The translations under genes were made by a program, and so were the position numbers. Shown here piece after piece: positions 1 to 64,000 of a DNA stretch of 64,000 nucleotides; within the stretch, counting starts at the first letter, position 1; every line of letters begins with the position of its first letter. Source of the DNA: Diprion similis (Eukaryota > Arthropoda > Insecta > Hymenoptera > Diprionidae); the NCBI RefSeq assembly GCF_021155765.1, contig NC_060110.1, positions 372,001 to 436,000 on the forward strand, given 5' to 3'. Below the pieces are notes generated by a model, which had not been told where the DNA came from, did no database searches, and worked only from the letters and a program-made list of their open reading frames with translations.

Positions 1-2199
1 AAACACTTTCAGTGCCGATACAAAAATGTATTATAACAATAGTATGTTGTATTACATGTGCAGAAAGTGGGCCAATCTGATAAGTGTAAAATTCACTTTG
101 ACTTGTGTCGCCAACTACACACTTGTGAAGTACCGCAAAAGCGAGTGCCCTATTCACACAACTCGGAATGCTGCAATCGCACGAATACTAGTCTGAACGT
201 AGCATGAGTCAAGGCGAACGCTGTAATCATACGAATTAGATATGAACCCATCAGCATGCGTGACGTACACTATTCTTTTTTAAAACCTATGTAGAAAAGT
301 TCGATTTAAGAAACACCGAAGCTGTCACTGACAGCACGTGAAATTAGCATTAGGTCACTTACTCTCAATGACACATTGCCTAAATTTGTGTTATTGGAAA
401 GTACGCATGCGCCAAAGATGACCCTAGTGTGTAAATTGCAGCATTTTAACGGTGCGCATACGGCAAGGTTGCTTTACCGCACTGTTCGGAAATGGGACAC
501 GTTGCACACGCTCCACAGACATCGGAAATCAAAATTTCAAAACAGTTATTGGAAAAATAATTTTGTGAAACAAACCAAGGATTTCCGTTAGTTCACACAT
601 GCTGAAACTTTATTCGTTTATAAAACTCGTTAACATGGAAAGAGTTTTTCTCTTCAAGTACAACAAACTGATCTGATAAATTATCACTACTGATTGTTTG
701 AGAGTATAATTTTGTTTATAACAATTGACTTTTTTGTAATAAATGTAGCATCGCAACGAATTTCAACACTGCTTGTTCATTAGTCCATAAATTATTAATT
801 TTTTTAAGTCAATTGATTGCCATACTGAATGTCAAACGATCATAATAAATTACTGGTGCTTAGGAAATACAGAAAGTAAATGTGAAAAGAACTTGTAGTC
901 TGAAAAAATACGCGAAATTGTTAATTTATTTATAAAGTCGATTACAGTAACATTGTTTCTGGTGGATCAATTTGGGAAATTCACAATCTCGAAGACTTTT
1001 TATATCCTTTCCGAATGTTCACATAACACATATCTGGACACGTTCTCTCGGAGTTTTCAAATGAAACTACGTACACTCGTGTAAATATAGTATGGGCAAA
1101 TCGACTAATCACAGCTGTGGATTATTTTAGCATGGATGACATAATTTTCTTAGGTAATCGTCCCCAGAAAAATTACGACCAGCTCAGAAAGACAATATGT
1201 TTATATTTGGGTGTTACACCAGCATGGATATTTGTGTATTCAGGCCTTCAACATCGGCTCCTAAATAGAATTGGCATACACTACTTGTGTCGCAACAAAT
1301 GCGAACGGCATCGATTTCACGATCACTGATTCTCGCCCAAGCTCGAGCATCCCAGAAATTTGTTATTTTTAAATTATTACGGCTTTACCAGAAATTATTT
1401 ACAACGTAATTGCCGCTTGTACCGTATAAAACGGAAAAATCGTTTAAAGTCTAGGGTACCAGTACTAACGGTTCGTTCTACCCTCAGCTTGTCGTATTAC
1501 CAACTTCACTGCTTTCATAAATCAGCTTTTTCAGAAGAGCTGATGATAACTATTTGATTCATTCCAATATCATGCGCAGATTAAAGCATCTTGATCAGCT
1601 TACCAATTTATGTGACTATTACATTAGAAGTATATTCGATACAATATAATTCCGAGAATAACGCTGGCTTATGAAGAGCAACTGAATTCATGTTATATGA
1701 TAGATTTTTACATTGGACACATTATACCAGAACGCAAACGGTCAATTTTGTAACTAAGAGTACGCAGCAAGAATGTTGGATACGAATCTAGATGGTGTAA
1801 TTAAACTTTTCGTACATATACCAGATGTATCTATTGGAACAATCGGAAACTATCCATCATTCAAGTTAAAGCTTCAATTCAGCAAAGTGAATTAAGGCTA
1901 ACAACAGAACGCAATTGTACATTTATATCATTTGAATAATCAATGTCAATATCACAAATTTCTACATATTCAATGCCCTGAATGTACTAGTTTTGGAAAT
2001 ACTAATAGTGCGCTCCCAATTTGTCCTTACAACATGGAATCCTAATTATAATCTGCTTTACATCATTACTTGGGTATCCATTTTTTCTTAGCATGTCGTA
2101 CTCTTAGGGTTCAGCTAAATTAGGCGGCTGCTAGCTCAAATCGCTAGATGTGGAGATGCGCAGCTGGAGATTGCTACGCCGTCGACGGTGAGAGTGGTC
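1..2199. other. Gene-free flank downstream of the UPF0047 gene
   Basis: AT-rich sequence with no ORF that resembles a known protein and no clear repeat. The part next to 2200 should include the 3' UTR of the minus-strand UPF0047-family gene. I saw no tRNA or other RNA gene here. Confidence 0.4.
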
Positions 2200-5100
2200 C
2201 TAGCTGCTAGTAGAGGCGATTGGACTAACAGGGCTCAAGGGGCTTCGTGCCGAGTCTCTCAAGCAACCGGTTAACGTAATCACCAACTTACGGCTACCAG
2301 CGTGATCACGATGCTCGCACAGCCAGACGCCTTGCCACGTTCCTAACGCCAACTTCCCGTCTGTGATTGGAATACTCAGGGATGAGCCCAGAAAACAAGC
2401 TTTCACGTGGGCAGGCTGAAACGCAATAACAGATATATAAATACTTAGCGTCACAATCTCAAGAAATGAAGTGATTACACAATGACCTTCTATCTGTTCT
2501 GAAACTTGGTTACCGGAGCGACGTAGATAGAAGTTGGGGGGAAATACGGAGAGTGTTGATATAGTACTGTCACTGAATATACATTGTCACGTGACGCTCA
2601 AGATATCTGTCTAAACGGTTTTTGAATAAATCAAGGTCTAACTTGAACTGTTATGCATGAGTTCTTGTGAGGGTCATGATGGAAAATGGTGTTTTCAAAT
2701 CAAGATAACGAGTTCAAATAAATAGAACTTAACAAAGAACTACTGGAACTACAGATATGCTATTCAAACAATCCCTTGCAGGAGTTAGGCATACTTTGTG
2801 TGCTCCGCATAGGCACAATCAACAGAAATGTCAACAAAAGCTCATGGGTTTATTAATTTTAAGAAAATGGGGGGGGGGGTCACTTATCCAAAACCTATCC
2901 GCCCTTTCCCCATTACGAAGAAAATTATCACAACGATTTATATCCGGGTAGAATGAAGCTATGAAGCTATGAAGAGCTCCAAATATATTAGAAAATATTT
3001 TGTGAAAACAATCTCGACAAAAATATTCAAATCAGCGATCTACCCCTGCCATGCTGGAAGGAAAAGATGTACACATGCAATCAAGATACATATTTGCATT
3101 ATAGACAGGGACTCTTATAAGCGTTTCGTAATAAAATCCAGTGTCGACCCACATGGCAACGTGTTCATATCAAGTAAACTAGTCTTTTCAGGAAAGCCTA
3201 AAACAGTGAGATTGAAGTTGGTAACATTACTATAACTATTCATGTTTAGGAAAAATCGTTACTTCGAACCTTCAGAAATATCTGACATTTAGTAAACCAC
3301 GATAAACAAACCGTACTCTTTATTTCGAAGAACCGATTTCTTGAAAGTCAGTCTAAAATTGTGGAATAATGATTTTTTCCTTGACATTTTGTTAGATTGC
3401 CATTACTCACTTCGGTCTCATTACAAAGATTCATATTTCTGCAATTGTACACCAAAACCTTAGAAAAAATAAGGTTTGTGTGAATAGAGTGCGACGAGAT
3501 GATTGGCAGCCGGGACCCGGTCACCTATCTTCCGCCGTTAACCGATTTCCGAAACCGACCCGTTGCCGACCTATTCAACCTCAAATGGTATACGATGGCT
3601 TCCACAATTTTTTGATATTTCATCACGAAATAATGGCTCAAAAACATAAAACATCATATTTTTCATAAAGTTCATCAAGTTTTCTTTAGTAAAACATCAA
3701 AATTTTGACAAAATACCAATAATCGCAAGGAACATTGATTTTCCTTACGTTTTGAGTATTTCGTGAAAAGTTTGATGTTTTGAAAAGGAAAATCGATTTT
3801 TCTTACGATTATTAGTATTTCGTAAAAACTTTGATGTTTTACCAAAGCACACTTGATGAACGTCACAAAAATATGATGTTTTATGTTTTTGAGCCATTAT
3901 TTCGTGATAAAATATAAAAAAATTGAGAAATTTTTGGGAATTTATTTCGAAAAAACTGCAGATGCAATATTTTCAATTTATTTATATGTTTTCATATACA
4001 ACTTAAGGAGCTATTGTGAAAATTTTCATAAAAAAATATTGCATTTTACACAAGTTATTCTCATCTGCGTCGTTTTCCGTACGCGATCGGTATACATGAT
4101 TCCGCAAATATGGTTGGTCAAAAACATCCTCATTAACTACATGGTATTAGCTCCGTCATGCCATAGCTAATACCATGTAGTTAATAAGGGTATTTATTTT
4201 TTTTTTGTTTCGGACCAACCATATTTGCGGAATCATGTACAGTAATGTTCATCGATGCATGCACTGTGGCTAACTTTATTTTTCCAACTTTTGTTTCTTT
4301 TCTACTCCCATTTTATGTGCCTACGGCCGGTGAAGCAGTGCACAAGAGAAATGGGAGAAACCACGACGACAGCCTCTTGGCGCTGTCATCCATATAACCT
4401 CTAAGATCGCGAAGGCACGAATAACCTCTTTCACAAATTGCATAAGCCGTCAATTTAAGTATAAATATTTAATTTTATCATATTTATATATTCGTCGAGT
4501 CTTAAATTGACGGCTTATGCACTTTGTGAAAGAGGTTATTCGTGCCCTCGCGATCTTAGAGGTTATATGGATGACAGCGCCGAGAGGCTGTCGTCGTGGT
4601 TTCTCCCACTTCTCCTGTCGACTGTTTCACCGGCCATGGACACATAAAATACAAAAAGAGCAAATTAAAGTTTGAATCAGAGTTTTTTGATTGCACCTTC
4701 ACCAAAAATTCAAAAATGAATATTTTGTTAATTCCTTCGTTCAAATGCAAGATAAACTTATGTACTCAAGAAATCCCTTTGGCTTTTTAATTTCAGATGA
4801 AGCAATCATGAGTTATCTGAACTACCGCATAGAGACTTTTTTTTGTAACACCTGCATGGAAAGTGTCATTTTCGAGGGTCGTGTAGCGTGCGTGAAGTGC
4901 CTTATTCCTGAATAATAGAGTTGGCGCATGTGCGCATTCGATATGCTCTATTTCCTGGTGCGGAAGATTCGTAGCGCATGCGCACATTCGATATGCTCTA
5001 TTTCCCGGTGCAGCGTATTCTTGTCACCGACAACACGGTCGACAGCAACGCCATTTGGCTTGAGCGGCGTAGGGGCTCCGCCCCTGGACCCCGCCTCGCA

Positions 5101-8100
5101 CGCGGCACTCTATACAATTCGACGTTGGTTTGCCTCTCAAATAACACTTTCCTATGCATGTATTACAAAAAATAGCGTGTGCAGCACGTGCGTGAAGGCG
5201 ATATCTGAAGAGTGTGATTGCAGCACTCACCTCGGCGCATATGGAATTCCGTATGCGCCGTCGGCTCGTGCAGCAAACTTCACACTCTTCGGATATCGCC
5301 TGCTTGACGCACTAGCTACACAATATACTATTTTGGGGTGACTCGGTTCTCACCACTACCACTGGCTGAATTTTCAAATTTTTTCATGAAAATGTAGCAG
5401 AATATTCTTAGAATAATGCTTAATAATGTACAATAAGTTTAAAAATATTAATAAATAAGGTACTCTGTAAAAAAAATCACAAAAATATGCTTTTTTTGGT
5501 ATCTCAAACCCTTGTCCCCCCTTAACTACATAGAATAGATGGGGCGTAACGACAAATCGGACGGGTTGAAAAATTTTAGATTTTTGATTTCCTAAATTTT
5601 TTCATATCTTTTAGTACCTCTCAAAAGAGCCTTTCTGGTAAATTTTGAGATTTTTTTGATTACTTGCTAAAAAATATCAAATATTCAAAAAATCGCGATT
5701 TTTTGTTTTTGTTCAGAACTTTTTAATAATGGTGCAAACTGAAATTTTTGTTTTTTTAAATCTTTGTTTTGAGATTGCCTTTACAGAAAAAAATAGAACA
5801 AAAATATTCACAGTATTTTTGATTAAGATTTTTGCGTTTGAGATGTTAAATCGTGTTTTTGAAAGTGAGTGTATCTTTCGAATTTTTTGAATTCTTTTCA
5901 TTTCAAACCACTATTCTTTCAACAACTCTTAAGACCAGTCCGGTCGTGGGCTCTCCATAATTACTTTTTTTTCACGATATTTGAAAATTAAAAAAAAAAA
6001 TTTCTTTCAAAATTACTATTTTTTGGATTTTTGAAAATTTGAAAAAAATATTCCACTATAAATAATTATAAGTACCGATTTTTGTCATTGATACTCTTTT
6101 TTTTTTTCTTATTTTAAATTGATTTTAAAACTTTTTAATTGTTAACAGGTGTTTAAAATCAACAAGTAAACTTGCAGTCTATTTATAAACAATTATAATG
6201 AACGTTTTTATTTATTTTTGCGTTCTTTTAAAAATTTTACATAAAGGATTATTTTGTCAACTGGGATACTCATAATATATAGAATATTCCGTCCTAAACT
6301 GACCCTGGTCGGCTCTGAGCATCCGGCTGGAGGGGGTTGCAGCCACCACCGAAGGATAATCCGAGCGTCCAGAACCGGTAAAACACCGTTACAATAGTAT
6401 TCCGTGAAAAGAATTCAATTGCGGAAAAAGGAGTGGAACAAGTTGACTCAGCCGTCAAGAAAAAATTCTTGAAATTTGATCCATGTAAAAACAGCCCAAG
6501 TCAAGCTTGGTCATAAAATTCTTTACGGAATTGGAAAGAAGTTGTAGCAGTACTTACCTACTAGAAGTATAAAAGCGTAAAAGACCGACAAGACAGTCTT
6601 ATTGTCGAAAATAAGTAGTAGTGGGTTAAATGTTAATCAAAACAAGGCCGATTCAATCGAAGCTGTTCAAAACAGATATTTACTTCGATACAAAATTACT
6701 TAAATATTCAAAAACCTTTTGCTGCAAATAGCTAGTCCAAGTTTAACTTCAGATAGTTATCGTTATACGATAAGTTGTAGGTTATAAGACGCATCAATAA
6801 GTGGAAAGAAGGAATCTCGAAAAAAAGTAGGGATTGGGTAACTTTCTCGTGCGGCCCTTTAAGTGTTTACGCAAAACAACATTCATATTCACGTTTTTTT
6901 TTTTTCTTGCTCTTTCGGAAAACGATTTTATCTGAGATTTTCCCACGAATTGGTGACCTATGTCGGTATTTTTAAATTCAATACGCATTATTCTTCTGTT
7001 TTACCGTGTCTCCCCATACTTATACATTAGCAGTAAATGACAGGTATCACCATCTCATAATCGAAAACATACCAGTGATATCACTGATCACTGATAAACA
7101 TACCAATGACAGATATCACCATCTCATAATCGAAAACATACCAGTGATATCACGACAAAAAAAATTAGTCACCCTTAAAATTATAGAAATTACTTTTCCG
7201 GTTGTTTACCAATAACTGCATTTATTGCGTTACACTCGACATTGCAGATAAGATAGGTGTACGGTCCAGGAATAAATTTCAAAAGAATTTGGGTAATGAT
7301 TTCATTATATTTCTTTTAAGAATCTGTGATTCAAGACGAAAAAAAGTTCTAAATTCTTTCAATAACTCCTGTCGTTCTCGAAAAAGTTCAAACCGGGAAG
7401 TTTTTGAAAATTTATAATTTAGGAACAAGTTTAGATGAAAATTTCAAAAAAATGATGGATGCTCCATTCGCTAGGCAGAATGAAATTGGAAAAAATTGAG
7501 TAAATTAAAAATTCGAACTTCAATTCTTGCTGGTGATTTAAAGAAAAATTCTCCACATATGTGCGTAGAGTATTCCAAAAATCAATTCGTATTGTTTAGG
7601 AGTTCTTTCGCGGTTAATGATAAATAATTCTAAAACAAAAATATATCACATCAAATAAAAGTGTATATTAACACAAATTCTCACCTACGTCGAGAACAAT
7701 AAAGCGGAATAGATTGTTGGTAAGCGAGTAGCAATCTCCACACGTTAATTGCTTTGTCGTTATATGTTGCGCCTTGTATGCAGTGTTATTGAATAACTAG
7801 GTCTAAAACCGACCCTACTTTTTCAGTGGCGAGTGTGGTGTATGCGAATATACAGTGAGCACGCACTCACTATAGTTAGTAGATACATCCAAGATGTATA
7901 GGTGAATATGCGTGAGTGTACCAGCTCGCCTAAGTGAATAAGTACAAACAGAGGGCTAGCTAACGAGAAGACACCAGCACATGCCCTACGAGTTTTGGGT
8001 TGTAACTTGGTAAGGTGGAAGTAGAGACTAGTACTAAGTAAACTGTAAAAGCTTTAGCTCAGATACGCAGCCGTTCCCGAGATATTGTGGGTGGAAAGTT

Positions 8101-11100
8101 TTGCAGCCGGTTATATGTCCTAAAGCTCGATCGTGAAACGTCGAAGCGTGTAGCCGTGCGGCCCGTATCCTGACGTACCATCCGAACGTCCCGTGTTCAA
8201 ATACAGGGTGTATACTCGAATCTGAAAATGAATTTCCCTGACTTTTCCAGGTTTTCCAGTGAAAAAATTTAATTTTCCCCGGTCTTTTCTTCCACGATTA
8301 TAGACAGATTTGAAAAAGCATTTTTCAAATTTTAAAATATACATTCTCTTTATTAAACTTTTACATCAGGTACATAAGATGAAAATAAGTACGAATCATA
8401 GAATGTGATAAAACACAGATTAGTATATATTATAGTTTGTTAAAAGTTTGGTAAAAAAGACATGAACTATGTGACTATCTTGGAGGGCAGCGTCCGTCCA
8501 ACAGGCCTGAGTAGTGATACCGAGTTACACTCTCAGTCTTACACACATATACTGTCTATAACATCTTACAGACACAGTCAAATTGTGCCTCTGCGACAAA
8601 ATTCACATTTCTTCTATGTGACTATAGATAAGTTATCTATTTTTATGTGAGATAGATACCTATATAAAAAATAAAAACCCATAAATGTACGAAAATTATT
8701 GCAAACCCGACTAGTTTTTTGTTCACTATAACTCACAACAGTTTACGTTTTCTTTCAATCTCTTCTTTAATCATGTCTATTTCTTCTTGAGCCGATTGTA
8801 AAATTTTTGATTTCTTACTCTGCAGCTCCTTAACCTCCAGAGCAATAGCTTTTCGCTTCAATTCCTCGACATATTTTCCGTGCGAATTTCTTGCTGCGTG
8901 AACAAGTGATTTTGAGATCTCAAATCCATCTAGACCTCCTTCAGATGAAATGAAGTCATAAACAAGCCTTCTGGCGACCAGTGTTTCTTCCTTCGCATTT
9001 TCTAGCAGACAATCTTTATTAATGGAAAAGCCCCGCTCTACATTCGCATTACCATGCGATAATATTAAAGCCATTTTAATTACTTGGAACGCTTGTTCTG
9101 GCTTGCCATTGTCATTAAGAACCTCCCTCCAAAAATGATCAGCTCGTTTTTCGACCCTTTTGTAGCTTGCTAGTGAACTCTTCACATGATCCCGCGAACA
9201 GAGATCGATTAGCTGTCGTATCGCTAAATCTGCGCTCTTTCCATCCAACCAATTCTTTTCGACTAAAATTTCAAGTAACCGATTAAGTCGAATCTTAAAT
9301 AGTTTATGATTCAAGGTAATTTTCGGCTCGAAACAAGAAACAGCCTTTGTCAGCGGGTACAAGAGAGGCGAACGTGATCTTAATTTTTTCACACATTTGA
9401 GCACACATTCTCTGCAGTTTTCCCGGAAGATCAAAATATCTTTGTCACTTAGATTCTTGGATTTCTTAAAAATGTTTCTGGTAGCGAATCCCAGCTTGAA
9501 ATGAGCTGCAGTCAAAAGGTTGTCTTTTTTCCAGATTTATGTCCATTAACGTCGGGGTATTACTAAGTACATCAGTCTTGACTATCCGTTCCATCAAATT
9601 CCGCAACACCATAGTTGGCTCAGTGTATAAAAATAGTGAAAGAGGGCTGTCAGATTGAAATTCGCGTAAAAATCCTTCAAATTCCAAAGCAAATGATGTA
9701 AAAAAAACTAAGCTTTGCAGGTAATAGCTCATCTTGCACAGCATTTTTGACCATCTTGTAGCTGTTGCTGGAGGGTTCTTGTTTATCCTTCTTTACACCT
9801 TCTATAAAAGCCTTGACATGAGGGAGAATATTGAGGGCCCTATCAGCTACATTTGCATTTTCGAGCCACCTTACCGAACAAAATTTGAGAGGGAAACAAT
9901 TTGAGCCAGAGTAGGTGGTATACATACTTCTTCGAGCAGGTGAATTTTTAAATAGGTAGTATAAAGCTGTTAAGAAGCCCATCAAATCCCAGCCAGTAGC
10001 AGTCATACCAGTCTTGAAAGCGCTGTGCATCGCGCGAAGTCCACAACTTCCAATATCCAAAAAGGATCGATCAGATTCCTTTTCCTTCAAGTTTACTTGG
10101 AAGTCTTTTACAAATTTCTGATTAACGTTCGGGCCATCCATAGAGAGCTGCAGAATCTTTTTTGGGTCTAATGGTGAGATAGCACTTAAAAACGAGGTCA
10201 ACATATCGCTAGCTCGAGTACAGCCAAGAAAAGCTGAAGTCAAGTACTGGGTTTTTACTTCATCAACGCGTTTATCCCAAAATCTGACAGTAATATCCAT
10301 TTGTTGTCTTTGAGAAACTCGATTTAGGGATTCATCAAAACCTATCACAAAGTTTTCGCAAGATGAAATTTTTTCTTCGATTTTCTGTTTGAAAACGGGG
10401 GCTAAGCCATGTACAATCATATACCCAATTTTATTCTTGTGTAACTGCATCTTATTCGCTATTTCACTGTCCGGAAACATTTCCGAAAATCTCTTCACAT
10501 CTTTTTCTGCTTCTCGCGCTGATTTGTATACCATTACACATTGTAAAGCCCATATTATTTCTGCTTTAGTGACATTTTTTTTTAAAACAAATTTCTCTAA
10601 TCTACGAGTGGGTGGTCTAGAGTCCAAAATCTGAACTTTCTCAGCAGTGGAAGGTTGAATCTGTGATATTGATGGCGTTTCCAGTTGTTCAGGTAGCTTC
10701 GAAGATGATGTAGCCTGCTGTCCAGCAGTATATCTGTAGAAACGGATGTTGTTGAATTGGCCAACAAGCGCGATGGCATAAACATAGCGATTGACGGCGA
10801 GGACTTCATATTTTGCACTCTGGCAAGATGTTTTTTTCCTTTGCTATGGCTGATTACTGCCGTGTAACCCATGTTACTTAAATTGAAGGTCATTTGGCAT
10901 AGTTTACAATAAGCCGATTTTTTATCGCGATCTACCTCACGCAGCCAATGCAGATCTGGGTTATTCAGCCACTCAACTCGAAACTGCGTATTCTTGTGTT
11001 TAGAGAACACCATTATCTGTAAGAAAAGGGAAAAAAATTCTTCGACATATTTCATTATTTTTCTCTTAGTTTCAAAAATGAAGTATACCATCGAGGGGAA

Positions 11101-14100
11101 AAAATATTATAATTTTTTTTTTGTGTTGAGAGTTGTAAGTTAACCTACAAATCATTACTACGTGACGGAGACGACGATTGACTGTGTGAATAGATCAAGG
11201 AAACTGATATTTGTTTCTTACTTACCGTTGATATTCAATAATTTTCAATCGACTAGTCCAGGACTTCCCCTTCTTCAAAACAAGTCACGGCTGCGCTCGC
11301 TATTTGACATACGTAGACAAGTTGTCTTACTCACTCTCCTAGCATCTCGCGGAACGCCTGGAACTCTCTGCTTCTGTCACCGACGTGTGGCGCTACCATG
11401 CTGTAGTGCAACGCAAGCTGTACATTTCGCGATACAGAGAATTTCCCGCCACTACAGCGAGGTAGAGCTACTTACGAACTCTGCAGCGCAAGAGAGGTAA
11501 AAATTTGTTGACAGCACTACATAAACTGCAACACGTGCATAAACTGTGTGTAGTCTGATTTTAGCTGGAGGCGAGTTTTACTGCGGTTCCGGAAATTTCC
11601 CGGTTTTTCTAATACAATTGTGAAATTCCCTGACTTTTCCCTGACTTCCCGGTTTTCCAGGATACACCCTGAATTTTACCTACATCATAAAAAAAAAATA
11701 CTGGACCAACTGGTAAAGAAGACAATAAATGAGGGAATGTAGCCACAAGACTACAAGTATCAAGCTCAAATGCTCACAATGCCATCGATGATGTTATTAT
11801 GTTGTTATGTTTAGTAAAAATTACTAAAAAGTACTGTAACTTGAAACAAAGTTGTTGAAAAGAAAGCTTTAAAGATAATTTACCAAATGCTCTAAAAGAA
11901 TTTGAAACCTTTAGATCCTTGCAGTTTTCTCGCGACTTGAAGAAAACTAGTCGCAGCAAATATTTCTTATGACTTAATTAAAGATACCTTCAAATTTGAT
12001 AGGTAAATTGATTGGTTTGAGGCACCTTTTTGGAAAAAATGAAAACGGTGCTGTCAAAATCAAAAAGCATGGCTGTTGCTAAGAAGATTTATGACTGTTT
12101 ACAGAAAATGTCTAAGACGTAAATTTATTAATCTTTATAAATTATCACATATGTTATTATTGATGTTTTGATTAGATTTAGTATGTTGATTCTCTAAAAG
12201 TTTCCTCAATGATTAATAAGTAATCGTTTATACATGGTTCACTGGATGATTCGACCAAAATATTGTATTTAGTTAAAAAATAATATATTACAAATATCTA
12301 ACTGTGTGACATTAAATTATATCAAAAATAGGTTTATTTACTTGCTCGATGATGATATTTTTTCTTTCTGATTAACCTTTTGTTTTGTATAATTCATATT
12401 CTAGACTTGGATAAAGTACTCAATACCTGCTATAGTAATCTTCTCAAAATTCATGAAGATAAACAAATAAAGTTTCGATAGTTAAAAATTTAAAATGCAA
12501 GAAATCTTTTGTATCCGATTATGACTTTACGCCGTAATAAACATATTGTTATAAAGTTGCATTATCGAAAAAAAAATATTCTTCTTCATTTAGAACTACA
12601 TTATTCACTTTTCAGTAAATAACTTTCACGATACACATTATATCACATCATGCAGATGCGGTGATTTATAGTAGCGCACGGTCTGCTACGGAATTGCGAA
12701 GTTGCCGATGATACGCGATCACTGGTGTATTGGGCGATAACCATGCACTTTAACGTGTATATTTTACGATCTTAGCTGTCACAGGTACCCATACCAATTT
12801 TTTCTGGACTTAATGTAATCTTAAAATGTTGAATTACTTCTTGTGTAATTTCTTCGGGATCGGTTTGTTAACTTATTGACATACTGAGCGATGAGTTCTT
12901 CACAATGTAAACAAAAAGCCTTGTGTGAAAAACGTCCAAAAAATTTTATCAAATTCTCGCTTGGAGGTACCCTCGGTCCTTGAAATTTTACACAAGAGTT
13001 ATTAATGTGACCTTCCAACTGTATGCTGAAGTTGATCGGAATCTGTTTGTTAACTCCTTAACCTTAAATTCGGAGTTCGAGTATCGGCAGTCCATTCTTT
13101 GATTTTTCGAAAGCCTGTTTTTATTTTTTCGCGATGAGGAAGTCTGGATGGCAAAGTACGGAGTCGGTGAGTTTCATGTGGCTAAGACACGGTAAGCACT
13201 ATTCAGTTCCTGCGAACCAATTTCGAGAATGATGTAGATCAGTACACCGATTGGCGATTGGTTATTTTGTCATTGCGTTACGGATTTGGTCGAAACGAGT
13301 TTACCGATTTCCCGGTTGAGCGTCCATAGTTTGGGTTTCGCGATTATGCGTAGAGTCGAGTTTGTTTGTTGTAAATTTACAGTAGAGTTTAGTCTAGTAA
13401 ATTGCGTACAGCCAAATTCCGCTGCACGAAACGCTCTGTGTGAGCGTTTAGTTAAGTTATCTGATTCTTTCCGTATTTCGCAAAAATAGCAATTTCAAAT
13501 GCATTGCGTAAAGCGTTAATTTTTTTAGTTAGTTGAGGTTTGTCTCGAGATTTAGAGTAAGCAAATTTATAACGTTCTATTTCTGTTTTATTTTTTTTTT
13601 TGATTAGCTTGCGATTAGCGTGTTGATTATTAAGATTTTTCTCTGGCGTCGTTGCAAATAGCACATCGACAGTATTCATAAATTTATTTAATTTTCTTTG
13701 GCGATTAACGCCATAATTAATTGTTGAAAACCGTGATGGTTAGCGAATAATCTATCGCTTTGATTTCGCCAATTTAGTTTGATATTGAGAGTACAACTAG
13801 CGCAATTCGATTAATATTTATTTGATATTGTGTTTTCTTTTAGTTTGCATTCGGATATCGCGAGGAGCGAATTGAGTATTTCGTCATATTTTTTTTTGTA
13901 CCGCTTCGACTGCAGAATATATTATTTTGTTTTCATTTTGTGAAATTGCGTCGCATTTCGAGTGTCCGTTCCTTCGGTTCACAAAAACACCCTTCCCCTC
14001 TACGCGGTACTGAGATATCTGGTGCTGAAAGAATATAGCCGAGGAGTAGCGAGGCTGACTGTTGAGAGGCGTGATAATTACGCCAGGTGCCCAACAGAAT

Positions 14101-16985
14101 CTCGCGATATCTCTTATGATATCCATTTCCCAGCTTTCGTTGCGGGTCGCCAAATTGTTGTGCACACGGTAAGTTCTTGGTCACTTCTCCGTGTGGCCGA
14201 GTTACAGCCAAAAATCCGCGTCACAACGTAAATAAGTAATCAACGCTCTAGTGTACTACATGAGGCTGCAATTAAAAATACTGCATTTTCCAGGTCCCTT
14301 AAGACTGCCTAACCTTGTATCATGTTTTTCAAACTTACCACTCAATATGAAAAATATTTTTTTACGGAATGTGTTAAGTAGGAATAGACCATAGCATCTA
14401 AATTAAAAATCAAGAAAACAGCAAAAATCGTTCGAGAAATCTCCAGCAGGGTTATTTGTGGCAATGACATTGCACAGGGATGGAACAATATTCCTACTGT
14501 GCAGAAATCATTTTGAGGAAATTTGAATATCAAGAGCTATGATATCAACAATTTGAGTAAAGATTTGATGATTAGAATATACAAGATGATTAAACTCAAC
14601 CTCTGGGATTTCTGATCAGGTCCCATTATTTTCGGGCTTATTTTGTTCTCCAAACCTATCTACAGAGGTGGTTTGAACACAATTACATTTCGAATGAATT
14701 TTAATCACCAAGCTTTTCCCCTTGTTATAAAAGATTTTCAATCTAGCACTTATGAAATTTTCAGCTTTGAATAATATAGTATTCTCTTACAACTCATGTA
14801 AGTTGTTTTATACTGCATGCAAAATATTTCCGTTTAGAACTCTTTATGGATATTGTCATAAATTAGACACTAAGCATGAAAATTTTTTCTGTAAATTCTC
14901 TAATCGAATTCTGAAAGAGTGCGATCAGTACAAAAACGTTTATCTCTTGCGTATCATGGTATTAGTCATTCAGTTTACATAAGTAAGAAGTTAGTAACAT
15001 TACGGTAACAATGCATGTTTAGAAAGAAATCATTACTTCGCACCTTTAGGAATGTCTGAAATTTAGTATATCATGATAAACAAAACACGACTCTTATTTT
15101 GAAACACGAAATCCTTGAATGTTATTCTAAAATTGCAGAACAACGATTGATTCCCTGATGTTTCGTAGCATCAACGTTACTAACTTCGGCCTCATCAGTT
15201 TACAATGATCGTCAAAAAGTACGAAGTGTTAATTTGTCATGTTTTATTCGCACAGTTAATTACGATTTTCAGCATTTCAGGCCTATCTCAAGTTTTGAAG
15301 TATTCACACTTTTCTAAACTGCTTGGTTACACTGCATTGTTAATAAACTTATATTTTTTCAAACTTCACAAATCTGGACAAAAATTGGGCAGAATATTTT
15401 AAAAATACAAGAGTCAAGTAAACTAATACGTTTCACTGGGAATTTAATCACATTCGCAAATATGCTATTCAAATTTTAATATAATAATTTTAATATCATA
15501 AACAATAATGATTTTAAATTTTATAATGTTTTGATAGCAGAACGCCGAAAAATCACAATTGCTTCAATTTTAGAATCACTCTGGGGATTCAAAATGTGTA
15601 ACTTTTGCTTTATTAAATCTGTACTTACAGTTTCCTATATTTCGGACAGATTTCAAATTGGAATTTTGTGACTTAGCGATTTGTTTTGAAAATATTTGTC
15701 TTCGTAAACATTTTTTACTTCAATATTGTGAAAAATATGACTTTCGATACCCATTAGAAATTGATAATATAATCATATTACTATCAAGAGAGCATAAAAA
15801 TTGAATGTGGTACTTTTAAAAACTAGAAAATTTCAATTATGATGATCAAAGCATCGTGAAATGCATAAAGTGAAACCAATATTAATATACCAAACTCTGA
15901 TGGGTGGCAATATGATTAAATGCCTGATCACACAAGTTATCTGAATTAATACCCAATTTCGCAAAGACAGTCAGTCTATTTTGTATCAAGAACCGTGAAA
16001 TTAGATTTTGTCCAAAAGTGATGCAATGAGATCAAACACTCTGCAATAACAGGAAAATCGTATTGGTAACAGATAATAATAAATTGAGGTTAACTCCAAG
16101 AATTTACAAAAAAAATTCTTACTTCTGATGTGATATCAGTAAAGAACTTTTTGAAGCAGTTAGATTAAGGCAGATTTGATACACGCTAAGAGAACTTACT
16201 TGAAAATTTCTTAATTACTATATTGAAAGAACCCCATTGTAATAGGGAAAAAGAGCTTAGTGCATAAAGCTAAAGTCAACAAGGCTTCCATCAAGCCAAG
16301 TTTGAGAGCGACCTGAAAAAGTTTTTTATAAGGCTGTAAGAGTTGACTTGAAAAAAGTCCCACGTATGGATAATACGAAACTTGATTGACATAACCATCT
16401 CAGATGAACTAAAAACTACGTACCATGTCATCTGGGCCTTCACAGCTATGTCTGTAAGGCATTCCTTCAGGAACGATTTTGTTGAGCATCATTTCCATGT
16501 CATCTCTCACGTCTGGATCCCAACTTTCGTTCAATGCCAAACTGGCGGACGTATGAAGAACTAGAACACGAAATTGAATAAAAATATCATATTGCAATCA
16601 AACTGTCAAATATGATAAGACTTGTGAAAAATGAGTATATTCCGTCCAAAGGAGTAGGTAAACAACACAAGAGCTGTGTTTATTCCATATACTGAGCTTT
16701 GTTTACATCCAAACTAGAGAAGTCCGATGGTATTGACTCTAGCCCTGAGACGAGCATACCAAATTTACTTGTTCATGCATCCAGTTTAAATGTTAAGTAG
16801 ACTTTATAGTAGACAAAATACCTACTTTGTATATGGCACAGGCCTACAGAAAATTGACAAAGCTCCGGAATCTGTCGTAAAATTTCTTCAGTGACCAGGT
16901 GGACTCCTCGATGTTGTGGTCTGAGGTTGATTTTTTTTTGAAACCAGGCAGAGCCAATTTGTATACCCCTGTTCGATGAAGCCAT
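2200..16985 (-). CDS. UPF0047 / YjbQ-family protein (secondary thiamine-phosphate synthase-like), three exons
   Basis: Exons on the minus strand are 16985-16826, 16560-16424 and 2415-2200, 513 nt in all, giving 170 residues. Junctions are GT-AG and keep phase: exon 1 ends one base into a codon and exon 2 ends in phase 0 after GPDDM. Family signatures appear in order: WFQKKINLRP near the N-terminus, HTSASLALNE at the exon 1/2 junction, DPDVRDDMEM, YRHSCEGPDDM, then LALGTWQGVWLCEHRDHAG in exon 3. The family is a small beta-barrel fold; bacterial YjbQ has weak thiamine-phosphate synthase activity, and the animal role is unknown. The start at 16985 is the first ATG in frame before the conserved block, and the length fits a family of about 140 residues plus a short tail ending in a Ser-rich stretch. 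Intron 2 is 14 kb and hosts a hAT-like transposon and many fold-backs. Introns argue against bacterial contamination. A further small exon cannot be excluded, but the joined protein aligns without a gap. Confidence 0.88.
2869..2879. repeat. Poly-G run (11 bases)
   Basis: Eleven G in a row inside AT-rich intron. Similar runs occur at 26766-26787 (C) and 61495-61508 (G). Confidence 0.85.
3605..3925. repeat. Fold-back (inverted-repeat) element, about 320 bp
   Basis: Two arms of about 120-150 bases are inverted copies of each other. Left-arm landmarks are a TCACGAAATAATGGC block near 3623 and GTTCATCAAG near 3670; their complements appear near 3890 and 3850. The centre near 3765 is AT-rich. It has no coding content and looks like a MITE or fold-back. 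I could not define a target duplication. Confidence 0.65.
4095..4237. repeat. Short fold-back MITE flanked by TA
   Basis: Perfect 25-base terminal inverted repeats starting CATGATTCCGCAAATATGG, continuing as a hairpin with a short loop near 4150-4165. It is flanked by TA at 4093-4094 and 4238-4239, as expected for a Tc1/mariner-type element. The right TA is also the left TA of the next fold-back. Confidence 0.7.
4240..4651. repeat. Truncated copy of a mariner-type fold-back MITE
   Basis: Same family as the complete copy at 21084-21564: starts CAGTAATGTTCATCGATGC after a TA, with two arms of about 200 bases around an AT-rich centre near 4475. The right arm stops matching near 4651, about 75 bases before the expected end, so the right terminus is lost. 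No transposase is encoded. Confidence 0.75.
4838..5312. repeat. Composite inverted and tandem repeat
   Basis: Outer inverted arms include 4838-4880 and 5131-5170 (TGTAACACCTGCATGGAAAG against its diverged complement). Inside lies a direct tandem pair at about 4922-4971 and 4973-5022 sharing CATTCGATATGCTCTATTTC. A second, tighter hairpin spans 5188-5312 with arms starting GTGCGTGAAGGCGATATC. GC content is higher than in surrounding intron. It is non-coding and origin is unknown. Confidence 0.6.
7036..7153. repeat. Tandem duplication, period 69 bases
   Basis: A block of about 49 bases starting near AATGACAGGTATCACC is repeated with one visible change 69 bases downstream. The spacer is built from CACTGAT-like repeats. 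Confidence 0.8.
8204..11671 (-). mobile_element. hAT-like DNA transposon, about 3.5 kb, decayed
   Basis: Ends are inverted: CAGGGTGTAT at 8204 and its complement ending at 11671, followed inward on both sides by repeats of a CCCTGACTTTTCC / TTTTCCAG type. The body holds the broken transposase (8733-11013) in minus orientation. It lies in the UPF0047 gene's large intron, on the same strand as the gene. I could not find a matching 8-base duplication (left flank TTCAAATA, right flank AATTTTAC), so the insertion is old or the ends are slightly misplaced. Confidence 0.75.
8733..11013 (-). pseudogene. hAT-like transposase with N-terminal zinc finger, broken by about three frameshifts
   Basis: Translation begins at ATG 11013, just after a splice-acceptor-like tract. 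The N-terminal part has a BED-like finger with CKLCQ and a HSKGKKH pair. A frameshift near 10740 leads into the central region (FDESLN; MDGPNVNQKF; VRWLENANVADRA). A second shift lies near 9700 and a third near 9520. The C-terminal part has LSHGNANVERGFSINKD, a form of the hAT dimerisation signature, and ends in a charged coiled-coil. Summed length is about 740 residues. The second and third shifts fall near runs of A or T (8 A near 9697; 6 T near 9523), so sequence error and true decay are both possible. Family placement as hAT is from the C-terminal motif and the CAGGGTG ends. Confidence 0.75.
11672..16423. other. Large intron of the UPF0047 gene, proximal part
   Basis: No recognisable gene. 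AT-rich, with a slightly more GC-rich block at about 12650-14230 that has several short minus-strand ORFs and looks like old transposon sequence. A string TTGGCGACCCGCAAC on the minus strand near 14140-14153 resembles a primer-binding site, but I could not define LTRs around it. Nothing else was identified. Confidence 0.4.
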
Positions 16986-17561
16986 ATTCGTAGCACAGCT
17001 GATCGCAACAATTCAGATATCGTAGAACCGTACTCCACCACAACACAGAAAATAAAATATTGAATCACGATAATGCATTGGCGGTAATCATCTCCGTTAG
17101 TCCGACTACAACAAAAGATTTCATCTTCTTTTTCTTCCCTTTTAATGGTTAACGGGATCAACGAAGACAGGTATTCAACGGTTCGTACTTTCGATACTGT
17201 AGCTACGACGACAAGAATACGAGCCACATTTCGATTTATTTTTCCTCCATCTGCAGTGTGCACGATTGTGGCTCAACTCGTGAGATTACGACAGGTTAGA
17301 AAAGATAACGATTAACTTGACGTGCACCACGGTGGAAGGATTGCATGGTGTGCCTGTAGTGCCTGGAATGCAGCTATCTCTCTTTAAAGTCATGCTCTGT
17401 CGCGCTCCACACAAGAGTGATGACGTCGTACAGCACTCTACGCAAGTTTCCAGATCATAGACACTAGAATCGATCGCTCAAGTGCAGCTAGTTTAACATT
17501 CGACCGGAATGTCCGTATGTTTTAGCGATTATTATTATTACATGCCATTTCACTAAATCTA

Positions 17562-17830
17562 AGGCTGCGTTCTGAGCTGCGTTCTGAAATCCTACTCGAG
17601 TTTGCTCAGGTATTACGTATCTCTATCAAACGCATAAAAATCTAACAGAGAAGCAATTATACTCGAGTAACTCGAATATAGTTTCAGAACACAGCTCTAA
17701 AATTAGCACCCAGTGCTATCAGCAGTGTCTCATCCACGTCTCGTCTCTTTTGAGCTGCCGAGTTTGTGACTAGCTCTGTTTCTGTCCTAGGGAGTTTTCG
17801 GCGCTGCCAGCTAGTTTCGGAACGCACCCT
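17562..17830. repeat. Short TIR MITE (269 bp) inside the LTR copy
   Basis: Terminal inverted repeats AGGCTGCGTTCTGA and AGGGTGCGTTCCGA, with TA-rich flanks. Homology to the other LTR copy is interrupted exactly across this segment, which supports it as an insertion. No coding content. Confidence 0.65.
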
Positions 17831-18019
17831 ATAAGAACGAGAATCTTGTAACCAGAAGGCATTAAACAATCGTCTAACTATTTGAAATATCCCGAGATGA
17901 AAATAACAATAAAGATTATTAGCCAGAGCCTAAAATCCTATTACGAGATCCTTGTGTAACATCCGACTGCCCCACCACAATGTTTTCTCTTTCTATTCCG
18001 TAAACTAACTAACCACGCC

Positions 18020-19264
18020 CAAAGAGGATTAGGTAGAGTGGAAGGTTCGCGTAGCCGCCGCCGTGAGCGCTATCTGGCGAGTTGGGTGTCACAACACCCC
18101 TAGTTGCTTGGAGATGGAGAGGAGTGAAGAGCGTTCCTTGGCGCGTCCATTGCGTCCATTCGACTAACGTGTGGATTAGGTGCGAACTTTGGTGATTACA
18201 GTGTGCTGCATAAAAAGCGATTAAAACGTGTTAAAAAAAACTCTAACTAAAATGGTATGTACATACATGAATGTGGGATACAGGGCTGCAAAAAAAGCTC
18301 ACGTATGCACCCACGTCACACGTATTTTCGTATTCCGCGAGATCCGAAAATGTAAGTATTCAACGACGAATAACATAACCTAGTCCAGTTCACTTGATCG
18401 CGCTTTGTTTTGCAATACAGCAGTATGTACTGTCTCAGTAATCTCTTGTGTTTATTACAGACGTGCAAAATGGCTATCATTCGCTGGTGTTGAAAAAGCT
18501 GAATCAGAGTTTCGAATTTGCATAGATCACTTTGATCCTAAGTGTATATGCAAACGGTATCCACGCTGTTTACTGACTGGAAGCAGCGTTCCCACTATTA
18601 AGCCCACCTTGGTACCAATGGGCTCATTCACGCTGCAGAAAATATATTTAAAACCATACTTGCTTGGGAACACCATTACAAGACAATTATACGAAGCATA
18701 ATGCACACAAGTAACATCACCATGGTGGTGGAACGAATACTCATAGAGACGTGCACTCCTTTACATTTATGCAGCGCAGAAAGCAGTAGGGCTTTTATGC
18801 TACTTTTCATACGAGTCAGATGTCATTGGGAAGCTAGGTTCTTGCGGCGGGAATCAAAAGAAGAAAGTAAAATACAAACTGCAGCTCATGCTGAGCAAAG
18901 AGATGAAAAAATTAGAAAATTTGGAACGAAAAAAAAAAAGAATAAATAGAGGTTAACAAAAACAAAAGGTTAATACTGTAAATATTGTAAATACCAAAAC
19001 TGTAAATATTGTAATTACCAAAACTGTAAATAGTATGAATAGTGTAGATATTGAAACGGACTCACGTTTCGAAATAAACTGTGATTATTAATACACGTAT
19101 TACTATGATTTTAGATCTGTGTTTGTATTTTTTCACTCGTATAAATATCCAAGATTGCAATATTCTCTAATTCGCCTCCCAACTTACCAGAGGCGCTGCG
19201 AAACTGGCTACGAAATTTTACATGGGCGCCTTATGGGACCTCCCACTCTACCTAATCCTCTTCG
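18020..19264 (+). mobile_element. P-element-like TIR transposon, 1,245 bp, with perfect 8-bp target duplication
   Basis: Left end CAAAGAGGATTAGGTAGAGT and right end (complement) CGAAGAGGATTAGGTAGAGT match at all but one position over at least 22 bases. The flanks are an exact 8-base duplication ACCACGCC at 18012-18019 and 19265-19272. An 8-base, GC-rich duplication is typical of P elements, and the element encodes a THAP domain, the DNA-binding module of P transposase. No DDE catalytic region is present, so it is non-autonomous. hAT elements also make 8-base duplications and remain an alternative. It is inserted in an LTR copy. Confidence 0.8.
18257..18701 (+). CDS. THAP-domain protein encoded inside the P-like transposon, two exons, 111 aa
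   Basis: Exons 18257-18351 and 18461-18701 join in frame over a 109-base GT-AG intron. The product has a full C2CH THAP signature: Cys6, Cys11, Trp36, Cys52, His55, the FRIPRDPKI strand, CIDHF, and SVPTIKP as the AVPTIF-type box at about residues 74-80. No stop or frameshift occurs within the domain. The same frame continues past two stops (18699, 18744) into a Lys/Leu-rich stretch from 18852 that could form the coiled-coil that follows THAP in P transposase; splicing could join them, for example from a GT near 18609. The likely role is binding transposon ends; without a catalytic domain it could act as a repressor, as truncated P proteins do in Drosophila. That role is inference. Confidence 0.72.
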
Positions 19265-21083
19265 ACCACGCCTAACTTCAGTACAAGAATCTTGCAACAA
19301 ACCTAAAAGTTACTAGATATTACCTAGTTACATACATCTAACTACCTTTTATTAATTGAAGGTATATACTTACCTCAAAGGTTGTGAGATCCTTTTACAG
19401 AACTTCAGTAATACTACAGCTATCATTTGAACCGTTAAAAGTGTTATTTAGCATTAATCAAGTCTACAAAAACCCCTACAGTAAAACTACCAGGAGAGCA
19501 AAGACTAAACGCCGTATTATAGGCAGGCATGTCTTACACGGAGTAGTTCCGTCGGTAATGATACCATAGACACAACCAACATATATCCCCGACAATACTG
19601 CGCTTGCATCTATACTTATATCCAATGCTTGCAAACACGTATAAATACATACATACATATATACTTGCTTCTTATATATTATCAGAATATTCAATTTTAT
19701 CAATATATATATATCTCAATATCTCAAAATATCTAAACTAAAACATTCTTCTTAAATGACCAAATTATTATATTACTTGCGTTATTACTAATATTATTAT
19801 ATTTGAATTGTTACTATTAATCTAAATTACAATTATATTTGAATTGTTACTATTAATCCACTATTCTTACAAACCTAAGTATCTGGGAAATTACTACGCT
19901 TATTCCCGTATCAAAGAAATACTACAAGCCAAATCTAAGTTAACAAAACAATTTTGATTCCAAATAATATTACAAGCTTGTACTACGGGCGAATCTAGTT
20001 CGTACCATGTCGCACCACCGTCAACCTAAAGCTAGGTGACGCAACTCAAATTCTCAGAATCAGTGCGCTGCACTGCCAACGTTGCAGAGCCTTGAGGGAT
20101 ATATTCAATCGTAGATGAAAAAGCCTATCGGCCGATATTACTTTTCTTCAATATTAAATATTAAACATTATGAATAAACCCTGGAGGTGAAGCAACCCCG
20201 CAAACGTTATTATACATACTTAAACGCAACACACCCCAAAAACACCTGTTCAACTTTGCACACCTGTGCGTTCCTTTTACGCAATTATTCTAATTCAATA
20301 ATAAACCACACAGCTATTGTTTACTTAATAGTAAAAGACATTTCTGAGTCCTTACATGAAGCCACCAGCGAAAAACATCCAAAATTCAAATTATTAAATA
20401 TTATAAAACCGAACAAAGAAATCTTTGGTAGCCAGCTAGAAGCTAGCCGGGCTACGCAAAGTAAACCATATAAGGTGACAACCAAGACGCTAATTAAGTC
20501 ACCTCGATCGGAACCAATCACAGTCTAGCTACCCCCCAAATATTCACTGGTGACTCAATGTAATAAATCTGTCACCCAAAAATTGTACAGGAGCATAGGA
20601 GATTTTGCCTTATATAAACGGGTGCAGATTGAACTCGTAGAGCATTAATTTTACTAAGTTTGTTACCGTCACTTTGTCACTCTGCCTCAGAGCATTATTT
20701 TCCAAGTTTGAACTGTTACTTTGTCACTCTGCCCCAGAGCAGTATTTTAACTTTGTAATTGATACTTTGTTGCTCCACCTGAGAGCCTTATCTTGTGTAT
20801 TTGTAACCGTAACGTAAACTAATAAACATTTAAGTGCAATTAAAAATCAAAATCATTCAATTTAATTAAAACACCTCCAACTACCTGATCCTTCGCCGCT
20901 CCACAAAGCTACCTGTTGTCGTGTACCACCAAGCGCAAACAACAAGGGTAAGTTGACTTAATATTCTATTATTTCGAATTCCTTTCAAATCGTCCAAAGC
21001 CCCCCGATTACGCGAATTTATTGATGTTACCCACATCACTTTAGTGATTAGTCGGTATTGGCGATCCACAACTACTGATTGTA

Positions 21084-21564
21084 CAGTAATGTTTATCGAT
21101 GCATGCACTGTGGCTAACTTTATTTTTTCAACTTTTGTTTCTTTTCTACTCGTATTTTATGTGCCTATGGCCGGTGAAACAGTGCACAGGAGAAATGGGA
21201 GAAACCATGACGACAGCCTCTCGGCGCTGTCATCCATATAACCTCTAAGATCGTGAGGGCACGAATAACCTCTTTCACAAAGTGCATAAGCCGTCAATTT
21301 GAGTATAAATATTCAATTTTATCATATTTATATATTCGCCGAGTCTTAAATTGATGGCTTATGCACTTTATGAAGGAGGTTATTCGTGCCCTTGCGATCT
21401 TATAGGTTATATGGATGACAGCGCCGAGAGGCTGTCGTCATGGTTTCTCCCGTTTCTCCTGTGCACTGTTTCACCGGCCATAGGCACACAAAATACGAGT
21501 AGAAAAGAAACAAAAGTTGAAAAAATAAAGTTAGCCACAGTGCATGCATCGATGAACATTACTG
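21084..21564. repeat. Complete mariner-type fold-back MITE, 481 bp
   Basis: Almost the whole element is an inverted repeat: arms of about 230 bases start CAGTAATGTTTATCGATGC and close on an AT-rich centre near 21320. It is flanked by TA on both sides (21082-21083, 21565-21566). It lies within the LTR copy and shares about 90% or more visible identity with 4240-4651. Confidence 0.82.
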
Positions 21565-22058
21565 TACGTCCCAGTTCATTTTCGCGACTCAATTTCGAAT
21601 CTAACTCTAAATTTGTCCGGAATTGACCTTTAGGACGTCACAATGGGACCATATGGGACGTTGATATGGGATCCCTCTGTGTTCGTCTAGCCGCGCATGC
21701 GCAGGGCACGCGTATTACTTCGAGTCGAAGAATGCATCAGACAAGGATAGAGGGGTCCTATTACCAGCTTTCTCTTTCTATTGCCCCCTCGCATTCACAA
21801 ACGGGCCACCTCCGTGCTCCGGCAGTCTATTCTTATATGTCTATGGTAGAACACGCGCTGCTTACTCTCTATGTCGATGGAACAACCATAGTTGGCGTGC
21901 TTTGTCCCGGATACCCGACTTGAAAACATTAGTCCTTGATGTTGGCGGTCGGCCATCTGCAGCTGCAGCCACGTCATATTTGTGTGTTGTTCTGTCGGAT
22001 CCGCGAGGATTTTCACTCGCTATTCCCTTGATATTAAGTTGCAAAACGAAACCAGGCT

Positions 22059-24203
22059 ATGAATATATTCCGGCTCTTAGGTGACCTTTCACATCTACTG
22101 GCAATCATCGTGCTTCTTCTCAAAATATGGAAAACGAGAAGTTGTGCCGGTAAGTAACGTCTTGTATCACATTTGCGGCAACGTCTTTATATTTTCTACA
22201 ATATAAATCCTAAGACTCTTTCCCTGCTCTCGCCCTTTTTTCTCTCTGAGCCTCCCACCCTATTTTTCATGATCGTAATTCGAATTACTACGAAGATGTG
22301 TCTCAGTCATTAAGTACCAACCAATGTTCTCAACAATACTATTTAACTTATTCCTTTATCCTTCCAACAATCATTCGATATTGCTGCAAATGGTGTGCTC
22401 TAGTTGCTACAAAATATTCATCTTTCCACTGTAATTTCAGGTATCAGTGGCAAGTCACAGATCTTGTTTGCCATCGTCTACACGTCACGCTACTTAGACT
22501 TGGTGACCACCTACATCTCTGCATATAATACATTCATGAAGCTCATCTTTGTGGTTGCTGCTTATGCGACTGTTTATCTAATGTACATCAAGTTTAAAGC
22601 AACCTACGATCACAACCATGACACGTTCAGGTAAAATGACATTGTCTAGTGTAAACTACAATAAGCCTCAAATTTTCAATAACATAACACTAATAATTTC
22701 CCATCATGACGTAGCCCACAGATGCTCTTATGAGTTGTATGGTAGATTGCATGTCACAGATCTTTTAAAACTTATGATAGATAGTTGATCCGGGTATCCG
22801 GTGATAAGGAAAACATAAAATCTCCGGAGATTTGCAAATATTTAATCGGGTATGTACTTACACTTGAAATAAAATTCGAATGCATTCATTATTCTCTCAT
22901 ATGTAAGAAATCTTCCCATTTAATATAACTATTCAATGCTACACTCCCACCCTTTGCTCCCAACTCTAGTCATTGCCATACCACAGTTTGCCCAGCTATT
23001 TATTGTCCATGACTAGTCATAAACAAGCAAAATGCTTGTTAACATTATTTCAAACCAATTTCGAGAACAACTAGACATAGTAAAATGTTGGAAAAAAGAA
23101 TGATCGAACAAAAAATTAAGCATAAATGGAAACCAATCAATATAAGGCATGCAAAAACTTGTATGTTTACATTTGTTGAGAAATAAAGAGTAACCCTTTT
23201 ACTCCACAAGAATGATAAGTATAAGTTGTAAAAATCTGAAATTCTCAAAAAACTTTGAAACACCTTATCACTGGAAATACTCTGACAACTTAAACGGGTA
23301 CCCTGGTTGATTTTGATGTTGTATATATCTTCAAGTATCAAAGTTCACATATCTTGAACGCAAAAAGGGGTTTAACAGCCCCATTCTCTACATAATTCTG
23401 AATAAAACACTCTAATTCATTTTCATTTGATGCAGTAATAACGAAATTGCATGAATTCTACGAATTTAGTATTAGGATTTCATAGAAATTGTGGCATTTC
23501 TTTATTTTGGCCTCAAATGAAAATGTATTTAAGTATTGTTGTTCACAATTGTCTACAAAATGGGGGTCTTCAATGTGTGGAGATATATACATTAACGTCA
23601 AAATCGACTAAGGTGCCCCCTTAATTAAAACGTCTTATCTATTCTAAGTTGACAGTTATGCATGTGATAGTAAGGACCATGTTAAATCACAGTTAATCAT
23701 TATAACGAATTACATTTTGAACATTATGCACCGTCAAAAATTACACTTCTAATATTAAGAAAATCGGTTTCAAGCAAAACTGTTTGCCAAATATCATTTG
23801 TTAACTTAAAACACCTACTAATTTGTTGGTTTCTTGTATATTTAGAATGGAGTTTTTGGTTATCCCATCTCTGATTCTGGCGCTTTTGATAAATCACGAG
23901 CTCACCGTACTGGAAGTACTTTGGACATTTAGCATCTATCTGGAATCAGTCGCAATTTTACCACAACTTTTTCTGGTTTCTAAAACTGGAGAAGCTGAGA
24001 GTATCACCAGTCACTACCTCTTTGCTCTGGGATCGTACAGAGGCCTTTACCTCCTGAACTGGGTATACCGCTACTACGCCGAAGACCATTATGATTTGAT
24101 CGCCATAGTTGCTGGCCTTGTCCAGACGGTTCTTTATTGCGATTTCTTTTACCTTTACATTACCAAAGTGCTCAAAGGCAAGAAACTCCAGCTACCTGCT
24201 TAA
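22059..24203 (+). CDS. KdelR: ER lumen protein-retaining receptor (KDEL receptor), complete, three exons
   Basis: Exons 22059-22149, 22441-22630 and 23846-24203 join in frame over GT-AG introns of 291 and 1,215 bases to give 212 residues, the exact usual length of the family. The receptor is a seven-helix Golgi membrane protein that binds escaped ER proteins with a C-terminal KDEL-type signal and returns them in COPI vesicles. Visible family blocks are [38 protein letters not shown] in the variant VLWTF..., [35 protein letters not shown] and [13 protein letters not shown], ending in the lysine-rich tail [12 protein letters not shown] used in retrieval. The start is the first ATG and gives the canonical [13 protein letters not shown]. 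Polyadenylation signals AATAAA occur at 24660 and 24701. Confidence 0.97.
23294..23620. repeat. Fold-back MITE flanked by TTAA, in KDEL receptor intron 2
   Basis: Inverted ends CGGGTACCCTGGTTGATTTT and GGGGGCACCTTAGTCGATTT (complement of the right end) sit directly between TTAA at 23290-23293 and 23621-23624. The arms pair further inward (CCCATTCTCTACATAATTCT against its diverged complement near 23560). TTAA flanks suggest a piggyBac-type non-autonomous element. A related copy lies at about 36609-36915. Confidence 0.7.
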
Positions 24204-24659
24204 TGAGTATTAATTAGGTACTTATGTTGAGTGATATAACTGTCAGCCGAAGCACCACCAATCTGTCCTTAAGGCTGTTGAGCATTGCAGTTGTCAATTT
24301 GTTATGCGAAGAATCGAGCTCAATTAACAAAAGTTGAGCTTAATTCTAGGTTTCATTCTCAATTGATCTATTCTCTTTTCTTTAGCCTTGACCAAATATT
24401 GGTCGTATTTCTATTTTATTATGATTATTTCACTCTTTGTTGTAAATACTAAAGATGCGTGTTCAAAATCAAATTGTCTAATATAACAACTAAAGCGGCG
24501 TTTTGCCAGCGAGCACATGTATCTGCTGAAGGCAGCCTGCAAACGCATTTCACTAACCAATGCATCGAGTACGTTTCTACTGGATGATTCAGATGAGTAG
24601 AATAAGTAGCAGAAATTGCCGTTTATAACGTTCCAGTTATGATAATACAATTTTAATTA

Positions 24660-24706
24660 AATAAATATGACTTTAATATTATTATGAATTGTACAAGTTG
24701 AATAAA
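24660..24706 (+). promoter_or_regulatory. Polyadenylation signals of the KDEL receptor gene
   Basis: AATAAA at 24660-24665 and 24701-24706, 457 and 498 bases after the stop codon. Either could end the transcript. Confidence 0.5.
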
Positions 24707-25499
24707 CTTATAAGACCGATAAAACTGAAATAAACGATATTCATTATAGCTTGTGTACTAAACCTTAACTCTGAGTCAATGTGAGTTGAAAACGATGTTG
24801 CGAGATACAATTACATGAAGAAAAATTACGAGCTCTAAATCTTACAAACCTTGAAGATTTTCTGTGTCATAATTAAAGTAATGATTGAAGATAAAACATT
24901 CATAATACCGCTAAGGTCTAAGTTATTAGCCAAGGCTAATTTCTCACGAGATATTACTACTTGCTGACAACGATTCAAGGGACATAGACCCAGGATTTCA
25001 TATCAGGGTTCGTAAGCACAGAGAAAAGTCAGAGAATTTCGAAAATAAGATGGAGTATTTTGAGTCTTGTCGAAGAAATCAACTCGTTCTTATACAAAGT
25101 ACTATCGATCTTGAGAAAAACAAAAATTAAATTAAAAATTTTGTTTCATGGTACCACTTCACATATTCTATTTTTCTTATGGAAAATCGCAGGTTGTGTA
25201 TTTGTAAATTGATAGTCAAATAGCAGAATATTTACTAGGTAACATTGAAGCGATTAGTATTAATGTGTAAAACAAATTGTTATTCAGTGGTATATTTCCT
25301 AAAAGGTTGCGGAAAAAATATTATTTTCAGTCTGGAATACCTAGAAAAGTGAGGGAATTTCAGATTCCAAAAACCATACGAGCCCTGCGTTTGTATAATG
25401 GTCTTTAGATCTAACCTGAAACTTTTTTATACTTTCACATCAGAGCTTTTTTAATTCATGTTTGTGAGCTAATAATATATATCAAAATATAGTTATTTT

Positions 25500-25772
25500 T
25501 AGGGCTGTGCGGGTTCCCGAAAACTCAGGAAAAGAAGTTCGGGTTCGGGACGGGTGTGTACTTAGAGCATATTAGTATATGCTCTAAGGGTGTGTCACTG
25601 AACTATAGTGATTTTGACGATTCCGGAATCTTTGTAAAGACCCGAAACGTGCGTAACCTAACTTACCAAATATTTATAATATTCGGGAATTCCGGAAATT
25701 TCGAGGACCCGCAACCCGAAACTAATAGATTTTTCCCAACCTGAAGAATTATATATGGGCCTCCAAGCCCTA
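25500..25772. repeat. TIR MITE with TAGGGCTGTGCGG terminus
   Basis: Starts TAGGGCTGTGCGGGTTCCCG and ends AGCCCTA. The body repeats CCCGAAA / TTCGGG-type motifs in both directions. Flanks GTTATTTT and GTTACTAC agree at only 5 of 8 positions. The left terminus matches that of the element at 55224. It is interrupted at 25561-25588. Confidence 0.5.
25561..25588. mobile_element. 28-bp palindrome: minimal derivative of the CTTAGAGCATAT TIR transposon
   Basis: Reads CTTAGAGCATAT, four central bases, then the exact complement ending CTCTAAG. The same 12-14 bases form the terminal inverted repeats of the transposon at 33471-36033. It is flanked by GGTGTGTA (25553-25560) and GGTGTGTC (25589-25596), an 8-base duplication with one mismatch, the same duplication length as the larger copy. 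The simplest reading is an element whose whole interior was deleted, leaving fused ends. Confidence 0.65.
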
Positions 25773-26765
25773 GTTACTACAATTATTTTGGATTTCGCAT
25801 AACTTTGGAATTTCCAAAAAATAATCGTGATGCCCATGATTTTTTACTAATGTAAAACAAGAACATGGATTGAAAAGAATGGCCGATTTCCACCAATCAA
25901 AATATTCTAAATAAATGGATGGATGACTACCTTAGGTTTCTAATACCATATGCCCCATATGTTAGATCCTCGATGAGCAGATTTTCAGATTATTCACACT
26001 TGCCTAGAAGTTATATGATTCCGTAGTATCCGAGCGTGGATTGACATGTAAAACTTTGCTTGATTTCTTTAAATTGTATTTTTGAAGTCCTTCAATTATC
26101 CCATCTGAGGTGGGCCACAGTCCATACACAATAGCTTGGATAATCACTTTCCTACTGTAGTTATAAGACAATTATTGAGCTTGATATAGTGGGATAAACG
26201 ACAGTCTCTAGTGAAAGCATTCAAGAGCTATTAATTTATTTCAGTGCATATGAAACATAATCTTAATCAAGGCTTGCATTGCCTAGTCAAGAGATTATCA
26301 CATTTGTAGATTTGATTTTAAATATAAACTATGTATTTAAATATTGAAAGCTATCCTTGCAAACGCTGTTCACAATACTTCTCAAAACTTAATATCATCA
26401 TACAAAATGTATAAATATGAACAACACATAATATAATTCATATTTAATATAAATCTTTTTCAATACTTCCACTGCCCCCATCACAGTAATTAATAAGTAA
26501 TCACTAATTACGTAGATTTAGAGAGTGTAACTGATGCCATCCAAGCTGCATCTAAATGAAACAAAGCCTATGATACAAAAAAAATGTAATATCACTCAAT
26601 TACTGCGGTGGTGACTATCCGGGAAAATTTTGTGGGAAATTACATTGTCTTGCCAGCAAAATGGATTCATTCTTTGCTTTATTCGTAAATCATTTGGAAG
26701 CTCAAACTGTGCTTTGTAAATTCAGCCAAACTTACTTTTAAAAATAGACCTGTTCAACTATCATA

Positions 26766-26787
26766 CCCCCCCCCCCCCCCCCCCCCC
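26766..26787. repeat. Poly-C run (22 bases)
   Basis: Twenty-two consecutive C in AT-rich intergenic DNA; the exact length is error-prone in any assembly. Confidence 0.85.
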
Positions 26788-27051
26788 TCTCTTGGCAAAC
26801 AATCGCTGGTTAGGCCCTGTTGATTTTAAAAGCTGCTCGATATTTCGAAAGCTGGTAGTAAAACATCAGGAAATACTAACATTTCTGGTTGTAAAAACCA
26901 GAGAAAAGTCAGAGAATATTATTTCAGAAAAATTGTCACTACCGTGATTACTAATCTGCACCCCAAAACCCAAGATGATCAGTTAATGGCACATCAAAAT
27001 TCTCGTGCTAGAAACATACTACAATGATAACATCAATTATGCCATACCGTC

Positions 27052-27057
27052 TTTATT
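27052..27057 (-). promoter_or_regulatory. Candidate polyadenylation signal for the GatC-POLG2 transcript
   Basis: TTTATT on the plus strand, AATAAA in the direction of the gene, about 525 bases past the POLG2 stop. Other AT-rich signals lie nearby, so this is only a candidate. Confidence 0.3.
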
Positions 27058-27581
27058 AACAGCAACATGTTTTCCTCTGTACCTGCTATCAATATATTAC
27101 TTTTCTTCACTTTTTTTCACAAACATTCTAAATTCATATGCAATTAACTAAATCAATCTGTTCCCACGGTTCCCGCTTTCCTTATATATTCTCACCGCTT
27201 CATAACAAGAAACACTGACAACCTTTGCGAGTACTCAGAATCAGATATGGTTCCCATAACAATTCTCCAAGAAAAAACCTTGTGGTGTTTCTGAATCAAT
27301 TTTCTCATGGCTGCTATGTTAAAGGTACGCCATTCATACACCTGATCGGCAGGCTGAGATTTGATCTCAGTCCGGCTACTCATGGGAATATTTTCTACAG
27401 TTTTCCTTGTCCCTCATACATGTGTGGGTGTTTCTGTTAAACATCTTTAGACGGGTGCAAACACATAATGATAGTCTATAGAAGACTTCCTGGAGACTTA
27501 CTCTATCGGATTTGACGGGTGTTGGTTGCGATTATTGTTATTATTATTACGATTATTATTTCCAAGTACATCGTTCATCAT

Positions 27582-30500
27582 TCAAGAGCAACATGCTGTA
27601 ATGTTCTTGACTAAATCAGTTATATGTACACTTTCACTGATGGTAGTCAACTGATTTATTACTTGAACAATACCAGTTTTAAGACTGTCATTATCTACTA
27701 AGATAATGTATGGAACTTGAAGAACATGCATATCATTGCCGGGTGAAGAAACAATTGTGTTTAGACTCTCTGACTTCAATTGATTATTGAGGTAAACGGC
27801 AAGCTGAAGTAACTCTTCACTACGAGGATTGTCTGGCATGATTAATGCTTTGTACGGAGCAAGTTTTGGGTGAAGATGTAATGATTGCTTATCCTCCGTG
27901 TAACCGTCACATAATAGTGTCAAAACAGCGAGCTCTAGAGATGTTGCGTGCTCAACGATGTACCCCTCACTGATACTGCTATTCTGACAGTTCTGCAATT
28001 TAAATACGTATTGGTTAAGTTAAATAGACATATGGTTTGCAATCTATTTTCAGTATTATTCCATAATTAGCGGCTCAGTATATTAATCAGCAAGTTGCTT
28101 CAATGTCATACTATGATATAACATAGTCTGAATTTTAGCATGATGTATGTTGTAAAATGAAAACCAAATGGAATCCGTTTATCATGAAAAACGATTCAGC
28201 ACAAAAATTCAATCGCTTAGTTGAATTATTGGTAAAATATAAAAAACCAACAGTACAGCGGAAACTATCAATGTTGGAGCAAATAAATCCAAGGTGGCAC
28301 TTGTAATTGATTATTCTGATTAGATGTCACTAAGTAAACATTAAAAATTATTCATAGTCAATACTTCCTATGCCTGCATGCTTTGTGTGGCAGAGCAGAA
28401 AATATAATTTGGGATAGAATACCCTATACATAGAAGATGATAATGGGATAAAATATTTCCCTGCATCCTATGATAAAAAATGTAAAAGCTTTACATCCCA
28501 TATAGGGGGTCTATCTTACGAAACTCTGAAAAGCAATCTGTGGTTTGCAATTTCTGAATTACTTTGTAGAAATAAAAACCGTTTTGATGCATCAATGTTA
28601 GGAAGTTCAATTTCATCATGTTTGGAATAAATAATGAGGTTGAAGTTTGTGACATTAGTGTAACAGTGTATATTTAGTGAAATTATTATTCCATAACTTT
28701 TCAGAATTGTGTAAAATCCAGTAAACTGTACTGAAGCAAAGAATTCACATTTTACAACCTGGTCAATTACTTCATACTTCTAAACTTGCAAAAAATTGAT
28801 CTTTTCTCAATATTTCGTTACGTTCATTTTACTCACAATTTTCTACCAAAAATAACTATTTGTTGCTACTCGTACAGAAAAAATTTATCATCCTGAAAAA
28901 TTCGAAGGATTCTAAGAATAGTTATCTTCAACAATGGATTTATACGACTTACTCTAATAGAACTAAAAAATCTAAGACAGTCTTCAAGTTGAAAAATGAT
29001 GGAATACAAGTTCATAAAATTACATAAAAACTGAGAGTCTCCCAGAAAATCATACAATGAATCACAGCTTTTTAAGAAAAATTAATATCAATCTCACTAG
29101 TCACGGAATTTTAACTTGTAAAAATTTTTGCAATTTCATAAATTTATACGACTCGTTATAAAAATTCTAGTATTTCCTATGAATTGGCGAGAGTCTGCTA
29201 TGAAATCAGTGAATAGAATTTCATAAAGTTTTTGTAAGACAAGAACTTCTATTCAAAAAGTATGACACTCTACAATTTTGTAGTAAAAATGATATGTTGC
29301 TATCCATGCAAATAAGCCGCCGATTTTCTTGAACTTGCACAATATATAACAATGATAGATATCACTATACTTAAGAATTTTTCTGAAAGTTAATTAGCTA
29401 TCAAATTAAATATTAATCACATCATACTTTATTCCATAATCCATATCATGTGTGCATAAATATTTATTGGGATACCGTGATGAAAATAATTTCTACACCA
29501 AACTGCTATAAAGTGCAAGTTATTAAAAATTGTAAGCAATAGTTGTTATTGTGTGGATTATTCATAGTATTGCTATTTGAATATGTACGTATGTAATCGA
29601 TGGCATCAACATAGTACACCGTTACCTCACTACTCGGTTGTAGGTTGCGGCTTGAGCCTATCTACCCGTCAAGTCAGTCAGTCAATATCTATACCTGTAT
29701 TGTTCAGTACACCCACTTGCCACCTCCGTATCAGTATATATGAATATACTCATACCAGATATATACAAGTGAACTGTTTATTCATGCTCCTTTCACGCCG
29801 CTCCATTCCTGGCGCTACTCTGCTACACATATTTTATATCACATAGATAGCCATGAAACATTACGAATTAAGAAATTAAATCAAAATTTTTTTTATAAAA
29901 CTATGAATTCTCATAAAAGACAATTTTTTAAAACAAAAATAAAAAAGACCACCAGCCATTGTATATTGAAAGTAAAATTTCGTGAACTTGTAGAATTATA
30001 CGAATTTCCATGGAAATCTCTGGCTTTGAATAGAAACTGGGAATTTTGGCAAGTATCCAGGAAATTTACAACTTCAATATGAAAAAAGTTTCCCATAGAA
30101 CTTCTTAGAAAAATATTAATTTCTTACAATGCTTGTCGATAAGATTACAAATTCGTGTGTGACAATATGAAATACTATTTTTGAACCACTGCTAGATGTC
30201 GTATCTCTCTTCCAAGGAAAGTTTGTTCCTGACAAATTAAGTACCCCGCAGAATTTGGCTCTACATTGCGTAGATTCTTTTCATCTTTTGAGTATGATCT
30301 AGACATATTTAGAGAACTGTGGTATATGTTTGAACTCACCTTCTCTAAATGTGCATTTTACAAAAACAACACAATTAGTCTTATAAATTTGGTATTTTAC
30401 TAAGAATAAAACAGGAATTCTATGATAATCGACAGCAATTCATGTCCTTTTTAATATTCGATATAAGAACAATGATCGTGAAAATGCGAGCAGTTCTAAA

Positions 30501-32531
30501 ATTATCTCTAAAAAACCAAGACTTCACAGAAAAGTAAGAAAATCTAGGATGAAATTTGATGTCAAAACTCAGCACACTCCAAATTTCTTTACTTAATCGT
30601 AAAATTAAATTTGTAGTTAGACATAGAAATTATTTTCAGCAGGGGAAGTACACAGAATGTCCATAAACTACCGTAATTTACAAAAAAAACTACGAATTCT
30701 ATGCAAGAAAATTAAGAAAAGTTCTAGGTCATGTTCGGATTGGTGATAAGTCTTTGAAATTTTCGTCGAAATTTTTTGTGGAATATCGTATTAATTATTT
30801 AGACCAGTCTTTGTTTCTGGGCACACATTTGACAAACTAATTCTGAAATTCTCCGAATTTTTTCACAGTCTCCAATTCATACTGCTAGAGTGCAATTCTC
30901 TGCTAATTTCTATAATTCCTTGCCAATATTTTACCTTATTTTCTATGCAATATTGTAACTGTTCACATATTACCTGAAAAATCTTGAAAAATGATTGATG
31001 TTAAATAGATACTGACGTACTCATTCTAAATAGAATCATCTGCATTTCTCCAGATTTTTCTGATCTCAAATTCTGTAGATACTTTTACGATATTTAGGTA
31101 CCGACGGACTATCCACGGTCGAAATACTCTGCACTCTTGGTCAAATTTCTCCTAGTTTGACTGCATTTTTATACATAATTAAAATTCATGTTCCCAAGAA
31201 CTGGTGCATGTTTCCGATGCAATCGATATTGACTAAATTAATTCATGCGCGCAATTAAAAGGCCATTTTCAGTTCATTTTTAGTTAGAAGAGCACGTTGA
31301 ACACTAGACTATGGCGTTTCGTCCGACATTTTTCTGTGTCGATACGGTTTGCATGACAGTGATAAATTTCAAGGAATTTTTGTACGAATCGCGCAAACTA
31401 TACAAGAATCTGCAGAACTTTTCAGAGATTATTATACTACTGAATGAAAACGGAATAGATTTGAAGTTGAAGTCTTGCAGAGACTTGGAGTGAAATTTTA
31501 CAAAGTGTAAAAAATGCAGCAAAATTTTGAATTTTTTGTAAGAGCAGTTGATTTCAAAAATAAAATGTGCAGTGCAAAAGTTCTCTGAAAAACTATAAAA
31601 TTTGAAATTATTAGAGAAATATTTGTACCAGAGTAACTGCAATACTAGCAAATATTAGTTATAACATAAAATAATCATTTGTCTAGCAACTTGTACTTAT
31701 GAAGAAGGGCATAAATGAGGCTGAAGTTAGTACGTTAACGTCACAAAACGTCAGTGGAAAAATCATTATTGCACGTTTTTGAAATGACTTTCAAGGAGTT
31801 GGCTTTTTGCAAAATATGAGTATATATTATTTGTCATAGATGACAAAATTTCAGACATTGCTAAAGATGGGAAGCAATGATTTTTTCTAAACATGTACCG
31901 TTACATTAACGTTATTAACTTCATCCATATCGGAATAAATATTCTACATCGAGATATCATAGTTACGATTTAAGAATTTACATCGTACCTGCAAATAACA
32001 TTCCACTTTGCCAAATGATACAATTTCAACAGTTAGATTTTGTGATGGCAAATGAGCCTGAATACTCATGACTTCACGATTTTCATTTTTTTCAGAATTT
32101 GTTGCTACAAATCGGGATGGATTATTACTGAACTTGCGCCACCAAGCCTTTCGCTCTCTCTGTTTCCTATAGAATAAATCTTTGGCAGAATTTTTTTCAC
32201 CAAACGTCATTACACTCATTCTTGTGCACAGTGGTGGCAGCGGAAGGTCAAGCATTTTGCTATGTTGGTTGTCATTTTGAGTGGTTTCTATTGAAGCTAG
32301 ACCAAATGGCAGGCCATCACTTCTCGAGTCTTTGAGATATCGTAAGGTTCTGGAGATTTGCGAAATCTGAGCCGGATAAACATTGTATTTTTCTGAAACA
32401 ACGCAATATTTCCACCAAACATCTTCGACGTTTCGTCGAAGGAATTGTCCAGAAGGGCCATAAATAAATTCTGTCTCTGAAACGGTCAGAAAGTCTGTGC
32501 CTAGTGCAGACAATATCTTATTGGCTTTCAT
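27582..32531 (-). CDS. PolG2: DNA polymerase gamma subunit 2 (mitochondrial accessory subunit), two exons
   Basis: Exons 32531-31989 and 27992-27582 join in phase 0 over a 4.0 kb GT-AG intron to give 317 residues. The accessory subunit dimerises, binds DNA and raises processivity of the mitochondrial replicase. It descends from class II aminoacyl-tRNA synthetases. The first exon matches the family N-terminal region (FIYGPSGQFLRRNVEDVWWK; YPAQISQ; PFGLASIE), and the second the C-terminal anticodon-binding-like domain (HPKLAPYKALIMPDN; LKTGIVQVINQL). Insect subunits are shorter than the human 485-residue protein, so 317 is plausible, but a further small exon inside the intron cannot be excluded. 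The start lies 36 bases after the GatC stop codon, and no separate promoter is visible in that gap. Confidence 0.85.
27993..31988. other. POLG2 intron
   Basis: Four kilobases of AT-rich DNA with many short near-repeats of tandem TTACGA/TTTCATA-like words. I found no conserved exon, RNA gene or definable transposon. Confidence 0.5.
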
Positions 32532-32551
32532 CGTGCTGCTTCAGTTTGCAT
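32528..32551 (-). promoter_or_regulatory. Seven-codon ORF between GatC and POLG2 whose stop overlaps the POLG2 start
   Basis: In the 36-base GatC-POLG2 gap the only ATG (32551-32549) opens a reading frame of ATG plus six codons, ending at TGA (32530-32528). That TGA overlaps the POLG2 ATG (32531-32529) as ATGA. The upstream ATG has T at -3, a weak context; POLG2's ATG has A at -3. This geometry suits leaky scanning or termination-reinitiation. Confidence 0.55.
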
Positions 32552-32567
32552 ATAGAATTTACAGAGG

Positions 32568-32975
32568 CTAGTATTTGTCGGTAGTGAGATTAACTGGAAC
32601 GTTGCCCGGCGGAGCTATGAAGTAATCTTCCTCTGTTAATGCGGCGTTCTTCAACACCTTTTTTGCATAACCACCATCAACAATGAGATCGTCTCTAAGT
32701 TTAAGTTTTTGATTTTCGAGCACGGTATACATCGGCTGGATGTCGGCGTTTAGTTCTACCAACCACAGTTGCTTAGCAAACGTTATTGCGGCTTCTAGTC
32801 TGGCGATACCTTCCACGCTTCCGAAGTTCACCAATGATAACCTCTCCAGTTGTTCGATGGCTTCACTGTCTATAACAGGAGCGACTTTGTCAGTACAGTG
32901 TGATAATTCAGTTGTGAAATGTCGCAGGTGGAATCTCTTCCATCCATTGCAAGCGACACGTCCAAATCTGATCAT
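32568..32975 (-). CDS. GatC: Mitochondrial glutamyl-tRNA(Gln) amidotransferase subunit C, single exon
   Basis: Single exon of 135 codons plus stop. GatC stabilises the GatA-GatB amidotransferase that converts Glu-tRNA(Gln) to Gln-tRNA(Gln) in mitochondria. Family features are the IEQLERLSLVNFGSVEGIARLEAAI helix segment at about residues 39-64, the ADIQPMYTV motif near 78-87 and LRDD near 94. The C-terminal LTEEDYFIAPPGNVPV is typical. The N-terminus (basic, with no acidic residue before about residue 24) looks like a mitochondrial targeting peptide. The ATG has G at -3. It is the upstream partner of POLG2, and the two probably share a transcript. Confidence 0.92.
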   Translation of the reverse strand: MIRFGRVACNGWKRFHLRHFTTELSHCTDKVAPVIDSEAIEQLERLSLVNFGSVEGIARLEAAITFAKQLWLVELNADIQPMYTVLENQKLKLRDDLIVDGGYAKKVLKNAALTEEDYFIAPPGNVPVNLTTDKY

Positions 32976-33190
32976 TGCCCTTTAAATATTTAGCAATGAT
33001 GTGCAGTGCACGGACTTAGTGCGATGTTTCGCGATGGTAAGCTAAAAGCGCTAAAAGAGAAGTCAAAACTGTAGGAACAGAGAGTGCGTTCCAAAACATA
33101 CTTTAAGTAATACTGCCGCCAGTCAGCGATGTCACGAAATTCGTGATGTTGTTGAGAGTGTTGCTTAGAGCATATAGTGTTGTGACTACA
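32976..33190 (-). promoter_or_regulatory. Probable promoter region of GatC-POLG2
   Basis: About 200 bases of mixed sequence lie between the GatC ATG and the first repeat of the 33-39 kb cluster. No TATA box stands out. A CTTAGAGCATATAGT string at 33170-33185 is the end motif of the nearby transposon family. Confidence 0.3.
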
Positions 33191-33470
33191 TTCTTAGGGG
33201 GGTGCCCCGGTCGATTTCGTGTAAGTTGTACTACATATCTCCAGGCATCGAAGCTACGTGCCTTAGGGTGCTTATAAAGACCCGTTGTACACCTCGAAAA
33301 CACGGGGATGCAAAACTCCTATACCGCTCAAGCGATCAGAGTGAAACTTGGGCAGTTAATACCTTATTTTGGCAAAAAGTGAAGCGTCTTTTTGCTTTTT
33401 AAAAATTTTGACAAAAATTTTACAGATTGGTTACCACTCACAGAAATTGACCAAATTTCCACAGTTACAC

Positions 33471-36033
33471 CTTAGAGCATATAGTAGATAGAGGGAGCCT
33501 TCTGGCCGAAAAGTGTGACGACAGAGAGGGAATGAGTAGCTTGAGAACCTGTCTTTTTCTAAGCCAGGAGCGTAGCGTGGTAAATTTAGTACCCACGTCA
33601 ATGATAGACACCTAACTAAAATTTTTTATGAAATTCATTATTGTTGTATATCTTATATAATATGTTATGTACATACATTTCAATGTAATATACATAATAA
33701 ATTTACACTGAAGAATTGATCACAATTGTAACAAAAAAGGATAATTTTCTTTCGAAAGAAAACTTGCTTTCCGAATTTGTGATTTGAATCATCACTTTCT
33801 ATTTTACAAACTATACATTTCAGAACCATTCTGAAATTTGGTTACCGACGCGGTTGTTAATGTTTCATCAATAGTGTACGCTTTGGAATGCATCCTGCTT
33901 CATTCTTAGCTCTAAGGCCTCACTACATGGGCACATCGGGCACTGCACCCTTACCGTACGCTTGGTACAGCTCTGACGTAGTCTGGTGGCTGATTTGAAC
34001 TGACCAATCACATTTTGTAAGAGAGAGATAGTGTAACATCCGATCGGAACGTCCGTATGTTTTATTGTTTATGATTATTCCCTAACATTAGTTACCAACT
34101 AACCAAAACTCTGAATGTGAGAACTCTGTAAGAAAGTCATTCAAGGAAACTGCTTGACCATCTGAAAGCCCCTAGATGAGGCATAACAACCATTATCATT
34201 AATCAAGAGTCCAGAAACCATATTACAAGATCCTCACATTACAGGAGACTATGATATTATTATTTTATTATCACAATTTACTAACACCATTATATCGAAA
34301 TATTATACAATACCTAGTTGCAACACGGAGTTTAGAGCCACATTATAGGCAACCTATGCTACAGCCTACAGCCCACGAGATAGATAAGACTATAACATGA
34401 AGATATATAATCAATATAATATAAAATTAATAACATTAGAGAAATAACCTGTAAAGGCCAGGGACTGCGATACCTCCAAATACGTAAATACAAATTATTC
34501 AACATTCCCTTCCAAAACGCCGTATTGTAGGCAACGCGCCTAAACTTTGGAGGTAACGTAGACCTCTATTGCAGAACCGTACAGAACGCCACCTGGAGAG
34601 TGTATCAGTAACATAATAACAAAATCACCGAAGGTAACCTAACTCACGGGATGATTCTGTAGGGCGAGGCAATCAAAAGGTAACTCAGGAAAATAATAAT
34701 GAATAGACTATTATTAAATCATCAAAATCAAAACATCCACATTATTTTTGGAGACGAAGTATAATAGTGTTCCAGGATTAATTATCTTCTATAAAATATA
34801 TCAAATATTATATTAGAGAACGCTCTTGTATCGCAGATAAACATTAAGCAAGCAAATTAATCAATTATCTTCTATACAACCCTTCATTATATTCCCTAGC
34901 ATACTAGAACATTCTAGAAATAAAAGTACGCTTGTAATATAACGCCCCGTACGCTCAAGAACGCCGACATTGTATAAAATCAAAACCAATATAATGATGT
35001 AGGTAAAGCTCACACGGATTCAACCCTAGGAAGCGGCGATCTCGAGCATACGCGCGTTACGCGCCCGAAGGCCACCTCATAAAGTTGTGTTAGACCCCCT
35101 ACTCCTTCAGTACAACTATCAAGGGACCGCGCGCCTATCGACGAATACACTAGCGCGTTGCACCAACACACATATACATGAAACTCATACCCATAACATA
35201 CACTAATTCAAATCCTAAAAAACGAATACCACTCTAGTTCTCAATCTTAGAGAGGGGGTATGGAGCAAAGAGTTGGGGGCACGGTCCAAAGTCCAACTTT
35301 GCACCCAACACCAATAAATCCCATAGCATAGCATACCAGCCTAGTCTTAATTCTTAGAATAAGGGGAAGAAATGCGTTTTGTGGGGCAATGCTCGAGGAG
35401 AGGATTTCACACCCCTATCGTTACCGCTCTGAATAAATAGCGTAGAGCACCCAGCGTTCATTCGCTCTCTTGGTTTTTATCTCCAGTAGCTACAATTACT
35501 CAGTAGATCCTCGCGGTAAAATCCTCTAGCATTTGCATTCCAACGACGAATCTCTACCTGATTCATTAGCCAATTTTATATTATTAAAATTTGTTCATTC
35601 TTATTCTGTGTGTTTAATCAAAATATATTCTACTTTAAACCAATTCCAAATCTAAATTCTGTGTTCATTTAAAACAAGTTCCTTCATCACGCCTATACCA
35701 CAGTTCCGGAAGAAGCCGTCTCATAAAAGGTAAGGTAAATGTTATTTTAATAATTTATAACAATTTCCAACTCTCCGTTAATATCCAATTACGCGAATTC
35801 GATCAAGTTGTCCATTTCACTTCAGTGATTAATCGATATTGGCGACCCACAACTACTGATGTGAAGTCTAGCTAAACATCCGCGATAATCTCTAGTGGTA
35901 GTTTTGGGGAATTTTCGTGGAGTGCCGCTCCGACGTCACAATAGGTTCTCATGCTACTATATCTATCCTTGGTAACATCGCCACTTATGGGCCAGGATAG
36001 GACAGGCTCCCTCCATCTACTATATGCTCTAAG
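33471..36033. mobile_element. TIR transposon with 8-bp target duplication, containing a solo LTR
   Basis: Ends are a near-perfect 30-base inverted repeat starting CTTAGAGCATATAGTAGAT. It is flanked by an exact 8-base duplication AGTTACAC (33463-33470 and 36034-36041). Without the LTR at 34032-35940 it is only about 650 bases, with no coding capacity. Eight-base duplications suit P or hAT superfamilies; the ends do not match a family I can name. Confidence 0.8.
34032..35940 (+). mobile_element. Solo LTR, 1,909 bp, with 4-bp target duplication
   Basis: Begins TGTAACATCC and ends GACGTCACA (TG...CA), flanked by ATAG at 34028-34031 and 35941-35944. Homologous to the older copy at 17492-21642. 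A four-base duplication suits Gypsy-type integrases. No gag or pol is present, so this is a recombined solo LTR; the superfamily is inference. Confidence 0.75.
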
Positions 36034-36608
36034 AGTTACACTGAATGGATCGACCTATTCGGTATGATGCCACTCGGCGGTGATGAAACACACATTTTGA
36101 GCCCAGTCCCATGAGATTTGATGGTGAAATGACGAAATGGCAACTGATTACGAAGAACACCGGAATCTCATTTTGGTGACATTTGTCGGTAATTTCTTAC
36201 CGACATTACACGCATACATTACCGGCATGCGCGTAATGTCGGTAACAAATGTCGCCAAAAGGAGATTTCGGTGTACTTCGTAAGCGAAAACCAGATCAGC
36301 TGCCATTTCGTCATTTCACCATCAAATCTCATGGGACTGGGCTCCAAATGTGTACTTCATCACCGCCGGGTGGCGTCATACCGGATAGTTCGATCCATTC
36401 AGTGCAACTGAAAATATTTGGCCAATTTCTGTGGGTGGTAACCAATCTGTAAATTTTTTTTCAAAATTTTGAAAAAGTAAAAAGACGCTTCACTTTTTAC
36501 CAAACTAAGGCATTGATTGCCCCAGTTTCACTTTGATCGCTTAAGCGGTATAGGAGTTTTGCATCCCCGCGTTTTCGAGGTGTATGTACAACTGGTCTTT
36601 ATAAGCAC

Positions 36609-36915
36609 CTTAAATGCAACGAGCCCCATTCTTTACATAATTCTAAACAAACAGACTGTAATAAATTTTCATTTGATGCAACAATAAAGAAATCACACGA
36701 AAATTACGAAATCGCAATAGTAAATTCCTAGTTTTCGTGCCATTTCTTTATTTCTACATCAAATAAAAATGTTTTGGAGACTTTTTGCTCAGAATTGTCT
36801 ACAGAATGAGGCTGTCAAGCCCTATTTTGAGTTTAAAATACGTGAAATTTGATATCTGCGATATCATACGAAGATATGTACGACAACGTTAAAATCGACC
36901 AGGGCACCCCGTTAA
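36609..36915. repeat. Partial copy of the TTAA-flanked fold-back
   Basis: Matches 23294-23620 through AGCCCCATTCTTTACATAAT and the right end CCAGGGCACCCCG followed by TTAA. The left terminus is missing, although a TTAA is present at 36609-36612. It sits between two inverted copies of the larger fold-back arm. Confidence 0.55.
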
Positions 36916-37099
36916 GGTGCTCATAAAGTTGCGTTTTATCTCGAAAACGCGGCAAGCCAAGCTTCCTATACCGCTCAAGCAATCAGGATAAAACTTGGGC
37001 AATCGATTCCTTATTTTGACGAAAAGTGGAGCGATGTTTAATTTTTCGAAAATTTTGAAAAACAATTTTACAGCTCGGTTATTGCTCACCCAAATTGAG

Positions 37100-37553
37100 T
37101 AAACTGAACACTGGAAACGAGGGAAGAGAAATCATGCATAGCTCACAAATAAATAAACCGTATTCTCAGTGCCAGGGACAGCGCCTTTGTATTACGATAC
37201 GATGCGACGATGCAACCAATTAGCGCATCACCGCTTGCTTCCTAAACCAACCACCTCGCGCCAATTCCCCGCCGAGATCTCATAGACTCTCATAAACCAT
37301 TGTAAACCTTACAATTGAAACCTGAGAAGATTGTGTTAATAAATGTATATTTAAACCCAAGTGTTGTCGTCAGTAATTCATTATTTCAATCATGCATAGT
37401 GATGGTTGGCACGAGCCAAAAATAACAAATTCTTTGAATTTGTGGGTGAACTGAGAGAGAAGACCTGAGGAGCTGATAAACAGATTTACGAGATTCACAT
37501 AAAACATACAGTGAATCAGAACCATCTCGCAACGTCCCTCTAAAGACGTAACA
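37100..37553 (-). mobile_element. LTR fragment, family TGTTACG, minus orientation
   Basis: Read on the minus strand from 37553 it starts TGTTACGTC and aligns along most of its length with 38334 onward on the plus strand. Matching blocks are CTCCTCAG, GGCTCGTGCCAACCATCACT and TAAACCAACCACCTCGC. It interrupts a fold-back arm, and the far end near 37100 is approximate. No coding sequence remains. Confidence 0.55.
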
Positions 37554-37874
37554 GTTGCACCAAAAAAATTGAACTCTCCGGTATGATGCCACTTGACGCT
37601 GATGAAACACACACTTTGAGCCCAGTCCCATAAGCTTGATGGTAAAATTGTTATTATTTTTTGAAAGTAGAGATCAGTGATTATAGACCATGTCCCATGC
37701 TGAAATTATGAAGGGCAGAGAGAAAGAGGCTCAACTCGGCGCTACACGTGATGCAAAAACTCAAGAAAATAGTCACTTTTCTTTTCGCCACTACATAGTG
37801 CCGACAACGCTTTTTTTCAATATATATGTGTGTGTGTATGTGCGTGTCCAGTCCACCCACATGGCTTCTGCAAT

Positions 37875-38100
37875 CTACCCATGGCTTATAGATTTTCAAT
37901 CTACACAAAAATCCATAAACCATAGTCCATTGCGTAACGAATGAGCAGCCTATAAGTTGTCTGTGGCAGCGTCTGTGATTGTAAATATTGTTGACTGCCG
38001 GTCAACTTATAGGGCGCATAGGTGTCTCGTTCGTTATGCCATGGACTATGTCTTATGGATTTTTGTGTAGATTGAAAATCCATAAGTCATGGGTAGAATG
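37875..38100. repeat. Fold-back MITE between the inverted LTR pair
   Basis: Inverted arms of about 85-95 bases begin CTACCCATGGCTTATAGATT on the left, with the diverged complement ending near 38097. The arms share TTTTCAATCTACACAAAAAT. The loop near 37990 is about 40 bases. Confidence 0.7.
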
Positions 38101-38333
38101 GAGCTCTTTGGCCCCGCTGACCTGGCATGTCACATATATATTTCTAGCCGTCAGAAGCGAGGTAATTGGGTGAAATGCCATTACGAATCCTGCGAGAACG
38201 GAAGCAAGAACCTTACTCGGAAAATTTTTAAATTGAAGCTTGAACAAAAGTGTACGTGGCTAACTGAGTCACTGGTCATGCAAATCGCTGATAATGTTTA
38301 TAATAAAGAATAATGAAGTGAATAAAATCACGC

Positions 38334-39150
38334 TGTTACGTTCTGGGAGGAACGCCACGAGTCGATTATGATTCACTGCGTGATTTTGGTTAATCTCTTG
38401 ACTTACGTAGTTGATGTTCGGGAATCTGCTGATCAGCTCCTCAGCTCTTCTCGTTCGGCTCAATTAATTCTGAGAGTTTGTAAGGTAATTAGGCTCGTGC
38501 CAACCATCACTATGCGTGATTGAAATAATTCTCTTCACACAACACTTTAATTTAGAATAAACATTTATTAATAATCAACAATCTCCGTCAACTTCTCAGT
38601 TGTCGAATTTACAATGGTTTATAAACTGGTGTTTTCCTTATCACAATCACAACTATTATTAAATCTTCGAGGTTCTGAGTTTGACTTTATTCACTGAGTC
38701 TAAACTTTTCTATGATTTCTGGATTAAACTCTGTTCTAAAGTTGTTCTGCTTTCTATGACGTCTAAAACTGTTCTCACTGATGTCTGGATTTATTCTGAT
38801 CTAATTTGAATTAGGGTTGAAAAAAGAGGTGGAAAAAGTAGGAGGAGTTCGAAAGGGTTACAGTTTCTCGCGGGTCTAGGATGATTGGATGAGGATATTA
38901 ATTAGTATGGGGGTAAGGTTTCTGATTAGTGCGTAGGATCTTGGCGGGGAATTAGCGTGAGGTGGTTGGTTTAGAAAGCAAGCGGCGATACGCTAATTGG
39001 CCGCGTGATCATTAAATAAGGACGCTATTCCTAATTCTGAGAATAAGGCTTCTTTATCTGAGAGCTATTCAAGACTTCTCTTCCCACGTTTCCTCTGTTT
39101 AGTCTACTCGACTATCTTTATTGAGTGATAATTGCAAGTGATTATTGACT
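38334..39150 (+). mobile_element. LTR-like copy, family TGTTACG, plus orientation
   Basis: Starts TGTTACGTTCTGGGAGG and is the inverted partner of 37100-37553, diverged but alignable through GGCTCGTGCCAACCATCACT, a shared AATAAACATTTATT block and CCAACCACCTCACGCTAATT read on the minus strand. The 3' end is not clear. No internal retrotransposon genes lie between the two, so this is probably two independent solo copies rather than one element. Confidence 0.5.
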
Positions 39151-41955
39151 TGAATTATTGCAGGTGTTTATTACTTTTATGTTATTGCAAGTGTTCATTG
39201 CCCTGAATTATTGCAAGTGTTTATGATTTTGAAGCATTGCAGCTGCGATCGTAAATTAGGGATTTATTTGAAAGCTAATGTTGAAAAATATAACGGTCAA
39301 ATGTGAGAAAAATATATGTACCATATATGTATATAAGTTTAGCTGATGAAATAACGGTTAATATAGCGTAGAGAACTATCGATATAAGAATATTGCACGT
39401 TATGATTGTGATTGTGCATGTCGGTATTAGTCTAAGAACTACGGGTAAGAGCTCCTAAAGCTCTCCTATGGTAACTGCACATCGGTAATGTAGGATACAG
39501 TGATACACTGATAGATCTAGATCTCTACCTTAGGGTCTCCGCAGCGTTGTAGTCTCCCGCGAGGAAGCCCCTCTCTTTTTTTCTCGCTGTATGTATATAT
39601 CATGTATATATATAATATACATAAATATATGGGGCACTCTAAGTGAAATCGAGGAATCATTTGCCTCGTGTCCTCAGATCCTTACATAACTTTTTTTTCG
39701 CATTCATTCCACTTCAAAGAAGCCTAATTTTTTAAAAGAATTTTCTTGATACTCCTTCAGGTAGCGCGACGATCGTTTTTGTGTAAAAAAGGGATACTCT
39801 ACTATAGTAGAGATCAGTGATAAATCAGTGGTCAATTGCGAATTCCAGCTAAGAGCATGCGCCAGCATCGTTCTACCGCACTGTTTAGAAATGAGACACT
39901 TCGTGTACGCTCCGCTAGCTTTAAAAACTCAACTTTCCAAGCCAGTGTTGGAGAAAATTCTTTTCAATTTCCATGAATTTAGCCCACAAATTATTCATAA
40001 ATTTAGAACAGAACTTACTTTCACTCCTCTGATGTATCTCGAGCTTAACTATGAATAAATATTACCTCGTTTTTAAATTGAACTTGCACTAAAAATGTCA
40101 GTCTTTAGAAACCCGTTACAATCGAATTCTAACGTTTTCAGGCTCTAGCAACTCGGGTGCTAAAGCTGTTCGTATCGATTGTATGTATCTATGCATGTAT
40201 GTAATGTACATTTTGCTTATATTTGATGATGAAAGACATTTTTCTTTCGTAATACATCTATTGAAAGCTTAAAATCATTAATTGAAAGAAATAAGTATGA
40301 GAAAAAGAACAACTGCTACACGATCATCATCTATTACAGTTGATATAAGATGTGATAGAGACGTGGGGATTTTGTTTACTATAAAAACAAGCAACGTGTA
40401 TTTTATATTCGTTTAGTAGCTAATACATTACGATAATAATAGGAATAAGTTTTAACGTCAGCAATTATATACAATTAGAATGAGCTTTTACCCACATTAG
40501 ATTTTTCATTCTCTCTCTCTCTCTCGCTCTCTCTACTTCCCTCCTTCGTGCGCTCACTCTTTCTCTCTCTCTGTTTATTCTCTGAAACCACTAAACACTT
40601 CTAATATTTATTATTAACTTGAAATTGATTTGTTCTATAATTATTACAAGCTGTTATTACAGCCGATTACCGAGTTCAGAATAAAAGACGGTTTATTACA
40701 AAAAAAAATGATTTCAATTCTTAACAATAGTCAATGTTGACGAAATTCAATAAAATTTTGTAACGTTAAAAATATCATAGTTTACTGTGAAACGTACTGT
40801 CATATAATTCTTCATCAAGAAATACAATCGCACGTTTCAGCTTTTTGCACTTTATATGTGGCAAACAGTGTTAATTAATAAATAAACCTTTTGATGGAAT
40901 ATTATACCGGGATGAATTCAGAATTTCAACTACTGATTGCCAAGCGGTTCTTTACTATTTGTAAAGTACATTACAAAAAATATCCTTGCTACTGACTTGA
41001 GATGTGCCTGTCTATTATGGTCTGTCAATACTTTTTCTTTGCCATTAGTCCAAGCCCTTAAGTATCAATCATAAAGAATCGTCAGCCCAAACTTGTCTAC
41101 AATAACATTGAATGTACATGCGAACCTTAAAATGAGTCACAAAGTGGAAATTATTCAACTCCCACGAAATGATTTGATCATATGCACAGAGGTTGGTAAT
41201 TGATGAGGAGTAATTATACGTGTGTTGGAGACAGCAATGGCATTGGTTTATCGTTAAATAATGTTATTAAAATCGCGTATACGTAAAATCTATATATCTA
41301 TAATTTGTGTGGTATGTATAATATAATAATAGTAGGGTTAATTTTTTTCATCATTTACATATAATTATTAATAATATACTCTAATATACTGTACACAATC
41401 AGTTTGGTTCCTTCTACATCCCTCTTGTTTCATAATCCAAGCCACCATATTTAAATCCAAGCTGTTCTCACATCCTTAACTGTGTTCAACGCACATAGCT
41501 ACAACACTTTCTTCATTTGATTTCGGTAATGGTTGTCCTCGTATTGTCAACACTACTTCATAACATAATAATATAAATAAAGACAAAATCCAAATACAAA
41601 ATATGCCATAGAAAAGTAACAAAGTTCATTACCCTCTGAAAATGCATTCTATTGTCTTTTACTAAGTAATGAATTGTGAAATTAAGTTAGTTGTTTCTTC
41701 TTTCTAACTATCTATCCATAGGGATAATACGCGTGTGTTTAAATATAGTTACAATGTGCAGCTGCACACTGTTTTGTGCATTTTGAACTTGTGCTAGCTT
41801 CAGTAGTGACTGCGACGTATATCCAACATTTCTCTTTAGCGTTATCTATTTGAAGATGGTCTGTACGCTGTGCGGAACAAATGGATGGAGAGAGGGATGG
41901 AAAAACAAAGTGGATATATAGGTATATATACTGCCATTGGTTAAAACAATTAATA
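39151..41955. other. Intergenic region and probable Rac 3' UTR
   Basis: No gene found. AT-rich with a CT microsatellite at about 40509-40535 and TA-rich runs near 39590-39640. The part next to 41955 should be the Rac 3' UTR. Minus-strand AATAAA candidates are at 40697-40692 and 40579-40574. Confidence 0.4.
40509..40535. repeat. CT-rich microsatellite
   Basis: Runs of CT with a single CG interruption; more CT-rich sequence continues to about 40575. Confidence 0.8.
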
Positions 41956-44900
41956 TTATAGCAGAAAACACCTGCGTCTTGGCTTGGGATGGATAGGTGG
42001 ACGGAGAACGGCGCGTATCGCCTCGTCAAACACGGTCTTCAAGCCTTTCTGCGTCAGGGCTGAGCACTCTAGGTACTTGACAGCTCCAATTTCCTTAGCC
42101 ATTGCTAAACCCTGTTGAAGTAAAAAGTAATATGAGTAAACACAATATGATGTATTTATTATTATGATTATTCTTAACCCCAGAACGACAGACTAGGGTG
42201 GATATCCACTCAAGGCAGTCTTTAAACTACTGAGTTAGTGAGTGACATTGTTGACTCTGAACCTTCATTATAATTCAGTTCAAGGTTCTAAAACTAGAGT
42301 CAGGTCAATAGCGCTATCAATTTTCCGCCTGCAGTGACAATGGTAGACGTAAGGCTTGCGTGTAATTAATATCCAACCGTCTGTAGTTCCCATTGAAGTT
42401 TTGTTGCCGTAAGTTGATTTTCTTTTTATTGCTAAAATACACGTATTCCACGTATTATTAGGCTACTTGAAGGTAAATAGTCATCTATACCGTTTGCAAT
42501 CAGGATTTCCATAGTTTACGACCCATTATGTGTTGGCAGAAGAGAAAAAAAAATAATACTGAAAACAATACCTTTTTTTATGATATATATTGTACTTCGC
42601 AAATAGAAAAATATACTTTGAAGACAACATATTATGGCCCATTGATTAAGTTTTCATGTAACATTTATAACAAGAGATTATAAAAAAAAAAAAAAAAATG
42701 AAAACTTTACAAAAAAAAGAATAATTTTTAAATAGTTGAGATTGCAGAACGTGAGTATTTTTTGCCTCGTTATAGTTTACTGAGTTTCAGATGTTCTCAA
42801 GGTATCTTCGTTTTCTAGAATGGGATCATCTTAATTTTCCCATATCATGTCATCTTCCGTTCCATCGATTTCATAGCAGATAACAATAGAGAAAACGATG
42901 GTTTCTCTATTTTTCCAGTCGGAGTAAGAGCATGATCTGCTTCCAGCAGCTTAACAACTCCTCAATCTGTCTTTAAACGGCTTCTTCACCACCACGGCCA
43001 GGATTTGCAACTGAGACGTCATGTCTCCTGAAATGATGACTAAATCGGTCTTCAGATTTTGAATTTGACACTTTACGGCGCCACTTGTGTGCCTAGTGAA
43101 AGTATCCGGAACTAGCACTGCTCTTTGCCTCAGTAGAGAGCCAGGTCGTTTATCCCAAACCACTCTCGACCAGTCTTGCACTAAATTTTCAGAAATCCAC
43201 CCATTGTCTAGGCAGCGAACATGTATTCCAGATGGTCTAGTTTCTTTCGGTAGGTGTTTGCGTTTAAATACAACGTATGGTGCAAGTTTGGTGCCATCAG
43301 CTAGCACCGCCAACATAACAGTAATTCTTAATTTCTCATTCCCAGAGCTTTTGATGAGTACGCTCTTTGCACCTTGCAGACCGACAGTCGTATTTAATGA
43401 CATATCAAAATATACTGGAGTCTGGTCAACATTACCTATTTGACCAAGTAGATAGATAAGCTCTTACCTTAATTTTAATAAAAATTGTTAGAACTTGTCT
43501 AGTTTTTTCTCGAAATCATTGGGCCGACGTTGTTCTTCCCCATAAAGTTAAACCGTGTCTCCGCATCATACGCTTACACCATCCCATACTAGCTTTAAAT
43601 TGGCTTCGTGGAATATTCATTAATCTTGCTACTTCCAATCCCCTCAGTTGAAAAACTTTGCACGTAATTGCAAAACCTTGGTTCCTTTTCTCAAATACAA
43701 AGGCTGCAACTTGACTATCCAATTCTACATTTCTACTGGATCTAGGTCCACTAAAACTACGACGTGTTCAATTGGCATACTTTAGCTTTTGCTTCATTTC
43801 ACGCCAATCGCGTACATTTTTTCTCTGGTATACCGTATTTTAACGCAGCTTGGCAATTGTTGGTGTTTTTGGCTTCCCATACAACTATTAGGTTGAAGTT
43901 CACATCATAACTATGACAAAGGTTTCGTCCACTTGATTTGGCTGTGAACCCCTACACTCCACTCTATCTGCATTCCAAACATTCATTTTCTCAATGACTC
44001 CATGCACGAAACATCTTATAAACAATTTGTTTATTCCAACTTCAGACTGATGCTCTAAAAAATTGAGGTTTGAATTTTCGATCTTCAAGATTAGGCGCGC
44101 ATGCGCAGTGCGCGGATATTGCATTGCGAGAACATTACAATTATCAGTTGATAACGAAATTTCGAGTTGATAATGCAGACCCCCTGAAAAGTCCCGAAAA
44201 TAGGTTGAGCCCGAATATAAGTCAAGTATGGTTTTTGAGGGTAAATTCGTTTACCAAAAACCTGGACTGATATTCGGGCCAATACGGTATATAATTTCCC
44301 TGACTTTCACCAGAGTTTTTCAATTATCAAAGAATTACATGACTTTTATCCTCATTTGCAGACTTTGTCACTACCCTGTTGAATAAGCAAAAAGATCTGA
44401 TATACCTGAGGGTAAGTGATTGGTGCGAGCTTTTTGTCCTTGAGTCGTTCGATGGTTTCCTTGTCTTCACGCAAGTCAAGTTTGGTACCAACCAAGATGA
44501 TGGGAGTGGTTGGGCAATGATGACGGACTTCAGGATACCATTTGGCTCTGACATTTTCAAAACTAGCAGGATTTACCAGCGAGAAGCATATCAAAAAGAC
44601 ATCAGTCTGTGGGTATGAAAGCGGCCGGAGCCTATCGTAATCCTCTTGACCAGCCGTATCCCAGAGGCCTAGATTTATCGGCTTACCATCCACCATCACG
44701 TTTGCAGAATAGTTGTCAAATACCGTTGGGATATATTCACCAGGAAATGCATTTGTTGTGTAGCTAATCAGCAGACAGGTTTTACCCACGGCCCTGTTTG
44801 AAAATTGTAACAGTCAGTGCTAAATTTAAACAGGTGTTTCAATAATTAGAAATACTATTTTTTCATTTCATTTTGAACATACTTCATTCCCATTCGAATA

Positions 44901-45621
44901 GTGCACATAAAAAATAAACTGTAATTATCACTACCAATGACAGTTGGTCTTGGAGACACAGTTTTGTGTAGATATTTTTTAAATTTAACACAGTCTAATT
45001 TTGTTTTCACTGGAAACATGTGTCCATTAATTAAAATTTTTAATTATCATTATCATTAATGAATGGGGACCAAAACATGGTTTTGGGTGTAGCAGCACAA
45101 CTACCTTCGAAGAGTTTGAAACATTGTTAATGATGTCGTATATTTTTACTGGGTTAGCTGCATTTGTAAACGGATTAAAGAGTAAGATTTTGCCCGTATA
45201 AAGTATAGCAGAGAGGTTGGAATGCATGTGGGTAAAGGAATCCGTTGAGATTCATATTGCAGAGGAAAGGGGAGGTGTGTGGTCTAATTGCAAGGGAAAA
45301 GTTGATTGCTCTAAGATTTCGTGCATCAAAGTTCGAAAGTGGAAAATGCCGATTTTCTTCTCAAGTCAATACAACTAGTTGATCTGAAATTGTTTCACCA
45401 TATAATAAAGGACTGAACATTTTGAGGAACAGCCTCTACGATGACACGACGATGACCATTGACCACACACCAAGAAGACAGTGTCAGAAAAGCATCTCTT
45501 TTTGCCCCCTTACTCGTTTTTGTTACGCTTAGCAGATCTCGACCAGAACGTGATTACAGTATTTGAAACCCGTAGGACCAACTCACCCGTCGCCGACCAC
45601 AACACACTTGATCGCTTGCAT
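41956..45621 (-). CDS. Rac1: Rac-family small GTPase, complete, three exons
   Basis: Exons 45621-45587, 44793-44406 and 42111-41956 total 579 nt, giving 192 residues, the exact length of Rac1. Introns of 793 and 2,294 bases are GT-AG. Rac cycles between GDP and GTP at membranes to drive actin remodelling through WAVE and PAK. Visible elements are the P-loop GDGAVGKT (residues 10-17), switch [10 protein letters not shown] with Thr35, the [17 protein letters not shown] switch II region, TKLDLRED (G4), the Rho insert ending KLAPITYPQ, and SAL (G5). The tail is a polybasic PKPRRR followed by CFLL, a CAAX box ending in Leu, predicted to be geranylgeranylated. A Rac2-like paralogue is possible because the last 15 residues are the variable part. 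It shares a short divergent promoter with the WDR13-like gene. Confidence 0.96.
42951..43722 (-). pseudogene. Degenerate pogo/Tigger-like transposase in Rac intron 2
   Basis: Two blocks on the minus strand. 43722-43516 encodes a CENP-B-type HTH segment ([20 protein letters not shown]). 43403-42951 encodes the DDE region ([53 protein letters not shown]). In pogo elements the last motif reads LQPLDV; here it is LQILAV, so the acidic catalytic residue is gone. Stops and frameshifts separate the blocks. An ATACCGTATTGGCCCG-type end is visible near 44290 on the minus strand; the other end was not found. The element is dead. Confidence 0.75.
44280..44377. repeat. Short CAGGGTA-ended hAT-terminus-like fragment
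   Basis: Read on the minus strand from 44377 it starts CAGGGTAGTGACAAAG and contains GTCAGGGAAATT, resembling the ends at 8204 and 57597. It lies 29 bases from the Rac exon 2 donor. Confidence 0.4.
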
Positions 45622-45970
45622 TATCACGGATAATCTGTTGAATAAATCGCACGAAACGGACGAGAAATGTAACAGAGACTAGATCACTAGACCACACGTA
45701 AAGGGCGGGGAGACGGCCACGGGAGATACACTGCTGGAGTATTTTGATAACTCTGCATCATACACATGTATATTAGTCAGATGGATTTAATTATGCCCGA
45801 GAAGAATGGTAACGCGGCAGTAAAAAAATTCTCGTATCCATCGGTTAGATATAATTAAAAGTTGGTATCACGTTGAACTCTACTTGAAGTAAATGCATTT
45901 ATTCATGCGATTAGTTGCCATTTTGACGGCCGTAGGTGACGGATAAACACTAAAGGACACAACTGACAAA
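45622..45970. promoter_or_regulatory. Divergent promoter between Rac and the WDR13-like gene
   Basis: 349 bases separate the two ATGs and must hold both promoters and 5' UTRs, unless either gene has an upstream non-coding exon. It is more GC-rich than its surroundings near 45700. No TATA box is obvious. A GCCATTTTGACGGCCG stretch at about 45918-45933 resembles a YY1-type site, but this is only a resemblance. Confidence 0.5.
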
Positions 45971-48900
45971 ATGGGCGCCATGTGGCGTCAGCAGGTGTTT
46001 GCGCTTGACGCCAAGTACAATTCTCACCGAGCCTTAAATCAACCGAATCTCAGTACGTAGTCTAAACATTCTTGCATCGGATAGGCATAAGCACGTTCGG
46101 TAAAAATTTGTTCGGATAATCATTTCGAAGCATAGCGGATAAATTTGACAGATGCCACTTGGGAGTTGTCAAACATGATGACGTCCCGAAGGTGCGCACC
46201 GATTGTTTAATTTCGATTATTGTATCGATACGCTGACCAGTCGATTTTTCAAATCCCCTTATGCCTGGTTTACTTGCGCAATTTGAATGAGGGTATTTAT
46301 CCAATTATAGTTGGGGTCTGATAGAGAGCGTTAATAAAATGGTAATACGTGCACTCAAAATGCATTGAAATTTTACATCTAGATGAGGCTAAAAGCACGT
46401 TGGCGCTTTTCCGCGACATTAAATTTGTAATTAGTTGTAGTAGTAGTCATGCACTGCAGATACAGAAGAAATCAGTCTTTCGGAATAAAATGTGAAGTAA
46501 TAAAGCCAGAGTAGCCACACTACCTTTGGATTACTAAATGACGAATATTTTCAAATTTTCTCATGACCTTGGCAGCAATCTGCTTTTCTTAATTTGCTGA
46601 AAAATTCGCACATCTACCCCAAAATCATCTGGAGTAATGTCGACAATTTTGTAAATCGGAATTTTTACAGAGTAATTTTAAAAAAAGTCGCTGAACCATT
46701 AAATGCTGACAAAAATAAGTCCAGAAATGAATATTTTCCTCATAAACTTGAGTCTTTTTGAGACAACTCAGAGATTGTAAATTAGCATAGAAAGTTGGAG
46801 CAATTCCAGAAACCCAGTTATTCTTTGTACAAATTTTTCTTTTGCCATGCAGAATATTTGCTAAAATTCTTCCAAAGTTTGCAAAGATGTGAAACTTTTT
46901 GGAGTAAATCATATAAATTCAGAGTTTTTTAGAGAATACTTTCCCCAGAGTTGTATAACTTGCGGCTCCGAACAAGCGCACGCAAAATCGCAAATATTTT
47001 CACTAATCATTCCAAATCAAATCCTAGGAGCTTTTTGAATTGTGTATCAACAGCATTAATATCACTATTGAACAGGGACGAAGGAAGAAAGTATTGACTG
47101 TGAGTGCTGGTAACAGGCATAATGAGCAACCCAATGAAGTGTACTGCACATCATATAAGTTTACATTCAGTTTAATCTTGCGAAGCCATGCTAATCATAT
47201 GCAACAGCAAAGGCTCAGGCTTAACCAAATTATTAAACATGAGAGATTTTGTAAAAAGATTGAATATTTTTCTTCGCTTAACCAGTGAGAAAAAAAAAAC
47301 AGTGAGAATCGCGCATGTTTTCAAAATAAAAATAAACATTTGAATTTATTATGCAAAATTTAATTTGTAAAGACTATGGTAATCGTCTTCAGGCAAGCTG
47401 CTTGGTGACAGATAAATTCATAGATTTTATATCGTTGTGAATTCACTGTATATTATTTTTTTGATGTAGCTCCTAACATTATTCTCAATCACAAAATAAT
47501 GAACTACTGTTAATAGTCTGAACTATGGAATTTTTTTTAATAATGTAAGAAATAAAGAAGAGTGTTGAAATGGCCATTTGTACTTTCAATTCAAGCATCT
47601 AACTTTTACTTGAAAACTGCATTTTTCCTCAATAGCTAAGAGTTGTTTTGCCCAACTGACTCAAGTTTAGTACTTATTTCTATGAATCCTGAGAAAATTC
47701 GTGATTCCAAGATTGTGACCATATCTCTTGCCAGCACCGAAGTAACTCACCGGTTACATTTTAAGGCTATCTATTCGTAGCCACCTATTTCTGTTCTTAC
47801 ATCTGAAATGAAAATCGAATTTTCAAGTTGCACTGAAATTATACTACTATATTTGCATTTTTTTTTACAGGAACCTTGTATATACGACGCCGTTGTCAAT
47901 TGCTCAGACAGAATTTTCCAAAGGAATCTGAAATTCACATAAACTATGTGAAAATACGCTCTCAATTATTGCAACGTAGGTATGGAAATATTGCAGATCA
48001 GAGCTGCACAAGTGTGAGCAGTCGAAGTCGTTCAACAAGTATTCGCAGTTGTAGTATTTCACGATTGTCTGAGCAGGAGTTTAAAACAAATGTAAATAAC
48101 TCAGGCCTTCAGTCATCATTGATGGATGGGATGGGCGGAACACAAACTGTCTTTCAGACGAGAAGATCAATTGCTGAAAACTATGCCTTTGTTGGTGTCC
48201 ATCACATATTTGATCAACATTCTGCTGCTGTATCAATGTTGAAATTTGCAAACAATGATAGATCAAAGTTGTGCTGTGCTTCTTTAGATGGCATTATTTC
48301 AATCTGCGAAGTAACCGGTGTTACTGGAACTCCACCCAAAGTAGTTGCACTGCTAAAAGGTCATGAGAAAGGAGTTACAGCTATTGATTGGAGTGTCAGC
48401 AATGATTTGGTAGTCTCCTGCTCACTCGATGGTACTATTAGACTATGGAGTATTCAATACACATCGTTGGATCCCGAGACATTTCAATCTGATTCCTTAA
48501 AGACAAATTGTTTACGGATTGTCAAGGATCAGCTCCGTGCCGCTATCTTGTGTTGCGCTTTCCTCCCAGCCAATAACAATTTAGTTATCACTGGCAATTC
48601 ACATGGATTACTACAAGTTCTAAATGTATCTACTGGAATTTATCCACGGGAAGGCACTGCAAAAATTGGCGGAAAGGTTTCAATCTTAATTCATAAAGCT
48701 TAGAGCTATTGGCAATATATACATCATAAAGATTTGATAGGAAATATCTGAGCAATTTACTAATCTTATGATATGTTCATTGGAGAAATCCGCTAGTTGA
48801 TTCAAAATTTGGTATTTGATATGTATATCGTATTCTTGGTTGTAAACATGGCCATTAATCATCCGTATAAGTACTTTCCAAATTGTTTATAGTTATTCAC

Positions 48901-51569
48901 CTTATTCTATATGTCATAAAAAGATTCGAAAGTTTTAGAGATATATTTAAATTTAATTTTTTTCGTTTTATTATTTCATTTTTCATTTTCGTTGACTTTG
49001 ATTTTAAATTTTTCATACTGTTTTCAAGTACTTTATTGAACTTTTCCTCCTGGGGAACATACATTTTTCATTTGATTTTGATACTAAGAATGTTTATCAT
49101 ATTTAATACAATGATGGCGATTTCTTCAAAATCTTGCACTAAGAAAATTTTGTGAAACTGTCAAAGCAGCTGTGGCTTTGTTGTTACTAATTGTCAGGTG
49201 AGCTTTTAGCTATGCTTTTTTGAGCCCTGAGTTTAAAAAAATAATATAATGGAATGAATAAAGGATGAATGACGTTTATCCAAAACATCTGTGGAATGGC
49301 AGCATCGATCAAAGCGATTCAAACGAAAAAATTTCTCATTGTGCAATCCTTCGATCCAATGCAGTACCAATACTCAACTTGGTTTAATTTTTGTTTTTAA
49401 TCTCGAATTGTTCAATAATTTTTTTATAAAAAATTTAGATGCTCAAAGACTTATTTAAGTTAAATTGGCAAATTGATGAACGCTGTAAAGATTTATTGAT
49501 TGAACTGTTTTCTTAAAAAAATCTCTAATTGTTTTCGTGTCTTATTGTATGAATGATTCTGAAGAGATTCTGAAAATATAAGTTGTTTTATAATCAAACT
49601 TGAAATATTCAAACTTTGCAAATCACGAAAAGTGAATATTAAATAATAATCCGATTTACAAAGAAATCACTAAAATGAAAAATAAACGATTTGCAAGGCC
49701 TAGAAAACAAAAATTGTGGATTCCGAATTATTCTTCAAAATATGCAATTTACATTAGACGTTCACACCTCTGCAATTTCATAAGAAACTGAATGAATTTT
49801 TTCGAAGATGATGACATTGTAAAAAAACCAGCTCGAACTTGTTAGTTATTATGGTGAATTTTCAGATTCTGTCGTTAGCATGTGAAGAAAGCGGAGGAGG
49901 ATCCTTGGTGTGGGCAGGAAACGATAGGGGAAGTGTAATATCTTGTCAGCTCGAGGTGGGCTCGGGTCGTTTAACAAAGCTTCGACGGATCGATGGAATT
50001 GGTGGAGGAATAACGAGTCTTTCTTGGCGATCCTGGCTGTCCAAAGAATCTCCTTGGCCTACACTTTTATTGAACAGTGCCTGTAACAGTCTTTGCCTTT
50101 ATCGAATAATTGATCAACATGGGACGCTATCCCTCGTAAGAAAGTACCCTGTCAGACACAGGTAATCTGTAAATATATTTTCAACCTTTTTTACCAAAAG
50201 TATCATATCTTTTCATTAGTCAGGATTTGGGTTTTTCGAAAGCTATAACACATTTTCTGATGATCTCAGTTTCCTTTACTTTCTAAGAGGCCGCAATAGC
50301 GTATCTTTAGCAGATGTTTAACATATCATTGAAGGGGAATAGCGGGTGCAATTCTGCTACAGCGCCTTTTATGGATGAATAGCATGGAATAGAACTTTTC
50401 AAGTACGCTATTTCCGTGTAGTGCTATATTTTTCGTTTACCCTAATCCTACAAAGAGCAAAGTAATTTTTAAGCATATCTATCATATTACCCATGTACTA
50501 AAATGTCACCAGTCATTTATTAATGTGTACTATTGAATTGTGTACCTAAGAAATGTGTACCTTAGAAACCTTTTTAAAATACTCCAGCTAAGAATTTTTT
50601 GGTCATCTCATTCAATTTTCGATATGAATCTTGCTGAAGCCATAGAAATTCACAGGTGTGTCTTAATTAATTTCTGACAACTGCTGGCATTAAAATTATA
50701 TCACTTTGTTACTTCATTACTCCGATTATTAAGAGTATTATTTAACCACTTGATAATATACAATCCCCATGAAGTCTCATGAAATTTAAACTACTTTCAC
50801 TAATTTCAAATTCAGAAAAATCGGCCAATCTAGGCATACCAAAATTTCTAACAAGATAAAATTCTGAAAAATACCGATTAGCTCTTATTATTGCTCAAGA
50901 TGTGTAATGAAAAGTTGAATAATGAATTAGAACGGATGAGTATCAAATGTTGATCTAGTTAGCATGACATGTACCATGAATATATTCTAGGGCTCCAATC
51001 AATACTTCGTTACTATTAGTCGTAACATATTAGTATGGTATTCAGTGACTGAGAATTCTATATCTTTAGATAAACCTGATCACCACATATGTGATATAAA
51101 TTTGTTAACGTAGTAGTTGAGTAGAGGATTTGCATTGTACACATGTATAGTTTATCTATTTGGTTTCAGCACTCTCGTTATTTGGCCACTACTTGGTTAC
51201 TAATCTTTTAATCTCTGGATTTTTTAGATATCTTGTTGAAATTATTATTTGATGTTTTCAATACAGAATGTTGAAAAATTAATAAATCAATAGATAAGTT
51301 ATGGTAATGTTGTTGACAGGCAATACTTGGTCCGATCAACATTCTGTCCACAAATGGGGGCATGTTTAATAGCTACTGGCTCGGAGGAAGGGGCTATCCA
51401 TCTGATAGACTCATCAAGGGAAGGCAGAGGAGCTCGAGTGAATCGTCTCCAAGGTCATGCTGCACCCACACTAGCTCTTTCTTTCAATTACGACGAGTCT
51501 CTATTAGCGACTGCCGATCATCAAGGTCTTATAATTGTGTGGCGCAACCATCAACATCATCATCAGTAA
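45971..51569 (+). CDS. WDR13: WD repeat-containing protein 13-like, complete, four exons
   Basis: Exons 45971-46052, 47871-48676, 49866-50161 and 51320-51569 join in frame (GT-AG) to give 477 residues, against 485 in human WDR13. The N-terminus has the family motif WRQQVFALDAKYNSHRA followed across the junction by RTLYIRRR. A Ser/Arg-rich linker (about residues 70-90) precedes SENYAFVGVHHIFDQH-like sequence (here AENYAFVGVHHIFDQH). WD40 blades then follow: GHEKGVTAIDWS...LW, LCCAFLPANNNLVITGN, LVWAGNDRGSVISC, ACLIATGSEEGAIHL and GHAAPTLALSFNYDESLLAT ending IVWRN. WDR13 is a nuclear-associated scaffold with poorly defined function. A second in-frame ATG at 45980 could also be used. Exon 1 is tiny and is accepted because it restores the conserved N-terminus in phase. 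Confidence 0.93.
46053..47870. other. WDR13 intron 1
   Basis: No additional gene or defined repeat. AT-rich. It ends in a long T tract before the acceptor at 47869-47870. Confidence 0.5.
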
Positions 51570-51738
51570 TCATTCTACTTTAGGCATTTGTTATTTATTG
51601 CTTTGGACTATCATGAACAGATTTTTAATATTCAAGATGAATATTTGCATTGTCGCCTATCATTCATTTGTACGCTCCTAAAGGAATTGTCTGAAAATTA
51701 TTTTCTTGATTGCATATTTTCCCTGAAATTGAGAAAGA

Positions 51739-51791
51739 TACATATATATATATATATATATATACATATATATATGTGTGTGTGTGTGTGT
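51739..51791. repeat. TA then GT compound microsatellite in the WDR13 3' region
   Basis: About 36 bases of TA repeats followed by about 16 bases of GT repeats, 170 bases after the WDR13 stop codon. Confidence 0.85.
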
Positions 51792-51979
51792 AAATTGACT
51801 GGGAAAACAACTGATTTTGTAGCGGGACAGATGCAGATACATGCTATGTGGGAACAGAACTAGACTCTGAGCTATTCTCAGCGCAGCTTTTAGGACCCTT
51901 GGTTTATTGAATCTTTTGTACTTAAAAAAACTCACTGAAAAATGTTCTATAACTTTGTTTTATAATACTGTATATATGT

Positions 51980-51985
51980 AATAAA
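51980..51985 (+). promoter_or_regulatory. Candidate polyadenylation signal of the WDR13-like gene
   Basis: AATAAA, 411 bases past the stop codon. Confidence 0.45.
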
Positions 51986-53079
51986 TCTTTCCTATAGTAA
52001 TTTTAAATATAAGTAATAGATCGATTTAATATTAGGAACGTCACTTGAAAGTGAAAACAGCCTTTCTAACTTACCCCAACGAATTCCTCCTGCCGTGTCA
52101 TACACTTGAAACAAAATTATATTTTTGCCTAAAATTTATCTGTCTCACATATAAGACTGATCCAAGTTGACAGTACATTTATCTTTATTTTGCTTCGTTT
52201 CGAATAATTTCCATGAGTTTGTATTTATATCATATCATTTATCAATTTATTCAATTTCGAGTGTATATGCGTGGGGTATTTACGCAGAATAGATGTGTCA
52301 GTGTCAAAGTATGTTATAAATCGGCTTATTAATTAATGGAATGGCTAAGACTCCAACTGTAATCTAGATTAAGCAGGAGCGGTTCATCTGAGTTGTGAAT
52401 TAACTGAAATATTTTGTTCAAGTGTTTACTTCTAAAAATCATTTTAGCATCAATAAGCTGTAGAATATATTGTGGTGATGCAACGAAAGTGTCATAATAG
52501 AAGCAGAAACAAGTGTCAACAGTAAATCTTTGCAGAAGTGAATACATTAGTGAATGCGGAAGCGGAGGTATAAATACTATAAATAAAACTAATATTTTGT
52601 CAATTATTATTTTTTTCATCAAATTAATATTCGAAATTTAACAAAGGCAACTTATATTTAATAACAAGTAATTTAGTAGTAAACTAGTGCGGAACTTCCG
52701 CAGTTGCGGAAGCAGAAACGAAGGTCGGTTGCAACACTCACTACATACATGTGTACACATAAGGGTTGGTGGGTGGGCGGGGGGGAGGAGTACTGGGAGA
52801 CTTCTTAAGCCAGTGTGTAAATATAAATTTTATATCTTTTTAGTGATATAGCGATGATGGAATGGTTATGGATAATATTTTTTTATTCATGCGTTACCGT
52901 TTTGGATACTTGCAGAGTCAATTATTAACTATTTTTCAAATTTCAGGAGCTTATGCATCGCATTCCAATTATCTGTGGATTTTATTATTCCTGGACGCTT
53001 GTGGTCACAATCTCCTCCGCTAGTCGAAGTTCTACTCCACTTTAGAATCCATCAGTCACTTAGCAATGGTAACATTATT
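51986..53079. other. Intergenic region between convergent WDR13 and Exo70
   Basis: No gene identified. Short ORFs only; a G-rich stretch near 52765-52790. Confidence 0.4.
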
Positions 53080-53081
53080 TA

Positions 53082-53444
53082 TACCGGGAGAGTCGTTTTA
53101 AGTATCGAGAATGAGAGGGACTGACTAGACGCGAAGGCACATCCCTTCAGCGAATAAACGGTCAAAGCAATTGCGTCAGACTGTGATCATGACGGGCGAA
53201 GGATATCTAATTTCTTGTTATAGAAAAAAGTCTCAACAACGACTAATTGAGGTAACGTTTTTATTTTTAATAGATTTCGGAATAAATGTTTCAAGGATCC
53301 CTCATCTGATGAACTATCTTTGATTATCAATCGTCCAACTAGTACCGCTTACCACAATTTCATCCTGTTGATTGGCTAAAGGGATGTGCCTTCGCGTCTA
53401 CTAAGCCCCTCCCATTTTCGATACTTGAAGCGACTCACCCTGTA
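53082..53444. repeat. TIR MITE flanked by TA, 363 bp
   Basis: Inverted ends of about 70 bases: left TACCGGGAGAGTCGTTTTAA, right (complement) TACAGGGTGAGTCGCTTCAA. The inner block GACGCGAAGGCACATCCCTT is identical in both arms up to the last bases. TATA lies at both edges. No coding content. Confidence 0.75.
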
Positions 53445-54737
53445 TAGTGAATGTTGAAAGTACATTGTCAAAATTTTTCAAATTTTTGAAATCGTAGAAA
53501 AAAATACATACTTTGTAAATATGTACCTATGTTATAAGATGTGTTAAATCAATATTTTGCAGTATAATCATAATTATCTGTTTGCACATGAAGGCTGTTT
53601 TCAGTGAAGTGCAGTTGATTCAAAAGATGTGTGAAGGATTCTGACTTTATCATCGACGATAGGTGTTTAAAAAATACATCAATTATATTAGTTAATTTAA
53701 GCTAAAAGAGTAAAAAGTTTTAGATTATTTCATTTACAAATTTAAATATCGTATAATCGTTGTCATTATTTGCATCAAGGAATTTAAAATCAAGCAAGTA
53801 TTGTTGAACTGGCAAGGGCCAGTTTCGAAAAATTAGTTTGTCATTAAAATAGGCTTATACCATAATTCCACACATCAAAAGCAAGTTCTGATAAGAGTAA
53901 AACTGATTCTAGAACTGAACGAAAGTGTAAGAGAAGTAAGCTGTTGAGATAACATACTTGAGCTATGGCTAGAAAAGTTTAGAACGCTCTATATCGCATT
54001 GGCCTGATTGACTTCGAACAGAGGTGTTTTTATCCTAATTGGTCACACTTCAGTAGAATCGCATAACGGTCACACAGGGTTAATTTTACCCCAAAATGTG
54101 ATATCCTGCTTCAACTATGAGTTAGAAAAAAAAATCTAGGTATTGTTTTGATTGTTTAAATATCGTAAAACATCGGCAAAGTTAAGGTAACGAAAAAAAT
54201 TGTGTTTTTCACGGAAAAAACTGTTTTTTTCTAGAATTGATTTAGAGCAAAACATTATGAAAGTCCATTCCTGAACTCTACAAAGAATTTGAAAATCGTT
54301 TGGAGTGATATTCACCCCAAGTGATCAATTAGCGCTAAAGTTTACAATTCGTAAATCGTAACGTTACTAATCATATCAGAAAAGTTTTCATAAAATTCCT
54401 AAATAGTACTAATTGTGATGAACATCGAAAGTTTCGAATTCCCAGATCTAGAAAAACGATATTTAATCATGGGCACAGCACTGCTTGTTTTATTTTAGGT
54501 GTTCGAGACTCTTAAGTGATACCTGAAAATAACAGAAAAAACACTGTAATAATGTAAAAATTTAATAATGATACCCTCAAAAGCTCGAAACGACCATAGA
54601 AGAATATTAAATCTCTAGTAGAGTGAGTAGTCAACTACGTTGTGGATTGATTTGCCATGGATGATTACAGTTTAAAGTCGAATTTTTTGTAAGTAAACTA
54701 ATACACTCTTTCCCGAATATTATATTGCTTGGACGAC

Positions 54738-54743
54738 TTTATT
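54738..54743 (-). promoter_or_regulatory. Candidate polyadenylation signal of Exo70
   Basis: TTTATT on the plus strand (AATAAA in gene direction), 73 bases past the Exo70 stop codon. Confidence 0.5.
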
Positions 54744-54815
54744 TTCAAAGGAAATTGATACATTTTAGGATTTTTTATGTCAACTATTGCATATTGGAAT
54801 AGCTGTTTCATTCAG

Positions 54816-57800
54816 TTATGCAGCGGTATCAAAAAATGTTCCTATGACGGAAGTAACTTGTTCCGGCGAATATTTAGCATGTTTTGCAGGATTTTTGGAG
54901 AATGGGATACTGCGATATTTAGCATAAAATGTACTGTACAATGGCAGTAATGATTGTCGTAAGGCGTGACGTAACTCATCCCGGAGTCGGGCATCTGGAA
55001 CCGAATATAAACGCTGACACTTGGCAGTTTCTTCGAATTCCCTCGTAAACCCTGCGAATCGTTCTTTTATGACTTTGGACCCCAAATCTGTAAACAAAAT
55101 TTACAATTTGGATCGCAAGAAATATTTGTACATACGTATTAGGATGTATTCATAAGGCACCCTGTTTTTGTAATGTCAAATTTTTACGATAATAATTATT
55201 TAATAGTACCTTTAACTAAGTATTAGGGCTGTGCGATTAATCGTTTAGTCATTTATTTCATTTAATTATTTCTTCAATTGATTGATCCATCGATTGAGTG
55301 ATTTTCCAATTGATCGAACAACCAGTTCTTCAGACTAACCGGTTTCCGCTTACTTATTTTTCAAGCAATCAAATAATCGATCAATTGGAACAACACTTGA
55401 TCAAAGCCTGCGATTAATCGATTATTTGAAAAATCAATTGATCAAATTCCACGATTAATGGATTAATCGCACAATCCTAGTACAAAGATGAATCATTGAT
55501 TGTGAGCGTTTTATTTTAATCGGAAATTACTGGTAATTTTGAGAAAAATTGAGCGAAATTAACGGGAATGCTGAGAATTAAACCCAGGCCCATTTCGAAG
55601 GCTACACTGTTCTAGCCATATATAGTTTGCCTACAAATGTTAATTGGCATTCAGTTTCAGTACCTTTGATTTCGAATTATTTGTTTTTATAGTTGACAAG
55701 AAATCCACGATTTCTCGGGAATTTGGAACACGATGGTCATTTTTGCATAAATTTTTCGTAGAATATTGTGGTTCGACAGACATAGTTGTAGAAATAATTA
55801 TAAAAATTGATTAGCGATCATTTTTCGTACGTCACTTGTTAAAATGGCAATAATTTTTGTAGAGTATCGTAACAGTCTAAAACAAACAACTGATGTTTTT
55901 TCTTACATTACACTCACCTGTTAAAACAAGGTGAGTTGAAAAATATATGACAGATTGATAAGATGCAATATCTAGCTTTGGTTGAAGATTGGTAGTGCAT
56001 TGTTTTCATTATTCACATCCATTTTTCACATTTGTAATGTCATAGAAAATCATTCTTAAAAAGAGATGTTTTTCTACAACATTCCACAAAAAAGAATTTC
56101 TACGTTTTCAAGTCGTAGATTTCACGAAGACTTGTGAAACTTTACGATTTTTTTTACAATTATCTGTGTAAAAGGATAACTGCTGCTATTCAATTTCTTT
56201 GATTTTTGTATAAATTCGTACAATTCTACAAGAGTGCACAGAATTTTACATTCATTTTTATGATCAGTTGATGGTTTTATTTTGCTCGAGAAAACTGTCG
56301 ATTATCATAATTTTTCATAGAAGTTCATACTCATTTATCAAAATTCACATTTTTATTTCAACTGTTTGGAGTAGTCGATTTTGTATTTTGTGTAGGTGAT
56401 TGTTGATTATTGCAATTTGATATAATATTGCAGCGTTTGCTATGAGAGATGTAAAAAAATAATAAGTGCCTATGACAAACGATTTTCTATAATTTTCTAT
56501 TTTTCCGTATTTTCTTAAAATGTTGTGGAGATTATTTTCACCAGGGTTTCTCAAATAGATTTTGTTAGAACATTTGAGAATATTTATGAAATGCCACATG
56601 TTTTGGCAAAGATATTTTTGGTTTTAGTATTAAAATCTCACCCAACGGTAGATATCCAGTTAAACTTGAAAGCTGGAGCTCGAAAGATTATATAATGAAG
56701 CCACTATTATCGTCTTTGCCTATTTGTCCTGATCAAAGACAAAGTTTCTGTTTGCTAGTAGGCTTGAAAGTATGTAGTACTATCTTCCTATTCGAATTCT
56801 GAACGACTGTTCATCTTAACTTAACAACTTCATAAATGTACTTGCTCAGTCTTACCCAAATCATCGGTTATTTCAAGATGCGGAATTGCTTTGGCAAATG
56901 TCGCTGTGACGTAATTGATTTTGTCCCGAGCCAACAAATCCTGGTAAGTTGTTTTAGCTGATGGTTCAGCTAATAGTAGTAACTCCATCAGTGAGCTCCG
57001 ATGCAATGCATTTATCACATGGTTGTGATTGTTTAAGCGGAAAAGCATTCGTAATGCTGGGTCAGAATAGGACATATCACTTCTGTTCACGAGAGCCAAA
57101 TTAAGTTGTGCAAGAACTTTTTCTGTGTCATGCAATGTGGACAAAAAAAATCTTGTCAATTTTCATCCAAACAAGATTCAGGGTGGTGATAGAAGCCGGA
57201 GTACAAAGTTCCTGAGATATCCCCAATTTTCAGAGCACATTTTTTGAATTTTTTTCCCATTAATACCCGTTATCGTACTTCACAAATGGTTGTATAAATG
57301 GTATTCAAGTTAATTTCTAGAGAATGATGTAATAAAATTAAGCAGATGTTACATCAAAAGGTATATCGAAAATTTGTTTGTTCTATTTCAAACGAATTAT
57401 TATTTAATTTGATGTTAATTAATATCATTATAATTGAAATGATTTTGGCAAACAAAACAGATATATTTCTATAATATTTCCTTGCGTTCATGAGTTTCAC
57501 GAATTTCCCTGAGGCTTTTTTTTTTAAGTTTTCTAGAGCCCAAAAATTCCCTGAGAATTCCCAGATTTTCGAATCTCCTGATTTTGTCGCCACCCTGCCG
57601 TTCTTATAAATACAATAAAACACATTTTACACTAAAATAGTAAATTTAGATTTCATAAGTAAATTGAGCTATTTGATATTTGAAATACTCAGTTAAAAAA
57701 ATGAAGGGGTCCCTCTCCCCGTTGCCCGTTTTTGCAAGTAGAAAATTGAATCAAACATAATTGTGAAGTTAAAAATCTTGACTTCAAGCTCCATTTTCTA

Positions 57801-60800
57801 CATTTAGTGCATACATAGTTTTTCTCGAGTGACCTTAGCTTTAAAGTCACTCATGCTAAATTTGTAAAGCGAACCTTCGACTTTGTTGTACAGGTTTTTT
57901 TTTAGATTTTCAAGATAGTCGTGTCGTAGCTTGTAGTTTTTCCTTCAAGTTTTTTACTTTAAATTTCATTTACGATTTTTTCCTGCCAAATTATCTAATA
58001 ACAAAAAAATAGTGTCCAAACAACTTTGATCCTACATAACAAATGAAAAAACAGCTGTACAGACATTTGAAGAAAAATGAGATTGAACCTGATTGTTCCC
58101 TTTCTGAATCTTTCATCAAAAATTACCGTCAACGTCATTGGCAAAACAACTTTCCAAAGGTGGCCCTTAAAATTCAGAGGTTGAAATTTAAACTTTACAC
58201 AGCTTATGGAAAAATGGTGATTCATACCATTTTGAAGAATAGAGATTTTCCTTCAAAAGCCAATATTTGAATTTTTCCTGTGTTTTCTAATACCAAAGAT
58301 ATTGAAAGTCAAACGAAAAGCAGCGACTGTATGCTTACCTCCAGCCTTAGAATTACCCAAGGTTTTTTACTTATGACATAAGAATAAAGAAAAAAGAATA
58401 AATTTAGCAAGAAAAAATCGCTAAGCAATCGAAAAAAAACAATTTTGAAGGGAAAGCTTCAGATTACAAAATGCAATAGGACGAAATTCAGTTCATCACA
58501 TTTCATCGGGCGAGTTCAAAGGTTCATTTTACAAATTTCATACGAGTGACTTAAAGATAGGATAACTCGAGATACGTATGGGCTTAATCAAGAAAATGGA
58601 GCATGAGGCCAACATTTTCAGTTTCAAAATCATTTTTGATTCAACTTACTACTTGCAATTTATACATCGTTACAGTGTCAGGGTGTCATCAATGAAACAT
58701 CAAATTTCCTGATTTGAAAGCTCTGAGAAGCGGACAATCATATATAAATTATTTAGGATTGTTCTTTCAATTTGCAAGAAAAAAGAAAGAATATATTTTG
58801 TTGAGATAACTATTATCATATTCAGTGATACCACTATTCACACACGCTTGAAGACAATATTTGACCAATGAATATTTACGAAATGAATTTTGTAATAGAA
58901 CGTTAAATTCACTCACTTCAAGTACTCAGGCTAAATATCATGTGGAGATCAAACATCAACCGTAAAACTTTTTAAGTTTGTAAAATAAGTGGACCATGTG
59001 GGCCCCACGGAACATGTTTGGACCCCCAGTAACTTTTTTTTTTATAACTGTTGATCGCTCAAAACTTTTCTTCTAGCAAAGTTTCAGGAGAAACATCAAG
59101 GAATGTATGTGAATTTTTATTTAAAAAACTTGATGAAACCCTTCAACTATAGCAGCCAATTAAACTCAAAAAATAATCTGTGTATATGCAAAGAAACAGA
59201 GTCAATTATAATCGAAAAAATTCAAATTTCTCTGATTCTGGCACCTTGAAAAATTTTTCTGCAGCAGAAACTAGCAGGATGTTTAATTTTATAAAAAGTT
59301 CGGTTTCGACCAATTTTTTATACTTTACTTCAAGTGGCTGACATAGATCCGCTCAATTGTAGAAATAATGATTATCAATTTACTAGTGACCTGATTTCAA
59401 GTAATTGATTGAAAGTATAAATAATAACTCAGAATAAGTTTAATAAGAAACTATTACTAACTGATATATACTCCAAGTAGTATTCTTTGGTTTTCCTCTC
59501 CTTGCTGAGACGATGAAGCCAATGCATTTCCATATGAAGACTCCGTACCAGTGCTACGCTTTAAGACAGTTCCAGCTGTATCAGCGCATTCAGCAAGATG
59601 TTCCAAAAAGACTAGAACATTACTGGTACTCTCGGCAACTGTTCCGTCCTTAGGTAAAGCAGTGCCTGAATCATTTCGTACATTTTCGGCGAAATCCTCC
59701 AATGCTTTGGCACCCTTAATGTCAACAAGAAATATTACATTTTAGGTCTAGCACATTAACAATAGAATAATTAGAGACTGCTAATAATTAAAGATACCTT
59801 AATATTAGACTAGAATCATTGGCCCTATCACTGTTATTATTGAATCACCACTTCGCCCACAAATATTTGAGATACCAAATTTATTGCCAATATTGCCAAT
59901 ACAACATTATTTTCTATATTACTCCACTGCATCTGAACTATAAACCGTCCATTGATATTATTAGTAACCATTATTTATTATTATTGACTGTTACTGACAT
60001 AACATCTATCATCACGTCATACATATAGTATTAGTTGATTATTTATTGAAAGAAATAAATTAGAAATATTTTTCAATGGCAAATTATGCCAGAGCTGGAG
60101 TCATGCCAAATTATACAGCAATTGCAAAATTCACTATTCTGCCATAAGATTCTCACATGAAATGAACTAAAGGCTACCACATCATATTTCAATCGGTTGG
60201 AAAAAATGGTGTAATTTCCACTTGTGTGATACTAGTAAAAAAAATTTTACTCTAAAAAATTTTAGAAGCTTACTTAAAAGTCATTTATATTAGACGCACC
60301 GTGGAATTTAACGTGTTGAGTACCGAGGCAAATTTGGACCTTAGTGCATAGTCACAGCCTTCTACAGTTCTCTCCAAATCAGGTCGTAATTCACTAAGAT
60401 GTTTGAGGATTGGAAAGACAACTAAGACGGCAGAAAAATCACGTCTTGCGATACATCTCTTGGCTCGTGCAGCAATGCTTTCACCGTCATGTGCTACCAA
60501 GTCCATTGCATCTCGTACAGTAGCTTCTAGCACCTGTGGACACGAAGCTGGAGGCAGTATACGAGCAAGAAGACCTCGTTCAGCCTGCATAAGTTTGTGG
60601 AGACCAGCAGCTAGCAATAGGTAATTTTCCATTTCCTGCTCGTCTGGCGCAGCATCTTCCGCTACATAACCAGAGAGCTGAGGCTGTGATCGTCGAGACG
60701 AGGGTAAAGAGAGTCCTAATCCTGTTGTTTGTGAGGCTTTGAATAACATTTTGGTAGCTTTTTTCTCCAGCACATGCTGCAGCCTTCGTGATGCTCTTCG

Positions 60801-60851
60801 TCCAGCATTCTCCTGTGCAGCCAGAGAATGCCTGTTCGGAAATTTGGCTCT
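54816..60851 (-). CDS. Exo70: Exocyst complex component 7 (Exo70), C-terminal four exons, partial
   Basis: Exons 60851-60300, 59714-59462, 57122-56856 and 55087-54816 join in frame over GT-AG introns to give 447 residues plus stop. Human Exo70 is about 650-735 residues, so the N-terminal coiled-coil region is missing and should lie upstream of 64000. Exo70 is a rod-like exocyst subunit that tethers secretory vesicles at the plasma membrane by binding PI(4,5)P2. Family blocks: AKRCIARRDFSAVLVVFPIL; GAKALEDFAENVRND and PKDGTVAESTSNVL at the exon 2/3 region; VYIKKVLAQLNLAL across the next junction; LNNHNHVINAL; and the C-terminal domain KVIKERFAGFTREFEE ... PFSKNPAKHAKYSPEQV ... FDTAA. The C-terminal basic patch used in lipid binding is retained. 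The acceptor at 60852 confirms that more exons precede. Confidence 0.93.
55224..55479. repeat. Fold-back MITE built from ATTAATCG-like motifs, in the last Exo70 intron
   Basis: Ends TAGGGCTGTGCGATTAATCG and (complement of right end) TAGGATTGTGCGATTAATCC. The interior is a diverged palindrome rich in CGATTAAT/AATCGATTA and CAATTGAT. The first 12 bases match the left end of the element at 25500. No target duplication is evident. Confidence 0.65.
57179..57597. repeat. Non-autonomous hAT-like element with CAGGGTGG ends
   Basis: Left CAGGGTGGTGATAGAAGCC and right (complement) CAGGGTGGCGACAAAATCA are inverted at the termini only; the right part has CCTGAGAATTCCC-like repeats as in the 8204 element. 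It lies in an Exo70 intron starting 57 bases upstream of the exon at 57122. Flanking duplication not seen. Confidence 0.55.
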
Positions 60852-62776
60852 CTGCAATATTAGTCAATGATTCAGATGATGGTCAACTTTTAAATAAAAA
60901 TAGATGTGTAATACCCTGATATTGTCAGCTGTTTGTGAAATATATTCGAAAATAAGTAGTGTTTGTGTAAGCCTGCATTTACGTGGCGTAATTATTGATC
61001 ATTGTAAATATCCTGCAATAGTGAGTGGAAGTTTGTAGGTTTGTGGTATAGGTTTTGTGATTAAGTCGACGAAATAATGGTATTAAAGTTAGCAACGTTA
61101 ATGTTTTGATTTTATTTTCATAACATTCTCTCAATTCTCAATTCTAATGTTGCAAGATTTTGTTTTTTTTCTCGATGTTTCATTCAATCGACGTTACTAA
61201 CTTTAGCCACCTCAGATATATGTATATATCTATTATTCATTGCAAAAAGGTTGAAGTGAATATAGGCTTACACAAAAATTGCATGATTCTAACAACTTGA
61301 AGAGCAACTTATATCAGTCACGGATTCTGAATTGTGATTGGGGGTGACTCACAAGGAAAACATGCTCATTTAGATGCAACAATTATGAGCAATATTTTTG
61401 CATTTCAAATTAGAAGGCAAGTGGAGTTGTGGAATATGGTGGAAGAATCCCAGGGAAGGTTCGGGAAGGACATGAAAGAATTTGAAAATTTCCAGGGGGG
61501 GGGGGGGGAGACGCAGTACTTCAATGTGACAGAAATTAGCCATGAGGATACAATGAAGTAACGTATAGGGAAAGTGGGCCAGATGATTTTTTTCTACTCA
61601 TGAGCATATATGTGAAATACGATAATGCGAAGTTAGTAATATTTGTAGTTTCTGTTAGCGCAAACAGTCTGTGGATCAACTTTTTTCTCAAATGAAAATT
61701 CGGTATCACGCTTATGGTATAAAAAAACGAATGAAACTTTTCTAACTGCAATATAGTACTTGTAGCATTATCCATAGCACACATGGTTTCACGTCAAATG
61801 ATGACACAGGGCATTATGTCTTATCAGAAAATATCAAAGTTACAAAATTTATTCAGATACTTCATATCATTTTCTAAACCTCAAATTACTTGAGTAAAGA
61901 AAAAAAAAATCTAAAATTTTAGGGCTATTGTGATGACAATGTGGAAATTTTTCTACTTGGGTAACTTGTTCAATTAATAAGACATTTGACATCTGAGAAC
62001 TGAAGTGGATTCAGATTTGATCGTACTCATTTTTGATAGTTTTGTGATAGTTCGTATCTCACCCAGAAATAAGTGAAGAGATCTTTTGGAATTCTGCAGT
62101 CTTACTTTGTTAATTTTTGTAATGTTGTGAAACTGCCAAAGAGAGTTGAGATATTCTTGTTGACATTTGTACCACAAATGAAAACCAGTGATAGGATTGT
62201 TTTGAAACTTCGACTAACTCAATACATTGATTAATCATTAAATAATTTTAATGATGTACTCTCAACAGAACAACACTATGGGATGTTCTGAAATTTGTGA
62301 TTTGCTATATTGAATATCTAAAGTATATGATGTTTGATTCTACTGAAGTTAAGGTAATTTACACCTTTCGAGTAAGATGATGCATCACTAAGGAAATCGT
62401 ATAAAGTTTTATCCTGATTTGTCAAATAGTTGTGAACATAATGCAATATGCTTTGCTTATCAACAGTATGCCAGAAAATTCACAGTAAATGTTACTTCAG
62501 TCTATGGTAATGCTGGGAGATGTTGTCATAATGGAAAAATATTTCATGCTCCTAATTTAGCAGCAAATAATTAAATTTTTAAACATTCAATGTTTTTAAT
62601 GAAACTAAATATTAGTGAGAAGAAAAAAAAACTACAAGATGTACAAAATGACTTGTTTAGGTTCTTTTTACGCTAAGTTTAAACTAACTTGCAGTAGATG
62701 CAAACTCTTTATGGATGTGGATTTTCAATTGATAGTCCAGAGGCTTGTATCGAATATAATGTTAGTGGTTGTTTGA
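60852..62776. other. Probable Exo70 intron, proximal part
   Basis: No exon with Exo70 N-terminal similarity was found. Contains a 14-base G run at 61495-61508. Short ORFs are not recognisable. Confidence 0.4.
61495..61508. repeat. Poly-G run (14 bases)
   Basis: Fourteen consecutive G in AT-rich sequence. Confidence 0.85.
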
Positions 62777-63900
62777 TTGAAGTATGTGAACAACCATGAG
62801 AGTGCTAATGACATGCCAGGCTATACACGCTTGTTTGATCGTGTGGCTGAGGAAGGGATTGACAATGATAATTTCTATGTAGAACATTTTATATATATCC
62901 CAAATTTCTTTCCAGTAACAACCTATGTGTATCTGACCTGCGGCTTAACTTTACTGAAGTTAAATGCTGCATTGAGAAGATTAAACCTGATTCTAGTGTT
63001 GGCTCTAATGGGATATATCCCTTTTCCTTAGGAACTGTGCGATGCTTCTGTGCAATTGCAGCCTCTTCTTACTATTCTTAATAAGTCTCTCAGCAACGGG
63101 ATATTCTGGACCATCTGGAAAGCGGACTTCTTGTCTCAACTTTATAAGTCTGGTGATAAGAAGAATGTCGGTAATTACTGTCTCATCTTTAAGCTGAATT
63201 TATTGGCCAAGGTATTCTATGCAGCAGTTGAGTGTAAACTCTCTCTATGCCTAAGGACTCACATTATTCCTCAGCAGCATGGCTTTATGCCACAGAGATT
63301 AACTGTTAGTAATCTAGCTATATACTTTAATCATATCGTAAAGGGGTTAGTCGAAAAGGGTCAGACAGATGTTCTCTATATCGACATGGTTAAAGCTTTT
63401 CACAAGGTGAACCACAAGTTGCTGCTCAGTAAACTCAACATCATATTGAAATTCAAAGTTTCCTAATAAGTAAAATTCATGTGCCATCGGATGTTCCCTA
63501 CAGGTCTCATCTAGGGCTACTGTTGTTTTTAACTATGATTAATGATATTGGGCGTAAGATATATCAGTTCTAATTTCTTACTGTTCGAGGACAACTTCAA
63601 AATTAATAAAACAGTCAATTCTGAATTAGACGCTTTCTAACTCTGGAGTAATATTAGCAGCGTCTGTCGTTGGTGCCGGGATAATGGCCTTAGTTTCAAT
63701 GATAAAAAGTACTCGGTCACATCTTTTTCTAGGCCAAACAGGGTAAATGCAGATTATTTACTTTATGACGTACCATTATAGTAGTTCTATGCTGCAATTT
63801 ACCCTGGAGACTTTAGCTGTAGATCAGTAATGGAGAGGCTTAAACTATTTGGCTGCACCGTTTCATCCTTAAGAACTAACTGCTAGGGCAAATTGCTGAC
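62777..63900 (+). pseudogene. Degenerate non-LTR retrotransposon reverse transcriptase
   Basis: RT motifs appear in order but with breaks. LNAALRRLN... near 62960 is the pre-finger region. WKADFLSQLYKSGDKKNVGN from about 63117 corresponds to the WKxAxIxPIYKKGDxxxxxNYR motif. IIPQQHGFMPQR follows near 63265. YIDMVKAFHKVNHKLLLSKL near 63380 is motif A, where Asp is retained but the usual AFDxVxH is AFHKVNH. After a stop, a SHLGLLLF... block and LFEDNFK (in place of FADDTK) lie in other frames near 63510 and 63585, and CRWCRDNGLSFNDKKYS near 63665. Loss of the second catalytic Asp of the FADD box and multiple stops show it is dead. The pattern suits Jockey/CR1/R1-type elements. Neither end was found; it may run past the window. 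Confidence 0.75.
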
Positions 63901-64000
63901 TTTTGGCTGATTTCACGTTTGTCCATTAACTTAATATGTTTTTATGGCCAATCGGACTTAGCTTCTACATAGTTATAAGAATGAGATATGTAAAATGGAC

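Follow-up and report, generated by a model that had tools for sequence, protein, structure and literature searches.

In Drosophila melanogaster, GatC (CG33649; PMC4826098) and PolG2, or pol gamma-beta (CG33650; PMC7968924), are described as "neighboring and co-transcribed" in PMC6926476, where the catalytic-subunit gene tam also appears among eight candidate genes of the GatC/pol gamma-beta region. FlyBase release 6.04 is reported to hold 159 dicistronic pairs (PMC4528330), and CG33786 belongs to another such fly pair, at 57A (PMC2276209). FlyBase dicistronic loci are defined by a processed mRNA spanning both ORFs, and at those with polycistronic transcripts only, the stop-to-start distance ranges from -34 to 319 nt (PMC4528330). 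Two described translation systems are also comparable. Bicistronic genes of green algae, read by leaky scanning, are reported to have a short gap, weak first starts, start codons under-represented before ORF 2 and an A at -3 of the second start (PMC11892635). Calicivirus and influenza B systems with termination upstream ribosome-binding sites (TURBS) have a long first ORF whose stop codon lies near the second start or overlaps it; the UGGGA motif conserved in caliciviruses is complementary to 18S rRNA (PMC5972666).

We analysed 64,000 nucleotides of the Diprion similis genome (the window), in which the same two genes are neighbours. As in FlyBase dicistronic loci, they are two distinct, unlike and complete ORFs that follow one another on the same strand, and the 36 nt from stop to start falls inside the range of exclusively polycistronic fly loci; the processed mRNA spanning both ORFs that defines those loci is here a predicted one. 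The original prediction had read the pair as dicistronic and had noted that the Drosophila orthologues share a transcript; the first reading is supported by this anatomy together with the reported fly co-transcription, and the second agrees with the wording of PMC6926476. The arrangement is thus already known in D. melanogaster, and the locus adds one more example of this known dicistronic pair and is mostly ordinary.

Gene structure and protein identity

The features of the pair, all on the minus strand, are as follows.

32975-32568, minus strand: GatC ORF, 135 codons, intact, coding part without an intron
32567-32532, minus strand: gap between GatC and PolG2, 36 nt, from after the TAG ending at 32568 to the ATG at 32531
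32551-32528, minus strand: seven-codon ORF, MQTEAAR and then TGA (32530-32528), overlapping the PolG2 start in ATGA
32531-31989, minus strand: PolG2 coding exon 1, 181 codons, A at -3 of the start
31988-27993, minus strand: PolG2 intron, 3,996 nt, with putative splice sites predicted from sequence (donor CAG/GTACGA, acceptor TTGCAG/A)
27992-27582, minus strand: PolG2 coding exon 2, 136 codons plus stop, with an anticodon-binding-like domain

The upstream ORF matched the Pfam GatC family (PF02686, E 2.5e-06) with 28 bits, above the gathering score of 23, and its single match up to E 1 among PDB sequences was a weak one to amidotransferase subunit C (2df4_C, E 0.0014). An in-frame stop sits just 5' of its ATG, with two codons between, and the start is therefore firm, barring entry by splicing. 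By eye, the N terminus is rich in Arg and Lys with few acidic residues and looks like a mitochondrial presequence.

The two PolG2 exons join in frame across a GT...AG intron to give a protein of 317 aa. An in-frame TGA that begins 12 nt 5' of the PolG2 ATG pins this start down to within 12 nt, again barring splice entry; the roughly 20 residues before the first matched block are only weakly presequence-like by eye. Among the PDB matches listed for exon 1 at E 1 or below, 14 of 15 were POLG2, with 5c53_B at 3.1e-11, a score inflated because that entry carries the matched blocks twice, and the remaining POLG2 chains at 4.1e-05 to 1.1e-04; no Pfam family matched the exon 1 ORF. Exon 2 (ORF 27998-27582) matched PF03129 (E 3.6e-05, 24.3 bits, cut-off 21). 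Taken alone it matched POLG2 in the PDB weakly (5c53_B at 1.2e-04, others at 0.014 to 0.25), interspersed with glycyl- and prolyl-tRNA synthetases. The joined protein listed 18 sequences up to E 0.01, 14 of them POLG2 (1.4e-14 for 5c53_B, with its blocks doubled, and 1e-08 to 1.8e-07 for the other chains) and four glycyl-tRNA synthetases, which matched more weakly (0.002 to 0.0092); no single stretch fell below 0.01 by itself. Between query positions 54 and 103 PolG2 has 48 residues, compared with 106 in 2g4c_A and 3ikm_B and 73 in 5c53_B, the first matched block being weak. We take 2g4c_A and 3ikm_B to be human POLG2 chains. Despite the weakness of that block, the shorter spacing would fit a missing vertebrate dimerization insert, which in human POLG2 is given as H133-R182 (PMC9653094). 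The two coding exons are also like those reported for pol gamma-beta in Apis and Drosophila (PMC4419789), a likeness that says nothing about GatC linkage in Apis.

A scan of bacterial and archaeal genome contigs with PolG2 exon 1 returned a single locus, whose 499-aa product we read as a probable bacterial glycyl-tRNA synthetase. Viral contigs scanned with PolG2 and with GatC yielded no relative, and the plasmid search gave no match.

Mobile-element fragments aside, the closest other genes recognised are represented by one exon that ends at 24203 and one that starts near 44813, as judged from a profile scan covering 10 of the window's 34 listed ORFs of at least 100 aa, plus three in an earlier Pfam scan. 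The first is an ER lumen (KDEL) receptor exon (23805-24203, PF00810) and the second a Ras-family GTPase exon (44352-44813), near which lies a DDE_1 superfamily endonuclease fragment (42951-43463, minus strand; PF03184, E 2.5e-17). Farther out are a WD40 protein (47837-50165, within which ORF 49815-50165 had no Pfam match), Exo70 exons (56830-60863, PF03081) and a reverse-transcriptase fragment (63032-63466, PF00078). Long minus-strand ORFs at 8733-11106 are transposase-like by eye, presumably of hAT type, and two ORFs there (8733-9536 and 9677-10843) had no Pfam match at 0.001. Inspection by eye of the window's 34 ORFs of at least 100 aa revealed no POLG catalytic subunit.

A probable shared mRNA and possible separate PolG2 transcripts

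We consider it very probable, from the layout of the locus and the fly precedent, that GatC and PolG2 are transcribed here as one shared mRNA, and probable, with somewhat less assurance, that this mRNA is the main source of PolG2. One promoter within about 290 bp 5' of GatC would drive a single transcript with GatC followed by the two-exon PolG2. The stretch at 32976-33262 (minus strand), bounded 5' by a repeat, would be expected to hold both the promoter and the leader unless the repeat element supplies the promoter. One splice acceptor in this stretch is strong, with a score of 9.5 and 33068 as its first exonic base; the rate of acceptors above 8 is 0.81 per kb. The repeat itself belongs to a nested inverted-repeat, mobile-element-like structure at 33263-36613, starting 288 bp 5' of the GatC start; its outer arms (33263-33470 and 36402-36613) are 88% identical and its inner arms (33471-33500 and 36004-36033) 97%, and a related copy lies at 36912-37098 (76%). 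Part of the PolG2 intron (31714-31930) is a repeat that recurs in inverted orientation at 14979-15195 (75%) and 3213-3422 (72%).

The gap is as the original prediction described it: the coordinates bear out 36 bases between the GatC stop and the PolG2 ATG, and the only ATG in the gap, at 32551, opens the seven-codon ORF whose TGA overlaps the PolG2 start as ATGA. The further claim that the gap lacks a good splice acceptor also held, none of the ten best acceptors scored for 33300-32520 falling there. The claim that it has no space for a promoter is plausible at 36 nt, but gatC itself could hold an internal start site. From 32975 to 31989 there is no AATAAA or ATTAAA, where only about two would be expected from their density in the window. 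The PolG2 intron contains four poly(A)-signal-like hexamers, on account of which a GatC-only mRNA is possible.

The main rival to PolG2 supply from the shared mRNA is that PolG2 has monocistronic mRNAs of its own, made from a promoter in gatC or from a leader spliced to an acceptor in gatC, with loss of the GatC start, the dicistronic mRNA then serving GatC only. An acceptor inside gatC with its first exonic base at 32869 makes a PolG2-only mRNA possible, and it scores 6.9 vs 4.8 for the PolG2 intron's own acceptor; however, it stands at chance density, acceptors above 6 occurring at 3.17 per kb on the minus strand. An Ohler-1-type core-promoter motif at 32906 (9 of 11 positions matched) is likewise at chance level, with 0.42 such matches expected in the stretch scanned. 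Both scans used generic matrices and motifs (TCAKTY among the core-promoter motifs), and the core-promoter motif scan turned up nothing convincing. A bacterial promoter and terminator scan, which is meaningless for animal DNA, gave no promoter-like and four terminator-like hits (0.7 in shuffles). Precedent in flies favours separate transcripts to a degree, since one gene is also monocistronic at 69 of the 159 dicistronic loci and both genes are at 45, as tallied in PMC4528330. We regard supply of PolG2 by its own mRNAs as a minority reading, though one to be taken seriously.

Possible routes of PolG2 translation

On the shared mRNA, which we prefer as the source of PolG2, a ribosome entering at GatC would meet seven AUGs before that of PolG2, counting from GatC's own. 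Three of them have a purine at -3 (32975, 32947 and 32668). Besides the AUG of the seven-codon ORF, the AUGs from the GatC start to the PolG2 start are these.

32975, minus strand: GatC start, G at -3 and A at +4
32947, minus strand: start of an out-of-frame ORF of 25 codons (32947-32870), G at both -3 and +4, the best context among the internal AUGs
32943, minus strand: start of an out-of-frame ORF of 11 codons in gatC
32732, minus strand: AUG in the GatC frame, 54 codons
32677, minus strand: start of an out-of-frame ORF of 8 codons in gatC
32668, minus strand: start of an out-of-frame ORF of 5 codons in gatC, nested in the 8-codon ORF, G at -3
32531, minus strand: PolG2 start, A at -3 and A at +4

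Five more AUGs lie in 33300-32976 and would be extra hurdles if they are inside the mRNA. The AUG of the seven-codon ORF is flanked by T at -3 and C at +4 and, with that at 32732, is one of two among the eight AUGs with neither a purine at -3 nor a G at +4.

As in the green algal genes, the gap is short and the second start has an A at -3; unlike them, out-of-frame AUGs are undepleted in gatC, with four observed where 5,000 synonymous shuffles average 3.96. The GatC AUG, with G at -3 vs A at -3 for PolG2 and A at +4 in both, is not plainly weak. The count over all frames, GatC's own AUG included (6 vs a mean of 8.43 in dinucleotide shuffles), leans toward depletion, but coding contributes to it too. 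TURBS and this locus both have a stop near or overlapping the second start; here, however, the overlapping stop closes a seven-codon ORF instead of a long one, and UGGGA, the TURBS core, is absent from the minus strand of 33500-31980. The original prediction had PolG2 translated by reinitiation or leaky scanning. For clean leaky scanning or TURBS-type reinitiation neither signature is clear, given the undepleted AUGs, the purine at -3 of GatC and the missing UGGGA.

The stop-start overlap is not significant alone, because shuffled sequence yields it in 7-15% of cases. With the ATGA at the PolG2 start given, 10.2% of mononucleotide shuffles of the gap (n = 20,000) have an ORF ending on that TGA, and in 7.3% of these shuffles its ATG is also the only one; among dinucleotide shuffles of the region, 1,211 of 8,100 36-mers (15%) do so. 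The seven-codon ORF therefore looks like chance, is weak evidence and deserves no weight, and we dropped it as a sign of coupling. The 36-nt spacing is more telling than the overlap.

Given a shared mRNA, we put roughly even chances on a combination of leaky scanning past GatC and reinitiation after short ORFs within gatC. Most PolG2 would come from ribosomes that pass over the GatC AUG. Some of these may translate the short out-of-frame ORFs in gatC (25, 11, 8 and 5 codons) and then rescan until they reach the PolG2 AUG with its A at -3. The 25-codon ORF (32947-32870) is a possible relay for such ribosomes, and the seven-codon ORF would mostly be bypassed because its AUG context is poor. A toy scanning model, in which parameters took assumed ranges, the seven-codon ORF was a dead end by assumption and the output follows the inputs and measures nothing, put the ratio of PolG2 to GatC initiation at a median of 0.07 (10th-90th percentile 0.03 to 0.15). 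In the same model a median of 74% of PolG2 starts (10th-90th percentile 46-90%) came from ribosomes that had read a short ORF, compared with medians of 14% for plain leaky scanning and 6% for reinitiation after GatC-frame ORFs. A far more specific version is a delayed-reinitiation relay like that of GCN4 and ATF4 within the GatC coding sequence, in which the 25-codon ORF at 32947 would load ribosomes, factors would be reacquired over about 340 nt, and PolG2:GatC output would rise on eIF2 phosphorylation; we consider it a long shot.

Alternatively, ribosomes that finish GatC could scan the 36 nt and restart at PolG2, perhaps positioned by the AUGA of the seven-codon ORF. The short gap, that overlap and the A at -3 of PolG2 favour such termination-reinitiation, as does the finding that five of 24 human transcripts tested used coupled reinitiation, none of them TURBS-like as described in PMC5972666. 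However, the same source calls reinitiation after long ORFs "presumably" very rare and gives an approximately 82-fold lower level for the downstream protein of CASQ2 (PMC5972666). At this locus, the missing UGGGA and the frequency of the overlap in shuffles also count against it, and structure is not unusual in the gap (minimum free energy -1.8 kcal/mol, z +0.70, little structure) or at the end of gatC (z -1.15). We consider this route unlikely. Internal ribosome entry in gatC or the gap seems less likely still: the FlyBase authors suggest that IRES use may be common, most fly dicistronic pairs failing scanning requirements (PMC4528330), but none of four stretches folded in 32700-32432 was unusually stable (z -1.15 to +1.38; an unstructured IRES would escape this), and no Rfam family reached its gathering score within the window (an undescribed IRES would escape this). 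Readthrough into a GatC-PolG2 fusion is rejected, since three stops (TAG, TAA and TGA) lie in frame between the two ORFs, even though both are in the same reading frame.

Expression partners of PolG2 in flies and mitochondrial gene supply

Leaky scanning and reinitiation on a shared GatC-PolG2 mRNA can be set beside fly transcript data. In the review PMC9653094, PolG2 mRNA is reported as uncorrelated with PolG1, helicase and mtSSB and correlated with PolrMT, mTTF and Suv3, and as averaging 5.8-fold over PolG1, which is higher only in ovaries. The review presents this divergence of PolG2 from the rest of the replisome genes as perhaps its most striking finding. The main text of that review leaves GatC unmentioned, its sole "gatc" string being part of a primer. 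A poorly translated second cistron on a GatC mRNA would fit both the co-expression partners of PolG2 and its mRNA surplus in flies; the ovary exception, where PolG1 exceeds PolG2, is left unexplained by a shared GatC mRNA.

Were the delayed-reinitiation relay true, supply of the replicase accessory subunit would be set against organelle translation under stress. The original prediction that the linkage ties mitochondrial tRNA charging to replicase supply is speculation. If the pair shares an mRNA outside flies too, the replicase accessory subunit would be transcribed with a mitochondrial translation gene, and not with the replisome.
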